Assembly: GCA_001769385.1 (NCBI GenBank)
Contig: MEPB01000062.1
Coordinates: 1 to 61,373, forward strand
Direction: 5' to 3'
DNA length: 61,373 bases
Origin: Bacteroidetes bacterium RIFCSPLOWO2_12_FULL_35_15
GTDB taxonomy: Bacteria > Bacteroidota > Bacteroidia > 2-12-FULL-35-15
Part shown: positions 1-61,373 of the stretch, one piece after another
Layout: each line of letters begins with the position of its first letter
Numbering within the stretch: position 1 is the first letter of the stretch
Position numbers and translations under genes: made by a program
The notes under the pieces: model-generated
Databases searched by the model: none
What the model saw: only the letters and a program-made list of their open reading frames with translations
What the model was told of the DNA's origin: nothing

Positions 1-662
1 AAAGCCCTGTTAATTGCGGTTTGCCAATCGGCAATCTCACCAGTCAGATATTCGCAAATTTTTATCTCAATAGTTTTGACCATTACATAAAAAATAATCT
101 TTCCACCTCACTCCCTTCTCCTCTCGGCAAGAGAGAGGAAGGGCTTTGCTATGGTCGCTATGTTGACGATTTTGTAATCGTACATAACGATAAAGAATAT
201 TTAAAATCGTTAATTCCGAACATTCAAAACTTTTTACTTTCCACTTTAAAACTCACTTTGCATCCACGCAAAATATATTTGCAATCGTACGAAAATGGCG
301 TTAAATTTCTTGGTGCAGTTATAAAACCTCACAGAACTTATATTGCCAATCGCACCAAAGGCAGTTTTTGTGATACCATTACCTTATGGAACAAATCATT
401 AAAGGGAAACAACAACAAACTCAGCAGGGAAGATTTAAAGCTGTTTTTAGCAAGCATAAATTCGTATCTCGGAATAATGAAACACTATGAAACCTACAAA
501 ATCCGTAAGAAAATACTCTTGAAAAATCTTTCAGCATACTATTGGAATCATTTTTATATCTCCAGCGGTTATGGTAAATTGGTTTTAAAAGCAAGGAGGG
601 TACACCACCTCACCAAGTACTGCCAGCCCCCCCCTTTCCAGTTGGAGAGGAGAAAATGGTGA
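1..662 (+). CDS. Reverse transcriptase, DGR-type, C-terminal part (truncated by window edge)
   Basis: The reading frame is open from the first bases (SPVNCGLPIGNLTSQ...), so the start lies outside the window. Visible motifs are IGNLTSQ, the motif-4 form (IGxxxSQ instead of QGxxxSP) typical of diversity-generating retroelement (DGR) RTs and related unclassified RTs, and YGRYVDDF with the catalytic YVDD. A thumb-like region with KFLG follows. The usual DGR role is mutagenic reverse transcription of a template repeat into a variable gene, but no template repeat, variable gene or Avd protein is visible here. Two palindromic inserts disturb the gene. One adds about 15 codons in frame just before the YVDD motif. 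The other, near the 3' end, shifts the frame so the protein ends at LERRKW. It is probably inactive or recently damaged. A retron or group II intron RT fits motif 4 less well. Confidence 0.8.
   Translation, partial: SPVNCGLPIGNLTSQIFANFYLNSFDHYIKNNLSTSLPSPLGKREEGLCYGRYVDDFVIVHNDKEYLKSLIPNIQNFLLSTLKLTLHPRKIYLQSYENGVKFLGAVIKPHRTYIANRTKGSFCDTITLWNKSLKGNNNKLSREDLKLFLASINSYLGIMKHYETYKIRKKILLKNLSAYYWNHFYISSGYGKLVLKARRVHHLTKYCQPPPFQLERRKW
102..146. repeat. Palindromic insertion inside the RT gene (in frame)
   Basis: The arms CCCTTCTCCTCTC (113-125) and GAGAGAGGAAGGG (131-143) form an imperfect hairpin. It encodes about 15 residues (STSLPSPLGKREEGL) placed between the helix after IGNLTSQ and the YVDD strand, where related RTs as I recall them have only a short loop. 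The in-frame length (about 45 bp) explains why the frame survives. Insertion is inferred from the palindrome and the odd peptide, not from an alignment. Confidence 0.6.
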
Positions 663-664
663 GG
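608..664. repeat. Palindromic insertion at the RT 3' end (frameshifting)
   Basis: CCTCACCA (608-615) and TGGTGAGG (657-664) are perfect 8-bp inverted ends. Inside lie a run of eight C and a small hairpin, CCTTTCCAGTTGGAGAGG. The RT frame runs into the element and stops at 660-662. A coherent continuation of the protein appears in another frame immediately after it. This suggests a small REP- or MITE-like insertion related to the one at 102-146. Confidence 0.6.
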
Positions 665-778
665 ATGTATATTAAACAGAATGAAAAACAGGATTTGTAT
701 TACAATGAATGGCAGTATAAATATAGCGGGTACTCATCTTTGCATAAAAAAAACATCAGCACCCCAATAAAATGGTAG
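659..778 (+). pseudogene. Displaced C-terminal end of the RT
   Basis: In the frame starting at 659 the sequence reads VRMYIKQNEKQDLYYNEWQY followed by about 20 residues rich in Tyr and Lys, ending at TAG 776-778. The composition looks protein-like and continues the basic C-terminus of the RT. I infer it was the original tail before the palindrome at 608-664 changed the frame. Programmed frameshifting over the C8 run is a less likely alternative. Confidence 0.45.
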
Positions 779-945
779 GAATAAAACTTAAATTATCGAG
801 TCGTACCACGTGTTTTATTGCATGTGTTGAATTATGCAATTTTTTTTCGGGGGATGCTTCATCCGAAAAGTGTATAAGGCATTGGAATAATGTTATGGCT
901 CTGATTGAAGAAATGGATGTAGAACATTCAGAGCTATTTAGGTAA
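772..945 (+). CDS. Small hypothetical protein (57 aa) coupled to the RT
   Basis: The ATG at 772 overlaps the stop of the displaced RT tail (ATGGTAG), the arrangement expected for translational coupling. The product starts MVGIKLKLSSRTTCFIAC and ends with an acidic, helix-like segment (residues about 38-57, including EEMDVEHSELFR). I do not recognise a family. It could be a small accessory protein of the RT element or a decayed remnant. The opposite-strand ORF over 756-965 has lower quality and is not favoured. Confidence 0.35.
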   Translation: MVGIKLKLSSRTTCFIACVELCNFFSGDASSEKCIRHWNNVMALIEEMDVEHSELFR

Positions 946-992
946 ACTCCTTTTTTCTTATTCAATTTTCAATACTATTTTGAAGTTGAAAA

Positions 993-1018
993 AATGGAGT
1001 CGGGTTTGGAGTCGGGTT
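993..1018. repeat. Tandem 13-bp direct repeat near the tRNA remnant
   Basis: The unit TGGAGTCGGGTTT occurs twice back to back (reading tggagtcgggttt, then tggagtcgggttt), followed by tggcac. It lies about 100 bp before the tRNA-like sequence. Short direct repeats near an attachment site can be integrase arm sites, but that role is a guess. Confidence 0.4.
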
Positions 1019-1061
1019 TTGGCACATTTTCGACCAAAAAGTGATTTCTTGATCCTTCAGA

Positions 1062-1144
1062 AGCATTGATTTAATTGAATATTGGTTACAGAATCAGGAT
1101 TCATAACCCTGAGGTCAGGGGTTCAACTCCCCTTTTCGCTACCA
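1062..1144 (+). pseudogene. Degenerate tRNA with CAT anticodon; likely attachment-site remnant
   Basis: The 3' half is well preserved. The anticodon loop TTCATAA lies between stems CAGGA and CCCTG (one mismatch), followed by a short variable loop, the T arm AGGGG-TTCAACT-CCCCT, the acceptor strand TTTCGCT, A and an encoded CCA (1142-1144). A matching 5' acceptor (AGCGAAA) is absent. Only AGC at 1062 fits, and the D arm does not fold. An intact 3' half with a lost 5' half next to a mobile RT is what integration at a tRNA gene followed by decay would leave. A functional tRNA-Met or tRNA-Ile2 is unlikely. Confidence 0.6.
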
Positions 1145-1145
1145 A

Positions 1146-1170
1146 AAAAAGCTCCAAACCGGGGCTTTTT
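1146..1170 (+). terminator. Rho-independent terminator after the tRNA remnant
   Basis: AAAAAGCTCC, loop AAACC, GGGGCTTTTT, followed by further T residues. It directly follows the CCA, so it was probably the terminator of the original tRNA. The A run on the other side means it could also stop transcription arriving from the mlaD operon on the minus strand. Confidence 0.75.
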
Positions 1171-1321
1171 TATTTTTTTATTAAAAACAGGCTGATTATT
1201 TCTGCAAAGAGACAAAATAACTCAATAAGATACTTATTTACCTGCAAAAAATTATTCCTAATCATCCCGGAGCTGATTTAAATTTGTCTCGAAAAATTTA
1301 GTAAACTATTCTGCTTCTTTT

Positions 1322-2020
1322 TTACTTTTTTTCTTTTTTCGCTTTTTCAGCTTCTCTTTCTTTATCCTTAAAATATCCTTTTAAAAGAATGTTATGCTTT
1401 GCGGCTTCCATATTTTCATCTAAACCTTTTGTGCTTTTTCTGAGATTTATAAGCGTTTTATTAATGTTTTCAGCAATTGTACTATCTTGAAGTAATCTGC
1501 TTATGGTACCATTTCCATTATTTACTTTCAATAAAATTTCAGCAAGTTGCTCGGAAATTATTGCGGCATTATCAGCTGTAACCTTTACTTTGATAAGAAT
1601 ATCATCAATATTGACCGGAATACAAGTTTTAATCAGATCGTTATTTTCAATTGTTTTTTCATCATTTGTACCCGGAATTATACTTATAATTTTATTTCCC
1701 ATTAATCCCTCTGCACCAATAATTGCACTTGCATTTTTTCGAATGAATTTCCGTGTGCCTTCTTCAATTGTCATATTAACACTGACACTTGTATCTGAAA
1801 TTATTTCAATGGTTGAGACAGTACCGACATTTATACCTGAAAATTGCACATTGTTTCCAATCTTTAATCCATTTACATTTTTAAATATTCCTTTAATACT
1901 AAATGTAGTACTGAATAATTGTTTTTGATCCCCTATAAAATAAATCCCTGTGGAAAATAAAATGATACCAATGAAAACGAAGATTCCAAGCCTGATTTTA
2001 TTTCCTGTATTTTTTTTCAT
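1322..2020 (-). CDS. mlaD: MlaD/MCE-family lipid-transport substrate-binding protein
   Basis: A 232-aa protein with an N-terminal signal anchor (about residues 9-28) and one MCE domain (about 38-115, containing GIFKNVNGLKIGNNVQFSGI). A helical tail follows and then a Lys/Glu-rich C-terminus. MCE proteins form periplasmic hexamers that pass phospholipids between the membranes, working with the permease and ATPase encoded just upstream (mlaE, mlaF). As is common in Bacteroidota, no mlaB or mlaC gene is next to it. It is the last gene of the eight-gene operon starting with ytxH at 6327. The name follows family and context. Confidence 0.85.
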   Translation of the reverse strand: MKKNTGNKIRLGIFVFIGIILFSTGIYFIGDQKQLFSTTFSIKGIFKNVNGLKIGNNVQFSGINVGTVSTIEIISDTSVSVNMTIEEGTRKFIRKNASAIIGAEGLMGNKIISIIPGTNDEKTIENNDLIKTCIPVNIDDILIKVKVTADNAAIISEQLAEILLKVNNGNGTISRLLQDSTIAENINKTLINLRKSTKGLDENMEAAKHNILLKGYFKDKEREAEKAKKEKK

Positions 2021-2049
2021 TTGATTTTTTATGTTTTTATTTGTTACTT

Positions 2050-2823
2050 CTATTCAAAAAATGACCGAACCCATTTATCCTCTGATTTTTCCAGGTTCTT
2101 AAAAGTGCCTTCCGCAGCAAGCAAACCATCTTTTAGGATGATGATGCGATTTGCAGTAATTTTTGCACATTCAATATCATGAGTAATAATAATAGAAGAG
2201 GTGTTGTATTTTTTTTGAACCTCTAAAATCAGTTTACTTATCTCTTTCGATGTAATAGGATCTAAACCGGTTGTTGGTTCATCATACAGCATTATTTCCG
2301 GTTTTAAGATCATTGTCCGGGCTAATCCCAGGCGTTTACGCATTCCACCGGATAGTTCAGATGGCATTTTATCAATAGCTTCTGATAATCCAACATCCGC
2401 TAATGCTTCTTCTACCAATTTATTTAGTTCTGCTTTAAAAATTTTTTTCTGATCCCGGAGCGGAAATTCCAGATTTTCTCTCACACTCATTGAATCGTAT
2501 AATGCACCACTTTGAAAAAGGAAACCAATTTTTTTTCGAATTGTATTTAATTCATCGCTACTCGTTTCAGAAATGTTTTTATCAAATACAATCAGTTCTC
2601 CGTCATCCGCATCAATTAATCCTACAAGACATTTTATAAGAACCGATTTTCCACTTCCGGATTTCCCCAGTACAACAAGGTTTTCACCTTTTGCAAGTTT
2701 TAAATTAATATCAATCAGAACATGCTTGTCCTTGAACGATTTTTTCAAATGTTTTAATTCAACAGCTGAATTCATTTTTTCAATTTCCGTTTTTAAAATA
2801 GTATGATCTGTTTTTGTTTCCAT
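2050..2823 (-). CDS. mlaF: ABC transporter ATPase, MlaF type
   Basis: A 257-aa ATPase with Walker A GKSGSGKS, the signature LSGGMRKR and Walker B IMLYDEPTTGLDP, in the order and length usual for MlaF/Ttg2A. It powers lipid movement through the MlaE permease at the inner membrane. It sits between mlaE (12 bp upstream) and mlaD (29 bp downstream), so the three subunits are co-transcribed. The first 15 or so residues are polar and poorly conserved, and an internal Met (MNSAVELKHL) is an alternative start. Confidence 0.9.
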   Translation of the reverse strand: METKTDHTILKTEIEKMNSAVELKHLKKSFKDKHVLIDINLKLAKGENLVVLGKSGSGKSVLIKCLVGLIDADDGELIVFDKNISETSSDELNTIRKKIGFLFQSGALYDSMSVRENLEFPLRDQKKIFKAELNKLVEEALADVGLSEAIDKMPSELSGGMRKRLGLARTMILKPEIMLYDEPTTGLDPITSKEISKLILEVQKKYNTSSIIITHDIECAKITANRIIILKDGLLAAEGTFKNLEKSEDKWVRSFFE

Positions 2824-2835
2824 TATTTCTTCATT

Positions 2836-3657
2836 TTACATGAATAGACTTGTTACCTGCACTGCCATCATATCGATAATAAAAACTAATAACGAAGCAT
2901 ATACAACAGCTGCGTTTGCCGATATTCCAACCCCTTCTGTTCCTTTATTTGAATTATAACCATTGTAACATCCAATCAATCCAATCGCAAATCCAAAGAA
3001 AAAAGTTTTAATAAGAGCAGGAAACACATCCATAAAATCCAATGATTCTATTACTTGCGAAAAAAACAAATGAAAACTGACATCTCCTTTTAAATTCACA
3101 CCTACATAAGAACCGTATAAAGCAATAACATCTGCAAAAACAACTAATATCGGAAGCATGAGTGAAGTGGAAAGAATTCTTGTAACAACGATATACTTAA
3201 AAGGATTTGTTCCTGAAACTTCCATTGCATCGATTTGTTCAGTTACTTTCATGGATGCAAGTTCTGCACCAATACCTGATCCGACTTTTCCTGCAAAAAT
3301 TAACGCAGTGATCACAGGACCAATTTCACGTATAATAGAAACCCCTACCATTGCCGGCAACCATGATTCGGCACCAAACTGAACAAGGGTTGGTCGGGAT
3401 TGAATGGTTAGTACCAAACCCATTATAAATCCGGTAATACCCACCAGTGGAAGGGATTTACAGCCAATTAAATAAGACTGTTTAAGTAACTCTCCGAACT
3501 CATATGGAGGTTTTAACAGTTCTATAAAAAAATGTGCAGCAAATCTTGTAATAAGAGAAATTTCGAGAAAGAAATTTTTTAAAGTAGTATTAAAAAAGGT
3601 TTCTTTTTTAATACTACTTTCTGTTTCTTTATCTTTTATTTGAATAATGACTGACAT
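2836..3657 (-). CDS. mlaE: ABC transporter permease, MlaE family
   Basis: A membrane protein of the MlaE/Ttg2B family, recognised by GITGFIMGLVLTIQSRPTL, REIGPVITALIFAGKVGSGIGAELASM and the MKVTEQIDAMEVSGTNPFKY loop, with five or six hydrophobic segments. I place the start at MSVIIQIKDK (3657), six bases after the dps stop. The longer form from 3690 would overlap dps by 28 bp and adds a peptide of low quality. It forms the inner-membrane channel of the MlaFED lipid transporter. Confidence 0.88.
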   Translation of the reverse strand: MSVIIQIKDKETESSIKKETFFNTTLKNFFLEISLITRFAAHFFIELLKPPYEFGELLKQSYLIGCKSLPLVGITGFIMGLVLTIQSRPTLVQFGAESWLPAMVGVSIIREIGPVITALIFAGKVGSGIGAELASMKVTEQIDAMEVSGTNPFKYIVVTRILSTSLMLPILVVFADVIALYGSYVGVNLKGDVSFHLFFSQVIESLDFMDVFPALIKTFFFGFAIGLIGCYNGYNSNKGTEGVGISANAAVVYASLLVFIIDMMAVQVTSLFM

Positions 3658-3662
3658 CAGAA

Positions 3663-4145
3663 TTATTTTAAATATCTTCTTAATATCCAAGAAATTGTTT
3701 CATGTTGTTCCATTAATCCGGTAATAAAATCAGCTGTTCCATCATCCTTGTGTTTTGCAGAACACTCTTCAACATCTTTGCGAAACTGGATGATAATTGT
3801 TTCATGATCTTTAAGTAATTCTTTGATCATATCTTTAGAAGAAGCATATTTCCCTGGAGATTCTTTCAGGGTAGCTAATTTGGAATATTCATACATCGTA
3901 CCGATTGTTTTACCACCTAATTTGCCAATACGTTCAGCTATTTCATCAATCGATTCTTCTAATTGTTTGTAGTGGTTTTCAAATAGTTTATGCAGTTCCA
4001 TAAAACTTTCCCCGGCAACATTCCAATGAGCTTTTCTTGTTTTTACATAGAGTATCATTTCATTTGACAGTCCGGTTGAAAGGAGAGCTATAATGCGTTC
4101 TAAATTTTTTTCGGAAATTCCAATTTGAGGTTTCATATTTTTCAA
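3663..4145 (-). CDS. dps: Dps family ferritin-like DNA-protection protein
   Basis: A 160-aa four-helix protein of normal Dps length. The ferroxidase region includes KAHWNV (His about residue 40) and the Asp/Glu positions in ESIDEIAERI. Dps oxidises and stores iron and shields DNA under starvation or peroxide stress. It lies 13 bp after the AI-2E transporter gene and directly before mlaE. Being inside an operon with ytxH and a holin-X-like gene places it among general-stress genes, and transcription is predicted from the shared element at 6382-6448. Confidence 0.92.
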   Translation of the reverse strand: MKNMKPQIGISEKNLERIIALLSTGLSNEMILYVKTRKAHWNVAGESFMELHKLFENHYKQLEESIDEIAERIGKLGGKTIGTMYEYSKLATLKESPGKYASSKDMIKELLKDHETIIIQFRKDVEECSAKHKDDGTADFITGLMEQHETISWILRRYLK

Positions 4146-4158
4146 TTTAAGTTTAGTT

Positions 4159-5271
4159 TTATTTTATATTTTTTATTTGTTCGATAATTTTTTTGAAAGG
4201 AGTTTTAATTTCTATAATCGGAGGCATGGTATCTCCTAATAAAAAGCCCCAAGGTTTTAACGGTTCAATGTGGTCAAAAACAACTTTGATAATTGCTGTA
4301 AGCGGGATGGATAAAAACATTCCCGGAATACCCCATAAAGCACCACCGGTAAGCACTACAATAATTGAAACAAGTGCATTTATTTTCACTTTGGAGGCAA
4401 CTACTTTTGGCATTATATAGTTATTGTCAATTAGCTGGATAAGAACGTACGATCCGAATACCAGCAAAGCGTATGTGGGAGATTTAGTAGCCAAGGCAAT
4501 CATCATCGATAATGCCACAGATATTATGCCTCCCAGATAAGGAATAACATTTAGTATCGCGCCAATAACTCCTAATAAAATGGCATATTCAATTCCCAGT
4601 ATAAGTAAACTGACCGAATTTAAAATGGCAACGATGATAGCTTCTAAAATTAATCCGACCAGATAACTTTGAATTATTTTTTTTGTTGCGGAAAGAACCT
4701 CATTTATTTCATTTTGATTACTTGACCTAAATAGTTTGTGAACGAATTCGATCAATAAGGGTTGATAAAACAATATCATAAAAATGTAAACAGGAATTAA
4801 AACTAAAACTACCAGCACATTTCCTGTATTGATCAGTGTTTTACCAATAAAAGAACTACTCTCACTTAAAACTTCAATCTTTTTTTCTGAAATCCATGCA
4901 TTAATTTTATGAGAACTCACATTGAAAGTCTCAGAAACCCAAGCAATAGACTGGTTTAATAAATGATGGAAATTCTCCATTAGTTTTGGAAAAGAATCGC
5001 CAAACTGTATCATTTGTGATGACAGTAAAGCAATTAATAAAATGGTTATAGAGATAACAAGAATTATTGTTATTGCAATTGAAAGAGCCCTGTTCATTCC
5101 TTTTCTTACAAAAAGATTCACAATCGGGATCAGTAAAATCGCCATAATAGTTGAATAAATTATTGGGATAATTATTGTTTGTGCGACAAAAAGCATGTAA
5201 ACAAAGGCGAATAAGCCTATAAAGACAAGAGATACTTTAGCATAAAATGGGAACTTTAGATTTGGTTTCAC
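4159..5271 (-). CDS. AI-2E family transporter (PerM-like)
   Basis: A 370-aa polytopic membrane protein with about eight hydrophobic segments. It has the conserved AI-2E/PerM pattern near the C-terminus (NVIPYLGGIISV, then DNNYIMPKVVASKVKINALV and LWGIPGMFLSIPLTAI). Members export autoinducer-like molecules or act in salt and envelope stress, and the substrate here is unknown. The start overlaps the stop of the preceding gene by 4 bp, so the two are translationally coupled. Confidence 0.88.
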   Translation of the reverse strand: MKPNLKFPFYAKVSLVFIGLFAFVYMLFVAQTIIIPIIYSTIMAILLIPIVNLFVRKGMNRALSIAITIILVISITILLIALLSSQMIQFGDSFPKLMENFHHLLNQSIAWVSETFNVSSHKINAWISEKKIEVLSESSSFIGKTLINTGNVLVVLVLIPVYIFMILFYQPLLIEFVHKLFRSSNQNEINEVLSATKKIIQSYLVGLILEAIIVAILNSVSLLILGIEYAILLGVIGAILNVIPYLGGIISVALSMMIALATKSPTYALLVFGSYVLIQLIDNNYIMPKVVASKVKINALVSIIVVLTGGALWGIPGMFLSIPLTAIIKVVFDHIEPLKPWGFLLGDTMPPIIEIKTPFKKIIEQIKNIK

Positions 5272-5660
5272 TTGACAGAGGTATCTTTTTTACTTAAAAA
5301 ATGACTTATTAAATTCATGGCTACAGATTTTATTCCATCCGTATTTTTTGAAACAATGCTCGTAACGCCCATTTGTATAAGAGATCCGAGTAATTTTTTT
5401 ATAGGGTTATCTGTTGCTCCAACAACTAATTTTTTAGAAAGATAACCTGCAGAAAGGCTTAATGTCGCCTTCAACAAATCTCCTTTAAAATCGGGTGATG
5501 ATGTTAATTCATTGAGTGTTTTTTTAATCAGGTTAATTGGTTTTAAACTTTCGTATGTAATTCTAAATTGCTCTTTTAATAAGACTCCTTCAATTTCTTG
5601 CCTGACTTCAAGTAAGAGAATTGTTTCTCTTAATTCAGTGGTAGTAGTTATTTTTTTCAT
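5268..5660 (-). CDS. Conserved hypothetical protein of the stress operon
   Basis: A 130-aa protein with no recognised domain. The N-terminal half is helical and charged (TTTELRETILLLEVRQEIEG). The C-terminal half has weakly hydrophobic, glycine-containing stretches (SLSAGYLSKKLVVGA and IQMGVTSIVSKN) that could associate with a membrane. It follows the holin-X-like gene by 6 bp and overlaps the AI-2E gene by 4 bp. Gene order suggests a partner of the holin-X-like protein. No biochemical role can be read from it. Confidence 0.65.
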   Translation of the reverse strand: MKKITTTTELRETILLLEVRQEIEGVLLKEQFRITYESLKPINLIKKTLNELTSSPDFKGDLLKATLSLSAGYLSKKLVVGATDNPIKKLLGSLIQMGVTSIVSKNTDGIKSVAMNLISHFLSKKDTSVK

Positions 5661-5666
5661 CTTTAG

Positions 5667-6008
5667 TTAATTAAGCAAATTTGTAATAATTGAATTGCTG
5701 ATGATTCTTTTTATAAAATTGTGCATAAAGAAATATAAAACACCTCCGATAAGAGCATAAAATCCGGCAACACAAAAAAATCCGTAGTACAATTTGCCAA
5801 GCAGATCGCCTAACCAAAGAGCTACTCCAACAGTCAAAATAAGGATGAACATGGAAAGAACAAGTAAAACTGCAGCACGTGAAATAAACGTGGATACAAC
5901 TTCTGCTGTCTTATCTACAGCTTTAAGTTTAAATAACTTATAGCTTGTTTTTCCATACTCTTCAGCTCTTTCAAAAATAGGCTCTGTAAAATTCATTTTG
6001 TCTTCCAT
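5667..6008 (-). CDS. Phage holin family / holin-X-like membrane protein
   Basis: A 113-aa protein with a charged, helical N-terminus and two strong transmembrane segments (about residues 46-67 and 76-96, the second containing GFFCVAGFYALIGGVLYFF). This is the layout of the Actinobacterial-holin-X / YqjE superfamily, whose members sit in stress operons with YqjD- or YtxH-like proteins. No lysis genes are nearby, so a phage role is unlikely. The product probably works at the inner membrane with the YtxH protein encoded 40 bp upstream. Confidence 0.75.
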   Translation of the reverse strand: MEDKMNFTEPIFERAEEYGKTSYKLFKLKAVDKTAEVVSTFISRAAVLLVLSMFILILTVGVALWLGDLLGKLYYGFFCVAGFYALIGGVLYFFMHNFIKRIISNSIITNLLN

Positions 6009-6048
6009 AATTTTATGTTTATCAAAGGATGTTTTATAAATTGAGTTA

Positions 6049-6327
6049 TTAACTCATGTGAGCCTTAGCATCTTTTTTTATTTCTTCCGCTTTATATTTT
6101 CCTTTTTCATACAGGTCACTTGCTTCCTCTTTAGCGGCTTCAAATTTTTCAGTAAGGTCACTTAATAACTCCTCAAATTTATCCTTTAAGTCATCCACCG
6201 TGTCAGAACTTTTTTTAGAAATTTTCTTTCTTGTTTCTGATCCTTTATCAGGTGCAAACAATACACCCAACAATGCACCTGCGGCTAAACCTGCAACTAC
6301 ACCTAATACTACTTTTGTCGTGCTCAT
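6049..6327 (-). CDS. YtxH domain-containing stress protein
   Basis: A 92-aa protein. It has the YtxH hallmark, an N-terminal glycine-rich membrane segment (VVLGVVAGLAAGALLGVLFAP) followed by DKGSETRKKI, then a long charged helix. It is the first gene of the operon running to mlaD and is preceded by copy 1 of the shared promoter element. It is a paralogue of the YtxH protein at 38485-38769. Family members are induced by general stress, and the molecular function is not established. Confidence 0.88.
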   Translation of the reverse strand: MSTTKVVLGVVAGLAAGALLGVLFAPDKGSETRKKISKKSSDTVDDLKDKFEELLSDLTEKFEAAKEEASDLYEKGKYKAEEIKKDAKAHMS

Positions 6328-6381
6328 AACTTTTATTTTTAAATTGATTATTAATTTGATTTTTTTGAATATTATATACTA

Positions 6382-6448
6382 CAAAGATGATGGTCATAGT
6401 CAGGAAATATGTTACATAACTTTTTAAATAAATTACATCATTCACACT
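6382..6448 (-). promoter_or_regulatory. Shared stress promoter element, copy 1 (ytxH-dps-mla operon)
   Basis: Read on the minus strand: GTGTGAATGATGTAAT, 15 bp, TGTAAC, 25 bp, TTTG. The TTTG ends 55 bp before the ytxH start. The two TGTAA(C/T) boxes are 21 bp apart, two helical turns, and the proximal one sits where a Bacteroidota -33 element would be. Confidence 0.8.
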
Positions 6449-6491
6449 TTGGGGTTCTTGTAATTTCTAAAAAAAAGTTTACTATAAATCA

Positions 6492-7709
6492 CTAATGTGG
6501 GCGTTTTTCTCCCTTTGTATTTTGCGGCACTTTTTGCTGATCATTGCTTTTCGGCTGAGGTGCTTGCTGGTGATTTGGCTGCTTCTTTTGTTGATGAGGC
6601 GGCTCTGCTTTTTGTGGTATTGGACTTGGCTGTTGTTTAGACGGCTGACCAGTATTCCTCTGTTGTGATGGCTGTTGGCGAGGGGGCTCCACTTTTTGCG
6701 GTGCAGGCGTTGGCTGCTGTTTAGAAGGCTGCTCCGGGCTTTTTCGCTTTTCCGGTTGTTGAGGAACAGGTTCCATTTTTTGTTTTGACTTCCCTGGTTC
6801 TTGATTAGCAGGTTGATCCGTATTTTTTTGTTGTTTAGGTTGTTGACGAACCGGCTCTGACTTTTTCTGTGGTTGTGTTGATTGGTTTTCCTTTTTTTGC
6901 GATGGCACTTTCAATTCTTTTAAATTACTGACTTTCGCAGGAGCTTCTTTTTTCTCTGAACCCCGGTTCTTTTGAACATTTGGTTTATATAACTGCAATT
7001 CGCCTTTGCCAACACTTTCTCCGTGCTTACTACTTTCTTTAATAGTAGCCGGGGCAAATACTTTGCCTGCATGTTTTTCAACATCTTTTCGCGGTGGTCC
7101 TGAGTTGTATTTTGTTTTACGTTTATCATCTGTAAACGTGTTGTTTATTACGGTTGAATTTTGTATGATTGTTATGTTAGTCGAATTATCAACATAATAG
7201 TTAGAAATATTCGTACTTCCAAAATTACTGTTTCTTACAAACGTCCAATGATCATAAGGCACATTATAGCCACTGCTATAAGCTAATTCAATGCTTATGC
7301 CGGGACCGATTGGCGCCCATCCGTAATAACCTTCTGATTGTCTCCAGGTAACCCATCCCGGTCCCCATTCATTACCGGGAACCCACATTGGGCCATACAT
7401 TGGATCATTATACCAACGACCATAATGAAAAGGCGCCCACCCCCATGAATAATCAGAAACCCAGGTCCATCCATAATCCGTTAGTATCCAGTAACCATTA
7501 CTCCCATAAGGAGTAAATCCTGCCGATACATTTGGGAACCAAACATATCCATATTCCGGATTGTCAACCCAGGTACCATAAGGACTCAGGTCATCATAAA
7601 AAACCTGAAAGCCGATTGTAACTTCCTGTGCCATCACCCTTTGAGGTGTTATCCACGATGTAACATTGATCACGAGTGATATAATGAAAATTTTAATTAT
7701 TGATTTCAT
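6492..7709 (-). CDS. DUF6600-type secreted protein with Gln/Pro-rich tail
   Basis: I start at MKSIIKIFII (7709) because a clear signal peptide follows it (cleavage near VMAQ). The longer ORF from 7766 adds a polar, unlikely N-terminus. The mature protein has a Trp/Tyr/Gly-rich domain (about residues 30-165; YGTWVDNPEYGYVWFPN, then GWAPFHYGRW, WVPGNEWGPGWVTWRQ and GYYGWAPIGP) matching the DUF6600 pattern. A low-complexity tail of about 200 residues with repeated QQPxxQ and PAPQKxEPP motifs follows. It is probably periplasmic or surface-exposed, and the function is unknown. It lies 71 bp after a lipoprotein gene in the same predicted transcript. Confidence 0.75.
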   Translation of the reverse strand: MKSIIKIFIISLVINVTSWITPQRVMAQEVTIGFQVFYDDLSPYGTWVDNPEYGYVWFPNVSAGFTPYGSNGYWILTDYGWTWVSDYSWGWAPFHYGRWYNDPMYGPMWVPGNEWGPGWVTWRQSEGYYGWAPIGPGISIELAYSSGYNVPYDHWTFVRNSNFGSTNISNYYVDNSTNITIIQNSTVINNTFTDDKRKTKYNSGPPRKDVEKHAGKVFAPATIKESSKHGESVGKGELQLYKPNVQKNRGSEKKEAPAKVSNLKELKVPSQKKENQSTQPQKKSEPVRQQPKQQKNTDQPANQEPGKSKQKMEPVPQQPEKRKSPEQPSKQQPTPAPQKVEPPRQQPSQQRNTGQPSKQQPSPIPQKAEPPHQQKKQPNHQQAPQPKSNDQQKVPQNTKGEKRPH

Positions 7710-7780
7710 CTGTTTATTTTTTTGATTTTTATTTAAAAGTTTAAGAGCCGGTAAATTCATAATCACTATGGATTATGCAA

Positions 7781-8647
7781 TTACTTTTTTATGATCACTA
7801 AATATTTTGATTTACTCCAGAACTTAGCAGGGTTGGTAATTACTAAATTTTTAACCTTTCCCTTATTTGAAATATCCATATCCAATGTATAAGAATCAGA
7901 TGGGTGATTCGTAATAATTTTAATATCATCACCATTGACCGGAATAGTACTGATTTTCGTAAAATCAATCAGCGTGAAAAGGCTATTATCAAAATTTTCA
8001 CCAAGCGTTGAAGTTCTGCCTATGCCTAATAGTCCGCCTTTAAGATCAATTATTTTTTCATCTCTCAACTCCTTTGCTTCCCCGATCTTGTAATAAACAG
8101 AATGTAAACTGGTAGCCTGATAATTTATTATTATTGATTCAATATAATTTTGTTCCGTAAGTGAATCAACAGTAGTAACCAATTTTGTAACCTTCGCATT
8201 AAGAGCATCTAGTTTTAGATTTAATTCACATAATTCATAATCTTTTTGAGACAGTTGAATTGTTAATGTTGCAATTGTTTTTTCAAGAAGTGCATTTTTG
8301 TGTTTTGAGTTACTTATTCTTTTTTTGAGTTCATCAAGCTCTTTACGATTTCTTTCCATCAAGTTATTGATTGCAGTAATCTCTGCATTAATGTGTTCTT
8401 TTTTAGTGCCTTTAAATTCACCGTGAAAATTGTCGGTATTTAAAGAAATGATTTGTTGCTTGGCAGCAACAGAATCCAAGGTTGCCTCTACTTCATTGAA
8501 ACTTGAAATGAAATAGTAAAGAGATGAATCACGTTCACTGATAACTGAAGAAAGTGAATCATTTTTCAAATCTGCTTTATCAGGTCCCGATTGTTTACAA
8601 GCTGACATTGATAATAATGCTATTGCAATAAAAATTGAGTTTTTCAT
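7781..8647 (-). CDS. Coiled-coil lipoprotein
   Basis: A 288-aa protein with a lipoprotein signal (lipobox MSAC, Cys about residue 17). A long coiled coil covers about residues 70-165 (IERNRKELDELKKRI-type heptads), and a C-terminal globular domain of about 110 residues follows, containing KGGLLGIGRTSTLGENFD and KISTIPVNG. It resembles Bacteroidota lipoproteins of unknown role that share this coiled coil plus C-terminal domain. It is first in a two-gene operon with the DUF6600 protein under promoter copy 2. Confidence 0.7.
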   Translation of the reverse strand: MKNSIFIAIALLSMSACKQSGPDKADLKNDSLSSVISERDSSLYYFISSFNEVEATLDSVAAKQQIISLNTDNFHGEFKGTKKEHINAEITAINNLMERNRKELDELKKRISNSKHKNALLEKTIATLTIQLSQKDYELCELNLKLDALNAKVTKLVTTVDSLTEQNYIESIIINYQATSLHSVYYKIGEAKELRDEKIIDLKGGLLGIGRTSTLGENFDNSLFTLIDFTKISTIPVNGDDIKIITNHPSDSYTLDMDISNKGKVKNLVITNPAKFWSKSKYLVIIKK

Positions 8648-8693
8648 TTTTGATGTTTTTTTAATTAATGATTAAAATTTTATTTGATGGGTA

Positions 8694-8762
8694 CAAAGTA
8701 GAGGGTATTTGGAATGGCACGTGTTACACAACTTTTAAATTATGTTACATCATTCACACATT
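8694..8762 (-). promoter_or_regulatory. Shared stress promoter element, copy 2 (lipoprotein-DUF6600 operon)
   Basis: Minus strand: GTGTGAATGATGTAAC, 15 bp, TGTAAC, 25 bp, TTTG (context CTACTTTG, close to the TAnnTTTG -7 box). The TTTG lies 47 bp from the lipoprotein start. Confidence 0.8.
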
Positions 8763-8882
8763 AAGCAAAATGAAAAATACCTGATACTCCGGGTCAGCAT
8801 GAAAACTAAATTCAATTTTACTTTTGAATAGTCATACTATGAAAGGTTGAGAATAATAATTGATTTAGATTTTCAAAAAACT

Positions 8883-8913
8883 AAACCACTCTGCACTGAA
8901 AGTGCAGAGGTTT
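8883..8913. terminator. Strong hairpin, possible terminator
   Basis: CTCTGCACT, loop GAA, AGTGCAGAG, extended by AAACC/GGTTT with one bulge. On the minus strand it is followed by TTTAGTTTTTTG, so it may end transcription from 9123-10292. It could also be a REP-type repeat. Confidence 0.5.
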
Positions 8914-8957
8914 AAATTAAAAGAATGAAATTCTTTTTAACAAATGCTAAAATTACA

Positions 8958-9029
8958 CGTCATTGCGAAGGAGGTACGAAGAAGCAATCTCATTAATAGA
9001 TTGAGATTGCTTCGTTCCTCGCAATGACG
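8958..9029. repeat. REP/MITE-like palindrome
   Basis: CGTCATTGCGA...AGCAATCTCA (8958-8992) pairs with TGAGATTGCTTCGTTCCTCGCAATGACG (up to 9029, quoted as two arms with a few bulges) around a short loop. Palindromes beginning CGTCATTGCGA are common dispersed repeats in bacteria. Nothing else is visible in the 475-bp gap apart from promoter copy 2 and the hairpin at 8883. Confidence 0.75.
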
Positions 9030-9122
9030 GTAAATTTAATATTTGTAGAATCCTTCTTTGAAGGACTTGCACTGAATTGCATAGTTTTGAACTAATGAAC
9101 TGAAACAATAAAAATTAGACGA

Positions 9123-10292
9123 TCAGTAATCAATTAGTTTTAAACGATGAAGCAATTTTTTTTCTGCTTTTAAAACAGAGAAACTATATCCAACATAGGC
9201 CATGAATTTACCATAACTAGCATCAAAAGTTGAATTCTTTTTTCCTGTAAATAAAAAATAATCAAACATCCCCATGGCGCCAAAAAAATATCTTCCATTA
9301 TCATATCCTACTCCAAGCCTCACATGCAACTTTCCTGCCCCACCAATCAAGTGCCGAAAAGTAGAATTATCATCCCGTTCATAAATTAAATATTCGCCAC
9401 CAATACCTTGAACAAGTGAAGCTGTAACATAACACTTTTTTAAAAATACTTGTGTATAAATATATCCAAGATTCAATCCAAAATTTTGTGTATGGCCCTT
9501 CCGGATAAATGAAAGAGAATCGAAACTATTTCTGAAAGGAGAGGTAACCAAAGATGGACTGCTATTAACATCAAAATAAGAATAGTACACCCCTAACAGA
9601 AGCGAACCTGCACTTTTTTTCTGTTGCTCCACAAAAGAAAATGAATTTCCGTAGGAAAATTTTTTATGATTAACAATATAATAACTACTCACCCCCAGGT
9701 TGAATGAATTTACATCTGCTCGGATCGCATAAGGTTTATCACTTAAATAATTGCTGTATGATCTTGAATTCTTAATATAAAATCCGCTATAATATTGCAC
9801 AAACATATCAGTAGTAAACTTTCTGCCATAAAGATTAAGCTGGTAGTCCTGAAACTTTGTTTTACCTTTAATATCAGAAGCGCCACCAAATACTTTAACT
9901 CCGGTATTGAAAATAAAACTTGCCCATCTCGAGCTTACACTTATTCCCAAACTATATTGGAGATTTGGTGCAAAGGTTAATTTGTTTCCACTCTTCGAAT
10001 CAATTAAACTGAATTTTAAAAAGCGGGTAGAAAGGGGTACTGTGATTACAAATCTCTTATAATAAGATTTAATATAAGCAGTATCATAATTAACAGTTCG
10101 TTCCTGAGTAATTTTATAAGCAATACTACGATGGATCCACATCCATTTTTGCCTGAAAGTTTTGTGAGGAATATCCCAGATCGTTTTAACGGAAGTGTTT
10201 TTAGTTACTGCAGAAGAGTCTTGTGCAGTACATTTTAATGATGAAATGAACATCATACAAATAAATGCGTTCAAAAGAATTTTTGTTTTCAT
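9123..10292 (-). CDS. DUF4421 family outer-membrane protein
   Basis: A 389-aa protein with an N-terminal signal peptide (cleavage near CTAQ) and a body of alternating beta strands ending in an aromatic-rich strand. KLTFAPNLQYSLGISVSSRWASF, FQDYQLNLYGRKFTTDMFVQYYSGFY and related stretches (shortened here) match the DUF4421 layout, a Bacteroidota outer-membrane barrel of unknown role. It starts 12 bp after a strong hairpin (10304-10337) that follows the lmo0937-like gene, so it may be a read-through or hairpin-controlled last gene of the csbD operon. Confidence 0.72.
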   Translation of the reverse strand: MKTKILLNAFICMMFISSLKCTAQDSSAVTKNTSVKTIWDIPHKTFRQKWMWIHRSIAYKITQERTVNYDTAYIKSYYKRFVITVPLSTRFLKFSLIDSKSGNKLTFAPNLQYSLGISVSSRWASFIFNTGVKVFGGASDIKGKTKFQDYQLNLYGRKFTTDMFVQYYSGFYIKNSRSYSNYLSDKPYAIRADVNSFNLGVSSYYIVNHKKFSYGNSFSFVEQQKKSAGSLLLGVYYSYFDVNSSPSLVTSPFRNSFDSLSFIRKGHTQNFGLNLGYIYTQVFLKKCYVTASLVQGIGGEYLIYERDDNSTFRHLIGGAGKLHVRLGVGYDNGRYFFGAMGMFDYFLFTGKKNSTFDASYGKFMAYVGYSFSVLKAEKKLLHRLKLIDY

Positions 10293-10303
10293 TTATTTGT
10301 AAA

Positions 10304-10337
10304 CGATGTGTTGAAGGAATTACCCTACAACACATCG
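10304..10337. terminator. Perfect 10-bp hairpin between the lmo0937-like and DUF4421 genes
   Basis: CGATGTGTTG and CAACACATCG, 14-base loop with extra GG/CC pairs possible. On the minus strand the hairpin is followed by TTTACAAATAA and then the ATG at 10292. The T tract is short, so it may be a weak terminator, an mRNA stabiliser for the upstream cistrons, or a structure affecting translation of the next gene. Confidence 0.55.
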
Positions 10338-10347
10338 AATTATTTTA

Positions 10348-10503
10348 TTACACTGCTTTATTACCACTAATAACTCTTAATAACACTGCAATGATGGCGA
10401 TAACAAGAAGAATATGAATAATCCCCCCAGAATGAAAGCCTAAAAATCCGATTGCCCAAACAATAACTAATATTACTGCGATAGCATAAAGTAAATTTCC
10501 CAT
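10348..10503 (-). CDS. lmo0937-family small membrane protein
   Basis: A 51-aa ORF with the sequence pattern of the lmo0937 family: MGNLLYAIAVILVIVWAIGF, then HSGGIIHILLVIAIIAVLLRVI. It has two transmembrane helices separated by a Gly-rich turn. These proteins accompany stress genes in many bacteria, and their function is unknown. It is 36 bp after the hydrophilin gene and ends the main part of the csbD operon. A decayed copy of its 5' end is seen at about 11504-11520. Confidence 0.85.
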   Translation of the reverse strand: MGNLLYAIAVILVIVWAIGFLGFHSGGIIHILLVIAIIAVLLRVISGNKAV

Positions 10504-10539
10504 GTTTTTTTGTTTTAAGGTTTGCTATTAATTATTTAA

Positions 10540-10764
10540 CTATTTTTCTTTTTTAGTTTTATCAGATTCGGTGTCTATTCCTGTTCTATCCGGATCAGTC
10601 TCTCTTCCGGGTTTATCGAATTTATTTGCACCTTTACTTTTTTCTGTGTGATCAGAACTTTTATCGGTACCCGTTTTATCTGCATCGTTATCTGCTCCTG
10701 ATTTATCAGAGCCACCAGTTATTTTTTTATCCGAACTGCTGTTTTTCTTATGTGCGTTTTCCAT
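10540..10764 (-). CDS. Hydrophilin-like disordered protein
   Basis: A 74-aa, extremely hydrophilic protein without hydrophobic core residues. It has repeats of the form D-x-D-x-T-G-x-D (ADNDADKTGTD, ETDPDRTGIDTESDKT). It is a paralogue of the 87-aa protein at 38788-39051, which shares the TGTDNDADKT and GIDT-ADKTKKEK blocks. Composition resembles desiccation- or osmotic-stress hydrophilins, and the Asp-rich repeats could bind cations. It is co-transcribed with lmo0937-like and lipoprotein genes. Confidence 0.7.
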   Translation of the reverse strand: MENAHKKNSSSDKKITGGSDKSGADNDADKTGTDKSSDHTEKSKGANKFDKPGRETDPDRTGIDTESDKTKKEK

Positions 10765-10817
10765 TTTGTTTATTTTTCAGAATTTTCAGACACATTAAAT
10801 ATAATTTTTTAACTTTT

Positions 10818-10994
10818 TTATTTATTGTGCTTGCCTTTAGATTTTCCCGGATTTGTGCTGTTGGGGTGGTGTGGATTATTTGGGTTTTTGTACCATCCTT
10901 TATGTTTTCCGTTGTCCTTGCTAACAAATACCAAACAAGAGGATAGGTTAAGCAAAAGTCCGATGCATACTACTGATATCGCAAGTGTTTTCAT
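10818..10994 (-). CDS. Small basic lipoprotein
   Basis: I start at MKTLAISVVC (10994), which gives a standard lipoprotein signal (lipobox LSSC) and a 58-aa precursor. The ORF from 11033 adds 13 unlikely residues and overlaps the preceding gene. The mature part is short, rich in Lys, His, Asn and Pro (KHKGWYKNPNNPHHPN), and probably unstructured. Its position between a TPR-like gene and the hydrophilin gene suggests an envelope-stress role, but no function can be assigned. Confidence 0.65.
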   Translation of the reverse strand: MKTLAISVVCIGLLLNLSSCLVFVSKDNGKHKGWYKNPNNPHHPNSTNPGKSKGKHNK

Positions 10995-11029
10995 TTTATT
11001 TATTTTTATATAGTTTGTAAAATAAGTTT

Positions 11030-11464
11030 TCACTGCATTAATTCCAATTTGCTGTTTTCTTTCAATTCTTCAATAATCGTTTCAAGTTCATCTATTTTCA
11101 TTTTCCTTTCTAAGCGATCTTTTTCAGCAGGTTGTTGTGCTTTCCAATATAAAATTTGCAAGGCATTTTCATATTGCCTCAGGCTGTCTTGGGGCTGTTT
11201 TAATTTATTAAATATTTCAGCTTGAGCCCATAACAAATTCGTAAGCAGGCGCCCTTGTTCAAGGTCAAGAACGCCTTTTTTTAAAATCTCTGAAAGTTTA
11301 TTTTTAGAAAGTTTACTTGAATTAATGCCAAAGGAATCCTGTATGGTGCTTTGAATAATGCTTAAGGCACTTTTCAATTTGGTCATTTCAGTAATACCGA
11401 ATACTTCACCAAATGCATTAGTTGATTTTTCAATGAGCATTAAAATTAAATCCCTGTTTTTCAT
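11030..11464 (-). CDS. TPR-like helical protein, copy B
   Basis: A 144-aa helical protein. The N-terminus MKNRDLILMLIEKSTNAFGE and the C-terminal tetratricopeptide-like segment (LLWAQAEIFNKLKQPQDSLR, YENALQILYWKAQQ) resemble the architecture of DUF6483-type proteins, but this link is tentative. It is about 80% identical by eye to the gene at 11810-12244, so the pair arose by tandem duplication. The two differ mostly near residues 50-65 and in the last 20 residues. Confidence 0.65.
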   Translation of the reverse strand: MKNRDLILMLIEKSTNAFGEVFGITEMTKLKSALSIIQSTIQDSFGINSSKLSKNKLSEILKKGVLDLEQGRLLTNLLWAQAEIFNKLKQPQDSLRQYENALQILYWKAQQPAEKDRLERKMKIDELETIIEELKENSKLELMQ

Positions 11465-11809
11465 CTTCAGAACGTTATTTATAATTTTTAATCAGATTTA
11501 AAACATAAAGTAAGTTTCCAATCATTTTTGTTTTAATTTTTTATTTTACTGATTCGATATCTATTCTTGTTCCATCAAGGTTAATCTGTCTTCGGTGTTA
11601 CTTTATTTTTTCAATAGCATGAAATATTAAAATCAAGTTTTCATGAATGAGTATTCAAACATTAAATTTCCATTAAATATTGTTTGATAAATATGCTCTT
11701 GGTCAAACAAATCAATAATCTTTATCAAAAGAAGGGCAGAAGTCTTTTTTTCTATTACAACTATAAAGTATTTCACATGATGTTATTTCGAAAATAATAA
11801 ATAACATTT
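11465..11809. pseudogene. Decayed remnant of a duplicated lmo0937-hydrophilin segment
   Basis: This 345-bp gap holds sequence related to 10491-10615. AAGTAAGTTTCCAATCAT matches the lmo0937-like start region, and ACTGATTCGATATCTATTC with TTGTTCCATCAAGGTTAATC matches the hydrophilin 3' part. No open frame survives. It shows that the duplication included the TPR-like, hydrophilin and lmo0937-like genes and that one copy of the small genes was lost. The right part (about 11620-11800) shows nothing recognisable. Confidence 0.6.
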
Positions 11810-12244
11810 TTAATCCTCTAACTTAATTTTGTCAGCTTTTTTTAATGTTGCAATTATGTCCTCCAATTCATCAATTTTATTTTTTCTTTCTAATCGTCCT
11901 TTTTCAGTAGGTTGTTGTGCTTTCCAATGTAAGATTTGCAGCGCATTTTCATATTGTGTTAAGCTTTCATGAGGCTGTTTTAATTTATTAAATATTTCAG
12001 CCTGCGCCCATAATAAATTGGTGAGTAATCGCCCCTGCTCAAGTTCAATGTCGCCTTTTTCTAAAATCCCGGAAAGTTTATTTGTAGAAAGTTTACATGT
12101 ATTAATACCAAAAGAATCTTGTATGGTACTTTGAATAATGCTCAAGGCACTTTTTAATTTGGTCATTTCGGTAATTCCGAATACTTCACCAAATGCGTTA
12201 GTAGATTTCTCGATTAACATTAAAATTAAATCCCTGTTTTTCAT
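11810..12244 (-). CDS. TPR-like helical protein, copy A
   Basis: A 144-aa paralogue of 11030-11464 with the same start (MKNRDLILMLIEKSTNAFGE) and the same TPR-like pattern (LKQPHESLTQYENALQIL). It sits 38 bp after a barrel gene within the csbD operon. Soluble and alpha-helical, with no signal peptide. Function is unknown; protein-protein contacts are the usual role of TPR-like repeats. Confidence 0.65.
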   Translation of the reverse strand: MKNRDLILMLIEKSTNAFGEVFGITEMTKLKSALSIIQSTIQDSFGINTCKLSTNKLSGILEKGDIELEQGRLLTNLLWAQAEIFNKLKQPHESLTQYENALQILHWKAQQPTEKGRLERKNKIDELEDIIATLKKADKIKLED

Positions 12245-12282
12245 TGTCAGAATGTTTTATTTCTTATTTGTTTGTACTGATT

Positions 12283-12867
12283 TTAAAAATGCATCGCTAA
12301 TCCGAATGTGGATACACCGGTTGACAGATCAAGAAATAATCCCGCTTTTTGATTTAAGTGATACTCTGCTCCGATGTGTGCATCCAGATACAATGGGCTA
12401 GCGCTCTGATATACATAATGATCTCCATAATAATCGGCATCCCAAACCACATTTCTGAATACAAAACCAACTGAACCAGCTGCATAAAAATCCCATTTAG
12501 GGTTAGCATGAAATAACTGATCAAAGTAATATGTACCTTTTACTCCAACAGGAACAGCAGTTACACGGTAAGAATATTGGCGATAATAATAAGGATCCCC
12601 ACTCGGTTTATTCGGATTAACCCAATAATAGGAGTTGTGATACGAATAGATTCCGACAAATGGAGCCAGTGTAAAATTTCTGGCTACATTAAATTCATAA
12701 TTTAAGGTTCCTACAGGCAAAGAATGACCTACATATCCGTAATAACCAATGCCGGCACCCAGATTTAATGTATTTCCGAATTTTTCAGAAACGGGACTAT
12801 CCTGAGCATTACTATTCATAGTTAATGCTGTTAAGGAAACGATTGAGATAAAGATTAGCTTTTTCAT
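12283..12867 (-). CDS. Outer-membrane beta-barrel protein
   Basis: A 194-aa protein with a signal peptide (cleavage near SNAQ) and alternating aromatic/glycine strands (LNLGAGIGYYGYVGHSLPVG, WDFYAAGSVGFVFRNVV) ending in FGLAMHF, whose terminal Phe is typical of Bam-recognised barrels. It probably forms an eight-strand barrel in the outer membrane. It is 47 bp after the PorT-like gene in the csbD operon. There is no specific transport signature. Confidence 0.75.
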   Translation of the reverse strand: MKKLIFISIVSLTALTMNSNAQDSPVSEKFGNTLNLGAGIGYYGYVGHSLPVGTLNYEFNVARNFTLAPFVGIYSYHNSYYWVNPNKPSGDPYYYRQYSYRVTAVPVGVKGTYYFDQLFHANPKWDFYAAGSVGFVFRNVVWDADYYGDHYVYQSASPLYLDAHIGAEYHLNQKAGLFLDLSTGVSTFGLAMHF

Positions 12868-12914
12868 GATTGATAGTTTTTATCTTCTCTATTTAAAATA
12901 AATTGAGAAAGGGT

Positions 12915-13559
12915 TTATTTATATAATTTATATCCAAGAGTGGCTTGGTACCAAACATTTTTATAACGTGGTGTAACAGATGTTCCATCTCCATTATTGT
13001 TCAGGACATCCCAGCCCAATCTTGCTCCAAGTGTAATATGTCTCAAATTAATATCGAATCCACCAACAACACCGAAAATATTTTTGCGAATATTATCATT
13101 CTGAAATTCTTGTTCTTGCGCAATACTTGTTGTTGCATTAGCAAATACATCACGTTGATTTAACAAATAAGAATATTGGGGTCCTGCAACAAGTGTAAAA
13201 AATTCACTCGGTTTAAAAGCTAATTGCAACGGAATATCAAGATAAGTAGTCGTTCTGGTAAAATCATATGTACCACCAAGTATTATCCCATTTGCTTTAA
13301 ACCCTTTTTGTGAGATCAGCAATTCAGGTTGAATTCCGAAATATTTTCCGATTGGAATTGCCATAAACATACCTGCGGCTAAACCGAATTTCGGATCAGC
13401 ATCAAACTTTTCACCCTGGGCATCATAAACATTTGAATAATTAAAACCTGCCTTCAGTCCGATTTGAAATTTTTCACGATTATCTGTTTCATTTTCCTGC
13501 GCGATACCGATACTTGTTATTAACACAAATAATGCAGCAATTATGGCTAACTTTTTCAT
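12915..13559 (-). CDS. PorT-family outer-membrane beta-barrel protein
   Basis: A 214-aa protein with a signal peptide (cleavage near IAQE). The barrel pattern is that of the Bacteroidota PorT-like / OMP_b-brl_2 family (FQIGLKAGFNYSNVYDAQG, GLAAGMFMAIPIGKYFGIQP, PELLISQKGFK). The family name comes from PorT of the T9SS, but most members are not secretion components. This one sits with stress genes, so a role in envelope integrity is more likely. Confidence 0.8.
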   Translation of the reverse strand: MKKLAIIAALFVLITSIGIAQENETDNREKFQIGLKAGFNYSNVYDAQGEKFDADPKFGLAAGMFMAIPIGKYFGIQPELLISQKGFKANGIILGGTYDFTRTTTYLDIPLQLAFKPSEFFTLVAGPQYSYLLNQRDVFANATTSIAQEQEFQNDNIRKNIFGVVGGFDINLRHITLGARLGWDVLNNNGDGTSVTPRYKNVWYQATLGYKLYK

Positions 13560-13593
13560 AAATTTTTTTTTAATTTTTAATTAAAAGAGATGT

Positions 13594-14031
13594 TTACTTT
13601 TTACTACTTGTTAAATCGTTTAATGAATTCCCTAAATCATTCATCTCTGCATTAAATTCAGTTTTGAATGTTTCCCATTTATCTTTTCCCTCCGCTTTAT
13701 AATCATCCATACGTTTTTTCAAATCCGTATTTTTTTGTTCTAATAAAGCAATTTTCATTTTGTACTCCGCTTTGATCTCTTTTTTTTCTTTTTCAATTCT
13801 TGCATCAAAATCAGCAATACTCTTTTCGTTTGTAGCAATTCTTTCTTCCGATTCTTTTCTGAATTTTTCAACATCAGCAGCATAATCCTCCTGCGCTTTG
13901 TTTAAATCTTCGTTAGCTTGTTCAACATTATCTTCTGCATTTTCCACTTTTTGAGCGGGAGTGCTGCAATTTGTTAAGAGTGTTCCTGCTACAAACGCTG
14001 TAAGAGCAAGGCTAAAAATTGATTTTCTCAT
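13594..14031 (-). CDS. sll1863-like coiled-coil stress lipoprotein
   Basis: A 145-aa lipoprotein (lipobox LTNC) that is almost entirely a charged coiled coil. The C-terminal part (LKKRMDDYKAEGKDKWETFK, then EFNAEMNDLGNSLNDL) matches the sll1863-type stress-response family. A related lipoprotein is encoded at 23524-24045. It probably spans part of the periplasm from a lipid anchor. Second gene of the csbD operon, 38 bp after csbD. Confidence 0.75.
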   Translation of the reverse strand: MRKSIFSLALTAFVAGTLLTNCSTPAQKVENAEDNVEQANEDLNKAQEDYAADVEKFRKESEERIATNEKSIADFDARIEKEKKEIKAEYKMKIALLEQKNTDLKKRMDDYKAEGKDKWETFKTEFNAEMNDLGNSLNDLTSSKK

Positions 14032-14069
14032 ATTGTCTTTATTGTTTTATTAATTAATAATTAATTCGT

Positions 14070-14258
14070 TTATAATGAAGCAATAAGCTTTTGTATTTCT
14101 TCTTTTGTTTTCCCAAGTTTTATTTGGAGCCGGCCTAACATTTCATCCTGTTTACCTTCTATTAATAATACATCACTATCAGTGAGCATGGCGAATTTTT
14201 GTTTTAGTTTTCCTTTGGTTTCATTCCAGTTACCTTCTAATTCAGTTAGATTTTTCAT
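14070..14258 (-). CDS. CsbD-family general stress protein
   Basis: A 62-aa protein with the CsbD pattern: LEGNWNETKGKLKQKFAMLT, then DSDVLLIEGKQDEMLGRLQI and a final helix KTKEEIQKLI. CsbD proteins are abundant general-stress proteins of unknown mechanism. This is the first gene of a long operon continuing to about 10348 or 9123, preceded by promoter copy 3 with the TTTG 40 bp from the start codon. Confidence 0.9.
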   Translation of the reverse strand: MKNLTELEGNWNETKGKLKQKFAMLTDSDVLLIEGKQDEMLGRLQIKLGKTKEEIQKLIASL

Positions 14259-14297
14259 GATATTTTTTTATTTAAGTGTGAAGTAATTTCCACAGAA

Positions 14298-14367
14298 CAA
14301 AGGTCAGCCCATTTAAAACCTAATGTGTTACAGAACTTTACTAATAAGTTACATCATTCACACATTT
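14298..14367 (-). promoter_or_regulatory. Shared stress promoter element, copy 3 (csbD operon)
   Basis: Minus strand: GTGTGAATGATGTAAC, 15 bp, TGTAAC, 25 bp, TTTG. This is the consensus form, 40 bp before csbD. Confidence 0.85.
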
Positions 14368-14385
14368 ATTAGTTTGTATTTAATA

Positions 14386-14415
14386 AAAAAGCGCCATCCT
14401 TAAAAAGAATGACGC
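14386..14415 (-). terminator. Terminator of the T9SS trio operon
   Basis: On the minus strand GCGTCATTCTT and AAGGATGGCGC pair at 9 of 11 positions and are followed by TTTTTTATT. It lies 20 bp after the PorE-like gene and just upstream of promoter copy 3. Confidence 0.75.
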
Positions 14416-14435
14416 ATAAAATAAATTAAAGAAAT

Positions 14436-16412
14436 TTATTTTTTCATAATAATAAATTCAGTTCTTCTGTTTTTTTGGTGTTCCTCTTCTGAGCATTCAG
14501 AAACCACTTTTTCTTCACAAGCACATCCATTTACCAATTTTGCTTCACCATAACCTTTACCATAAATTCGCTCTGGTTTTGAAATTCTTTTTTTGATAAA
14601 GTCAGCAGATGCTTTTGCTCTTCTATCCGATAACTTCTGATTGTACTCTTTACTTGACCTGCAATCAGTGTGTGAGGTTAATTCAACAGTCAGGTTGGGA
14701 TGTTCATTCAATATCTTAACCATTTTATTTAATTCAGTTTCAGCATCAGGTCGGATATTATATTTATGATAATCAAAATAAATTGTACTAAATTCAAATA
14801 TTTTAGCTAAATCAGAACCTACTTGAATTTTTTTCTCAATAATTTCTTCTTTTGTAAGAAGTATCACATCTGCTTTTACAATAAATTCTTCTCCAAAAGT
14901 ATTTGTAATACTATCGCCATCAATGTATTTTTCTTTATGACCAATTAATTTGAAACTTTGATTTGTTTCAACCAAAAAGGCATATCCTGCATCGCCTTTT
15001 GTAGTGGTAGTATCTATTACATTTCCTTTATCATTTCGTAAAGTAATAAACGTTTTTGGAATAGCAATTCCATCTTTATCCATTGCAATACCAATTATTT
15101 TTTTACCAATGTCTAACTTTAATATATCCACAGAATAAATATCATCATCTCCACTTCCACCGATCCTGTTTGAAGAAAAATAGCCCTTATTTGTCTTACC
15201 ATCCACTATTATCGCAAAATCATCGTTCTGGGTATTTAATGGAAAACCTGCATTAACAACACCACCAATTTGGGTGCCATTGATCGCACAAATAAATATA
15301 TCCAATCCTCCCAAGCCAAAACGTCCGTTAGAAGAGAAAAATAAAGTCTGTTTATTTTCTTCAAAGAATGGAAACAATTCATCACCTTCCGTATTTATTT
15401 TATTCCCAAGGTTTTCTGCTTTTCCCCAAGCACTTTTTTCGTCTTTACTAATTTTATAAATATCAGTTCCACCAAAGCCACCAGGCATATCACTGGCAAA
15501 ATACATTGTATTTCCGTCAAAGGATAAAGCAGGCTGACCAACAGAATATTCTTTATTATTTAAAATAAACGGTTCAGGCGTTGACCATTTGTTATCAGCA
15601 TAGGTGCGAAAATAAATTTCCAGTTTTACAACAAGTTCTTTTCTTTTGAGGTCGTAATTATTTTCTGTAAAAGCCATAAAAGTACCTTCTTTATTAAAAC
15701 TGGCAGGACCATCATTCATTTTACCATTTAAACTTTTATCAAAATTTTCAGGTGTTTTTAATTGATTAGTTTCTACTTCGGAAACATACATATTCAAAAA
15801 AGGTTTTCCATTACGATTGGATTCTTTTGGCATTAACTTGTTGGTTCTGGTAGATGCAAAAACAATTTTATCTTTATAATAAGAAGTTCCAAAATCTTGT
15901 GCATCAGTATTTACATTCAAATGTTCAACTTTAAAATTACCATTGTCTTTAACTAAATTGCTAAACACTGCTTTATTTGCTTTATAGTCTTGTGCGCGTA
16001 AATCTTCCGGTTTTAATTCAACAAATTTATCCATCTGTTTATTTGACTCTTCGTATTTACCATCAGTTTTTAAAACCATGGCATAGTTGTAATAATCTTC
16101 AGGCACTACTCCAATTGTTGTAGAAATTAATTTTGAATACGCTTCTGCTGATTGCACATTTTGATTCATGTTATGATAACTTTTAGCCAACTTTCGCTGT
16201 CCTTCTATACTGAGATCTTTTTCCTTTGAATAAACGTCAATAGCTTTATCAAAAGAATAAACAAAATAGTATTTGTCGCCTTTTAATTCCTTTGCCGATT
16301 TCTCTTCAGCGATGGCATCGATACCAGCTAATTTATTCGTTGATGATACCTGAGCAATAGCATTGATGCTAATTCCGGTAAATATGATTATGGGGATAAG
16401 TAATTTTTTCAT
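14436..16412 (-). CDS. PorE-like OmpA-family protein (TPR, PD40 propeller, CRD, OmpA)
   Basis: A 658-aa protein with a signal peptide (cleavage near AIAQ), a TPR region (about 35-155), a PD40/WD40-like beta-propeller (about 165-420; repeats such as FASDMPGGFGGTDIYKIS and FFSSNGRFGLGGLDIFI), a carboxypeptidase-regulatory-like domain (about 435-520) and a C-terminal OmpA peptidoglycan-binding domain (ELTSHTDCRSS, LSDRRAKASADFI, NRRTEFII). This is the domain order of PorE of the type IX secretion apparatus and of SprF-associated OmpA proteins. It does not carry an obvious lipobox. It probably anchors the adjacent PorP/SprF and adhesin to peptidoglycan. Confidence 0.85.
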   Translation of the reverse strand: MKKLLIPIIIFTGISINAIAQVSSTNKLAGIDAIAEEKSAKELKGDKYYFVYSFDKAIDVYSKEKDLSIEGQRKLAKSYHNMNQNVQSAEAYSKLISTTIGVVPEDYYNYAMVLKTDGKYEESNKQMDKFVELKPEDLRAQDYKANKAVFSNLVKDNGNFKVEHLNVNTDAQDFGTSYYKDKIVFASTRTNKLMPKESNRNGKPFLNMYVSEVETNQLKTPENFDKSLNGKMNDGPASFNKEGTFMAFTENNYDLKRKELVVKLEIYFRTYADNKWSTPEPFILNNKEYSVGQPALSFDGNTMYFASDMPGGFGGTDIYKISKDEKSAWGKAENLGNKINTEGDELFPFFEENKQTLFFSSNGRFGLGGLDIFICAINGTQIGGVVNAGFPLNTQNDDFAIIVDGKTNKGYFSSNRIGGSGDDDIYSVDILKLDIGKKIIGIAMDKDGIAIPKTFITLRNDKGNVIDTTTTKGDAGYAFLVETNQSFKLIGHKEKYIDGDSITNTFGEEFIVKADVILLTKEEIIEKKIQVGSDLAKIFEFSTIYFDYHKYNIRPDAETELNKMVKILNEHPNLTVELTSHTDCRSSKEYNQKLSDRRAKASADFIKKRISKPERIYGKGYGEAKLVNGCACEEKVVSECSEEEHQKNRRTEFIIMKK

Positions 16413-16432
16413 TTGCTTGTGTGTTTTTGAAT

Positions 16433-17374
16433 TTAAAAATATCTTGGGGTGCGGATTTGTTTTTTATTTGGAAATATGATATCATATCTTAATGCAATTT
16501 CATGGCTTCCTTTGTTATACGTTGATGTTTTTAAGCCAAACGACCAGTCATATGAATAACCGATATGAAATTGTTCTGTAATGTCAAATCCTACTAAGGC
16601 TCCAACCGCATCACCTGTGCGAAACATGGCACCAACCAATAATTTTTTCATGATGATGAATGATGCTGTAACATCTGCCTGAACAGGAGCCGCAGTTGTC
16701 ACTTTAATAAGCGTTGTAGGTTTAAAAGCCAGATTATCAGTAATATTAAGCACCGTACCTGCTATCAAAAAGTAATGCCTTTGTTCTTTTCCAATCAATG
16801 TACTTCCATTTTCCTGTTTTACTATTGAATAACTATTTTGTAAAAGATTTGGAACTGAAATACCTGCATAAAAACGTTCTCTTGAATAATACGCACCAAA
16901 ACCAAAATTAGGTGTTACGTGATTACTGATATTATTTTGAAACACAGGATCCGCTTGTTCATCCAGCTGAAGTGAACTCAAGTTTGCTTGAAATATTTTC
17001 GCTCCTGCACTTAAACCAAAAGCTAATTTCGACTTTTCATTTAGCTTCATGATATATGCAAAATCAGCAAACAGCGATGTATTATTAACAGGACCAATTT
17101 TATCATTTGATACTGATAAGCCCACTCCAATATGCTCATTTTTTAAAGGAGAATGCATCGTTAATGTCTGTGTTAAAGGCGCACCTTTAAAATCAACCCA
17201 TTGCGAACGATGGAGTGCTGTAATGGTTAAAGCTTCTCTGCTACCGGCATATCCGGGATTTACCATTAATGTATTATACATATAATGGGTGTACATTGGA
17301 TCTTGCTGCGCACCAACATTTAAACTCCCCAGAGTTAAAATCAATACTGCTGTAATTTTTTTAAGTGTTTTCAT
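16433..17374 (-). CDS. Type IX secretion membrane protein, PorP/SprF family
   Basis: A 313-aa protein with a signal peptide (cleavage near VGAQ) and the PorP/SprF signature at its N-terminus (QDPMYTHYMYNTLMVNPGYAGS, shortened here) and C-terminus (HIGYSYDWSFGLKTSTYNKG, SHEIALRYDI). PorP/SprF barrels are needed to export or attach type B T9SS substrates and are usually encoded beside them. Here the substrate gene lies 45 bp upstream and the PorE-like gene 20 bp downstream, so the three form one functional unit. Confidence 0.92.
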   Translation of the reverse strand: MKTLKKITAVLILTLGSLNVGAQQDPMYTHYMYNTLMVNPGYAGSREALTITALHRSQWVDFKGAPLTQTLTMHSPLKNEHIGVGLSVSNDKIGPVNNTSLFADFAYIMKLNEKSKLAFGLSAGAKIFQANLSSLQLDEQADPVFQNNISNHVTPNFGFGAYYSRERFYAGISVPNLLQNSYSIVKQENGSTLIGKEQRHYFLIAGTVLNITDNLAFKPTTLIKVTTAAPVQADVTASFIIMKKLLVGAMFRTGDAVGALVGFDITEQFHIGYSYDWSFGLKTSTYNKGSHEIALRYDIIFPNKKQIRTPRYF

Positions 17375-17419
17375 TTTTTTTGTTTTTATTTTTCAATATT
17401 ATTTTTCTATTCAATTTAT

Positions 17420-20400
17420 TTATTTGTTGAGATAAATAGTTCCTTTAAAAATATCTGAACCATCTTTCAAATCTAGTATATAGAAGTAGGTACCAACTGG
17501 TAATTCATTTCCTCCAACTTGTAATCCTATTGTACATTTACCATCCCAGGTATTTTGGTAAGGACTTGCTTCGAACACTTTATTTCCCCAACGATTAAAG
17601 ATCACGAATGTATTATCCGGGAAATTAAAAATTCCTCTGATCACAAATAGATCGTTTATGCCATCTCCATTTGGAGAGAATCCTTCAGGAATAAAGAAGT
17701 CTGTTGGAAATGTTTCAATTGATGAATTATTATTTGACATATCCGGATCAAGATTATTGCTATAGATTATGGCAGTGTTAACATAATTTCCTGTTGAATT
17801 TACAGTTGCTGTTACCATTAATGTTGCAGATGCTCCATTAATCATACTTCCGATTATCCAGACTCCGGTTGATGGGTCATAGGAACCTGCTGTTGTTGTT
17901 GATGAAACATAAGTATATCCGTTTTGTAATATATCTGAAACTTCAACGCCAGTTGCATTATCCGGTCCATTATTGGTTGCTACAATTGTAAATATTATTG
18001 TGTTTCCGATAAGTGGATGTATATTATTTACTGTTTTAACAATACTTAAATCAGTAGTTAAAGAACAATTATTTACGACAACTGTTACGGATGAAGGAAC
18101 AGAAGTACAACCATCAGATAAAATGGTTACTGTATAAGAACCGGCATCTGCAATTGAAGCAGTAAGAATTATAGGATTCTGATCTGGTGATGAATATCCA
18201 TTTGGACCAGTCCAGCTATAAGTTGCTCCTGAGATAGTTGCTGAACTTAAGTTAATTGCAGCTCCTAAACAAACCGGAGAATTGCTGCTTGCACTTGCAA
18301 CAGGTATAGTATTTACTGTGAGTTGTGTTACGATAATACTATCACAACCATTAATTGTTGAAAGCGTATCGGTATAGTTACCTGTCACCGTGTAGGTATT
18401 TCCATTGAATACATAACTGTTACCTGAACAAATTGTCTGAGGATTGTTAGCATTGTAAACTGGATTTACTGTGAGTTGTGTTACGATAATACTATCACAA
18501 CCATTAATTGTAGATAGCGTATCGGTATAGTTACCTGCCACCGTGTAGGTATTTCCATTGAATACATAACTGTTACCCGAACAAATTGTCTGAGGATTAT
18601 TAGCATTGTAAACAGGATTTACTGAAAGCTGTGTTGCAATTATACTATCACAACCATTAATTGTTGAAAGCGTATCGGTGTAGTTACCTGCCACCGTGTA
18701 GGTATTTCCATTGATTACATAACTGTTACCTGAACAAATTGTCTGAGGATTATTAACATTGTAAACAGTATTAATTGAAAGCTGTGTTGCAATAATACTA
18801 TCACAACCATTAATTGTTGAAAGAGTATCAGTATAATTACCTGCTAGCGTGTAAATATTTCCATTGATTACATAACTGTTTCCGGGACATATGGTTTGAG
18901 GATTATTCGCATTGTAAACAGGATTAATTGAAAGCTGTGTTAGAATAATACTATCACAACCATTAATTGTTGAAAGAGTATCAGTATAATTACCTGCGAC
19001 AGTATAAGTATTTCCATTGATTACATAACTGTTTCCGGGACATATGGTTTGAGGATTGTTGGTATTGTAAATTGGATTTACCGAAAGTTGCGTTACAATA
19101 ATACTATCGCAGCCATTGATTGTTGAAAGAGTATCACTATAGTTACCGGCCAGGGTGTATGTATTTCCATTGAATACATAAGTATCTCCGGAACATATGG
19201 CCTGAGGATTGTTCGTACTGTATGCAGGATTTACCGAAAGTTGTGTTACAATAATACTATCGCAACCATTAATTGTTGAAAGAGTATCACTATAGTTACC
19301 GGCCAATGTGTAAGTATTTCCGTTAAATAAATAACCGCTCCCTGCACATATTATTTGAGGATTGTTTGCATTATAAACCGGATTTACCGAAAGCGATACA
19401 TTTACTGAAGAATCATTTGCTGCGCATGTTCCTGAGATTAAAACATTATAATTATATGCTGTATCCAATATGCTTACAGGATTGATTGTAAGTGTGGCAG
19501 AATTTGCACCAGAAATAGTTCCGGCATTAATTAAGTTTACCAATCCTTTTCTCCATTGATAAGTAAGACCAACTCCAACAGCACTAACTGAAAAACTTGC
19601 AGAGCCACCAGCACATGCTGTTTGATTTACAGGTGCTACAGTAATATTTATTGTATCAAGAATTAATGAAACATTTATGGAAGAATCATTTGGCGGACAT
19701 GTTCCGGTTATTAATACATTATAGTTATATGCAGTATCAGAAGTACTCACAGGATTAATTGTAAGTACCGTAGAATTTGCACCTGAAATATTTCCTCCGT
19801 TAATTAAGTTTACACTTCCGATTCTCCATTGATAAGTAAGACCTGTTCCTGTTGCAACAACTGAAAAATTTACTGAACCTCCGGCACATGCTGCTTGATT
19901 GGTAGGTTCTGTGATAATAGTTGGGCCGGTGTTAACCATTAAAGAAACATTTATTGAAGTATCATTTGGTTGAGAAGATCCGAATACAATAACATTATAG
20001 AAGGATGAAGAATCAGCGATAGTTGCAGGATTAATAACTAGAATGGGAGAAGTTGCTCCGGAAATATTTCCTCCATTAATTAAGTTTACATTTCCTTTTC
20101 TCCATTGATATGTTAAACCGGTGCCTGTTGCCGTTACAGAAAAACTTACTGAGCCTCCAGCGCATGCTGTTTGATTGGATGGTTCAGAAGTAATAACAGG
20201 AGAAGAAATAGCACCGCAACTTCCTGCAGGTATGTTGACAGTTACCGAAGCAGTATTGACAGCACCAACTGTTGTAAGTGCTCTGCCATTAATTATCACT
20301 CCATTGGCTAAGCTGATTGCGCCATTGTTGCAAATAATCGTTCCGTTGAAAACAGAATAGTCATTTATACTCACTGCACCATCAACCATCCAATATATAT

Positions 20401-21553
20401 TTTTTGATTGTGCACCATTGATCAAATTAACTTTTGAATAGGTACTTGTTCCCAAAGAACCTTTTATTTGGATAACAAATACAGCATTGGGATCGCCCAA
20501 GGCATTCAAATAAAGTGTATCTGTAAATGTTACAGATGCATTCATAATATAAGTATGTGGAGTAAGAACCAAGTTATTTCCAAACTGGGTAGGATACAAC
20601 AACTCTATATCAGATGGTAGTAGGTTAAGATAATTATAAACATTTAGTAAGTCTGCTGAGCATGCTGCAGTTGAACCATCCGGTACAGGATGAATTGCAC
20701 CTACTACAAATAATGGATTGTAACCTGTGGTTGTTCCTCCGCCATTTGATCCGATATCGCCTATTGCATGAGAATTTCCATCATCTGTTACCGGCCCGAT
20801 AGAAGAAAACAATGCATAACAATCTACAGAGGCAAGTGTAGGAGCGATTGGTCCTGTAAGAACGGGACTGCCACAACCAATAGGTGTATATGCCAATGTC
20901 CCGTCAAGAGTAATTGCACCAGACGTAGAAAGTGCTCTTCCTTCAAGAGTATCATTAGTGGTCATACTAATTGCAGCATTGTTCGCAATAATAGTTCCTC
21001 TCATTGTCGTTGCCGGAGCCATGCTAACCATTCCTTCCACTTTCCAGAATACATTACATGCTTTTGCTCCATTTATTAAATGAACTTTAGCAGCAGCGTT
21101 TGTAGAAAAAGCTCCCTGTATCTGAAAAATAAATACAGCTGAAGAATTTCCCTGCCCATCCAAAGTAAGATCCAAGTTTAACGTTGCAGGAGTGGCGATA
21201 GAGTAAACACCTGCATTAAGAATCTGTCCGTTACCAAGTAAAGGTGCAGGAAAAAAAGTTGGAACAGTAGCGTTCAACTGGTTATAGGCAAGCGTAAGAT
21301 CAGCAGCACAAGTGGCACTTACGCCATCATTGTCATGCATCACTCCGTTTACATTTCCGAAACCTGTGCTGGAACCACTGTTAGTTCCTACATTTCCTGT
21401 AAGATGAGAAATACCTGTATTGGTTACAGCTCCTGCAGTGGAGAAGAGAACAAAATTTGCTGCAGTTCCCAAGTTAGGTGCCTGTCCGAAATTTACTTTC
21501 GGAAAATTCAATAGCATGATAGCTATTATAATAAGTACTAATTTATTTTTCAT
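17420..21553 (-). CDS. Giant secreted adhesin: two DUF3494 domains, Ig-like and 51-aa repeats, type B T9SS C-terminus
   Basis: A 1377-aa protein. Order: signal peptide (to about 23), two DUF3494 ice-binding-like domains (about 28-230 and 240-445), three Ig-like repeats of about 92 aa (each with QTACAGGS and GLTYQWR), seven 51-aa repeats (each with NGNTYT, DTLSTINGCDSI), another Ig-like domain, a DUF11 domain (about 1165-1280) and a gliding-motility-associated C-terminal domain (FIPEGFSPNGDGINDLFVIR, FNRWGNKVF). The last marks a type B T9SS substrate. It leads the operon with porP/sprF and porE-like genes. Likely a cell-surface adhesin; ice or polysaccharide binding by the DUF3494 pair is an inference. 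Confidence 0.88.
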   Translation of the reverse strand: MKNKLVLIIIAIMLLNFPKVNFGQAPNLGTAANFVLFSTAGAVTNTGISHLTGNVGTNSGSSTGFGNVNGVMHDNDGVSATCAADLTLAYNQLNATVPTFFPAPLLGNGQILNAGVYSIATPATLNLDLTLDGQGNSSAVFIFQIQGAFSTNAAAKVHLINGAKACNVFWKVEGMVSMAPATTMRGTIIANNAAISMTTNDTLEGRALSTSGAITLDGTLAYTPIGCGSPVLTGPIAPTLASVDCYALFSSIGPVTDDGNSHAIGDIGSNGGGTTTGYNPLFVVGAIHPVPDGSTAACSADLLNVYNYLNLLPSDIELLYPTQFGNNLVLTPHTYIMNASVTFTDTLYLNALGDPNAVFVIQIKGSLGTSTYSKVNLINGAQSKNIYWMVDGAVSINDYSVFNGTIICNNGAISLANGVIINGRALTTVGAVNTASVTVNIPAGSCGAISSPVITSEPSNQTACAGGSVSFSVTATGTGLTYQWRKGNVNLINGGNISGATSPILVINPATIADSSSFYNVIVFGSSQPNDTSINVSLMVNTGPTIITEPTNQAACAGGSVNFSVVATGTGLTYQWRIGSVNLINGGNISGANSTVLTINPVSTSDTAYNYNVLITGTCPPNDSSINVSLILDTINITVAPVNQTACAGGSASFSVSAVGVGLTYQWRKGLVNLINAGTISGANSATLTINPVSILDTAYNYNVLISGTCAANDSSVNVSLSVNPVYNANNPQIICAGSGYLFNGNTYTLAGNYSDTLSTINGCDSIIVTQLSVNPAYSTNNPQAICSGDTYVFNGNTYTLAGNYSDTLSTINGCDSIIVTQLSVNPIYNTNNPQTICPGNSYVINGNTYTVAGNYTDTLSTINGCDSIILTQLSINPVYNANNPQTICPGNSYVINGNIYTLAGNYTDTLSTINGCDSIIATQLSINTVYNVNNPQTICSGNSYVINGNTYTVAGNYTDTLSTINGCDSIIATQLSVNPVYNANNPQTICSGNSYVFNGNTYTVAGNYTDTLSTINGCDSIIVTQLTVNPVYNANNPQTICSGNSYVFNGNTYTVTGNYTDTLSTINGCDSIIVTQLTVNTIPVASASSNSPVCLGAAINLSSATISGATYSWTGPNGYSSPDQNPIILTASIADAGSYTVTILSDGCTSVPSSVTVVVNNCSLTTDLSIVKTVNNIHPLIGNTIIFTIVATNNGPDNATGVEVSDILQNGYTYVSSTTTAGSYDPSTGVWIIGSMINGASATLMVTATVNSTGNYVNTAIIYSNNLDPDMSNNNSSIETFPTDFFIPEGFSPNGDGINDLFVIRGIFNFPDNTFVIFNRWGNKVFEASPYQNTWDGKCTIGLQVGGNELPVGTYFYILDLKDGSDIFKGTIYLNK
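18315..19385 (-). repeat. Seven tandem 153-bp coding repeats in the adhesin gene
   Basis: The units encode 51-aa blocks centred on DTLSTINGCDSI. They are near-identical at DNA level (for example ACTATCACAACCATTAATTG recurs). The downstream units (lower coordinates) are most alike, suggesting recent expansion. The repeat number is likely variable between strains. Confidence 0.85.
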
Positions 21554-21589
21554 TTTTATAAAATTTAGTTGTGTTTAATTTTCATGCAG

Positions 21590-21658
21590 CAAAGTTGCGT
21601 TGGTGCGAGACCTTATGTGTTACATAATATTTTTAAACAATTACATCATTCACACATT
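21590..21658 (-). promoter_or_regulatory. Shared stress promoter element, copy 4 (adhesin-porP-porE operon)
   Basis: Minus strand: GTGTGAATGATGTAAT, 15 bp, TGTAAC, 25 bp, TTTG, 37 bp before the adhesin start. Confidence 0.85.
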
Positions 21659-21689
21659 AACGATTTCTTTTTTTTATAAAAATAAAAAA

Positions 21690-21721
21690 TCCTCAGAGCC
21701 TATTATTATTGGCATTGAGGA
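21690..21721 (-). terminator. Terminator-like hairpin after the cbpA-cbpM operon
   Basis: TCCTCAGAGCC and GGCATTGAGGA pair around a 10-base loop. On the minus strand the hairpin is followed by a T-rich tract (TTTTTTATTTTTAT). A MITE lies between it and cbpM. Confidence 0.7.
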
Positions 21722-21856
21722 CTTATAGTATTAAATAATTTATCTTATGAAATCAGTAAGATGATTTTATTTTGCTAATTTTTTTGTAATTATATTTTCA
21801 TAAAAGATTAATTTTAGAATATAATTGAAAAAATGTTTATCATTAAATTATTTTTT

Positions 21857-22019
21857 GAGCCTGTTTAAATTTTACTTAAAATATATTATATGTCATTTCG
21901 AGCGGAAGGAAATGAAGAGAAATCTGTTTATCGAGGATATGATTTCTCCCGCTGGTCGAAATGACAGAATGGTAAAAATATCGGAATCAGATTTTTTTAT
22001 TAAAAATTTAACAGGCTCT
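21857..22019. mobile_element. MITE family, copy A
   Basis: Ends GAGCCTGTTTAAATTTTA and AAATTTAACAGGCTC are inverted repeats. Internal arms ATGTCATTTCGA and TCGAAATGACAGAATGG form a second palindrome around AGAAATC-type sequence. No ORF. It ends 4 bp from the cbpM stop. The rest of the 470-bp gap holds promoter copy 4, the hairpin at 21690 and about 130 bp with nothing visible. Confidence 0.8.
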
Positions 22020-22023
22020 TACA

Positions 22024-22323
22024 TTATTCATTTTCGTCATAAAGACGAAGCTTATTTTTGAGTGCACTAATTTCATTTTGCATGGAGTTTACTTTTTGCA
22101 ATAAATGAGTGATGGTTTCGATCCCTTCTAAATTAATATCCAACTCGTAATGGAAACGAATAATTTTTTCTAATTGTTGTAGTTGGTTCACTTCAATAAA
22201 CTCAGTTTCTTTAATGGTAGCAATTTCTATCATCCCCATTTTTTGTAATGAACGGACAAATGAAATTTCAATGTTGTGGTTCGTACAAAATACATCTACA
22301 GAAATTAAATTTTCGATTTGCAT
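22024..22323 (-). CDS. cbpM: CbpM-like chaperone modulator
   Basis: A 99-aa helical protein of the MerR-related CbpM family, starting MQIENLISVDVFCTNHNIEI, with an acidic C-terminal coiled coil. It directly follows the cbpA gene (17 bp), the canonical pairing. CbpM binds the J domain of CbpA and inhibits its chaperone and DNA-binding activities. Assignment rests on length, context and pattern rather than on a diagnostic motif. Confidence 0.78.
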   Translation of the reverse strand: MQIENLISVDVFCTNHNIEISFVRSLQKMGMIEIATIKETEFIEVNQLQQLEKIIRFHYELDINLEGIETITHLLQKVNSMQNEISALKNKLRLYDENE

Positions 22324-22340
22324 TGTTTGCGTTTTAAAAA

Positions 22341-23225
22341 TTATGATTTAGATAATTCAGAAAATAGTTCTCTTTGTTTATCTGTTAAATTTGTTGGGAT
22401 TTTAATAACATAGGTCACAAATAAATCTCCAAAATGTTTTTCATTTTTATAAACGGGGAATCCTTTGCCTTTTAATTTTATTTTACTTCCATTTTGTGTT
22501 TCGGGCTTTACAGTTAGTTTCACTTTACCGCTCAGTGTATCAATTGTAATCTCACCTCCTAATACCGCAGTATAAAGATCTAAATCTACGGTAGTATATA
22601 AATTATCTCCCAATCTTTTAATAGTTGGATGATTGGCAATTGAAAATTTAATGTACAGATCACCATTAGGTCCTCCATTTATTCCAGGTCCACCATGCCC
22701 GGGAATTTTAATTGTTTGTCCGTTTTCAATACCTGCAGGGATTGTAATTCGAATATTCTTCCCGTTTACAGCTAATGTTTTTGTATGGGTTTTATAAGCA
22801 TCAATGAGTTCGAGATGCAATTCTGTAGTGTAATCTTCTCCTCGGTATTTTACCTGCCTGCCTCTTCCTGCGCCTGCTGATCCGCCAAACATGGATTCAA
22901 AAAAACTGGAAAAATCACCTTCCTGTTCAGCTCCTGTAAACCCTGTCCTTCGTGACCCGGATGATTGTTGTTGCTGCTTTGCTTTCTCAAATTCTTCGGC
23001 ATGTTGCCAATCCGCGCCATATTGGTCGTATTTTTTTCGCTTTTCCGGATCGCTTAACACTTCATTTGCTTCATTGATCTGCTGAAAATTCTTTTTAGCG
23101 TTTGCATCATTCGGGTTAAGATCCGGATGATACTTTCTCGCTAATTTCCGATAAGCATTTTTGATGTCCTTTAACGCTGCTGTTTTATCAATTCCTAATA
23201 TTTTATAATAGTCCAGAAAAGCCAT
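22341..23225 (-). CDS. cbpA: CbpA-like J-domain co-chaperone
   Basis: A 294-aa class II J protein with an N-terminal J domain carrying HPD (KYHPDLNP, about residues 32-36), a Gly/Ser/Gln-rich linker, and the DnaJ C-terminal substrate-binding domains (IRITIPAGIENGQTIKIPGH, LYTAVLGGEITIDTLSG). It lacks the zinc-finger CxxCxGxG repeats, which separates it from DnaJ. It works with DnaK and may bind curved DNA. No copy of the shared promoter element is upstream. Confidence 0.9.
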   Translation of the reverse strand: MAFLDYYKILGIDKTAALKDIKNAYRKLARKYHPDLNPNDANAKKNFQQINEANEVLSDPEKRKKYDQYGADWQHAEEFEKAKQQQQSSGSRRTGFTGAEQEGDFSSFFESMFGGSAGAGRGRQVKYRGEDYTTELHLELIDAYKTHTKTLAVNGKNIRITIPAGIENGQTIKIPGHGGPGINGGPNGDLYIKFSIANHPTIKRLGDNLYTTVDLDLYTAVLGGEITIDTLSGKVKLTVKPETQNGSKIKLKGKGFPVYKNEKHFGDLFVTYVIKIPTNLTDKQRELFSELSKS

Positions 23226-23523
23226 GTTTTTGCTTTGATTAAATTTTAAAGAAAATGCTTGGATATTTTTCTTTTTTCATTTGCCGGTAAAAAAACAAAT
23301 TTAATTTTTTGATTTTGTAATGCAAAAATTACATATATATCTTATAATACAATTTTAAATTTTTTAAGTTTAGTATGTAATTTCTGAGTTAAATATAGAG
23401 ATACTAAAAATCAAATGCAATGCTTTTGGACACTCCGTCTTTAAAATTAAAATTAGAATTATTATTTTCTGTCAATGCCCCTCCTGTATTTTAAAATTCG
23501 GTAAAATCAACAATAAAATGTTC

Positions 23524-24045
23524 TTATATCTTATTATTAATTTTGATATCTTTTAACTGAATTCCAATTTCATTAATATTGTGGTTTATCTTCGTCTTAA
23601 AATTTTCCCATTTCACTTTCATCTCTTCATAGTATTCATCCATCTGCTTTCTTAGATCATTATTGTCTTTTTCCAAACTTATTATTGTTCTTAGTAATTT
23701 AGAATCTGCGTTTGGAATACCTTTTATTTCTTTTATCTTATTTTCATTTGCACGTATTTTCTTTTCAGTCTCTATCTTAAATTTTGTCCATTCATCAGGA
23801 TTTTCATTCTTCATCGCTGACTCTAATTTCTTTGGCTCTTCAATTATTTCTTTGATAACGCTATCACTATCGTTTTCATTGGAGATCATTTTTTCTTCCT
23901 TAACTTGTTCAAAAGCATTATCCGTATTTTGTTCATGAGATTCACACGAAACTAAAATCATTACAGAAAAACAAACTGTTACAATTCTTAAAAAAAAATT
24001 TACGTTCGTGCACATATGCATACTCATTAGATTATTATTTTTCAT
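23524..24045 (-). CDS. sll1863-like coiled-coil lipoprotein, second copy
   Basis: I start at MKNNNLMSMHMCTN (24045), which overlaps the end of the DUF4239 gene by 11 bp and gives a usable lipoprotein signal (lipobox ILVSC). The ORF from 24120 lies wholly inside the neighbour. The C-terminal half (KIRANENKIKEIKG, then LRKQMDEYYEEMKVKWENFK) matches the sll1863-like lipoprotein at 13594-14031, including the ExxxKWExFK block. The middle is acidic and probably disordered. About 300 bp downstream of cbpA (23226-23523) show no feature. Confidence 0.7.
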   Translation of the reverse strand: MKNNNLMSMHMCTNVNFFLRIVTVCFSVMILVSCESHEQNTDNAFEQVKEEKMISNENDSDSVIKEIIEEPKKLESAMKNENPDEWTKFKIETEKKIRANENKIKEIKGIPNADSKLLRTIISLEKDNNDLRKQMDEYYEEMKVKWENFKTKINHNINEIGIQLKDIKINNKI

Positions 24046-24856
24046 TTCTATTTTTGAGGTTTTCCTTGGCCCACTTTTCCATAGTAAAAATCTGTTCGTA
24101 CGATTTTGGTTTAATGCCATCAGTACCTGAAAATGGGTGATCGAGAAGAATAATAATAAAGAAAAACATGCCTATAACAACGCCCAATAGTGCATTCAGC
24201 GTCATGTGCATACCAGAATGTTCTATATCCAACAGGATGGAACAAACAATAGTGATAATTGCCCCAAAAATCATAGGTAACCATAAAGGAGGGGAAATTT
24301 CCGTTTCCATGGAAGTGATACGAAGTCCACGATAGGTGGCCAATTCATTCAAATGATTGAACATTTCCGCTACTAATTGAATTTGATATGGATTTTTAGG
24401 ATTGAGGTGTTCCATTTTATAAAACACGTTGTTAAATGATTCAGTTGCTTTTCGGCTCGACTGCATGCGTTTCATGTTTGGAAACTCTTCATTAATTACC
24501 TTGTAAACGAAATCCAGGTAAACAATAATGAGTTCTTTTGATTCAAGGGTATCGGGATAAAACTTAATATCACGATATAACCCCACAGCAGAACTTCCTT
24601 CTTTACTCACATTGCCTCGAGTTTCATTCAATTGCTCCCATACTAAAAGCACAACAAAACTGAGTAATAATGCATAAAAACTGGCAATTGACAAAAAAAG
24701 AAAACCCGTCACTTCATTGTGTGACCGAAGAATTTTCACCCTTATGAATTTGCGAAAAAGAAAAGTGGTCAGTCCGGCAAAAATACCACCTACACAAACC
24801 AGCAAAAGAAAAAGTAAGAAGGGAGGTATTTGTAATAGATAATAAGTAATAGCCAT
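24035..24856 (-). CDS. DUF4239 (bestrophin-like domain) membrane protein
   Basis: A 273-aa protein with transmembrane segments at about residues 10-32 and 47-70 and two near 185-235. The motif FLSIASFYALLLSFVVLLVW and the following NETRGNVSKEGSSAVGLYRD are typical of DUF4239. A bestrophin-like fold suggests an ion-channel-related role, unproven for this family. It is coupled to the downstream lipoprotein gene by overlap. Confidence 0.82.
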   Translation of the reverse strand: MAITYYLLQIPPFLLFLLLVCVGGIFAGLTTFLFRKFIRVKILRSHNEVTGFLFLSIASFYALLLSFVVLLVWEQLNETRGNVSKEGSSAVGLYRDIKFYPDTLESKELIIVYLDFVYKVINEEFPNMKRMQSSRKATESFNNVFYKMEHLNPKNPYQIQLVAEMFNHLNELATYRGLRITSMETEISPPLWLPMIFGAIITIVCSILLDIEHSGMHMTLNALLGVVIGMFFFIIILLDHPFSGTDGIKPKSYEQIFTMEKWAKENLKNRNEK

Positions 24857-25046
24857 TTTAGAAAATATTTTTTAGATATGAATTTTAAATTTAATTTTTG
24901 TAATGCTGAGTATTTTTATCACAGAAAGTATTACCTACTATTTAAAATAATCAAATCAAATCACTTCTACTTTCTAATGTAATTTTGTTCGAACCGATTT
25001 AAAATATCAGAAGTTGTATTTAATTCTGCTAACTGATAGATTTCTA

Positions 25047-25403
25047 TTATTTAGACTTATTTCGATGTTCCAAGATATATCTATTCAATATGGTTGTTAA
25101 GGAATTATAATATGCATTTAAATTTTTTAAAGTTATTTCAGGATGTTTTTCATCAGGAATGGTTACCGGCATCTCTTCTAAATATTTAGATAACTCAGGA
25201 TATTGATTTTGTATATTCATTGTAATTTCTAAAATTTTTAAATTCAGTTCCTTTTCCGTTTCTTCTTTAATTAAACTCTTATCAAAACTTTGTTCATAAA
25301 GAGCCGGTTGAATTTCTTTTTCGATCTTTTCAATTTTTATATTTAACTCGGCATTAGCTTTTATAGCAGTAGTTATTTTTTTATCCTTCGAATTACTTTC
25401 CAT
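25047..25403 (-). CDS. Orphan protein with the C-terminal domain of the 57798 response regulator
   Basis: A 118-aa soluble protein. Its last 60 residues (QYPELSKYLEEMPVTIPDEK, then LKNLNAYYNSLTTILNRYI) align closely with the last 60 of the response regulator at 57798-58412 (KYPEMYKYIDEMKVTIPDEK, LKNLKAYFDTLDSMLNKYI). The first half is a charged helix. It looks like a stand-alone version of that output or interaction domain, which I do not recognise from any named family. It lies after the single-receiver gene at 25499. Confidence 0.65.
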   Translation of the reverse strand: MESNSKDKKITTAIKANAELNIKIEKIEKEIQPALYEQSFDKSLIKEETEKELNLKILEITMNIQNQYPELSKYLEEMPVTIPDEKHPEITLKNLNAYYNSLTTILNRYILEHRNKSK

Positions 25404-25498
25404 TGCTTGATTTTTTTAATTATTTTAAAAACAGGTCGCCACTAATATTATCATCCATCAGGTAAAATATTTTAGTTTAATAAGTAATGTTCCATATT

Positions 25499-25957
25499 TT
25501 ATATAATGACATTCCGTAGTATAGTATCATTCAATTGTAATCTATATAAACTAATTTGCAATCGACTAAAAGTACAGTTGTGTCTTTTACTTCCACATTT
25601 CATACATTTTTTTGCTACCTCCAATAAGGTTTCCAATTCAAACGGTTTTACGATATAATCGTCTGCTCCCAGTTTAAAAGCTTCAATCTGATCATTTTTT
25701 TCAGCCATAGAAGTACTGAAAATAAAAGGTATTTCAGCAGTTGTATCGGTATCTAAGAGTTGACGCAAAACTTCGTGACCGTTCATTTTAGGCATTAATA
25801 CATCGCATATAATTAAATCCGGCAAATATTTTCTGGCTAGCTCAACACCTTTTTTCCCACTATTGGTTAAGAGAATCTTATAACCCTCCATCTCCAGATA
25901 CTCCCCTAAGTTTTCAAGGATATTAGCATTGTCTTCAATTAATAAAATTGTTTTCAT
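25499..25957 (-). CDS. Single-domain response regulator
   Basis: I start at MKTILLIEDNANIL (25957). The receiver has the acidic pair ED, phospho-Asp in LIICDVLMPKMNG, Ser/Thr in IFSTSMAEK and Lys in ADDYIVKPFELE. About 30 residues follow the domain without a known output motif (CGSKRHNCTFSRLQIS). It could act as a CheY-like or Spo0F-like relay. It follows the 81-aa and OmpA genes and may share their transcript from promoter copy 5. Confidence 0.82.
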   Translation of the reverse strand: MKTILLIEDNANILENLGEYLEMEGYKILLTNSGKKGVELARKYLPDLIICDVLMPKMNGHEVLRQLLDTDTTAEIPFIFSTSMAEKNDQIEAFKLGADDYIVKPFELETLLEVAKKCMKCGSKRHNCTFSRLQISLYRLQLNDTILRNVII

Positions 25958-26050
25958 GGTCGCTGGATTATATTGGTTAACGAAATAGTGCAATGCAAAA
26001 CTTCCGGATTTGGTATTTTTTAAAATACAAGAATTATATTTTTTAAAAAA

Positions 26051-26296
26051 TTACTTTTTTAACAGCTGATTACCTGCTGATTCTTTAAATTGTTTTATCA
26101 ATATATTTCGGAACTCATCAATCTCCTTCTTATTTGATTCTAAAGTGTGCGAGGTAACCAACGACCTTTCATCTTTATTACTATGCTGACTTGAATGTGT
26201 AGATATCTGCATGGTGAGATTAACAATATCATTCATTATCTGGTCGGATTTGCTTAACATTCGATGTAATATCTGTATGTTGTTTCTCGTTTTCAT
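26051..26296 (-). CDS. Hypothetical small helical protein
   Basis: An 81-aa polar protein without signal peptide or membrane segment. The N-terminal helix (LHRMLSKSDQIMNDIVNLTM) and C-terminal charged helix flank a Ser/His/Asn-rich middle. I recognise no family. It lies between ompA-like and response-regulator genes on the same strand (84 bp and 93 bp gaps), so co-transcription is plausible. Confidence 0.5.
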   Translation of the reverse strand: MKTRNNIQILHRMLSKSDQIMNDIVNLTMQISTHSSQHSNKDERSLVTSHTLESNKKEIDEFRNILIKQFKESAGNQLLKK

Positions 26297-26379
26297 TTTT
26301 TTTATATTTAAATATTTACAAAAAAACAGGGTTCATTTAATAATTGAAATGTCAATTAAATTTTATTATAAATTAGATT

Positions 26380-27162
26380 TTATTGATTAATCAATTTGAA
26401 AAGTTCGGATAAATTCGGAGATAGAATTATTTCTGTTCTGCGATTTTTAGCTTTACCCTCTGTTGTTGTATTATCCGCAACCGGGTAAAATTCACTTCTA
26501 CCCGTAGCAATAATATTATGTGCATCAACTTTGTAATCATTAGTTAGAATACGGACAATTGAAGTAGCCCGTTCTGTACTTAATGACCAATTGTCTTCAT
26601 ATTTTCCTTTCATGGGAACATTATCAGTATGACCCTCAATCACCACACTAATATCCGGAGTTGAATTAAGTACAGTTGCCAATGATTGTAAAGCCTCTTT
26701 TCCTTTAGGATCAACCACTGCACTTCCTGATTTAAATAATAATTTTTCCTGAAGTGAAACATAAAGCTTTCCATCTTTTATCGAAACACTTAATTCATCA
26801 GGTTTAAAATTGATCAGCGCATCCGCTACTGTTTTTTTTAGTTTATTGACAATATCCTTCTGCGATTGAATTAATGTTTGCATATCTTTTAATCGTTTTG
26901 CTTGTTCTGCAATAGTCAATTTTGAATTTTCAATTGTTGTTTGGGAACTGGATGAAAGATTTGACATCGCTTTTTGTATTTCCGATTTTTCTTTTTCCAG
27001 ATCGGCAACTTTTGAATTACAACTATTCAAATTGGAATGGGTTCCAATGCTATCCGTTTGTAAATTTTTTACCCTTGCTTGTTCGCTTAGTAATTTCTTT
27101 TTTGAAACACATGATGAAGAGACAAGAATAAAACTTAATAAAATAAATGTTAATTTTTTCAT
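26380..27162 (-). CDS. OmpA-family lipoprotein with coiled coil
   Basis: A 260-aa protein with a lipoprotein signal (lipobox SSSC, about residue 18), a coiled coil (about 25-110) and a C-terminal OmpA peptidoglycan-binding domain (VVIEGHTDNVPMKGKYEDNW, LSTERATSIVRIL, NRRTEIIL). It probably tethers the outer membrane to peptidoglycan. Promoter copy 5 lies 37 bp upstream, and the gene may be the first of a transcript including the response regulator at 25499. Confidence 0.88.
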   Translation of the reverse strand: MKKLTFILLSFILVSSSCVSKKKLLSEQARVKNLQTDSIGTHSNLNSCNSKVADLEKEKSEIQKAMSNLSSSSQTTIENSKLTIAEQAKRLKDMQTLIQSQKDIVNKLKKTVADALINFKPDELSVSIKDGKLYVSLQEKLLFKSGSAVVDPKGKEALQSLATVLNSTPDISVVIEGHTDNVPMKGKYEDNWSLSTERATSIVRILTNDYKVDAHNIIATGRSEFYPVADNTTTEGKAKNRRTEIILSPNLSELFKLINQ

Positions 27163-27198
27163 GATTATTTTAGATTTAGGGTTTATTAATTTTCAAAA

Positions 27199-27267
27199 CA
27201 AAGTTGAGAAACTCAGAAACATTGATTGTTGCAAAACTTTTGAAATAAGTTACATCATTCACACATT
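27199..27267 (-). promoter_or_regulatory. Shared stress promoter element, copy 5 (ompA-like operon)
   Basis: Minus strand: GTGTGAATGATGTAAC, 15 bp, TGCAAC (one mismatch), 25 bp, TTTG. The remaining bases up to 27471 hold no gene or repeat that I can see. Confidence 0.82.
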
Positions 27268-27471
27268 AAAAAATTTGTTTCCTGTTATTTGTAGTGTTGA
27301 TGCATGTGAGTATAAAATGCGAAGGGCCGAATTTTTATTCCTCCCTTTGTATCCATTCGATACAACTATACAAATTTCCCTACTATTTATAATATCTCTT
27401 GTTGTTTAAAACTTTTTTCAAAAGAGTTACTCCTAATTTCACTCCGATTCAATAAACAACATAATGAAACA

Positions 27472-28017
27472 TTATTTTTTCTTTCCGTTTCCCCCACCAT
27501 GCTCATTTCCTTTTTTTATGTTTTTTTCATTCCCTGGAGATCCATGCTTATCTTTAGTTGGCTGAACATTTTTTCCATTACCCTGCTTTGCTTTCTTATT
27601 TGAGTTCCCCTTAGAATTAGTGTTTCCTTTTCCGGGTTTCTCGCCATTCGTTTTTTGGTACTGCCCCTGATAACCTTTTGCATATTTTATTTTATGTTCT
27701 TTAAAATAAGAGTAAGGCGTATTTCCATGATAATCGGTCATCACTACTTTATATCCACCATATAAATCATAATTTCTGTACATCCTTGGAAGATAGGATC
27801 TATGGATCCATGCTCCCCCACTATAATAAATAAACATAGAGGATTCAACATCATAATAAGCTTCAACATCCGGTATGTAATAATAACGCACTTCTGTATA
27901 TCCAACCGGTCCCCACAGAGGAGGAGTGCCAATATTTACATTCACTGAAACCTGTGCCTGTAAAGTGTTTACAAAAAACAGGACAAATCCGATAATAAGC
28001 AATTTTAAAGTTTTCAT
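27472..28017 (-). CDS. Secreted protein with basic Gly/Asn/Lys tail
   Basis: A 181-aa protein with a signal peptide (cleavage near LQAQ). A Tyr-rich domain (about residues 25-105; LWGPVGYTEVRYYYIPDVEA, YYDVESSMFIYYSGGAWIHR) is followed by a low-complexity basic tail (repeats of GKGNTNSKGN type, calculated to be highly positive). This domain is common in Bacteroidota as an unnamed family. The tail could bind nucleic acid or anionic polymers. It is 28 bp after the barrel gene at 28046, in the same operon. Confidence 0.7.
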   Translation of the reverse strand: MKTLKLLIIGFVLFFVNTLQAQVSVNVNIGTPPLWGPVGYTEVRYYYIPDVEAYYDVESSMFIYYSGGAWIHRSYLPRMYRNYDLYGGYKVVMTDYHGNTPYSYFKEHKIKYAKGYQGQYQKTNGEKPGKGNTNSKGNSNKKAKQGNGKNVQPTKDKHGSPGNEKNIKKGNEHGGGNGKKK

Positions 28018-28045
28018 AATATTTAGTTTTAGAATAATTTAATTT

Positions 28046-28747
28046 TTAGAATAAGAATGTCAATCCTATATAACCTGATTTTGTATCCACATTAGCATGA
28101 TCCAAAATATAATAGGAATTTTGTTCGGTAGTAGCAGTAGGCTTGCTGATATTTACAAAACCATATACACCTCTGAAACCAAGATCAAGACGAATTGTTC
28201 GTGTTGTATTAAGGGCAAATTCAAGGCCGGCACCATAAGCAAAACCTATGTCACTTTTTTTTACTGCCAGCACTGCTGTTAATGTATCGGTTCCGGCTGA
28301 ACCTGATCCACTAACACTTGATCCAACATTATATCCGAACTGAGCTCCTAACACTGCGTTGAGATTAACCGGCCGGGATTTTCCTGTATTAAGAGAAAGT
28401 AAAATAGGAAGATTAATATAACGAATGTTGATTTTACGCTCCAGGTCCTGATCTTTATATTTTTGCGAAAGCGAATTGTAAATAATTTCTCCTTGTATTC
28501 CGACATGGTTAGTGAAATTTATTCCTAACAATGCTCCTACTCCGTAACCCAGAGTTACTTCTCCTTTTATTGTTCCACCTGAAGAAGTTTGCATATCAAA
28601 CGAAGAAAAGGTTGGCATAAAACGAGCCCCGAATTCTACTACATGAAAAGATGGCGGTGGTGCAATAACGTGTACAGTGTCTTGGGCTTTTATAGTTGTT
28701 CCAAAGAACAAACTCATTAAGCCGATTGTAATAAATGGATTTTTCAT
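28046..28747 (-). CDS. PorT-like outer-membrane beta-barrel protein
   Basis: A 233-aa protein with a signal peptide (cleavage near IKAQ) and PorT-like barrel strands (GVGALLGINFTNHVGIQGEI, NIRYINLPILLSLNTGKSRP, LDLGFRGVYGFVNI) ending GYIGLTFLF. The terminal Phe is usual for barrels. It is the first gene after promoter copy 6 (TTTG 39 bp upstream) and is followed by the secreted Tyr-rich protein. Confidence 0.8.
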   Translation of the reverse strand: MKNPFITIGLMSLFFGTTIKAQDTVHVIAPPPSFHVVEFGARFMPTFSSFDMQTSSGGTIKGEVTLGYGVGALLGINFTNHVGIQGEIIYNSLSQKYKDQDLERKINIRYINLPILLSLNTGKSRPVNLNAVLGAQFGYNVGSSVSGSGSAGTDTLTAVLAVKKSDIGFAYGAGLEFALNTTRTIRLDLGFRGVYGFVNISKPTATTEQNSYYILDHANVDTKSGYIGLTFLF

Positions 28748-28785
28748 AATTTTTTTGTTTGATTGGTGAATTAATTTTCACAGAA

Positions 28786-28855
28786 CAAAGGTGGAAAACT
28801 AAATACCGGCAATAGTTACAGAACTTTTTTAATAAGTTATATCATTCACACATTT
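28786..28855 (-). promoter_or_regulatory. Shared stress promoter element, copy 6 (barrel operon)
   Basis: Minus strand: GTGTGAATGATATAAC (one change), 15 bp, TGTAAC, 25 bp, TTTG. The sequence after TTTG (TTCTGTGAAAATTAATTCAC) resembles that after copies 3 and 12. Confidence 0.82.
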
Positions 28856-28975
28856 GAAACTGCAACGGTAAAAAAATATTAATTAAGTCTTACCCGGCTT
28901 TATTGGGGATCTTGTTATAGCGATTTCAGATGGAGAGGATTTATCTGAAAACATGGTGACATAAGTAAGGGGGAA

Positions 28976-29161
28976 CTAATGGTGACAACCATTGCCATGT
29001 CTCTCACTAAGGACATGTTTCCTATGAAGGCCATGATGCCCATTTATGTCTCCTTCTCTTCCATGCCCGCTAACACAAATAAAACATGAAGACAATAGAG
29101 TTAGCCCTGCTAACATTATGATAAGAAGTAAAAAAAATATTGATTTAATTGTTCCCCTCAT
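28976..29161 (-). CDS. Small His-rich lipoprotein or membrane peptide
   Basis: I start at MRGTIKSIFFLLLI (29161), giving 61 aa with a hydrophobic signal and a possible lipobox (LLSSC). The mature part is short and contains about ten His and several Gly (GHHGLHRKHVLSERHGNGCH), suggesting metal binding. It has no homologue that I recognise and no shared promoter element. Coding potential is moderate. The flanking 29186-29395 shows only an imperfect palindrome near 29230-29300. Confidence 0.45.
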   Translation of the reverse strand: MRGTIKSIFFLLLIIMLAGLTLLSSCFICVSGHGREGDINGHHGLHRKHVLSERHGNGCHH

Positions 29162-29395
29162 ATCGTCCGCTTTTCGGTCATCCATCCAGCTGCACCATTA
29201 CATTAGTTCGTTTTTCAATAGTTCGCAACCTTTACACGCACTCATAAGCTTTTAAAAAATCAGCGTTCACCTTCGGCTTTTTCAGCGCGTGTAATTGTCT
29301 TTTAATGGAGTATCTACCGTATCGTTTTTACCATCAAGAAAAAATATTTTTTGACGTTTTTCATGGTAATAAATTTTAATTTATTTTAATTATGG

Positions 29396-29968
29396 TTAGT
29401 CAATAATAAATTCGGCATTTGATTTTAATTCAATTTCATTACTTACAACTGAATTACCTGCTCCAGTTCCTATTAAAAAATCCTTTCTATCAAGTTTTCC
29501 GGTAATAGTAAAGCCCACTGAACTTTTTTTAGTTATTGGATTTAATGCTCTTCCATTATAAACCACATTTAACGAAATTGGTTTTGATATGCCATGTATG
29601 GTGAGAATACCTTCTAACTTATAATTTTTTCCACTAATCTTTTTGAAAGAAGTGCTTTTAAAAGTGAGTGTAGGGTATTTAGCAACATCAAACCATTTTT
29701 CGCTTCTTAAATCGTTATCTCTCAATTCAATGTCAGTATCAATAGATTTAACATCTGCTGTCATTTCAATAACAGCATCTGTAAAATCTTCTTTTTTTGC
29801 TTTTAGCGTTGCTGTAATATTTTTAAATCTTCCTTCTACATGAGAGATTCCAAAGTGCGTTGCGCTAAATCCTACTTTTGTATGATTTTTATCCAATGTA
29901 TAAATGTTTTGTGCAACAGTAATCAATGTGATTAAGAACACTGAAATAGTTACAAGTACCTTTTTCAT
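29396..29968 (-). CDS. YceI-family periplasmic protein (copy 1)
   Basis: A 190-aa protein with a signal peptide (cleavage near VAQN) and the YceI lipocalin-like pattern (YTLDKNHTKVGFSATHFGIS, LRSEKWFDVAKYPTLTFKST, LTIHGISKPISLNV). YceI proteins bind isoprenoid or polyprenyl lipids in the periplasm and are often induced by base or osmotic stress. This is relevant because a UbiA and IPP isomerase cluster lies just upstream. Promoter copy 7 is 32 bp from its start. Confidence 0.9.
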   Translation of the reverse strand: MKKVLVTISVFLITLITVAQNIYTLDKNHTKVGFSATHFGISHVEGRFKNITATLKAKKEDFTDAVIEMTADVKSIDTDIELRDNDLRSEKWFDVAKYPTLTFKSTSFKKISGKNYKLEGILTIHGISKPISLNVVYNGRALNPITKKSSVGFTITGKLDRKDFLIGTGAGNSVVSNEIELKSNAEFIID

Positions 29969-29999
29969 TTTTTCTTTTTATATTAATTTGATAACAGAA

Positions 30000-30068
30000 C
30001 AAAAATCAATATTCTCAAAAGAACGTATGTTACAAAAAAAATTCAAAATGTTACATTATTCACACATA
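30000..30068 (-). promoter_or_regulatory. Shared stress promoter element, copy 7 (yceI copy 1)
   Basis: Minus strand: GTGTGAATAATGTAAC (one change), 15 bp, TGTAAC, 25 bp, TTTG. Confidence 0.8.
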
Positions 30069-30150
30069 ACAAGTGATTGTATATTTATTAGAATTGTTTA
30101 TTGGAAAATAATTTGAGGACAAAGTAAAAAGTAAGCAAACTACTTTTCAA

Positions 30151-30184
30151 TGAACTAAATCAACTATTTTTTTGATTTAGTTCA
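30151..30184. repeat. Hairpin downstream of idi
   Basis: TGAACTAAATCA and TGATTTAGTTCA form a perfect 12-bp stem (loop of 10, A/T-rich). It lies 54 bp after the idi stop and may protect the 3' end or terminate transcription, although no clear T tract follows on the minus strand. Confidence 0.55.
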
Positions 30185-30237
30185 ATTAGGGGAGGTTTTT
30201 TAGAAATTTGGTTTAACCGTATAGTTAAGCAACATTT

Positions 30238-30750
30238 TTAAATATATTTCAAAACTCTAGCTAAAATAATTTTAAACCAAGCTGTGTAAAGGGTTGGATA
30301 TAATCGCATATTTTGTTGAATATCAGGAACAGACATATATTTCCATTCAGCTACTTCCTGAATATTTATTTTTGGATCTTCATTATAATATCCAATAAAC
30401 ACATGATCTAACTCATGTTCAGTTAGGCCATTATCTAATTCGGCCTTGTAGATAAAATGAAAAACACTTTTCAGTTCACAGGAAAATCCCATCTCTTCAT
30501 TCAACCGTTTATGCACCGATTCTTGAAAAATTTCCTCCGGTTGAGGATGACTACAACAAGTATTTGTCCAAAGGCCACCTGAATGATACTTATCCATTGT
30601 CCGTCTTTGAAGCAATAGTTCTCCTTTAGAGTTGAAAACAAAAATGGAAAAAGCACGATGAAGTTCTCCTTTTTTATGAGCCTCCATTTTTTCCATTGTT
30701 CCTCTTGGAACATCATTTTCATCAACCAGAATGACCTTTTTTTCTTTCAT
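30238..30750 (-). CDS. idi: Isopentenyl-diphosphate delta-isomerase, type 1
   Basis: I start at MKEKKVILVDENDV (30750). The 25 residues before it in the longer ORF do not resemble the family. The 170-aa enzyme has the Nudix-like IDI features: catalytic Cys in WTNTCCSHP, metal ligands nearby and catalytic Glu in GLTEHELDHV. It interconverts IPP and DMAPP. It is the last gene on the strand after UbiA, type III PKS, methyltransferase and monooxygenase genes, separated from the last by a MITE. It probably supplies prenyl donor for that pathway. Confidence 0.92.
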   Translation of the reverse strand: MKEKKVILVDENDVPRGTMEKMEAHKKGELHRAFSIFVFNSKGELLLQRRTMDKYHSGGLWTNTCCSHPQPEEIFQESVHKRLNEEMGFSCELKSVFHFIYKAELDNGLTEHELDHVFIGYYNEDPKINIQEVAEWKYMSVPDIQQNMRLYPTLYTAWFKIILARVLKYI

Positions 30751-30843
30751 TTTTTCTACAAAATTATGCTTTACAAATACTACTCTTTTGTGAATATAAG
30801 AATTATAGAGCGATTCAACATTCAAAAATAGTTCACGTTTTTT

Positions 30844-31010
30844 AGAGCCTGTTTAAATCTTACTCAAAATGAATTATATGTCAATTTCGACCAGAGGGAG
30901 AAATCTCATTTTTAGTCTAATTTTATTGAGATTTCTCTCTCCGGTTGAAATGACAGAATGGTTAAAAATATAGTAAATAGATTCTTTTATTAAAATTTAA
31001 ACAGAATCTT
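30844..31010. mobile_element. MITE family, copy B
   Basis: Ends AGAGCCTGTTTAAAT and ATTTAAACAGAATCT are inverted repeats with a few changes. The inner palindrome TCGACCAGAGGGAGAAATCTCA pairs with TGAGATTTCTCTC...GAAATGACA (arms quoted in part). No ORF. It separates idi from the monooxygenase gene. Confidence 0.85.
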
Positions 31011-31027
31011 AATTAGTTTGAAAAATA

Positions 31028-32644
31028 TTATAAAATTAAATAGTGCTGAAGATAACTTTCAAAATATTCCACATCTTCGATATTGGACCGATAAGCGATA
31101 TACATATCCGGTCGAATAAGATAGCACCCGATATTCTTAATTCCAAATCGATCGTACAGAATTTTTGTTTCTGTTCTAAAAGGAATGATTTCAAAAGATA
31201 AAAGACCTTTATATTTTTCAGAAATTCTTAATATTTCAACCGGAGGAGAACTTTTAGTAAAAATGAAAAGCGTAAATCCATTTACCTTTATTTTCTCCTG
31301 AATATTTATTTCCTTCTCTTTATCAGTAAATACCAAATAGGGCAGCCTGTCACCTGGTTGCGGTGAATTAACAGGGAAATTCCCTAAAGATGCATAATAT
31401 GATAATGGACTTTTCCGATAGTGGATACCAATTTCAGATATCGCATTGAAACAATATTCGCGAATGATTTTATGTTTTTCTATAAGTGGCAATATCCATT
31501 TCATCAAATGGGGAAGTACATGTATACGAAATGTTTTGGTAATATTATTTTGACTTGTTACCAGATTATATATTCTACCGGTAGAACGAACTAATTTTTT
31601 TGCGATGTTTTTTCTTTCTGAAGAATAAGTGTTCAAAAGTGTATTTTTTGCTTTTCCCTGAATTACCAACATCAGTTTCCAAGCCAGATTGTAAGCGTCT
31701 TGTAATCCGGTATTCATACCTTGTGCACCAACCGGAGTGAAAGTGTGGGCTGCATCTCCAATTAAGAAACACCGATTGTGTTGATAGGATAATGCATATT
31801 GCTGAAGCGAATGAGATACAGAAAACCATTCGGGGGCATATAACTTTATTTTCATTCGAAGCCGTTCAGCAAATTTATCTTCTATGTCCTCAAATGTAAT
31901 ATGATGATTGCCTTCCAGCTCTTTTGGAATAACACCATCTATACGTTTCCTTCCATTTTTCATCGGAAAGAATCCGGAAGTGGAAGTATCAGAAAATGAA
32001 AAACATATTTCATCTGCTGGCAAATCAAGTTCTGCCTTGCAATCAATTATAAATAAAGATACAGGATGATTTTTACCGACAAAGGGGATTTTTAATTGTT
32101 GGCGAACAATGCTATGCCCACCGTCAGCAGCAATTAAGTATTTTGTTTTTATTGTTTCTTCATTTCCATCAGCGAGTTTCAAAACGGAAGTAACACCAGT
32201 TTCGTCCTGAAAAAAACTTATTAATTCAGTTTTTCTTTCAATAGAGCAACCTTGCTCGGAAACAAAGTCAATTAATAGTTGCTCCGTTTTTGATTGTTCA
32301 ATCAGATATAGATTTGGAAACTTGCTCAGGTTGCGTCCAATATCTTTTAAAGAAATCTGAATTGTTTTTTTTCCATTGAAAATAATACTTAAATCATTAG
32401 CTATAATTGCTTCTTGTATAACTTTTTCAGCAATCCCCATTTGATTAAATATTTCGATACTTCTTGCATGAATAATTAAGGCACCGGAATAAGTAGAAGG
32501 GTGTTCTTTTTTATCAATAATGCGAAAATGAACACCACAAATTGCCAGCTGGCAAGCCATCATCAGGCCTGATGGTCCGGCACCGACAATCATCACCTCA
32601 CACTTGTTTTCAGTTTTCAGTTCCTGCATAATTATTAAAGACAA
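31028..32644 (-). CDS. FAD-dependent aromatic monooxygenase (group A, PheA/UbiH-like)
   Basis: A 538-aa flavoprotein hydroxylase with the dinucleotide motif VIVGAGPSGLMMA-type (VMIVGAGPSGL, residues about 17-27), the DG motif (AADGGHS) and the GD motif (LIGDAAHTFTPVGAQGMNTG). A C-terminal thioredoxin-like extension ends with SDM-like RPDMYIAYRS, as in phenol hydroxylase-type enzymes. It probably hydroxylates a phenolic ring made by the type III PKS, comparable to SrsC. A Met at 32629 (MQELKTENK) is an alternative start. It follows the DUF421 gene by 6 bp. Confidence 0.88.
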   Translation of the reverse strand: MSLIIMQELKTENKCEVMIVGAGPSGLMMACQLAICGVHFRIIDKKEHPSTYSGALIIHARSIEIFNQMGIAEKVIQEAIIANDLSIIFNGKKTIQISLKDIGRNLSKFPNLYLIEQSKTEQLLIDFVSEQGCSIERKTELISFFQDETGVTSVLKLADGNEETIKTKYLIAADGGHSIVRQQLKIPFVGKNHPVSLFIIDCKAELDLPADEICFSFSDTSTSGFFPMKNGRKRIDGVIPKELEGNHHITFEDIEDKFAERLRMKIKLYAPEWFSVSHSLQQYALSYQHNRCFLIGDAAHTFTPVGAQGMNTGLQDAYNLAWKLMLVIQGKAKNTLLNTYSSERKNIAKKLVRSTGRIYNLVTSQNNITKTFRIHVLPHLMKWILPLIEKHKIIREYCFNAISEIGIHYRKSPLSYYASLGNFPVNSPQPGDRLPYLVFTDKEKEINIQEKIKVNGFTLFIFTKSSPPVEILRISEKYKGLLSFEIIPFRTETKILYDRFGIKNIGCYLIRPDMYIAYRSNIEDVEYFESYLQHYLIL

Positions 32645-32650
32645 AAAGTA

Positions 32651-33136
32651 TTATTTCTTAATTACACTGATTTTTCCATCACGTTCAATATATGCACTTT
32701 TTATTTCATCCAATGATTCTACATTTCCTTGTAAACGAATTCCTTCGAGTAAATCTTTATCGGTAATAAAAAATCTTTTCATATTTTTTCGAATAATTGT
32801 TTTGTCTTTGTAAATTATTTTTGCATTCCCTTTTATCAAACTTCCAAAAAGATCACTATATAAAGCGATCCAGGCAAATAGACGGTGTAAAACAACAATA
32901 ACTAAAGCTGCAATAACTGTTGATATAAATGGTGATGGCCCTATAACAGCCCTGCCTAATATTGCTCCCAATAAAACACTTATCACATTATCGAATGGCG
33001 AATTCATTCCGAAGGTTCGCCTACTGGAAAATCGTATGAAAATCAGTGCTATTAAAAATATTATAAAAGCACGAATAGCCATTTGGAAAAGACTTAACTC
33101 TCTTCCTTCGCCAATTACCTGATAAAATATGTTCAT
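32651..33136 (-). CDS. DUF421 (YetF-like) membrane protein
   Basis: A 161-aa protein with two or three transmembrane helices (about residues 18-40, 50-62, 66-90) and the DUF421 core (RFSSRRTFGMNSPFDNVISV, LLGAILGRAVIG). A C-terminal soluble domain follows (LLEGIRLQGNVESLDEIKSA, YIERDGKISVI). YetF-type proteins are linked to spore or stress envelope biology, and their activity is unknown. It sits between the PfpI-like and monooxygenase genes in the PKS transcript. Confidence 0.87.
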   Translation of the reverse strand: MNIFYQVIGEGRELSLFQMAIRAFIIFLIALIFIRFSSRRTFGMNSPFDNVISVLLGAILGRAVIGPSPFISTVIAALVIVVLHRLFAWIALYSDLFGSLIKGNAKIIYKDKTIIRKNMKRFFITDKDLLEGIRLQGNVESLDEIKSAYIERDGKISVIKK

Positions 33137-33151
33137 TTTTATAGCTAAGAA

Positions 33152-33703
33152 TCAGGCGTGAATTCCTTCTTTGGTTTCTTCTATCATTTTTTTGCAAAAA
33201 GCAGGTAAATCTTTTGGACTTCTGCTTGTGATGAGGCCATTATCCACCACAACCTCTTCATCTTTCCAATCTGCTCCTGCATTTATCAGATCTGTTTTAA
33301 GAGTTTTATAAGAAGTTACCCGTTTTCCCTTTAATTTTCCTGTTTCAATAAGTATCCAAGGTGCATGACAAATAGCGGCTATTGGTTTCCCTTGCTCGAA
33401 GAAATCCCTGACAAATTTTACAGCCAGTTCATTAACCCGTAATGAATCAGAATTTATAACGCCACCAGGTAATACCAATAAATCATAGTCTGTGGATATG
33501 GCTGCGTCAATGGATTTATCAACTTTAAATTCATCTCCCCAGTTTTTATCTTTCCATCCTTTTATTGTCCCTGATTTTAATGAGATTATATCTATTGCCA
33601 TTCCTTCTTTTTTTAAAACTTCTACCGGTTGCTCAAATTCTGATTGTTCAAAACCATTTGTTGCAAGAACAGCAGCCTTTTTTTTCTTTAATTGATTTTC
33701 CAT
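33152..33703 (-). CDS. PfpI/YhbO-type DJ-1 superfamily protein
   Basis: A 183-aa protein of the type 1 glutamine amidotransferase-like (DJ-1/PfpI) family. It has VLPGGVINSDSLRVNE, the nucleophile elbow AAICHAPWILIETG with the reactive Cys, and SYKTLKTDLINAGADW. Members protect proteins and nucleotides from reactive carbonyls under osmotic, oxidative and pH stress. It lies 10 bp from the SRPBCC gene and 15 bp before DUF421 in the PKS operon. Confidence 0.9.
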   Translation of the reverse strand: MENQLKKKKAAVLATNGFEQSEFEQPVEVLKKEGMAIDIISLKSGTIKGWKDKNWGDEFKVDKSIDAAISTDYDLLVLPGGVINSDSLRVNELAVKFVRDFFEQGKPIAAICHAPWILIETGKLKGKRVTSYKTLKTDLINAGADWKDEEVVVDNGLITSRSPKDLPAFCKKMIEETKEGIHA

Positions 33704-33713
33704 AAATATGATT

Positions 33714-34205
33714 TTAAAATTTTGTGTCTCTTTTTATTTTTGATAAATACTCTTCAAGTCTATCGATACTTTGTTTCCAACCTTCTTCTCCACCCTCCAG
33801 ATAGGGCTCTCCCTCCGGAGTAACTTTAGAAAACTTAGAAACCATTTCAAATTTTGTTTTACCACCTACTTCGTTGAGATTGATTGTTGTCATTTCTTCA
33901 AATAATGATTTGCCTTCTTTATCCAGCGCAGCGCTTGTAAAAACAAGACGTTCGGGTTTAATAATCTCCAGATAGTATCCTTTCATTGGGTAAATTGTTC
34001 CATCTGGCCCTTTCATTTCAATATAAATAGCACCGTTTGGACGAACATCTATTTCACAAACCGGAGTGGTGAATCCCTGAGGTCCCCACCATTTAACCAA
34101 TTGATTTGGGTCTGTCCAGGCATTCCACACCAACTCTTGTGGTGCATTTAAAATCCTGGATTGAGTAAGTTCTTTTTTTTCTAATATGATTGCCTTTTTT
34201 TCCAT
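33714..34205 (-). CDS. SRPBCC / AHSA1-type domain protein
   Basis: A 163-aa protein with the START-like Activator-of-Hsp90-homology-1 pattern (RILNAPQELVWNAWTDPNQL, KWWGPQGFTTPVCEIDVRPN). The C-terminal signature ends EGGEEGWKQSIDRLEEYL. These single-domain proteins bind hydrophobic ligands in a deep pocket. In this operon it could bind a polyketide or prenyl intermediate, but the family is also very common in unrelated contexts. Confidence 0.87.
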   Translation of the reverse strand: MEKKAIILEKKELTQSRILNAPQELVWNAWTDPNQLVKWWGPQGFTTPVCEIDVRPNGAIYIEMKGPDGTIYPMKGYYLEIIKPERLVFTSAALDKEGKSLFEEMTTINLNEVGGKTKFEMVSKFSKVTPEGEPYLEGGEEGWKQSIDRLEEYLSKIKRDTKF

Positions 34206-34270
34206 TGCATTATTTTATTTATTTTTTTATTAATTCTGTTTTAGATCATCCATTAATGTAACATAATGCT

Positions 34271-34978
34271 TCAATCATTAGCAATTACAATGTACCTGAA
34301 TGGCCAACTCCATTTCACTGAATAATTTTTAAACCCTGCCCTTTCAAGTAAGGATATTAACTCATTTTTTTTAAACCCTCTCCTTACTGAAAGAGGAGCA
34401 TCATTTTTTACCAAATAGGATTTTGAAAATAAAGTGGTAAGTACTTTAATGCTATAATAAGCCAGCCAATTACGGTGCAAGTCATTTGCAAGAATAATGC
34501 ACTGATTAGCTTTTCCAAATTTGAATAAACTAATTATTTCTTCATCCGTAAGATGATGTAAAAACAAACTGCAATGAATTACATCTATTTGTTTAAGGAG
34601 CTCTTCTGAAATATTCCGGTAGTCGTCACAAATTAATTTTTTATTATAGAGCGCAGATAGGTTGTCTGTTGCGTATGTTACACAATCGCTTTTTAAGTCA
34701 ACTCCATAGAAAAATATCTTTGTTTTGCTTTTATCCGCAAATTTGGAAAGCTGTTTTATAGAATCTCCTCCTCCAAATCCAATATCTAAAACAGTACTAA
34801 CTTTATTTTTTGTCTTTAATATATGACCTAGTCCTTTTTGGGAAGCATTATATCCGCCCAATTGCTTATTGATAATATCTAACTCGGTTAGGTTCCGATA
34901 TAGATCTTTGGTTGCAATAGCACTATTGTCCAAATATTCTTTTTCATATGATCTAAATCCGAATTGCATAATTTTCAC
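34271..34978 (-). CDS. SAM-dependent methyltransferase beside the type III PKS
   Basis: A 235-aa class I methyltransferase with SAM-binding motif I VLDIGFGGGDS and a conserved post-I Asp (YGVDLKSD). The motif HCSLFLHHL is typical of Methyltransf_25-type enzymes. It overlaps the PKS gene by about 26 bp (17 bp from the alternative Met at 34969), so translation is coupled. The pairing matches srsA-srsB in alkylresorcinol synthesis, so ring O- or C-methylation of the PKS product is the likely job. Confidence 0.85.
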   Translation of the reverse strand: MKIMQFGFRSYEKEYLDNSAIATKDLYRNLTELDIINKQLGGYNASQKGLGHILKTKNKVSTVLDIGFGGGDSIKQLSKFADKSKTKIFFYGVDLKSDCVTYATDNLSALYNKKLICDDYRNISEELLKQIDVIHCSLFLHHLTDEEIISLFKFGKANQCIILANDLHRNWLAYYSIKVLTTLFSKSYLVKNDAPLSVRRGFKKNELISLLERAGFKNYSVKWSWPFRYIVIAND

Positions 34979-36104
34979 TAACGTATTTAAGTTTATTCTT
35001 GAGTGCTGTATCTACAGAAGATAGACTGATCATTTCAATACTCAATCCTGGTCCAAAAGCGCAAGAAAATATTTTTTTGTTTCCGGCATGTTCGGTTTTT
35101 TTTATTTTATTGAAAATCCTGTTTAAAATAAAAAGAATAGTCGGAGATGACATATTACCATATTTTTGAAGTATATGCATTGAATCTTCAACATTACTTT
35201 TGCTCAGTTGAAGACTGTCCTTAACGGCTTCAATGATCCTGACACCACCTGGATGAATTGCCCAATAGTCAATTTCACTAGCTCTTTCGTTCAGAAAATC
35301 AGCTACCACCTTATTTATATTATCTTTTATGGCGCTAACAATATTCTTGCTCAGGAACATTCTAAATGCTGATGAAGAAATATTCCAGGTCATTAGATCC
35401 AAAGTATCAGGAATACAAACCGAACCGATAGTATCGATCTTTAAAACTACTTTATTTTTTAAATGTTTGCTCTCATTACCACATACGAACACAGCAGACG
35501 CCCCATCAGCAAATAGTAAATTAGAAATAATATCTTCATCCACATCAGAAGGGTAAAAATGCAAGGAACAAAGTTCAGCACTTATAATTAAAATACAGGC
35601 TTCAGGATTTGCCTCTGCTATATAATGTGCTTGTTTAAGCGCTTTAATCGCAGCATAACAACCTAAAAAATTAATGGCCAATTTTTCAGTATGTTGCAAA
35701 TTGTAATGTTCTGCTATAAAAAATTCAATGCCTGGAGCAAATAGTCCCGTGCAACTGACAGTTATAAGGTGTGTAATATCACCCGCTTTAATATTGTTTT
35801 CCGATAGTAAGTTATCAATTGCTTTTTCTGCAAGCGGCATTATCTTTTTCTTATACAGTTCCATTCTTCTTTCAACCGGCTGCTTATAATCTCCCTCTGC
35901 ATATAATTCGTATTTATTTCCATTATAGTCCGGAATACAACTATAACGGGTATTTATTTTTGTTTTCTTATTTAATAAATTTAACTTTTTAGTAAGATGG
36001 CTTGTTTTTTCAGGCGGAAAAGTCTGTGAATAAAAACGAACCACATCTTCCTTTTCAATTCGGTATTCGGGAACAGCGGTTGATATATCTAGGATGTATG
36101 ACAT
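34953..36104 (-). CDS. Type III polyketide synthase (alkylresorcinol/alkylpyrone-type)
   Basis: A 383-aa chalcone-synthase-like enzyme with a complete triad: Cys149 in FLGCYAAIKAL, His284 in WAIHPGGVR and Asn317 in KYGNMSSPT. VSCTGLFAPGIE is also conserved. Family members extend a fatty-acyl starter with malonyl-CoA to alkylresorcinols or alkylpyrones. Neighbours (UbiA 5 bp upstream, overlapping methyltransferase, later monooxygenase, IPP isomerase) suggest a prenylated, methylated phenolic lipid. The product is not established. Confidence 0.92.
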   Translation of the reverse strand: MSYILDISTAVPEYRIEKEDVVRFYSQTFPPEKTSHLTKKLNLLNKKTKINTRYSCIPDYNGNKYELYAEGDYKQPVERRMELYKKKIMPLAEKAIDNLLSENNIKAGDITHLITVSCTGLFAPGIEFFIAEHYNLQHTEKLAINFLGCYAAIKALKQAHYIAEANPEACILIISAELCSLHFYPSDVDEDIISNLLFADGASAVFVCGNESKHLKNKVVLKIDTIGSVCIPDTLDLMTWNISSSAFRMFLSKNIVSAIKDNINKVVADFLNERASEIDYWAIHPGGVRIIEAVKDSLQLSKSNVEDSMHILQKYGNMSSPTILFILNRIFNKIKKTEHAGNKKIFSCAFGPGLSIEMISLSSVDTALKNKLKYVSENYAIRI

Positions 36105-36109
36105 ATTGC

Positions 36110-36970
36110 TTATTTAATTATTAATATTAAGAAGTAAATATTGTTGAGCATTGATGAAAGCACAAGCATGGTCATCGCATTTTTAAAATTTATGTGTGTT
36201 TTGTTTTTAAATGATCTTAAGCCCCATATTATAAAATACGCAGTGGATGGCAACATTACGATGTTAAAAAGCCAGAAATTATTTATGGTGATATCTCTTT
36301 GAAAGGAAAAATAAATAAACAACGTAGCCAATGAAAACATTAACGCGGAAAAAATAAATGTTCCTTTGATTCCAAGCAACATACTGAGTGTTTTGACACC
36401 ATCTTTCCTATCCGAATCATGCTGGTAAATTTGAGTGATCGGGTATATTGTTCCAATAAAAAAAGAAGAAGCAATAGCTGAAAATACGACTGATTGATCT
36501 GAAAACAACTTAACCGAGGACAAAGCAAAAATATTTGCACAGAATATCCATGCGCCTTGAAAAAAGAATACTACTAAAAAACCTATAATTGGAAATTTCT
36601 TGAGCCTGATTTTTCTATTGCTATATAGCCGTGAGAAGATGATGTAACCGACAACAAAAATTGAAAAATAAATATTTATTAAAAAGGAAAACAAAATAGC
36701 TGCTCCATCAAAAATAGCTGCTACATATAATAACAATTTTGTTGGTTGGGGTGGAGCCGCTAATCCTCCGATTGGACCTTCATCCTGGTCATTATAACTG
36801 TTATATCCATTACTTGAAGGGAAAACTAAAATGTGCCAGGTAATTAAAACTAAAAATAGTTGGTAATTGATTTCAGGATGAATAATGTAAAAAGAAAATA
36901 AAGATATAGGCAGTAGAAACGCTGAAAAAGGAAATCTAAGTAGCTTAATAGTATCTTTGACCTGACCCAT
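36110..36970 (-). CDS. UbiA-family prenyltransferase
   Basis: A membrane prenyltransferase with about eight transmembrane segments, the first Asp-rich motif in NSYNDQDEGPIGG and the second in DSDRKDGVKTLSML. I start at MGQVKDTIKLLRFP (36970), because this puts the start 39 bp from the promoter TTTG as in other copies, whereas the longer ORF (36994) would leave a leader of only about 8 bases. It probably prenylates the aromatic product of the adjacent type III PKS. First gene of the cluster. Confidence 0.88.
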   Translation of the reverse strand: MGQVKDTIKLLRFPFSAFLLPISLFSFYIIHPEINYQLFLVLITWHILVFPSSNGYNSYNDQDEGPIGGLAAPPQPTKLLLYVAAIFDGAAILFSFLINIYFSIFVVGYIIFSRLYSNRKIRLKKFPIIGFLVVFFFQGAWIFCANIFALSSVKLFSDQSVVFSAIASSFFIGTIYPITQIYQHDSDRKDGVKTLSMLLGIKGTFIFSALMFSLATLFIYFSFQRDITINNFWLFNIVMLPSTAYFIIWGLRSFKNKTHINFKNAMTMLVLSSMLNNIYFLILIIK

Positions 36971-37008
36971 CTTTATTATTTTTACTTTCAACATTCAATA
37001 TAAGTACA

Positions 37009-37078
37009 CAAACATAGCCCCTGTTAAAACGTAAACTATTACACAAATTTTTTTAATACTTACATCATTCACATATTT
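37009..37078 (-). promoter_or_regulatory. Shared stress promoter element, copy 8 (UbiA-PKS operon)
   Basis: Minus strand: ATGTGAATGATGTAAG, 15 bp, TGTAAT, 25 bp, TTTG in the context TATGTTTG, a perfect TAnnTTTG -7 box. Confidence 0.82.
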
Positions 37079-37110
37079 GTGTCAAGTACAAAATAATTGA
37101 GGCCGATCTT

Positions 37111-37542
37111 TCAGATCATTTTTTCTTTAACGAGAAGATGAGCTTCGGAAGTAATAGAGGTTTTTAATGCTTTTGAAACCGGGCAGTTTTTTTCAGCCTC
37201 TTTAGTCACTGTAGTGAATTCATCAGCTGTTATCCCTGAAACATCCCCGGTGATAGATAAATGAATATTCGTGATATTTAAGTCTATTAATGTAACAGTT
37301 GCTTTGGTATCTAATGATTTTGGAATTAAACCTCTTTTGCTTAATATATCTGCAACTGACATCGTAAAACAACCGGCATGTGCTGCACCAAGCAACTCTT
37401 CCGGATTTGTACCTTCCACCCCTTCTACAAATCGAGATTTATGACTATAACCGGCTTCTTTTAAAATCCCGGTTTGAGTACTTACTGTGCCTTTACCATC
37501 TTTAATGTTACCCTGCCAATGAGCCTTTGCCGTACGTTCCAT
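37111..37542 (-). CDS. osmC: OsmC-family peroxidase
   Basis: A 143-aa protein with the two redox cysteines of OsmC/Ohr enzymes: Cys58 in AAHAGCFTM and Cys120 in EKNCPVSKAL, plus Arg and Glu near LGAAH. It reduces organic hydroperoxides. The length and N-terminus (KAHWQGNIKDGKGTVSTQTG) fit the OsmC rather than the Ohr subgroup. It lacks the shared promoter element. A possible FNR-type box lies about 370 bp upstream beyond a MITE. Confidence 0.9.
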   Translation of the reverse strand: MERTAKAHWQGNIKDGKGTVSTQTGILKEAGYSHKSRFVEGVEGTNPEELLGAAHAGCFTMSVADILSKRGLIPKSLDTKATVTLIDLNITNIHLSITGDVSGITADEFTTVTKEAEKNCPVSKALKTSITSEAHLLVKEKMI

Positions 37543-37610
37543 ATTGCTATTATTTTTTAGAATAATTATTAATTCATTAATTTATTAATTATGTTCATTT
37601 TAAAATTATA

Positions 37611-37820
37611 AGACGCTGTTTAAATTTGTTTCAAAATTTATTATATGTAGTCCCATACGGGACTATATCTTAATACGAATCTGATTTTCTAGCAATATCT
37701 CGTCCCTACTGGACTATTTTTGCTCCGTTAGGAGCTAAATATTGGTAGTAATGACAAAAAAAGAACAACCCTCCTTTAGGGGAAATATAAATTATTAGAA
37801 ATTAAATTTAAACAGGCTCT
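37611..37820. mobile_element. MITE family, copy C
   Basis: Ends AGACGCTGTTTAAATTT and AAATTTAAACAGGCTCT are inverted repeats. The core differs from copies A and B (CCCATACGGGACTA and similar short palindromes). It sits in the 940-bp region without a gene between osmC and the ytxH-like gene. Confidence 0.78.
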
Positions 37821-37912
37821 AAGAATATTTGTTTTTAAAAAAACACATTTTTACATTACAAAAGTGTGCAACTCTTCCTCCATAGTACATGACCAATGTC
37901 AAAACATAGTAG

Positions 37913-37924
37913 TGATTTTTATCA
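37913..37924. promoter_or_regulatory. FNR/CRP-like palindrome, site 1
   Basis: TGATTTTTATCA matches the TGAT-N4-ATCA core used by FNR/CRP-family regulators. It is preceded by TGTCAAAA. The same arrangement occurs at 39378-39389. Its distance from osmC (about 370 bp) is due largely to the intervening MITE. Confidence 0.45.
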
Positions 37925-38174
37925 ATAAAACAAAATGATTCGTTTTTCTATCTCCGATACAGAGTATCGCGGTATTACGAAAAAACTTCGGCTAAAAAGT
38001 CAATCATCATTTTGCAAAACTTTTTGATGTAAAAGAATATTCTTTGCGCAAAACCTACTTCTCGCAGTAAAACTGCGGGTATTATTTGAATAAAAGAAAT
38101 AGGGTGTTATAAATAATCAAATTTATTTTTTCAATATCTATTTATGATTTAATAAAACTTTATTCATAAAAAAA

Positions 38175-38334
38175 GAAGTTCCGTTAGTAAAGTCTTTTTT
38201 AAAAACCGATCAACGGATAACAAGCTCGTGTACCTTTTCGTTGGTCATGGAAGGAAGATTGGGAAATTTCCATGTTCCTGATGCCGTTCAGCCAACCTGA
38301 CAAACCGATAAAGACCTTACTAAACCAGAACTTC
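38175..38334. ncRNA. Possible structured RNA or palindromic element
   Basis: The ends GAAGTTCCGTTAGTAAAGTC (38175 on) and GACCTTACTAAACCAGAACT (38313 on) pair with few mismatches. Inside, GATCAACG and CGTTGGTC, and GGAAATTTCC, form further stems. No ORF crosses it. It may be a folded RNA, a transposon end or a large MITE. The rest of 37821-38484 shows only the FNR-like site and small hairpins (for example CGCAGTAAAACTGCG). Confidence 0.35.
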
Positions 38335-38484
38335 AAATAATCAATGAACATTTAACAGGACGTTGTTTTTTTTAACCTCCAGAATTCTTGTTTCTTTGGG
38401 ATGCGAAGGTCTCTAATATTTTTAATTTATATGATACGAAATTTTTCCTTCTCATTTGAAAATTGTTTTCAAGTCAAATTAATA

Positions 38485-38769
38485 TTATTTTGACTTCTCT
38501 GATTTAGCATGTCCATCTTTCATAAACTCATGATCTTGCATAAATTCATGTGTTTTGTCTTTAACTGTTTCACTTTGTTTTTTGATCTCTTCAAGAAAGT
38601 CGTTGAATTTTTCTTTCATTGCATCGGTAAGGTCATCTGATTTACCGGCTAATTTTTTACGTGTATCACTTCCTTTTGCCGGTGCAAATAGAATTCCAAG
38701 AACTCCGCCTACGGCAGCGCCTAATAATAATACTCCAATAAGTTTTGCGGTGTTGTTTGAATTTTCCAT
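38485..38769 (-). CDS. YtxH domain-containing stress protein, second copy
   Basis: A 94-aa protein with an N-terminal Gly/Ala-rich membrane segment (LIGVLLGAAVGGVLGILFAP), AKGSDTRKKL and a charged helix with EIKKQSETVKDKTHEFMQDH. Paralogue of 6049-6327. It follows the hydrophilin-like gene by 18 bp, a YtxH-hydrophilin pair. A truncated, frameshifted copy of its 3' part lies at 39403-39560. Confidence 0.87.
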   Translation of the reverse strand: MENSNNTAKLIGVLLLGAAVGGVLGILFAPAKGSDTRKKLAGKSDDLTDAMKEKFNDFLEEIKKQSETVKDKTHEFMQDHEFMKDGHAKSEKSK

Positions 38770-38787
38770 TTTTTTTGTTTTAATTGT

Positions 38788-39051
38788 TTATACTATTGAA
38801 TTATTTTTGTTGTTTTTCTTTGGTTGTTTAGGAAATTTCTCCTTTTTTGTTTTATCCGCTTTCGTATCTATTCCAGTAGAATCAGGATTAATTTCCAATT
38901 TTGATTTCTTTGGTTTATTATTTTTTACAGTTTTATCTGCATCATTATCAGTTCCCGTTTTATCAGAATCTACATCCGGACTGGTAAAGTCGGGAGAATG
39001 AGAACGTTTATTTTTTTTTCCACTTTTTTTTGAGACGTCCTGATTTTTCAT
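38788..39051 (-). CDS. Hydrophilin-like disordered protein, second copy
   Basis: An 87-aa, very hydrophilic, Lys/Asp-rich protein with the repeat TGTDNDADKT and INPDSTGIDTKADKTKKEKF (shared with 10540-10764). The rest is Lys/Asn-rich. No structured domain is expected. It is co-directional with and adjacent to ytxH, so a role in desiccation or osmotic protection is inferred. Confidence 0.65.
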   Translation of the reverse strand: MKNQDVSKKSGKKNKRSHSPDFTSPDVDSDKTGTDNDADKTVKNNKPKKSKLEINPDSTGIDTKADKTKKEKFPKQPKKNNKNNSIV

Positions 39052-39074
39052 TTTGTAATTTATTATTGAATTTG

Positions 39075-39200
39075 TTTATTGTTGCATCATATGAAATTCT
39101 TTTTATCATTTCCATCCATGTAGTACTACCAAAATTGTATTTCTTCTAATTTTAGGATATACACTGTTTCTGATGACTGATATTTCCAATCCAGCATTTA
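39075..39200 (-). pseudogene. Remnant of the 39587 lipoprotein gene 3' end
   Basis: TTTTTATCATTTCCATCCATG and the following 100 bases match 39590-39700 at about 85% by eye (for example ATGAAATTC, TCTTCTAATTT, ATATACA, TGTTTCTGATGA). The frame is not kept and the 5' part is absent. It is part of a tandem duplication of ytxH plus lipoprotein. Confidence 0.6.
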
Positions 39201-39377
39201 ACGTAGCTTTTAATTCTTTTTTTGAAGAGAATCCTGTTTATCACAAGGATGAAAAAAAACATTTAGAAATCAGACATAATTTTCATATTTATTTTTAGTT
39301 TATTATAAATTATTTTTCACGCAACTAAGATGCGTTTCTATGTTAACCAAATCCATAACAATTGTCAAACAAAACGG

Positions 39378-39389
39378 TGATTTTTATCA
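39378..39389. promoter_or_regulatory. FNR/CRP-like palindrome, site 2
   Basis: TGATTTTTATCA again, extended to GTGATTTTTATCAC (14-bp palindrome), preceded by TTGTCAAAC. It lies about 330 bp upstream of the hydrophilin-ytxH pair. Confidence 0.45.
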
Positions 39390-39402
39390 CACAAATTTAT
39401 TT

Positions 39403-39560
39403 TGACTTCTCTGATTTAGCATGTCTATCTTTCTTAAACTCATGATCTTGCATAAATTCATGTGTTTTGTCTTTAACTGTTTCACTTTGTTTTTTGATCT
39501 CTTCCAGAAAGTCGTTGAATTTTTTTTCATTGCATCGGTAAGATAATCTGACTTTTTCAA
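39403..39560 (-). pseudogene. Truncated ytxH copy
   Basis: Nearly identical to 38490-38645: TTTTGACTTCTCTGATTTAG, CTCATGATCTTGCATAAATT and CTTTAACTGTTTCACTTTGT recur with few changes. The N-terminal membrane segment is missing and a one-base loss (TTTTTTTTCATTGCATCGG versus TTTTTCTTTCATTGCATCGG) breaks the frame. It is a recent partial duplication. Confidence 0.75.
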
Positions 39561-39586
39561 TTTAAAATTTCCTTTTTAGAATTTAA

Positions 39587-40006
39587 TTATTGTTGAACCA
39601 TGTGAAATTCTTTTTTATCATTTCCATCCATGTAGTAATACCAAAATTGCTTTTCTTCTAATTTCAGAATATACAATGTTTCTGATGATTGCAGATTAAT
39701 GCCTGTTATCCGGATTTCTCTATCATTATTTTGAAAAGTCCAGGCACCGGTTCCATACATGCTTCCCCACATATATGAATAGTTACCATCCTTTGTATAT
39801 GTTTCAGAATAATTTGAAACTAAAGAAGTGTAATCGTTTCCATTAATTTTATAATTATCCACTATCCAGGTGTTAGCAACACGCTCTGTTCTCGAATGAA
39901 TACTTAATAAAGGTCCTTCAGGATATTTTTTACAACTTTGAAATGTTGTGCTCATTAACCCTGCAAATAGGATAATTACTGTTGATAATTTTATTCTGGT
40001 TCTCAT
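39587..40006 (-). CDS. Lipocalin-like lipoprotein
   Basis: A 139-aa lipoprotein (lipobox QSC at about residue 25) followed by KKYPEGPLLSIHSRTERVAN and a small beta-rich domain (WIVDNYKINGNDYT, YMWGSMYGTGAWTFQNNDRE). This pattern is frequent among Bacteroidota lipocalin-like lipoproteins of unknown ligand. A decayed copy of its 3' end is at 39075-39200. No shared promoter element precedes it. Confidence 0.7.
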   Translation of the reverse strand: MRTRIKLSTVIILFAGLMSTTFQSCKKYPEGPLLSIHSRTERVANTWIVDNYKINGNDYTSLVSNYSETYTKDGNYSYMWGSMYGTGAWTFQNNDREIRITGINLQSSETLYILKLEEKQFWYYYMDGNDKKEFHMVQQ

Positions 40007-40106
40007 TTTAAAATGTTTTAATTGTATAATAATTTTGTTTAATTTTTAAAATATTATTTCCTAATTCAGAGCTAATAATGTCTCTATTTGTAAATAAATA
40101 TCATGA

Positions 40107-40703
40107 TTACCTCATCATTTCGGTATCGAAAGTATCACTTGCTTTTTCCAATTCCATAATTGACTCCTTCTGACCATTATTTATGAGTTCTACTTCACAA
40201 GAAATCGTTATCTCATCACCTATCATGAAGCCTCCTTTTTCAGAACTCCATTCAAGTCCCCAATCGCTTCTCTTGATTGTTCCATTAACTGAATACCGTG
40301 CTTTTTCATTCCCCCAAGGATCATTTATTATTCCTCCGAATTGTACGTTTAATTTTATATTTTTTGTAATCCCCTTTATTGTGAGTTCTCCCCATAATTC
40401 ATGATTACCCTCTTTATCAGTTTTTCCAATGGTGTTTGAAATAAAAGTTATTTGCTTATAGTTTTCAATATCGAAAAAATTTAAACTTTTTAAATACTCA
40501 TCCCGTTTTATATCCCATGTTGTTAATGAAGACGCATCGATACACAAATCAATTTCAGCAGTTATAAAGTCTTTTTGTTTTGTGTAAATATGTGCATCAA
40601 ATTTTTTGAATGAACCAGTAACATGTGCGGTCATTAAATGTCCTACTTTAAAGGTAATTTCGCTATGTGTCTGATCTATTGACCATCTTGTTTCGTTTTT
40701 CAT
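40107..40703 (-). CDS. YceI-family protein (copy 2, cytoplasmic form)
   Basis: A 198-aa YceI-domain protein (WSIDQTHSEITFKVGHLMTA, LKSLNFFDIENYKQITFISN, LTIKGITKNIKLNVQFGG) without a signal peptide, unlike the copy at 29396. Such leaderless YceI proteins exist and may bind isoprenoid lipids in the cytoplasm. A short C-terminal extension (after EVELINNG) is unusual. Promoter copy 9 is 63 bp upstream. Confidence 0.88.
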   Translation of the reverse strand: MKNETRWSIDQTHSEITFKVGHLMTAHVTGSFKKFDAHIYTKQKDFITAEIDLCIDASSLTTWDIKRDEYLKSLNFFDIENYKQITFISNTIGKTDKEGNHELWGELTIKGITKNIKLNVQFGGIINDPWGNEKARYSVNGTIKRSDWGLEWSSEKGGFMIGDEITISCEVELINNGQKESIMELEKASDTFDTEMMR

Positions 40704-40765
40704 TACTTTGGTTTTTAAATATTTTTACTTGAAAGTACCTATGTTTTTGAATTGATTTCCTTGAG

Positions 40766-40833
40766 CAAAGATGAGCTACTAAAAACGAATCTTGTTACAC
40801 AATCATCTTTAATAGTTACATCTTTCACACATT
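40766..40833 (-). promoter_or_regulatory. Shared stress promoter element, copy 9 (yceI copy 2)
   Basis: Minus strand: GTGTGAAAGATGTAAC (one change), 15 bp, TGTAAC, 24 bp, TTTG. It is the only copy with 24 rather than 25 bp. Confidence 0.75.
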
Positions 40834-40917
40834 AAATAAATTTTGTTAGCCAGAATAATTGATTGAATTATTTTCATAACATACATCATTGAAAGCAAAC
40901 AGAACGGCACTGAGTTT

Positions 40918-41379
40918 CTAAATATGCGTAGCATCATTTTGATAATACTGCATAAAGGAAAATGAAATAATCAAACCTGAACACATACCTTCAATAATAA
41001 TTGTGATTACCATTGATAAAGGTGTAATATAGTCACCCATTATTGGCGAATTCCCTCTTAATTCTAATAAAAGTTGCGGATCAATCATGGAAAAATAAAG
41101 CCCGACAAATAGAGCAAAAGATAGTATGCTTACTATGGATATAAAGCATCCAAGTAATAAACCCGGCAAATATTCAATTTGCTTCTTTGTTTTTATTTTA
41201 TAATAACGAAAAGCAAAAAAAATGCCTCCGAGTAAAATAAAAAAATTAAGTGCCCGAAGTTCCATGATATGAATCAGGCCCATATATTTCATTAGCAAGA
41301 AGTAAACGATAAGGCAAGCAAAAATGAGTAAACCCGATTTAATCGCTAGTTTCTGCATTGATATTTCAGATGTTTTCAT
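40918..41379 (-). CDS. DUF4199-like membrane protein
   Basis: A 153-aa protein with four hydrophobic segments (about residues 13-30, 43-57, 70-95, 125-145). The layout, the KIKTKKQIEYLPGLLLGCFI stretch and the length suggest the DUF4199 family of Bacteroidota membrane proteins, function unknown. It follows the DUF218 gene on the same strand with a small hairpin (GCCTCA/TGAGGC, 41395-41411) between. Confidence 0.6.
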   Translation of the reverse strand: MKTSEISMQKLAIKSGLLIFACLIVYFLLMKYMGLIHIMELRALNFFILLGGIFFAFRYYKIKTKKQIEYLPGLLLGCFISIVSILSFALFVGLYFSMIDPQLLLELRGNSPIMGDYITPLSMVITIIIEGMCSGLIISFSFMQYYQNDATHI

Positions 41380-41497
41380 AAGGATTTAAATTATGCCTCA
41401 ACAAATGAGGCTGGTTTAATTTTATTTTTATTTAATTATTCATTTTTTTTACTGCGCTATTTCAAGATCCAAAAATGAAATAAGTAAAAGCTGATAT

Positions 41498-42145
41498 TTA
41501 TTCCAATTCATAGTTAATGTTTTTACCGCAAGTTCCCCTAAAGCGTTTCCATTTACTTTGTGTTATTAATATTGATTTAAAATTTTCAACCTTTGCAGAA
41601 TCTGAATTTATTTTCGGAGCAACAGAACCTTTCATCATAAGTGAATCAACAACAAACGGGATATACGAAATCGGTGAATCAAATGTGCGTTTAGTAAACC
41701 GCATTAATAAAGAGGACTGGATGGGATCAGATGCAAGGGCAATTAGATTAAAACCCATTTTTTTTGCCAATTGATAAGAGTAATAAATATTTTCGGTGCT
41801 GTGCTGCGCTTGTGTTTCAATAAAAATATTTTCTTTTGAAATACCCAAGGCTTCTGCATATAGCGCCATCACTTTTGCTTCAACATATGGAGTATAAACT
41901 GATCCTCCGGAAAAGATAATATTTTTAGCAATCCCCTTTTTTACTAAAAATACCGACCACATGATGCGATCCTTCATAGTGGTATTCCAGTCTTTCCCAT
42001 TATATGGAATCCCAGGAACAATAATAACATCGTAGGGTTTATTTTCAAGTGCCTGCAGATAAAGTTTACTTTGAGTCTGACGAGAAAGCGTACATGCCGA
42101 CAGTAAAAATAAAATCAAGAAATATATTATAGAATTAATTTTCAT
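41498..42145 (-). CDS. DUF218 / SanA-YdcF-ElyC family protein
   Basis: A 215-aa protein with a lipoprotein-like signal (lipobox LSAC) and the DUF218 core (YDVIIVPGIPYNGKDWN, FSGGSVYTPYVEAKVMALYA, LGISKENIFIETQAQHSTEN). Relatives SanA, ElyC and YdcF affect envelope permeability and peptidoglycan precursor (undecaprenyl) metabolism. Promoter copy 10 lies 36 bp upstream, consistent with envelope stress. Confidence 0.85.
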   Translation of the reverse strand: MKINSIIYFLILFLLSACTLSRQTQSKLYLQALENKPYDVIIVPGIPYNGKDWNTTMKDRIMWSVFLVKKGIAKNIIFSGGSVYTPYVEAKVMALYAEALGISKENIFIETQAQHSTENIYYSYQLAKKMGFNLIALASDPIQSSLLMRFTKRTFDSPISYIPFVVDSLMMKGSVAPKINSDSAKVENFKSILITQSKWKRFRGTCGKNINYELE

Positions 42146-42180
42146 TTTAATTATCTAAAGTTTTAACTTATTCTTCAGGA

Positions 42181-42248
42181 CAAAGATCCTTTAGTAAATA
42201 CCAGTAAGTGTTATAGAATCTTTTGTAATATTTACAACATTCACACTT
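42181..42248 (-). promoter_or_regulatory. Shared stress promoter element, copy 10 (DUF218 gene)
   Basis: Minus strand: GTGTGAATGTTGTAAA, 15 bp, TATAAC, 25 bp, TTTG. Three positions differ from consensus but both spacings are kept. Confidence 0.75.
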
Positions 42249-42250
42249 TT

Positions 42251-42889
42251 TAATTCAAAATTCCATTTGAATAAGTACGTTATACCAATACGTGTTATAA
42301 TTTAGTCCAATAATAAAATTGTAAAATCAACCCCATAGAGTTTCATAGAAAAACTGAATACTATTGTAAACCATAAGCAGAACTTTAATCATAGCCTCTT
42401 GAAACCCATCGTTGAAGTGTTATCAATTTCTTAAAACCTATGTTCCTATGTGGTTACATTTGGATCAAAATATTTTAGGTAAGGGTATTATTAAAGAAAG
42501 AAGGTGTCAATTTGTAATTTAAAATGGAGAGAAATCGGTTATTGAGAATGCCAAATCGCATAAAAAAAGAAAACAGGCTCTTCTGAGTTCGATTAATAAT
42601 GCCTTGAAAACATAGACAAACAGAGCTATTTATGAAATTATGAGTTTGTTGTATTGTAATGCTGAATGGAATGAAGCATCTTGCTAATAATAAAAAAATC
42701 GCTGCGCTTAAAAACAGGTGCTTGTAAATAAAGTGCTGCTCTCATTTTAAAAATCAATTATTAATCGAGCTCAGTTCTTAATAAGGGTACTTTAAAAATA
42801 CTAGGTTTAAAATTAATTTTTTATTAATATTTAAATTAGAGAAATATGTTTCTATTGCTTCAATAATTTGTTACCAATATTTTATGGCA
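42251..42889. other. 640-bp stretch with only traces of coding sequence
   Basis: No intact ORF. The plus strand near 42530-42670 shows a broken protein-like frame (ENAKSHKKRKQALLSSINNA, then TNRAIYEIMSLLYCNAEWNE) interrupted by stops, perhaps a decayed transposon or accessory gene. The rest is AT-rich with no clear hairpin or promoter. Confidence 0.35.
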
Positions 42890-44167
42890 CTATAACCCTA
42901 AAATTATTTCATCAGGATCTTTACCTCCAAACAACATTTTTACAGGATTTTCTAACATCTCTTTTACTTTAACCAGAAAACCAACAGATTCTTTTCCATC
43001 AATAATCCGATGGTCGTATGATAATGCAAGATACATCATCGGTCGAATAACAACTTGTCCGTTAATTGCAACGGGACGTTCGATAATGTTGTGCATCCCT
43101 AATATGGCACTTTGTGGAGGATTAAGGATAGGTGTGCTCAACATAGAACCAAATACTCCACCATTTGTAATAGTGAAAGTTCCGCCTGTCATTTCCTCTA
43201 ATGTAATTTTATTATCGCGTGCTTTGGTGGCCAGATTTTTAATTGCAATTTCAATTTGTGCAAAGCTTAATTGTTCAGCATTCCGAATTACCGGAACTAA
43301 TAATCCTTTTGGAGCGCTTACTGCAATTCCTATATCTGCATATTTGTGATACACAATTTCATCACCTTCAATCATAGCATTTACCGCAGGAAACATCACT
43401 ACTGCTTCCGTAACAGCTTTTGTGAAGAAACTCATAAATCCAAGACTTGCTCCATGTGATTCTTTAAACTTGTCTTTATACTTTGATCGAATGGCAAAAA
43501 TTGCACTCATATCTACTTCGTTGAAAGTAGTCAGCATAGCTGTTTCATTTTTTACTGCTACTAATCGTTGTGCTAATTTTTTTCGTAATGGTGACATTTT
43601 TGTACGCTCTGTATCTCTTGTCCCAGCCAAATTGTTTGAAGCTGCTGAATTAAAGCCAGCAGATAATAAATTTAAAACATCTGCTTTCATAATACGTCCA
43701 TCTCTGCCGGTCCCGATTATATTAGTTGCAGAAATTTTATTTTCCTCCATTATTTTTTTTGCTAATGGGGTTGAATTTTCTTTTACAGATGTTTCTTTGT
43801 TTTCGTTAATTAAAGGCTTTGGTGTTATGTTTTCTGTTCCGATAATTAAAGGAGTTAGAGAGGCTTTAACTTCCGTAGTTTCAACATTTTTTGATTTTGG
43901 TTCTGAAACCTTTTTTATTTTCTCTTTAACACTTGTATCAATCGAACAAATTATTTGCCCAACATTTACAGTGTCGCCTTCGGCTACTAAAATTTTTATG
44001 GCGCCTGAATCCACAGCATTAATGGTTAAGGTAGCTTTATCAGAATCAATTTCGGCAAGCTCTTCATCTTTCTCCACATAGTCGCCCTCTTTTTTTAACC
44101 AACGCGCAATCACCACTTCAGTAATTGATTCGCCAGGACTTGGAACCTTAATTTCTATAATTGCCAT
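42890..44167 (-). CDS. odhB: 2-oxoglutarate dehydrogenase E2 (dihydrolipoyl succinyltransferase)
   Basis: A 425-aa E2 with an N-terminal lipoyl domain (lipoyl Lys in EIDSDKATL, about residue 44), an Ala/Pro-poor linker, a peripheral-subunit-binding domain ([33 protein letters not shown]) and a C-terminal catalytic domain with [14 protein letters not shown]. It transfers succinyl groups to CoA in the TCA cycle. It lies 80 bp after odhA. E3 is not in the window. Housekeeping, no shared promoter element. Confidence 0.95.
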
Positions 44168-44247
44168 ATCTTCTTTAATTTGAGTAGTGGAATATTAGAT
44201 TTTAAAAAGTAAATAAAACTCTAATATCACATTACAATTATTACTAA

Positions 44248-46956
44248 TTATTTTTCAAAAACGCTATCAATAATATGTTGCTGTTGCTGTGTATGCATTT
44301 TACTATAACCTGTTGCAGGACTTGCACTTTCATTTCGCCCAATATATTTCAATTTCACTTCCTGAAAAGTACGATAAATAAATGCCCATGCACCCATATT
44401 TTCCGGTTCTTCTTGCGCCCATACATATTGGTTAGCATTTTTATATTTTCCCAATACTCCTTTTAACAGATTGATTGGGAAAGGATATAACTGTTCGATA
44501 CGAATAATCGCCACATCACTATTTCCAAGTTTTGTTTTTGCCTCCATTAAATCGTAATAAATTTTTCCAGAGCAGAAAACAATTTTCTTAATCCTTTTTA
44601 TATCCGCTGTTAAATCATCAATCACTTCCAGAAAAGTGCCGTTAGTAAAATCTTTTACTGACGAAACACATTTTGGATAACGCAATAATTTTTTAGGGGT
44701 AAAACAAATCAATGGTTTTCGAAAATCACGTTTTAACTGTCTGCGTAATACATGAAATTGATTTGCAGGGGTGGTACAGTTAACAACCTGCATATTGTTT
44801 TCAGCACACTGTTGCAGAAAGCGTTCAATATGTGCGCTGGAATGTTCCGGCCCCATACCTTCGTAACCATGAGGCAACAATAAAACCAAGCCATTCATTC
44901 TTCGCCATTTATACTCTGCTGAAGTAATATACTGGTCAATAATTATTTGTGCACCATTAAAAAAATCGCCAAATTGCGCTTCCCAAATAGTTAATGAATT
45001 TGGTGTGGTAAGCGCATAGCCCAATTCAAAACCTAATACACCATATTCAGAAAGCAGGGAATTATAAATATTTAATTTCCCTTGTGTCCCAATGTTATTA
45101 AGCGGGACATATTCCTCTTCCGAATCTTCAAACTTCAGAACAGCATGACGGTGTGAAAATGTTCCACGTTCCACATCTTGACCACTGAAACGAACATTAT
45201 GTCCTTCCTTCATCAATGATGCATAAGCCATTAATTCGCCCATGGCCCAATCGTAATTATCGTTGGCAATCATTGCACAACGATCATCAAATAATTTTTG
45301 AATTTTATTAAAAAACTTTTTTTCTTTTGGCAATTCCGAAATTTTTCCGGCAAGATCCAAAAATATTTTTTTATCGATTGCTGTTTCAGGTGATTTCTCA
45401 AAATCCTCTGAAGTAGCCATTCTCAATCCAGACCATGGTCCATTCAGAAAGGATGCAATTGTTGTTTTTTCAGTTGATTTTGCTTCATCTAATTTTTCCT
45501 GTAGCAAATCTTTAAATTTTTTCTCTATCTCTTTTACATAGTCCTCTCCAATTACTCCTTGAGAAATTAATTGCTCCACATAAATTTCTTTTGGATTGGG
45601 ATGTGAAGCAATTGCTTTGTATAACAATGGTTGTGTAAAACGAGGTTCATCGCCTTCGTTGTGCCCATATTTACGATAACATAAAACGTCAATAAAAACA
45701 TCGCGATGGAACACCTGGCGAAACTCCATTGCTAATTGAGATACAAAAACCAGCGCTTCCACATCATCCCCATTAACATGAAAAACAGGTGCCAGTACCA
45801 CTTTTGCTATATCTGTACAGTAGGTGCTGGAGCGTCCATCTAAATAATTAGTAGTAAACCCTACTTGATTATTTATAACAAAATGAATAGTTCCACCGGT
45901 TTTAAAGCCATCTAATTGGCTCATCTGGATCACTTCATACACAATTCCTTGTCCTGCCAATGCCGCATCACCATGAATTAAAACCGGACAAACTTTATTG
46001 AAATCATTATTATGTGCCATGTCTATTTTCGCACGTGCCATGCCTTCAACAATTGAATCAACAGTTTCTAAATGGGATGGATTAGGTGCTAAACTTAAAT
46101 GAACACGTTTCCCTTTCTTGCTTAATTTATCACTCGAAAAACCCAAATGATATTTTACGTCCCCATCAAATAAGGAATCTTCGCTTTCCAATCCTTCAAA
46201 TTCGGTAAAAATATCCTTATATGTTTTGTTAAGAATATTTGCTAAAATATTTAGACGACCCCGATGTGACATACCAATCACAAAATCTTCAATTCCTGTA
46301 TCAGCACCTTTTTCGCATATAGCATCTAAAGCAGGAATCGTTGCTTCAGCACCTTCTAATGAAAACCGTTTTTGCCCAACAAATTTTGTATGTAAAAAAC
46401 TTTCAAATACTACTGCCTGATTTAATTTATTTAAGATCTCCTTCTTCTCATCCGCTGAATATTTTGGTGTATTCAAACTTTTCTCCATCTTTTTTTGTAA
46501 CCAATCGAGAACCTCGGGAGTACGGATATACATATATTCCGCACCAATGGACAAGCAATAGGTTTGATGTAAATGAGCAATAATATTTTTTAATTTTGCA
46601 GGTCCTATTCCTATTTGTGTTCCTGCATGAAATACAGTTTCCAAGTCAGTTTGACTTAATCCAAAATTTTCAATGTCGAGTGTAGGTGCATACTTCCTGC
46701 GTTCACGAACAGGGTTGGTTTGCGTAAATAAATGTCCGCGGGAGCGATAACCATTGATCAGATTAATTACATCAAATTCCTTTTTTATATCCTGAGGGAT
46801 CTCAGTTAAGTTTTCGTAATTTTTACCGGCAAATTGAAAACCTTCAAAAAACTTTTGCCAACCAAAATCCACAGAATTATTATCTTTCAAATATTGTTGA
46901 AATAGATTTTCTATGGAAGAAGTATCTGAATTACTTAAATAAGTATATGTATCCAT
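44248..46956 (-). CDS. odhA: 2-oxoglutarate dehydrogenase E1 (thiamine-dependent)
   Basis: A 902-aa E1 subunit with the expected short N-terminal E2-binding segment (SIENLFQQYLKDNNSVDFGW), the TPP-binding module (GMSHRGRLNILANIL, HGDAALAGQGIVYEV, NNQVGFTT) and transketolase-like C-terminal domains (RFSGQDVERGTFSHRHAV, LLPHGYEGMGPEHSSAHIER). It decarboxylates 2-oxoglutarate in the TCA cycle. First gene of the odhAB operon. No shared promoter element precedes it. Confidence 0.96.
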   Translation of the reverse strand: MDTYTYLSNSDTSSIENLFQQYLKDNNSVDFGWQKFFEGFQFAGKNYENLTEIPQDIKKEFDVINLINGYRSRGHLFTQTNPVRERRKYAPTLDIENFGLSQTDLETVFHAGTQIGIGPAKLKNIIAHLHQTYCLSIGAEYMYIRTPEVLDWLQKKMEKSLNTPKYSADEKKEILNKLNQAVVFESFLHTKFVGQKRFSLEGAEATIPALDAICEKGADTGIEDFVIGMSHRGRLNILANILNKTYKDIFTEFEGLESEDSLFDGDVKYHLGFSSDKLSKKGKRVHLSLAPNPSHLETVDSIVEGMARAKIDMAHNNDFNKVCPVLIHGDAALAGQGIVYEVIQMSQLDGFKTGGTIHFVINNQVGFTTNYLDGRSSTYCTDIAKVVLAPVFHVNGDDVEALVFVSQLAMEFRQVFHRDVFIDVLCYRKYGHNEGDEPRFTQPLLYKAIASHPNPKEIYVEQLISQGVIGEDYVKEIEKKFKDLLQEKLDEAKSTEKTTIASFLNGPWSGLRMATSEDFEKSPETAIDKKIFLDLAGKISELPKEKKFFNKIQKLFDDRCAMIANDNYDWAMGELMAYASLMKEGHNVRFSGQDVERGTFSHRHAVLKFEDSEEEYVPLNNIGTQGKLNIYNSLLSEYGVLGFELGYALTTPNSLTIWEAQFGDFFNGAQIIIDQYITSAEYKWRRMNGLVLLLPHGYEGMGPEHSSAHIERFLQQCAENNMQVVNCTTPANQFHVLRRQLKRDFRKPLICFTPKKLLRYPKCVSSVKDFTNGTFLEVIDDLTADIKRIKKIVFCSGKIYYDLMEAKTKLGNSDVAIIRIEQLYPFPINLLKGVLGKYKNANQYVWAQEEPENMGAWAFIYRTFQEVKLKYIGRNESASPATGYSKMHTQQQQHIIDSVFEK

Positions 46957-47193
46957 TTTTCTATGCTATCCTGAATTAGTTACAAATTTAGGCTTTTTAG
47001 TTAGAATTGATGAAAGATTATGGAGTGACTTCAATCAATAATTTTAGTGAGGTTCTACTTCGGATTTTTTTAAACAATGAAAATAAAAACAAAGTTGATT
47101 GATGAAGAAAGTATCATTTATTTGTTTCGTTATACTAATTGATCAATTAAAATTTAAATCATTCAAGCACCAGTAAATTTATTTATAAAAAAA

Positions 47194-47226
47194 AGCCCTC
47201 TTACCAGTTTACCGGGTTAGAGGGCT
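47194..47226 (-). terminator. Terminator of the 47243 DUF3494 gene
   Basis: AGCCCTCT and AGAGGGCT close a hairpin with further ACC/GGT pairs. On the minus strand it is followed by TTTTTTTATAAAT, 17 bp after the stop codon. Confidence 0.8.
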
Positions 47227-47242
47227 ATAAAATTATGATAGT

Positions 47243-48862
47243 TTACTGTTGAGAAATCAGTTTACCTGATTGAATAATTTTATTATTACTAATTACTTTA
47301 TAGAAATAAATTCCTGAAGTTAGGTAGTTTGTATCAATGATGGTAGCTTGTTTGGTGATAATTGAATTGACAACTTCTTCACCTAAAACATTATATACCA
47401 TTAATTCAGCTTGCTTAATTTCAGATGCATCATTTACCATGATCACTGTAAAATCAGAAAAAGGATTTGGATAAATGGTAACCATTGCATTTGTATTTCC
47501 AGAAATAGTGGAAGCAACGCCAGTGGTTAAACAACTAGAAGTCTTTGTTGCAGTAATTGCAGCGGTTGTAAAAGTTCCTGTGGTTGTAAATGCACTGCCA
47601 TTAAGGGTAACTCCAGTATTTAAGGCAACTGCACCATTGTTACAAACAATAGTTCCATTGAAAACAGAATAATCGTTAATGCTTACGGCACCATCAACCA
47701 TCCAATACACATTTTTTGCCTGTGCTCCATTGATCAAAATAACTTTTGAATACGTACTTGTTGAAAGAGCTCCCTTTAACTGAAGAACAAATACAGCATT
47801 GGCATCACCAAGGGCATTTAGGAAAAGAGTATCCGTAAATGATGTAGCTGCATTCATGATATACGTATGCGGTGTAAGAACCAGATTATGTCCAAACGAT
47901 TCCGGATGCATCAACTCAATATCAGCAGGTAATGTGTTGAGGTATGTATAAACATTCCCCAAATCAGCTGCGCATGCTGCAGTAGAGCCATCAGGGATAG
48001 GATGAATAGTACCTGTTACATTCAATGCATCGAAGCCGGTAGTTAAACCAACATTTGTTCCCACATCACCTGTAACATAGGTTGTACCTGCATTTGTAAT
48101 CGCACCGCTGGCAGAAAACAGTCCATAACATGATGTGGAAGCTAGGTTAGGAGCATTAGGTCCTGTAAGAACAGGACTATTGCAACCGATTGGTGTATAT
48201 GCTAATATTCCATTAATAGTAACAGCTCCTGCTGTAGAAAGGGCTCTTCCTTCAAGTGTATCGTTCGTGTTCATTTCAATTGCAGCATTGTTCGCGATAA
48301 CTGTTCCTCTCATTGTAGTTCCCGAAGCCATGCTTACCAAACCTTCTACTTTCCAGAATACATTACATGCCAATGCTCCATTGATCAATTTAACCTTTGA
48401 ATTAGCATTTGTAGAAAGTGGTCCTGAAATTTGAAAAATGAATACAGCATTCGGATTGTTTTGTCCATTTAAAGTAAGATCAAGATTTAATGTTGATGCA
48501 CCAGAAATGGAGTAAACACCTGCAATAAGAATTTGTCCGTTTCCAAGTAATGGTGCAGGGAAATAAGTAGGAACGGCACTGTTAAGTTGATTATAGGCAG
48601 CCAGCAAATCTGTTGCACATTGTGCGCTAACAAGATCATTGTCATGCATACCACCGTTTACATTTCCGAAAGTAGTGCTGGAGCCACTGTTCGTGCCTAC
48701 ATTTCCGGTAAGTTGAGAAAGTCCCGTGTTGCTCAGTGCTCCGACAGAAGAGAAAAGAACAAAATTTGCTGCTGTTCCCAATGTTGGTGCTTGTCCGAAA
48801 TTTACATTCGGCATTAAAAACAGAATCGCTGCAGATAATGAATTAAGTAGTTTAGTTTTCAT
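47243..48862 (-). CDS. Secreted ice-binding-like protein, two DUF3494 domains, type A T9SS sorting domain
   Basis: A 539-aa protein: signal peptide (to about 24), two DUF3494 domains (about 27-230 and 240-445; LFSSVGALSNTGLSQLTGNV, VFIFQISGPLSTNANSKVKL), and a C-terminal T9SS type A sorting domain (ATIYP... from about 462, TIYPNPFSDFTVIMV, SGIYFYKVISNNKIIQSGKL). The fold binds ice in characterised members, and other members may be adhesins. Paralogue of 49044-50675 and of the N-terminus of the 1377-aa adhesin. Promoter copy 11 is 36 bp upstream. Confidence 0.9.
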   Translation of the reverse strand: MKTKLLNSLSAAILFLMPNVNFGQAPTLGTAANFVLFSSVGALSNTGLSQLTGNVGTNSGSSTTFGNVNGGMHDNDLVSAQCATDLLAAYNQLNSAVPTYFPAPLLGNGQILIAGVYSISGASTLNLDLTLNGQNNPNAVFIFQISGPLSTNANSKVKLINGALACNVFWKVEGLVSMASGTTMRGTVIANNAAIEMNTNDTLEGRALSTAGAVTINGILAYTPIGCNSPVLTGPNAPNLASTSCYGLFSASGAITNAGTTYVTGDVGTNVGLTTGFDALNVTGTIHPIPDGSTAACAADLGNVYTYLNTLPADIELMHPESFGHNLVLTPHTYIMNAATSFTDTLFLNALGDANAVFVLQLKGALSTSTYSKVILINGAQAKNVYWMVDGAVSINDYSVFNGTIVCNNGAVALNTGVTLNGSAFTTTGTFTTAAITATKTSSCLTTGVASTISGNTNAMVTIYPNPFSDFTVIMVNDASEIKQAELMVYNVLGEEVVNSIITKQATIIDTNYLTSGIYFYKVISNNKIIQSGKLISQQ

Positions 48863-48897
48863 TTTATTTGGTTTTTGGTTTAAATTAATTTCTACGA

Positions 48898-48966
48898 CAA
48901 AGATGGGTATCTAAAGACCTGTATATGTTACAGAACTTTTATAATAAGTTACATCATTCACACATT
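48898..48966 (-). promoter_or_regulatory. Shared stress promoter element, copy 11 (DUF3494 gene)
   Basis: Minus strand: GTGTGAATGATGTAAC, 15 bp, TGTAAC, 25 bp, TTTG. Consensus form. Confidence 0.85.
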
Positions 48967-48990
48967 GAATTATTTTTTTTATAAAACAAA

Positions 48991-49026
48991 AAGTCCTCTA
49001 TCCTTTTTTATTTGGATAGAGGACTT
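48991..49026 (-). terminator. Terminator of the 49044 DUF3494 gene
   Basis: AAGTCCTCTATCC and GGATAGAGGACTT form a perfect 13-bp stem with a 10-base loop, followed on the minus strand by TTTGTTTTATAAAA. Confidence 0.85.
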
Positions 49027-49043
49027 AATATTTTTTATATTAT

Positions 49044-50675
49044 TTACCGATGAGAAACTAATTTTCCCGACTGGATTGTTTTATTGTTACTGATTATTTT
49101 GTAGAAATAAATTCCAGATGGAAGATTACTTGATTCAATAGTGGTTAATTTTTTGCTGACATTAAAATTTAAAACCATTGCTCCCAAAACGTTGTATATG
49201 ATCAATTCAGCATTGTTGATACGAGATGCATCATTAATAACAATGGAGATAGAAGTATTGAAAGGGTTCGGATAAATAGTAGCAGATTCATTCGTATTTA
49301 ATACGTCAGAAGAGGAAATCCCAACTGTACCACAATTTGCAGGTATTGGTGAAGCAACAGCAGTTATCGCAGTTGTGGTTATTGCACCAGTAGTTGTTAA
49401 CGCTCTTCCATTAAGAGTAACTCCGGTATTTAATGCTCCTAAAGCACCATTATTACAGATTATTGTTCCATTGAAAACAGAATAATTGTTTATGCTTACT
49501 GCTCCTTCAACTTTCCAATATACATTTTTTGCTTGTGCTCCGTTAATTAAAATTACTTTCGAATAAGTGCTGGTTGAAAGTGCACCGTTTATCTGAATAA
49601 CAAATACTGCATTAGCATTTCCAAGTGCATTTAAATAAAGTGTATCAGTAAATTGAGCTGCTGCGTTCATTCGGTAAGTATGTGGTGTAAGAACCAGATT
49701 TTTTCCAAACTGTGCAGGATACAATAATTCAATATCGTAAGGTATTGTGTTTATATTATTATAGGCAATCAACAGATCGGCCGCACATTGTGCTGTGGAT
49801 CCATCGGGAATCGTGTGAATGGTACCTGTTACAAGTAATGGATCGAATGCTGTTGCAGAACCATTATTGCTACCTACATCACCGGTAATAGTTGTAATTC
49901 CTGAATTAGAAACAGCTCCATCAGTAGAGAATATTGCATAGCAAGCAGCAGCACCTAATGGAGGAGCTGCCGGACCCATAAGTACGGGACTTCCGCAACC
50001 AATAGGTGTGTATGCTAATATACCGTCAACAGTTACAGCACCTGCAGTAGAAAGCGCCCTTCCTTCCAATGTATCATTTGTATTCATTATAATAGCGGCA
50101 TTGTTAGCAATTATAGTTCCTCTCATGGTCGTCCCTGCTGCCATGCTAACCAAGCCTTCTACTTTCCAAAATACATTGCATGCCAATGCTCCATTTATTA
50201 ATTTAATTTTTGAATTAGCATTTGTTGAAAGAGGTCCTTGAATTTGAAAGATAAACACAGCATTTGAATTTCCCTGTGCATTTAAGGTAAGGTCTAGATT
50301 TAATGTGGCAGCTGCAGAAACAGAATAGACACCTGCAACAAGGATCTGCCCATTTCCAAGTAATGGAGCCGGGAAAAAAGCCGGAATCGCACTATTCAAT
50401 TGATTATAGGCAATAAGTAAATCGGACGCACATTGTGCAGTTGCTCCATCTGCTTCATGCATCACTCCATTCACATTACCAAAAGCTGTACAAGAGCCAT
50501 TGTTTGTACCAACATTACCTGTAAGCTGGGAAACACCAGAGTGGCTGACCGCTCCATTCGTAGAAAAAAGAACAAAATCCGCTGCAGTTCCCAAGTTAGG
50601 CGCCTGTCCGAAATTAATATTCGGTATTAAAAACAGAATAACTGCTGTTAATGTATTAAGTAGTTTAGTTTTCAT
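49044..50675 (-). CDS. Secreted ice-binding-like protein, two DUF3494 domains, type A T9SS sorting domain (second)
   Basis: I start at MKTKLLNTLTAVIL (50675). The longer ORF start (50714) falls inside the promoter -7 element, and the paralogue begins with the same MKTKLLN. The 543-aa protein has a signal peptide, two DUF3494 domains (LFSTNGAVSHSGVSQLTGNV, VFIFQIQGPLSTNANSKIKL) and a type A T9SS sorting domain (ATIYPNPFNTSISIVIN, SGIYFYKIISNNKTIQSGKL). It is about 65% identical by eye to 47243-48862, indicating tandem duplication. Confidence 0.9.
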   Translation of the reverse strand: MKTKLLNTLTAVILFLIPNINFGQAPNLGTAADFVLFSTNGAVSHSGVSQLTGNVGTNNGSCTAFGNVNGVMHEADGATAQCASDLLIAYNQLNSAIPAFFPAPLLGNGQILVAGVYSVSAAATLNLDLTLNAQGNSNAVFIFQIQGPLSTNANSKIKLINGALACNVFWKVEGLVSMAAGTTMRGTIIANNAAIIMNTNDTLEGRALSTAGAVTVDGILAYTPIGCGSPVLMGPAAPPLGAAACYAIFSTDGAVSNSGITTITGDVGSNNGSATAFDPLLVTGTIHTIPDGSTAQCAADLLIAYNNINTIPYDIELLYPAQFGKNLVLTPHTYRMNAAAQFTDTLYLNALGNANAVFVIQINGALSTSTYSKVILINGAQAKNVYWKVEGAVSINNYSVFNGTIICNNGALGALNTGVTLNGRALTTTGAITTTAITAVASPIPANCGTVGISSSDVLNTNESATIYPNPFNTSISIVINDASRINNAELIIYNVLGAMVLNFNVSKKLTTIESSNLPSGIYFYKIISNNKTIQSGKLVSHR

Positions 50676-50711
50676 TTTATTGATTTTTATTGTGAATGAA
50701 TTTTCACAAAA

Positions 50712-50779
50712 CAAAGGTGAGATCCATTAGTATAATTTTTGTTACAAAATATTTTGAAATATTTACATCATTCACACTT
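50712..50779 (-). promoter_or_regulatory. Shared stress promoter element, copy 12 (second DUF3494 gene)
   Basis: Minus strand: GTGTGAATGATGTAAA, 15 bp, TGTAAC, 25 bp, TTTG. It starts 37 bp from the MKTK codon. Confidence 0.83.
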
Positions 50780-50814
50780 TTATAAAATAAAAAAATCATT
50801 CAGCAACATTGCTA

Positions 50815-50963
50815 AGAGCTTGTTTAAATTTTAGTAATGACTGGATTTTTAATATTTTGTCATTTCGACCATAGGGAGAAAACTCAATAAAATTAAATAA
50901 AAAAGAGATTTCCCATGCTGTCGAAAGGACATCTAAAGCATTTTGAATGAAATTTAACTGGCG
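50815..50963. mobile_element. MITE family, copy D
   Basis: Left end AGAGCTTGTTTAAATTTTAG. The right end (GAAATTTAACTGGCG) is eroded. The inner palindrome TGTCATTTCGACCATAGGG...CTGTCGAAAGGACA (arms quoted in part) is still recognisable. The bases from 50964 to 51157 hold nothing that I can identify. Confidence 0.7.
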
Positions 50964-51157
50964 TTAAATTATCTTAATAAGGAAGATTTGCTGTTTTTGA
51001 AATAAATATTTTATGATCATCCACAATAAAAATATTGATATATTTTTTTCTTGAACTTTAAAGCGCTGGCAGTATTAAAATTATTAACGGGAATAATTCT
51101 TTTAAAATTAATGGTTAAACCAATAAAATATTCCTTATAACTCAATAGCTCAACAGC

Positions 51158-51562
51158 TTAGCAGTTTTTAAGAATAAAAATTGTTTTAATGAATTGTTCC
51201 ACTTTGTGAAATGCTTCCTGATCTTTTTGCACATAGATACAATCATATTCTTCAATTGCTTCTACCGCTACATTCAATTTTTCCTGAATACTCAACAGAA
51301 TAATGTTTGCTTGTGGTTTTTCTGTCTTTATTCTCTTTATTATTTCAAGTCCATTATCTGCGGAGTCGTATTTGGAATTCAAAAAATAATCCATAATAAT
51401 AATATCCGGATTACGATGGAGTTCCAGTAAACATGTTTCTCCAATTGAAAATATTTTTATTTCCCTTATTTCCGGAAAACGTATTTGTATGAATGTTTGT
51501 AATGATTTTGCATATACTTCATTGTCCTCGACAATAAAAATATTTTTTTTGATTTGGTCCAT
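51158..51562 (-). CDS. Single-domain response regulator (receiver)
   Basis: A 134-aa receiver with acidic residues in FIVEDNEVY, phospho-Asp in IIIMDYFLNSKYDS, Ser in ILLSIQEK and Lys in YVQKDQEA. The YFLNSK-x5-NGLEI insertion after the phospho-Asp is shared with 52281-52730 and in part with 51679-52203. There is no output domain. Last gene of the receiver group, probably a phosphorelay intermediate or a soluble regulator of protein partners. Confidence 0.85.
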   Translation of the reverse strand: MDQIKKNIFIVEDNEVYAKSLQTFIQIRFPEIREIKIFSIGETCLLELHRNPDIIIMDYFLNSKYDSADNGLEIIKRIKTEKPQANIILLSIQEKLNVAVEAIEEYDCIYVQKDQEAFHKVEQFIKTIFILKNC

Positions 51563-51678
51563 AATCTTGTAGTTATTTGAAACATATATTCATTGATATG
51601 GAGTGTTCAGATATTTGCTATTTCAGATTTGCAAATAGTTGTACAACTTAATTCCCAATGTTGACTTAAAATAAATTT

Positions 51679-52203
51679 CTATCTAAGAATTGTAGGATAA
51701 AATAGTTGAATTATAAACACCCCTGCAATCATCAATGCGAAACACAAACAGAATCCAATTGCTAAATTTTTATATTTTTTCGCTCCCCTCCTTGCTTCTA
51801 TAATTTTAAACATATTTAATACTGAATAATTAATTTTCTTAAATTTCGTTTCGGTTTTAACAACATAATCAGAAGCGCCATGTTTAAGTGATTTTACTGC
51901 AATATCAATATGGTCATCACTTGTGAGTATGATCACATTTGTTTCAGGACTCTCCTTTTTGATCCAGTCCAAAACTTTTATTCCGTCAGCAGCATTCGGA
52001 AACTTACTATTAAGGTGATAATCAAGAATAACCAATTCCGGCATCTCTCGTACAAATCTATCCATACAACTTTCTCCTGTATCAAATAAATGGATCTTTA
52101 TTGGTGCTTTTGGAAAAGTGTTTTCAATATCTGATTTTAGGGCCATTCTGAATATTTCATTGTCCTCGACAATAAAAATATTGATTTGATTTTTTGTGTC
52201 CAT
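51679..52203 (-). CDS. Response regulator with C-terminal transmembrane anchor
   Basis: A 174-aa protein: receiver domain (about residues 8-130; phospho-Asp in LVILDYHLNSKFPNAADG, Thr/Ser in LTSDDHID, Lys in DYVVKTETK), then a short basic linker (EARRGAKKYKN) and one strong transmembrane helix (LAIGFCLCFALMIAGVFIIQ) close to the C-terminus. A tail-anchored receiver is unusual. It would hold the phospho-acceptor at the inner membrane, perhaps near the hybrid kinase at 58721. Confidence 0.85.
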   Translation of the reverse strand: MDTKNQINIFIVEDNEIFRMALKSDIENTFPKAPIKIHLFDTGESCMDRFVREMPELVILDYHLNSKFPNAADGIKVLDWIKKESPETNVIILTSDDHIDIAVKSLKHGASDYVVKTETKFKKINYSVLNMFKIIEARRGAKKYKNLAIGFCLCFALMIAGVFIIQLFYPTILR

Positions 52204-52270
52204 ATTTTTTTTTGTTAGTTTATATAATAATTTATGTGTTTCTATTTTGAATAATTAATTGCAAAAATAA

Positions 52271-52319
52271 AACCGTGACGCTAATTCCATGGCTCAAAAA
52301 CAGGCGGAATGTCACGGTT
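52271..52319 (-). terminator. Terminator overlapping the 3' end of the 52281 gene
   Basis: AACCGTGAC and GTCACGGTT (9-bp stem), with inner GCTAATTCC / GGCGGAAT pairing. On the minus strand it is followed by TTATTTTTGC. The stem begins inside the coding sequence, so the last residues (IPPVFEPWN) of the protein are encoded by the hairpin. Confidence 0.75.
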
Positions 52320-52730
52320 AAGAATTTCATTAATAAAATGCTCCACTTTGTTAAATGCTTCCTGATTTTTTTGGATATAAATACAATCATATTTTTTAAT
52401 TGCTTCAATAGCGACATTAAATTTCTCCTGAATACTTAACACAATTATTTTTGTTTTCGGCTTCAACATTTTAATACGTTTTATTATTTCCAACCCATTA
52501 TTTGCTTCCTCATATTTAGAGTTCAAAAAATAATCCATAATGATAATGCTCGGATTACGGTTTATTTCCATTAAACACATTTCTCCTATTCTAAATATTT
52601 TTATTTCTTTTACATTAGGAAAATGATTTTGAATAAAAGTTTGCAATAATTTTGCATATACTTCATTGTCTTCCACAATGAAAATAATTTTTTCATTGTG
52701 ATTTATTTTTTTTAAAAGTTTCTTAAACAT
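52281..52730 (-). CDS. Single-domain response regulator, paralogue of 51158
   Basis: A 149-aa receiver (FIVEDNEVYAKLLQTFIQNH, phospho-Asp in IIIMDYFLNSKYEEANNGLE, Ser in VLSIQEK, Lys in YIQKNQEA), about 65% identical by eye to 51158-51562. The C-terminal extension NRDIPPVFEPWN comes from the overlapping terminator hairpin and is absent in the paralogue. No output domain. Part of the receiver series after the Hpt gene. Confidence 0.83.
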   Translation of the reverse strand: MFKKLLKKINHNEKIIFIVEDNEVYAKLLQTFIQNHFPNVKEIKIFRIGEMCLMEINRNPSIIIMDYFLNSKYEEANNGLEIIKRIKMLKPKTKIIVLSIQEKFNVAIEAIKKYDCIYIQKNQEAFNKVEHFINEILNRDIPPVFEPWN

Positions 52731-52832
52731 GATAAATTGTTTTATTATTTAAACCTAATTGATTTTTTCTTTTTAATTTCTTCAAATCTTGACGGCATAT
52801 TAAATTTAAGTTTATCAATTTAAACTTAAGAT

Positions 52833-53216
52833 TCAATTGCCTCTAATGGCCTTTAGAAGAGTTTTTTCAAGTTCGCCAATGCTATAATTTTGCTTTTGAA
52901 TATAGTCATACGCGCCTGCCTTCATTGTGTCAATCGCAACTTGTGCATCGGTCTGACAAGAGAGAATGATAATAGGAATTTTCGGTTTTCTGGAATGAAT
53001 TATTTTAAATGTTGCCAGCCCGTTCATTCCTTTACCCAAAAGGTGATCAAGAATAATAATGTCAGGATTATTGTCAAGTAGTTCAAGACATTCTTCACCC
53101 GTTGCAAAGGCTGTTACCTTAAAATTACCATGCTCTTTAAGAGCACTTTCAAGCATATACGTGTAAAGAAAATTATCTTCAACAATGAAAATACTTATTG
53201 CAGTTTGATGGTTCAT
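52833..53216 (-). CDS. Single-domain response regulator
   Basis: A 127-aa receiver with FIVEDNFLYTYML, phospho-Asp in IIILDHLLGKGMNG, Ser in IILSCQTDAQVAI and Lys in YDYIQKQNYS. No output domain. First of the receiver genes after the Hpt protein (MITE E lies between). It could pass phosphate to or from the Hpt protein. Confidence 0.84.
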   Translation of the reverse strand: MNHQTAISIFIVEDNFLYTYMLESALKEHGNFKVTAFATGEECLELLDNNPDIIILDHLLGKGMNGLATFKIIHSRKPKIPIIILSCQTDAQVAIDTMKAGAYDYIQKQNYSIGELEKTLLKAIRGN

Positions 53217-53294
53217 AATAAAGGTTTAATTTAAAATACTTTATTTTCTAAAAAATAAATAAACACGATTCTTGCTGTTTAACTTTTAGTATTA

Positions 53295-53482
53295 AGAGCC
53301 TGTTTAAATTCTAGTAAAAGACCAAATTTTTAATGCTTTTACTATTTTGTCATTTCGACTTAATAAACTTTTCTTAATATAAACTCCGAAAGAAATCTAA
53401 CTGAAATTATAATAAAAATGAGATTTCTACATACGGTCGAATTGACATATAAATCATTTTGAATGAAATTTTAAAAGGTTCT
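53295..53482. mobile_element. MITE family, copy E
   Basis: Ends AGAGCCTGTTTAAATTCTAG and AAATTTTAAAAGGTTCT are inverted repeats with changes. TGTCATTTCGACTTAAT and GGTCGAATTGACA form the inner pair. It ends at the last codons of the Hpt gene and may have altered that C-terminus. Confidence 0.75.
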
Positions 53483-53876
53483 AAATATAATTAAGTTTCT
53501 CTTTTTCAATTTCTCTAATTGCTTGATTACATATCAAGTTTAGCTGCTGATTTAATTGTTTTATTTTATCGAGATCTGTGGCCTTAGCACCCAGATCTTC
53601 CATTTCCTTCAAAATGGGAATAAGTATGGAAATACTCATAATGGAAACAGAAGATTTCATGGTATGGGAATAGTTTTTTATAACTAAATAATCTGCTTTG
53701 GCAATACCATCAGTAATTGATTGCAGTTCTTCAGGAATCTGTTTGAGAAAAACATCCATTATTGCTTTCATCATATTTTTTTTTCCACCTGTCATCTCAG
53801 AAAGGTAGGTAAGGTCACACACCGGTTCTATTATTGTGTTTTTTTGAATATCCTTTTCGGATTCGCTTTTTAACAT
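53481..53876 (-). CDS. Histidine phosphotransfer (Hpt) protein
   Basis: A 131-aa four-helix Hpt protein with the phosphorylated His in NYSHTMKSSVSIM (HxxK motif). It starts 1 bp after the stop of the hybrid kinase at 53878, so the pair is coupled. It would carry phosphate from the receiver of a hybrid kinase to the single-receiver proteins encoded downstream (53216, 52730, 52203, 51562). Confidence 0.88.
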   Translation of the reverse strand: MLKSESEKDIQKNTIIEPVCDLTYLSEMTGGKKNMMKAIMDVFLKQIPEELQSITDGIAKADYLVIKNYSHTMKSSVSIMSISILIPILKEMEDLGAKATDLDKIKQLNQQLNLICNQAIREIEKEKLNYI

Positions 53877-53877
53877 T

Positions 53878-55359
53878 TTATTTAGAATTAATAGTTAAGT
53901 CATACATTTTTTCAAAAAGCAGGTTTGCATTTATTGGTTTTGAAATGTAATCGTTCATCCCCAGGCTTAAGCACCTTTCTTTTTCACCAGCCATTGCATG
54001 AGCTGTCATTGCAATGATTGGAATATTATTTTTCATTTCCTTACGGATAATAGTTGCTGCTTCATAACCATTCATCACAGGCATTTCCATATCCATTAGA
54101 ATTATATCAAAGCATTTGTTGAGCGAAGTCGAATCCTTATTTTCTTTCAGTTTTTCAATTCCTACACTTCCATTTTCCGCCACTTGTAATTTTAAGTTAT
54201 ATTCTGAAAACAAACTCATGACCAGCATTACATTCAATCGGTTATCTTCTACCAGTAGAATATTTAACTTACTGAGTTCATTCATATCATATTTTTTTTC
54301 TTGAATTTCCGGAGTGTGCAGCACTTCTAATGTTTTTTTATACGAAATACAAAAAGAAAAAACAGAACCAATATTGAGTTCACTTTTTACAGACAAAGTG
54401 CCCCCTTGTAGTTCAACTAACTGTTTTGCAATACTCAAACCAAGTCCTGTTCCTCCATATTTTCTAGTGGTATGAGATTCTGCCTGCCGAAATCGTTCAA
54501 AAATATTCTCAAGCTTTTCCGGGGGTATTCCGATACCCGTATCTTTCACTAAAAATTCCAATACTATATTTTCATTCTCCTGAATACTTGGAGGGCTCTC
54601 CTGATTATTTTTAAGAACTTTTGCATGCACTTGTACAACTCCTTTTTTTGTGAATTTAATTGCATTTCCTGTAAGGTTGATAATAATTTGAGTCAGGCGA
54701 GTTGGATCCCCAAGTAAAACATCCGGAACATCTTCATCATAGCTGAAGACTAGGTCAAGATTTTTTTCCTTAGCCTTTCCCATCATCATGACATTAAGTG
54801 ATTTGAAAATTTCTTTCACACTAAAAGTCTGCTCTTCAAAAGTCATCATGCCTGCTTCGATCTTTGATATATCAAGTATGTCGTTGATAATAGTGAGTAG
54901 ATTTTCTCCTGCAGATTTTATCGTCCTCACATATTCCTTCTCCTTATCTTCCAGTTTTGCTTTGGATAATAAATCCGAAAAACCAATAATGGCATTCATT
55001 GGTGTACGAATCTCGTGACTCATATTAGCAAGAAATGCTTCTTTTAATTTTGTTGATTCTTCAGCTTTTTCCTTTGCTTCACTATAATCTTCAAGGATAT
55101 TAAGAACGGCACGTTGGGTATTTTCCAAATGCATTTTTTCCTCACTGTAATCATCCAGGATATTCAATAAAGCCCGCTGGCTGTCTTCCGAATGATATTT
55201 CTCTTCCGAGTAATCTTCTAAAATATTTAGTAGTGCTATTTCGGTATTCTGTAAATCAATTTTTTCTTCAGAAATAAACTCCTCATTTCTAACCTGAACT
55301 TTTTTAATTTCCTTAGGCTTGTTATTCATATTGTTATTTTGTGAAGAAGACGTTTGCAT
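53878..55359 (-). CDS. Soluble hybrid histidine kinase with N-terminal helix repeats
   Basis: A 493-aa protein without transmembrane segments. The N-terminus has three 20-aa repeats (each with LLNILEDYSEEK-type sequence, residues about 40-95), then a HisKA domain (His115 in NMSHEIRTPMNAIIG), HATPase (VKDTGIGIP, GGTGLGLSIAKQLV) and a receiver (ILLVEDNRLNV, phospho-Asp in IILMDMEMPVMNGYE, Lys in DYISKPINA). The absence of a sensor domain suggests input through the helix repeats, possibly by pairing with the PAS scaffold encoded upstream. The C-terminal half is close to that of 58721-61363. Confidence 0.9.
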   Translation of the reverse strand: MQTSSSQNNNMNNKPKEIKKVQVRNEEFISEEKIDLQNTEIALLNILEDYSEEKYHSEDSQRALLNILDDYSEEKMHLENTQRAVLNILEDYSEAKEKAEESTKLKEAFLANMSHEIRTPMNAIIGFSDLLSKAKLEDKEKEYVRTIKSAGENLLTIINDILDISKIEAGMMTFEEQTFSVKEIFKSLNVMMMGKAKEKNLDLVFSYDEDVPDVLLGDPTRLTQIIINLTGNAIKFTKKGVVQVHAKVLKNNQESPPSIQENENIVLEFLVKDTGIGIPPEKLENIFERFRQAESHTTRKYGGTGLGLSIAKQLVELQGGTLSVKSELNIGSVFSFCISYKKTLEVLHTPEIQEKKYDMNELSKLNILLVEDNRLNVMLVMSLFSEYNLKLQVAENGSVGIEKLKENKDSTSLNKCFDIILMDMEMPVMNGYEAATIIRKEMKNNIPIIAMTAHAMAGEKERCLSLGMNDYISKPINANLLFEKMYDLTINSK

Positions 55360-55398
55360 TTTTAAAAATTTAAAATAATTTTATAAATTAAAATAATA

Positions 55399-55570
55399 AG
55401 ACGCTGTTTAAGTTTTAGTAAATATTCTATTATCAAGGTTGTATTTACTTTGTCCTTTCAGGTCTTTCGAATTTGTTCAGGATAACCTAGAAGAAATCAC
55501 AATAAAATTTCTTTAAAAACTAGATTTCTTTGCGGTCGAAATGACCTAAAAACATTTTTAGTGAATTTTA
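55399..55570. mobile_element. MITE family, copy F
   Basis: The left end AGACGCTGTTTAAGTTTTAG matches copy C. The right end (AGTGAATTTTACTTTTTAA) is eroded and overlaps the 3' end of the PAS-scaffold gene by about 10 bp. GCGGTCGAAATGACC recalls the inner palindrome. Confidence 0.65.
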
Positions 55571-57723
55571 CTTTTTAATTCTTCTATTTCTTTTTTCAGC
55601 TCTATCATTTTTAGTTCCCGTCCTACCGTTAATTTTCTGAATCTTTCCAATTCCTCTATTCTCATTAACTCTTTTTCTCTGCCTGCAATTTCTCTTTCTG
55701 CTAATTGTTTTTGTTCTGTAATATCTCTTGCCACTACAACTGCACCCAACACATTTCCTCTATCGTCTTTATAAACCGACCCATTAAATAATACATCGGT
55801 TAGTTTACTATCCTTATGACGAAGCGTAAGTGGTGAATCGGCAACCGATCCTTTTGCATATACTTCCTGATAAACTTCACGCGCCTTTTGCGGTTCTGTG
55901 AAATAATCAAAGAAATCGCAGCCAATCAGTTTTTCACGTTCTATTCCTGTAATATTTACTGTTGCTTCATTCATGTCGGTGATCTTACCTTCGGTATTTA
56001 TAGTAAACAATGGGTCAAGACTAGCTTCAATAAGACTTAGAGAATATTTTGAAAGTAATTTTTGGGCAGTAACATCCCTGGCAACAATAACTACACCGAG
56101 TACATTTCCTCTGTCATCTTTGTAAACCGATCCATTGAATAATACATCGGTAAGTTTGCCATCTTTATGACGAAGCGTAAGTGGAGAATCGGCAACAGAT
56201 CCTTTTGCGAATACTTCCTGATAAACTTCACGCGCCTTTTGTGGCTCTGTAAAATAATTGAAGAAGTCGGAACCGATTAATTTTTCACGTTCCATTCCGG
56301 TAATGTTCACCAATGCCTCATTCATATCTGTTATCTTACCTTCTGTACTGATGGTAACCAATGGGTCAAGGCTAGCTTCAATAAGACTAAGTGAATATTG
56401 AGATGCTAATTTTGCAGAATAACTGAATGCCTCCAATTCTTTATTAGCAATTTCCCGTTTTTCTTTTTCTTTGTTTTGAAAGTCGAGTTCTATATCCGCA
56501 ATAACTAATTCTGCAGCGCGTTTTTCTTTCTCACCGGTTTGAAATACAAGTTCTTTATTTGCAATAAATAACTCGGCTGCCCGTTTTTCTTTTTCATCAT
56601 TTTGAAAAGCAAGTTCTTCGTTAGCAATAATTAACTCGGCCGCACGTTTTTCTTTCACTTCGTTTTGAAAAGCAAGTTCTTTGTTGGCAATGACTAATTC
56701 AGCGGCACGTTTTTCTTTTTCATCATTTTGAAAAGCAAGTTCTTTGTTGGCAATGACTAACTCTGCTGCACGTTTTTCTTTTTCATCATTTTGAAAAGCA
56801 AGTTCTTTGTTGGCAATGATTAATTCTGCAGCCCGTTTTTCTTTCTCATCGTTTTGAAAGACAAGTTCTTTATTTGCAATAATTAACTCTGCAGCGCGTT
56901 TTTCTTTCTCTTCGTTTTGAAAGGCAAGTTCTTTATTGGCAATGATTAATTCGGCAGCTCGTTTTTCTTTTTCTTCATTTTGGAAGGCTAGTTCTTTATT
57001 GGCAACAATTAATTCTTCTGCGCGCTTTTCTTTCTCTGCTGCCCTGTTTTCCTTTAATTCGTTTTGAAAGGCAAGTTCTTTGTTGGCAATGATTAACTCT
57101 GCTGCCCGTTTTTCTTTCTCATCATTTTGAAAAGCAAGTTCTTTGTTGGCAATGTCTAACTCTGCGGCACGTTTTTCTTTTTCATTATTTTGAAAGAGTA
57201 GTTCTTTATTAGCAATACTTAACTCGGCTGCTCTTTTTTCTTTCTCATCATTTTGAAAGGCAAGTTCTTTGTTGGCAATTCTTAATTCTATTGCCCATTT
57301 TTGCTCGGCTACATCTCTGGCAACTATCACAACACCCAAAACATTACTTTTATCATCTTTATAAACCGATCCATTAAATAAAACATCGGTAAGCTTACCA
57401 TCTTTATGACGAATTGTAAGTGGGGAGTCGGCAACAGATCCTTTGGCAAATACTTCCAGATAAACTTCACGCGCCTTTTGTAACTCAGTAAAATAATCAA
57501 AGAAGTCGGTTCCCGTAAGTTTTTCGCGAGTGATACCTGTAATATTTGCTAATGCCTCATTCATATCCGTAATCTTTCCATCTGTATTGATGGTAACCAA
57601 TGGGTCTAAGCTTGCTTCAATCAAACTACGGGCGTAATCAGATGACTGCTTCTGCGTAGAACCATTAATTGAAATCATACCATTTAGAATCTTTGCCGGC
57701 TTTTTGTTTTTTTGATTTTTCAT
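55558..57723 (-). CDS. PAS scaffold protein with 13 coiled-coil repeats, no kinase domain
   Basis: A 721-aa protein: one PAS/PAC unit (about 30-140), about 13 repeats of a 21-aa heptad unit (ANKELAFQNEEKEKRAAELI type, about 143-440), then two more near-identical PAS/PAC units (about 455-565 and 575-690) and a short C-terminal coiled coil. No HisKA, HATPase, GGDEF or other output is present. The three PAS units are about 85% alike, so they arose by duplication. The unit is exactly three heptads, so the rod length could vary by repeat number. It may sense and scaffold kinases of this cluster. Confidence 0.85.
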   Translation of the reverse strand: MKNQKNKKPAKILNGMISINGSTQKQSSDYARSLIEASLDPLVTINTDGKITDMNEALANITGITREKLTGTDFFDYFTELQKAREVYLEVFAKGSVADSPLTIRHKDGKLTDVLFNGSVYKDDKSNVLGVVIVARDVAEQKWAIELRIANKELAFQNDEKEKRAAELSIANKELLFQNNEKEKRAAELDIANKELAFQNDEKEKRAAELIIANKELAFQNELKENRAAEKEKRAEELIVANKELAFQNEEKEKRAAELIIANKELAFQNEEKEKRAAELIIANKELVFQNDEKEKRAAELIIANKELAFQNDEKEKRAAELVIANKELAFQNDEKEKRAAELVIANKELAFQNEVKEKRAAELIIANEELAFQNDEKEKRAAELFIANKELVFQTGEKEKRAAELVIADIELDFQNKEKEKREIANKELEAFSYSAKLASQYSLSLIEASLDPLVTISTEGKITDMNEALVNITGMEREKLIGSDFFNYFTEPQKAREVYQEVFAKGSVADSPLTLRHKDGKLTDVLFNGSVYKDDRGNVLGVVIVARDVTAQKLLSKYSLSLIEASLDPLFTINTEGKITDMNEATVNITGIEREKLIGCDFFDYFTEPQKAREVYQEVYAKGSVADSPLTLRHKDSKLTDVLFNGSVYKDDRGNVLGAVVVARDITEQKQLAEREIAGREKELMRIEELERFRKLTVGRELKMIELKKEIEELKSKIH
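56440..57297 (-). repeat. 63-bp coding tandem repeats in the PAS scaffold gene
   Basis: About 13 units with conserved AAGTTCTTTGTTGGCAATGA and CGTTTTTCTTTTTCATCATT segments (plus-strand reading). One unit near 57000-57040 has an extra 6- to 9-aa insert (ENRAAEKEKRAEE). The near identity of units around 56690-56830 suggests recent slippage. Confidence 0.85.
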
Positions 57724-57797
57724 TTTTAATATTTTGCATCTTGGTTTTGAAGATTTTTTACAAATCTCTTAATGGACCCAAATTTCCTTTAGGCTTT

Positions 57798-58412
57798 CTA
57801 TTTATTCAGGTTATTAGATTGTTCCACTATATATTTATTTAACATCGAATCAAGCGTATCAAAATATGCCTTTAAATTTTTGAGGGCTATTCCGGGATCT
57901 TTTTCATCAGGAATAGTCACCTTCATTTCATCTATATATTTATACATTTCGGGATACTTTTCCAGAATCAACATGGTAATTTTCAGAATTCTGGAATTAA
58001 ATTCTTTTTCCAAACTGTTTTTCAAAATGTTTTGTATGCGAATAAGAGCTGTTTCGCTTTTTACCACATATTCATAGGCTCCGTATGTAATACAGTCAAT
58101 GGCTATTTGAAGTTTATCTTCAGCAGATAGCATGATGACAATTATTCCAGAATTAATTTTCTTTATTTTTTTAAGAACGTCAAAACCATTCATTGCATTT
58201 TTAGAATCGGTATTTAAGTGATAATCCAATATTACTATATCAGCGGCTGTCTCAGGATTTTGTTCAATTTTTTTAAAACAATCCTCACCGGTTAAAAATG
58301 TTTCAATTTGTATTTCTGATTTGAAACATTCACCTAAGGAAAGCGCTAATGTTTTTAGAAACACTTCATTATCTTCTACTAAAAAAACGGAAATATTATC
58401 TTGTGGTCTCAT
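57798..58412 (-). CDS. Response regulator with unusual C-terminal domain
   Basis: I start at MRPQDNISVFLVED (58412). The longer ORF to 58523 runs through promoter copy 13 and cannot be translated from that promoter. The 204-aa protein has a receiver (FLVEDNEVFL, phospho-Asp in IVILDYHLNTDSKNAMNG, Ser in MLSAEDKL, Lys in YVVKSETA) and a 60-aa C-terminal domain (KYPEMYKYIDEMKVTIPDEK, LKNLKAYFDTLDSMLNKYI) that also exists alone at 25047-25403. No DNA-binding motif is recognisable. It starts the phosphorelay region. Confidence 0.85.
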   Translation of the reverse strand: MRPQDNISVFLVEDNEVFLKTLALSLGECFKSEIQIETFLTGEDCFKKIEQNPETAADIVILDYHLNTDSKNAMNGFDVLKKIKKINSGIIVIMLSAEDKLQIAIDCITYGAYEYVVKSETALIRIQNILKNSLEKEFNSRILKITMLILEKYPEMYKYIDEMKVTIPDEKDPGIALKNLKAYFDTLDSMLNKYIVEQSNNLNK

Positions 58413-58459
58413 GTTTATTTTTGTTTTAGTTAAATTATCAAACTCTTTTAGTGACATTA

Positions 58460-58527
58460 TAAAGGTGCGGACCTTTAAACTTGAATGTGTTACACAATCT
58501 TTTTTAATACTTACAAGATTCACACAT
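58460..58527 (-). promoter_or_regulatory. Shared stress promoter element, copy 13 (response-regulator operon)
   Basis: Minus strand: GTGTGAATCTTGTAAG, 15 bp, TGTAAC, 25 bp, TTTA. The last base of the -7 element deviates, but both spacings are kept. Confidence 0.72.
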
Positions 58528-58720
58528 ATTATTTCGGTGCTACCCGATTTTATATGGTTAACAGGTATATATTTTTATTTAAGACTTGTTAAAATTTTAT
58601 CTGGATAAAATAACGAATAGCATAAATGCTCCTTGTCAATTCATAACGAAAAGAGAACGCATAGAGAATGGAGGCGAAAACAATTTTTCATTGCACTTTT
58701 CCGATTCGCTTTTTATTTTT

Positions 58721-61363
58721 TTACAACGTTTTAAGGACCAGGTCATAGATTTTTTCAAAAAGCAGATTTGCATTTATTGGTTTTGAAATATAATCGTTCA
58801 TTCCAAAACTCAAACACTTTTCTCTTTCGCCAGCCATAGCATTAGCAGTCATTGCTATGATCGGAATATTATTTTTGAGCTCCTTTCGGATAATGGTCGT
58901 TGCTTCATACCCATTCATATTGGGCATTTCCATATCCATAAGAATAATGTCAAAACATTTGCTGACTAAAGTCGAACCATTATTTTCTTTGAGTTTTTCA
59001 ATACAATCAGCACCATTCTCTGCAGTTTGTAATTTCAAATTATTTTCAGAAAACAAACTCGAGATGAGCAATATATTCAGCTGATTGTCCTCTACCAATA
59101 ATATTTTTAATTTGCTCAAACTTTTCATATCATATTTCTTTTCAATCTTTTCATCTCTCAGCAGAGCCTGTGCTGATTTTTTGTAAGGAATGTAAAAAGT
59201 AAATATTGAACCAACTTTTAATTCGCTTTCCACAGACAAAGTTCCACCCTGTAGTTCAACTAACTGTTTTGCGATACTCAATCCAAGTCCTGTACCGCCA
59301 AATTTTCTTGTGGTGTGAGAATCAGCCTGCTGGAATCTCTCAAAAATATCCTCTAGTTTATCCCGGGCAATTCCTATGCCGGTATCACTTACTGAAAATT
59401 CTATTAATTTAATTTCCTGCCCGGCTACGCGCTTTGCGTCTGAAAGTATCTTTTCGGTGGTGGTTGACCGGATGTTATTTTCAATTTTAAGAACTTTAGC
59501 ATGTACCTTCACACTTCCATTTTGTGTGAACTTAATTGCATTGCCGGTAAGATTGATAAGTATTTGAGTAAGGCGCGTGTGGTCGCCAAGCAAAACATCC
59601 GGAACATCTTCGTCACAATTGAAAATTAATCCAATATTTTTTTCTTTTGCCCGTTCCATCAACATGATGTTGAGCGATTTAAAAGTTTCTTTAACGCTGA
59701 AATTATTTTCTTCAAAAGTCATCATCCCCGCTTCTATCTTAGATATGTCGAGGATATCATTAATAATGGTTAACAGATTTTCTCCTGCCGATTTTATGCT
59801 TGTTACATATTCATTTTCCTGGGCTCCCAATTGTTTTTTAGATAATATATCCGAAAAACCAATTATAGCATTCATTGGTGTTCGAATTTCATGGCTCATA
59901 TTGGCCAGAAAAGCTTCTTTTAATTTAGTCGATTCCTCTGCTTTTTGTGTTGCTTGTTCTGCATAACTTTTTGCTTCAATCAATGCATTTTCAAATCTTT
60001 TTTGATCTGTAATGTCTCGGGCAACAACAACTACACCCAGCACATTTCCTTTATCATCTCTGTAAACCGAACCGTTCATTAATACATCTGTTAACTTACC
60101 ATCTTTTATGGTTAGCGGATAATCTGCCACAAACCCCTTAGCAAAAACCTCTTGATAACCTTCCTTTGCTTTAACAGGTTCAGTAAAATAATCGAAAAAA
60201 TCGGTTCCAATTAATTTTTCACGCGAGGATTCTGTTACTTTTATAGATGCATTATTCATGTCAGTAATTTTCCCTCCCGGACTAATTGTAAACAGTGGAT
60301 CAAGACTTGCTTCTATAAGGCTTCGGGCATATTGAGAAGATAATTTTTCTGCTTCCCCTTTTGCCAAAAACAGTTGTTCTTTAAAGTGTCTTGCTCTAAG
60401 AATATCCCTATATATAAAATACGAAAATAATAGTGCCAGAATTAATCCGAAGATGGTAAGCCAGTTACTGATAAAACTGATTTTGGCGTTCGCAACTTCG
60501 CTTGCCAAGTGAATTCTACTGATTCCTTCAATTAATTCTTTTTCTTCCATCTTGTTCAAAATGGAAAAAATAGTATTCGTAATTATATATTCTCTTTGAG
60601 TAATTGCCATTTCTTCAGACAATTGTTTATCAACTTTAATTTTTTCTTCCTGTTGCGTTTTGGAAATAATTTCACTTAAATTCTCATGAACTGAGTCGGA
60701 TGAGGCAATTGGCAAAACCAACTCTGGTGAATTTTCAGCCGGTTTAGTGGAGGAAAATAATTTAGATAAAAAAGATTTTTTAGGTGTTTCCGCTTTTTGT
60801 TCGTGATTGTTTTCCGTTATAGATTTTTTCTTTTTTATTTTTTGAAGCAGTTGCAAAAGCACATCCGCTGAACTTTCTCCTGTTTTTAATTCGATATATT
60901 TATTGAACAAATCAACCCTGGCAATTATAAGCTCTCTCAATGTGTCAATTTGTGTTGAGAAATTTTGATTATTAGTTGCCCCATTTTTATCAATAATTTC
61001 ACTTTTGTCGGATACTAATTGCAAAGTATCTAACCGTGTGTTTATGTAGTTGATATAGTTTTCATAACTGAGTAAATAAGCGGTATCACCTCTTATCGTA
61101 TAAGCTTTTACATTTTCTTCTGCACCGTAAAGACTTGTGGATATTTCTTTCAACTTGCTGAGTTTTATATTCGGCTCGAGTATAGCAGCAACTGTGTCGG
61201 ATAATTGAGAAAGTTTTTTGTGTGTTATATTTATGGCAATGAAAAACAAAACAGCAATTATTCCAAACCCAAGCACTACTTTAAAAATTATTTTTCGAAG
61301 ATTTTTAAGGTTAATTTCATCAGGACTTAATTGTTTTTTAAAAATATTTTTCAATTTTCTCAT
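58721..61363 (-). CDS. Membrane hybrid histidine kinase (sensor, PAS, HisKA, HATPase, receiver)
   Basis: An 880-aa protein. The start is fixed by a TAA directly before the ATG. Order: transmembrane helix 1 (about 24-46), an extracytoplasmic helical sensor of about 245 residues with a Lys/Glu-rich insert, helix 2 (about 295-320; WLTIFGLILALLFSYFIY), PAS/PAC (about 345-455), HisKA (NMSHEIRTPMNAIIG), HATPase (VSDTGIGIA, GGTGLGLSIAKQLV) and a receiver (ILLVEDNQLNI, phospho-Asp in IILMDMEMPNMNGYE, Lys in DYISKPINA). It is the likely membrane input of the phosphorelay. It reads toward promoter copy 13, and a gap of about 200 bp separates it from the response-regulator gene. Confidence 0.9.
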   Translation of the reverse strand: MRKLKNIFKKQLSPDEINLKNLRKIIFKVVLGFGIIAVLFFIAINITHKKLSQLSDTVAAILEPNIKLSKLKEISTSLYGAEENVKAYTIRGDTAYLLSYENYINYINTRLDTLQLVSDKSEIIDKNGATNNQNFSTQIDTLRELIIARVDLFNKYIELKTGESSADVLLQLLQKIKKKKSITENNHEQKAETPKKSFLSKLFSSTKPAENSPELVLPIASSDSVHENLSEIISKTQQEEKIKVDKQLSEEMAITQREYIITNTIFSILNKMEEKELIEGISRIHLASEVANAKISFISNWLTIFGLILALLFSYFIYRDILRARHFKEQLFLAKGEAEKLSSQYARSLIEASLDPLFTISPGGKITDMNNASIKVTESSREKLIGTDFFDYFTEPVKAKEGYQEVFAKGFVADYPLTIKDGKLTDVLMNGSVYRDDKGNVLGVVVVARDITDQKRFENALIEAKSYAEQATQKAEESTKLKEAFLANMSHEIRTPMNAIIGFSDILSKKQLGAQENEYVTSIKSAGENLLTIINDILDISKIEAGMMTFEENNFSVKETFKSLNIMLMERAKEKNIGLIFNCDEDVPDVLLGDHTRLTQILINLTGNAIKFTQNGSVKVHAKVLKIENNIRSTTTEKILSDAKRVAGQEIKLIEFSVSDTGIGIARDKLEDIFERFQQADSHTTRKFGGTGLGLSIAKQLVELQGGTLSVESELKVGSIFTFYIPYKKSAQALLRDEKIEKKYDMKSLSKLKILLVEDNQLNILLISSLFSENNLKLQTAENGADCIEKLKENNGSTLVSKCFDIILMDMEMPNMNGYEATTIIRKELKNNIPIIAMTANAMAGEREKCLSFGMNDYISKPINANLLFEKIYDLVLKTL

Positions 61364-61373
61364 TTATGGAATT

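Follow-up and report, generated by a model that had tools for sequence, protein, structure and literature searches.

A minus-strand operon of Bacteroidetes bacterium RIFCSPLOWO2_12_FULL_35_15 has at its core a UbiA-family prenyltransferase, a type III polyketide synthase (PKS), a methyltransferase (MT) and a flavin hydroxylase. We put the probability that this core makes a prenylated phenolic (hydroquinone or quinone) lipid at roughly 60%. The operon appears to be a variation on a known kind of lipid pathway, its unusual feature being a swapped-in hydroxylase, and the core probably builds a methylated, hydroxylated phenolic membrane lipid with an isoprenoid tail. By analogy with described clusters, the most likely course is that an alkylresorcinol would be converted to a hydroquinone or quinone lipid, on the model of the hid, planctomycete and pkq/srs operons, and that it would also be prenylated, on that of agq.

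Gene content of the operon

The whole stretch analysed, hereafter the window, comprises the 61,373 nucleotides of contig MEPB01000062.1. Every gene that the initial annotation had named (PKS, UbiA, MT, monooxygenase, idi, DJ-1, SRPBCC, DUF421 and YceI) is present on the minus strand, with clear matches to Pfam or NCBIfam profiles, and OsmC was matched as well. The features are listed below in the order in which the minus strand is read.

37039..37073, minus strand: TGTGAATGATGTAA-N16-TGTAA ahead of the operon, a copy of the motif that occurs 13 times in the window
37009..37016, minus strand: TATGTTTG, which by sequence reading fits the Bacteroidetes -7 element TAnnTTTG
36110..36994, minus strand: UbiA-family membrane prenyltransferase (Pfam PF01040, 60.6 bits against a cut-off of 34.2; start perhaps ATG 36970)
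34953..36104, minus strand: type III PKS with both Chal_sti_synt domains, C149-H284-N317 and W240
34271..34969, minus strand: class I SAM MT (weak Pfam matches, best 34.3 bits against a cut-off of 27; listed ORF from GTG 34978), overlapping the PKS
33714..34205, minus strand: SRPBCC/AHSA1-type protein (family match)
33152..33703, minus strand: DJ-1/PfpI protein (family match)
32651..33136, minus strand: DUF421/YetF membrane protein (family match)
31028..32629, minus strand: FAD_binding_3 group A monooxygenase of 533 aa (E 1.2e-79), occupying the position of the usual 370-aa FAD enzyme
30238..30750, minus strand: type 1 IPP isomerase idi (NCBIfam PRK03759.1, 166.8 bits against a cut-off of 127), the sole match in the genome

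UbiA lies 5 bp from the PKS, and the overlap of MT and PKS that had been pointed out earlier is borne out, with the PKS stop ending at 34953 and the MT ATG at 34969. The intergenic gaps from the MT to the FAD enzyme are 65, 10, 15 and 21 bp. The start of idi follows the FAD enzyme after 277 bp, with no copy of the motif in between. Starts that fit better than those of the listed ORFs are ATG 32629 for the FAD enzyme, ATG 30750 for idi and perhaps the ATG given above for UbiA. The operon lies in an island where ice-binding, OmpA, YceI and PAS-kinase genes are plentiful.

Catalytic residues and enzyme families

The PKS had been credited with a full Cys149-His284-Asn317 triad, and all three residues proved invariant in the 61 PKS rows aligned. 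W240 falls in the column of W230 of Pks11, the position of the ArsB tryptophan that published accounts tie to resorcinol formation (PMC5916927, PMC9927152); CylI has Leu there. Since W240 is also found in 15 of 16 tree rows without UbiA, MT or FAD enzyme nearby, it is no marker of the UbiA-PKS-MT-FAD pathway. The PKS tree, which covers 61 of the 162 surveyed loci and seven plasmid rows, was made by a quick method without a mixture model and leaves 25 of its 65 inner branches open. The window PKS forms a long stem (0.85) in this tree, and its placement among the others is not settled. DpgA, the best NCBIfam name for the PKS, was rejected as its identity at 142 bits against a cut-off of 425.

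In UbiA, residues N65, D69, D71, Y190, Q191, H192 and D195 are each conserved in 39 of 41 rows, one row being a duplicate locus. A PDB sequence search returned a single match for the window UbiA (E 0.23) and 0 matches for the window MT. A profile built from the MTs of Bacteroidota loci scored 128-230 bits on six plasmid MTs near PKS genes, with that of Paludisphaera the lowest, and judged by sequence the window MT is of the same family as these. The window MT is related to the MT of the Paludisphaera MT-FAD-PKS operon (28%, E 9e-19).

Conservation across loci

The survey took in 162 loci, namely the window, four first-found loci (one of which, L006, is not from Bacteroidota), 18 of the window's genus and 139 from a phylum-wide draw. 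The counts leave out L097 (same place as L003) and L094 (100 bases only). Also left out at full length were G007 (a partial match) and ten listed matches of one search together with its unlisted ones, which leaves the weakest relatives under-represented. In some cases one genome contributes two loci, and at 13 loci the PKS is flanked by less than 3 kb on one side.

PKS, MT and hydroxylase had been proposed to act as a module, and this module is conserved: 125 of 162 loci have both MT and FAD enzyme no more than 5 kb from the PKS (103/139 in the phylum-wide draw and 18/18 in the genus, the latter excluding the window and its sister), where "FAD enzyme" pools three families of about 370, about 385 and 538 aa, the last being a listed ORF length. 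The membership proposed for UbiA holds for a subset, 38 of 162 loci and all 18 of the genus, but for only 17 of 139 in the phylum-wide draw. All four genes occur together in 35/162 loci (14/139 in the draw). PKS, MT and FAD enzyme are also found together on plasmids of Psychrobacter, Paludisphaera, Deinococcus, Methylobacterium and Sphingobium. An MT relative is present in 33 plasmid records, and 20 of the 20 listed ones carry a PKS relative too; a PKS relative is present in 180 records, at most 33 of them with an MT match.

Substitution of the flavoenzyme

The initial annotation overlooked that the hydroxylase of the operon replaces another flavoenzyme. The usual 370-aa FAD enzyme gave no match at E<=1e-10 in the window genome (G000) or in its sister G018, and in both the operon has a 533-aa group A flavin monooxygenase instead, which is a new point. 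The relatives L004 and L098 carry the usual enzyme. Iterated profiles merged the FAD families, which were afterwards separated by BLASTP and length. We rejected the window enzyme as an orthologue of the usual one because the families are distinct by these measures and the usual enzyme is absent from the genome. The solved relatives of the window enzyme belong to the group A flavin monooxygenases, with aromatic substrates in many cases; the matches cover mainly the FAD domain. The Paludisphaera FAD enzyme scores 42 bits to that of the window and 75-82 bits to three usual Bacteroidota enzymes; the window enzyme is of a different family from those of the planctomycete and alphaproteobacterial operons and is nearer to that of Deinococcus (104 bits). 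A small hydrophobic protein encoded 3' of the FAD enzyme in four clade relatives was not found in the window genome.

A promoter motif shared with relatives

The site described earlier as promoter copy 8 is real. It is the eighth of 13 copies in the window, all 13 on the minus strand, against 0.01 expected from 100 shuffles with a pattern derived from these same sites. The same motif family was recovered without the pattern, again as 13 repeat copies. In the form TGTGAATNATGTAA-N15/16-TGTAA it precedes UbiA by about 100 bp in the window and in two relatives (L003 and L004), with N15 spacing in the relatives versus N16 in the window; the N15 pattern was fixed after the sites of the relatives were seen, and the shuffles for N15 are illustrative. 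The motif is followed by TATGTTTG in L003 and by TACATTTG in L004, and the assignment of the element in the window uses TAnnTTTG, the Bacteroidetes -7 consensus. L005, which shares a PKS clade with the window, has neither UbiA nor the motif. The recurrence of the motif before UbiA in the window and two relatives is likewise a new point. A link to envelope stress or oxidant defence, as suggested by the neighbours (OsmC, YceI, ice-binding proteins and PAS kinases), is plausible.

Comparison with known systems

The agq cluster of Actinoplanes missouriensis, reportedly the subject of work by Awakawa in 2011, consists of four genes, agqABCD. Its product, named in PMC3569393, is described as a polyketide-derived hydroquinone that bears a methoxy group and receives its prenyl group from a UbiA-like membrane enzyme. 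A UbiA-like enzyme that O-prenylates a small polyketide has been studied in vitro (PMC4044012). Both agq, as described, and the window have a UbiA-like prenyltransferase, an MT and an FAD hydroxylase by enzyme class, with UbiA directly beside the PKS in the window. The agq cluster is from an actinomycete, whereas the window operon has internal stress genes and different regulation.

The likeness to srsABC proposed earlier is right in its logic. By description, srsABC of Streptomyces and pkqABC of Mycobacterium combine a PKS, a methyltransferase and a hydroxylase or oxidoreductase to give alkylquinones, which are raised in spores or used in hypoxia; the available text of that source has 0 occurrences of "prenyl" (PMC9927152). 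In gene order, however, the window (PKS>MT>FAD) is closer to hidC>hidA>hidB, and in its prenyltransferase to agq. The hidABC genes make hierridins (PMC8086630), and like the window both this cluster and the planctomycete MT-FAD-PKS operon hold PKS, methyltransferase and oxidoreductase together (PMC8086630, PMC10896814). The intact PKS triad and a nearby class I MT of the same family (plasmid MTs compared) are hid-type traits of the window, but in contrast to its UbiA, a prenyltransferase is reported in a single cyanobacterial cluster among the hierridin-like ones (PMC8086630). The planctomycete PKSs are reported to make alkylresorcinols, and co-expression of MT and FAD enzyme added one methyl, while no role could be assigned there to the FAD enzyme (PMC10896814). 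The losA region of Micromonospora endolithica (loseolamycins) resembles the window in that four adjacent genes include those for a UbiA-family prenyltransferase, an MT and a type III PKS that forms alkylresorcinols, but it has an acyl-CoA dehydrogenase where the window has the flavin hydroxylase, and the published products are PKS resorcinols (PMC7587189).

Alternative readings

The PKS-MT-FAD trio may instead make an unprenylated phenolic or quinone lipid of the hierridin or polyketide-quinone type, with UbiA prenylating another substrate or being a passenger. At 124 of 162 loci, and at 122 of 139 in the phylum-wide draw, no UbiA lies within 5 kb of the PKS, and L005 lacks it within the PKS clade of the window. 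Where UbiA is near, however, it directly adjoins the PKS in 37 of 38 loci; the 38 are spread over several family codes and have the two genes on the same strand in 28 cases and on opposite strands in 10. With five UbiA matches in the 5.4-Mb genome of the window, such adjacency would rarely arise by chance, and it is this adjacency, not frequency, that argues for UbiA. The in vitro O-prenylation cited above points the same way, and an unprenylated product is unlikely. A different ring is also conceivable. In bpsAB of Bacillus subtilis, a type III PKS is accompanied by an ICMT-type methyltransferase, and the product here could be an alkyl-alpha-pyrone methylated as by BpsAB, not a resorcinol. 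Pyrones can be formed by type III PKSs of bacteria, such as ArsC (PMC9927152), and the Bacteroidota locus L192 has an ICMT-type methyltransferase after its PKS gene. While the window shares with bpsAB the pairing of a type III PKS and a methyltransferase, its MT matches class I methyltransferases in Pfam, not ICMT; W240 is a resorcinol-associated residue, though not exclusive to this pathway, and a pyrone would offer an aromatic hydroxylase no obvious substrate. A pyrone is quite improbable.

Following the initial annotation, the stretch from idi to OsmC could be read as one dedicated pathway in which idi supplies the prenyl donor and DJ-1, SRPBCC and DUF421 are pathway parts. The close spacing of the genes between UbiA and the FAD enzyme is in keeping with this, as is G020 (L098), where idi comes after the cluster within a series of overlapping genes. 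Its five-gene co-conservation nevertheless fails, since only 2 of 162 loci (the window and one with a 53% identical idi) have idi no more than 5 kb from the PKS and the idi of the sister, 71% identical to that of the window, is on another contig than the PKS cluster. In the 19 kb around the idi of the sister, the sole near-match to the motif has 2 mismatches. Nor do the stress genes recur as operon parts: DJ-1 is near the PKS in 4/162 loci, including the sister (L003), where it also stands between MT and FAD enzyme, and SRPBCC, DUF421 and OsmC are beside the PKS in the window only (1/162 each). We therefore rejected the five-gene pathway with idi; from these comparisons, idi is a co-located, not a conserved, member of the operon, and a single pathway spanning the whole stretch is very unlikely.

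Proposed pathway and significance

We infer this prenylated-lipid pathway as a whole, from its substrates, the sequence of its reactions and the source of the prenyl group to its product, the stress that induces it and the role of the lipid. In it, the PKS would extend a long-chain acyl starter with malonyl units and close it to an alkylresorcinol. The MT would then methylate a ring carbon or oxygen, the FAD_binding_3 enzyme would hydroxylate the ring to a hydroquinone, oxidisable to a quinone, and the membrane prenyltransferase UbiA would add an isoprenoid chain. Through the TGTGAATNATGTAA-N15/16-TGTAA motif the operon may be induced together with a regulon; in the membrane, its product could serve as a redox lipid, an antioxidant or a barrier lipid.

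One survey places type III PKS clusters among the four most frequently predicted cluster types of Bacteroidetes (PMC9100364), and our literature search, mostly at the level of titles and abstracts, found no described Bacteroidota product and no UbiA-bearing form. More speculatively, part of the Bacteroidota might use UbiA-PKS-MT-FAD to make a second, polyketide-derived prenylated lipoquinone besides menaquinone, which in the lineage of the window would be under a dedicated regulon, have its ring oxidised by a group A flavin hydroxylase and serve as a stress-induced redox carrier or membrane antioxidant; this wider proposal is tentative, and we hold it to be rather unlikely. In roughly three quarters of the sampled loci, the PKS is joined by MT and FAD enzyme as a single module, the trio being present in named organisms such as Deinococcus radiodurans and Sphingobium, while the prenyltransferase is added in a subset and the flavoenzyme differs between lineages. 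Together, the module, the UbiA subset and the variation of the flavoenzyme turn orphan clusters into a single testable pathway.

Conservation of the PKS neighborhood

All minus-strand genes named in the initial annotation were found in the window, and its positions for the catalytic triad of the type III polyketide synthase (PKS) were exact. The transcription order is OsmC, a regulatory-type motif, UbiA, PKS, a methyltransferase (MT) that overlaps PKS, SRPBCC, DJ-1, DUF421/YetF, the FAD hydroxylase, the IPP isomerase gene idi after a gap of 277 bp, and YceI. The flanking features are as follows.

37111-37542, minus strand, OsmC, first in transcription order
37039-37073, minus strand, motif upstream of UbiA
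30030-30064, minus strand, separate motif copy, belonging to YceI downstream of idi

A PKS relative (E<=1e-20) was present in 20 of 36 genomes of the order, all from the window's genus and including the window's genome, and in 179 of 395 genomes drawn from the phylum. Neighbors were counted within 5 kb of the PKS at 162 loci.

Table. Loci with each neighbor within 5 kb of the PKS
Sample; loci; MT; MT and FAD enzyme; UbiA; UbiA, PKS, MT and FAD enzyme together
All; 162; 128; 125; 38; 35
Phylum draw; 139; 106; 103; 17; 14
Window's genus; 18; 18; 18; 18; 18
Window and four related loci; 5; 4; 4; 3; 3

MT directly adjoined PKS at 127 loci and UbiA at 37; an FAD enzyme was near at 126. UbiA lay on the PKS strand in 28 of its 38 loci and on the opposite strand in 10. 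DJ-1 was found at four loci, idi at two, and DUF421, SRPBCC and OsmC at one each, the window itself. These counts therefore identify PKS-MT-FAD as a conserved module to which UbiA is added, without exception in the window's genus and sporadically outside it; the remaining genes of the cluster are local. Thus the core of the cluster initially proposed held (MT and FAD enzyme in 125/162 loci), whereas its outer genes and the five-gene unit with idi did not (idi 2/162, DJ-1 4/162).

Several loci carry other neighbors. YceI genes occur within 5 kb of PKS at L093, L204, L205 and L210 besides the window, and a lipid/isoprenoid-binding protein gene is mentioned in one PKS operon (PMC10896814). In L205 (1213-8758), the genes downstream of FAD-MT-PKS encode SDR, FabA-like and ketoacyl synthase proteins and a phosphopantetheinyl transferase, possibly a dedicated acyl-starter supply; similar gene sizes recur in other loci of the same family code. 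A MatE-family exporter gene lies directly upstream of PKS in L123 (5773-7113), and many loci of its family code have a similar-sized gene there.

In a plasmid collection searched at E<=1e-5, PKS relatives turned up in 180 records and MT relatives in 33; a PKS match was present in all 20 MT-bearing records listed, of 33. At least 147 of the PKS-bearing records therefore lack an MT match. Seven plasmid loci were read as stretches of about 9 kb. MT adjoined PKS or was one gene off in six (Psychrobacter, Paludisphaera, Deinococcus, Microvirga, Methylobacterium and Sphingobium), five of which had a full-length FAD enzyme; the third Microvirga gene was shorter and fell outside the comparison. The seventh, from Streptomyces, has enoyl-CoA hydratases by the PKS, which we take to be a DpgA-like context. 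No UbiA annotation was found in the seven stretches, for which the gene table was incomplete. The Paludisphaera order, MT>FAD>PKS, is that reported for planctomycetes and hidABC (PMC10896814, PMC8086630).

Sequence features of PKS and UbiA

On the PKS tree, a starred clade of five rows with support of 100 stands on a long stem and comprises the window, the sister genome G018 (L003), L004, L005 and one copy from the relative G020, which has a second PKS of another type. In L004, from a metagenome-derived genome, PKS is split over two overlapping frames (10001-11151). The fewest changes on this tree were five for UbiA, six for MT and nine for the FAD family ("none" counted as a state), and their direction is not readable. 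W240 of the window PKS shares an alignment column with W230 of Pks11, which has been equated with the tryptophan that ArsB requires to form resorcinols (PMC5916927); the ArsB/ArsC contrast is given in PMC9927152. W240 was retained in 5/5 rows of the window's clade, 14/14 other UbiA rows and 25/26 rows that lack UbiA and have an MT or FAD enzyme. Because it also occurs in 15/16 rows lacking all three, W240 is consistent with a resorcinol product and no proof of one. In UbiA, N65-x3-D69-x-D71, Y190-Q-H and D195 were retained in 39 of 41 rows.

An apparently substituted flavoenzyme and the position of idi

Three families occupy the FAD slot. Family 1 (about 370 aa) has the geranylgeranyl-reductase superfamily as its best NCBIfam model, although the two proteins compared scored 86 and 95 bits, below the cut-off of 159. 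Family 2 (about 385 aa) is hydroxylase-like in the single protein tested (L123). Family 3, a 538-aa ORF, is that of the window and G018 (77% identity). The 38 UbiA loci have family 1 in 33, family 3 in two and no FAD enzyme in three; the 124 without UbiA have family 2 in 56, family 1 in 35 and none in 33. With the 370-aa enzyme of G020 as query (E<=1e-10), matches were obtained in G020 and in a further relative, G017, and none in the window's genome or G018. Solved relatives of the window enzyme include rifampin monooxygenase, aromatic polyketide oxygenases and hydroxybiphenyl monooxygenase. From these sequence comparisons we read the window flavoenzyme as a stand-in for the 370-aa one, a reading that supports it as a pathway member despite the three genes separating it from MT. 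G018 likewise has DJ-1 in the interval from MT to FAD enzyme.

In L003 (11927-13570), DJ-1 and a CCP/MauG-type peroxidase share one 547-aa frame, possibly a fusion and possibly a missing stop. A small hydrophobic protein is encoded beside the FAD enzyme in L098 (18272-18748), L003 (15216-15677), L004 (12902-13312), L005 (12913-13359) and L099 (11190-11666); the one tested had no Pfam match, and no match was found in the window's genome.

The window idi is the single match in its genome and is therefore presumably used for isoprenoid synthesis as a whole. It shares 71% identity with the idi of G018, which is on a contig other than the PKS operon's, and 70% with one of two G017 copies. The G020 idi (53%) lies within a chain of overlapping genes downstream of the PKS operon. 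The occurrence of idi twice beside the same PKS clade is a suggestive but thin sign of a tie.

A regulon motif and an apparently displaced operon

The motif TGTGAATNATGTAA-N16-TGTAA has 13 sites in the window (6412-58524), all on the minus strand. Allowing up to two mismatches, the window's genome has 24 sites against 4 for a reversed control, 13 in the 61-kb window contig and 7 in contig C36; 8 of 9 perfect sites are in the window contig. G018 has 32 (control 2), 17 of them within 74 kb of contig C56, and G017 has 27 (control 0). Both show site clusters like the window's; G020 is without them, having two sites (control 1), one of which lies about 3.7 kb upstream of UbiA and precedes two other genes. 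The TGTAA repeat, with 21-bp spacing, would in our estimation suit a LytTR-type regulator as a candidate.

Does the PKS operon belong to this regulon? The island genes of the window (MlaE-type permease, AI-2E, OmpA, PorP, bestrophin, YtxH, YceI at 40107, ice-binding and PAS proteins) have relatives in or beside the 74-kb stretch of G018, and several also in G017 contig C16. The UbiA-to-FAD genes had no match in that stretch (E<=1e-15). The bestrophin and YtxH matches are separated by 0.4 kb in G018 and by 13.6 kb in the window; the window's 13.6 kb (24856-38485), which carry the PKS cluster, are missing between the G018 matches (L230, 10433-10839). The G018 operon is on contig C4; draft contigs could adjoin one another, and it is nonetheless at a different spot. 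The motif, with N15 spacing, recurs about 100 bp before UbiA in the G018 operon and likewise in L004; it was not found in L005. With the motif kept before the G018 UbiA at another spot, the operon therefore appears to be a genuine member of the regulon that has changed place.

The island also encodes an ice-binding-type protein (47243-48862) that has a type IX secretion tail; by repeat comparison, two further proteins share its repeats (regions 47243-50714 and 17420-21553). A hint at cold as the inducing stress comes from the ice-binding genes and from the names of the relatives' origins (Kiruna, palsa). Response regulators, Hpt, a hybrid kinase and a PAS protein occupy 51158-58523, a candidate for the regulon's own control; one protein of this block is 90% identical over 700 aa to its counterpart in the sister's island.

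In actinobacteria, the polyketide quinones that an analogous trio produces are described as alternative electron carriers (PMC9927152). An antioxidant or barrier role of the lipid would fit the neighboring genes equally well. The pathway is real, conserved and of a known kind; here it combines a proposed prenylation step with an apparently replaced flavoenzyme and a regulon motif.
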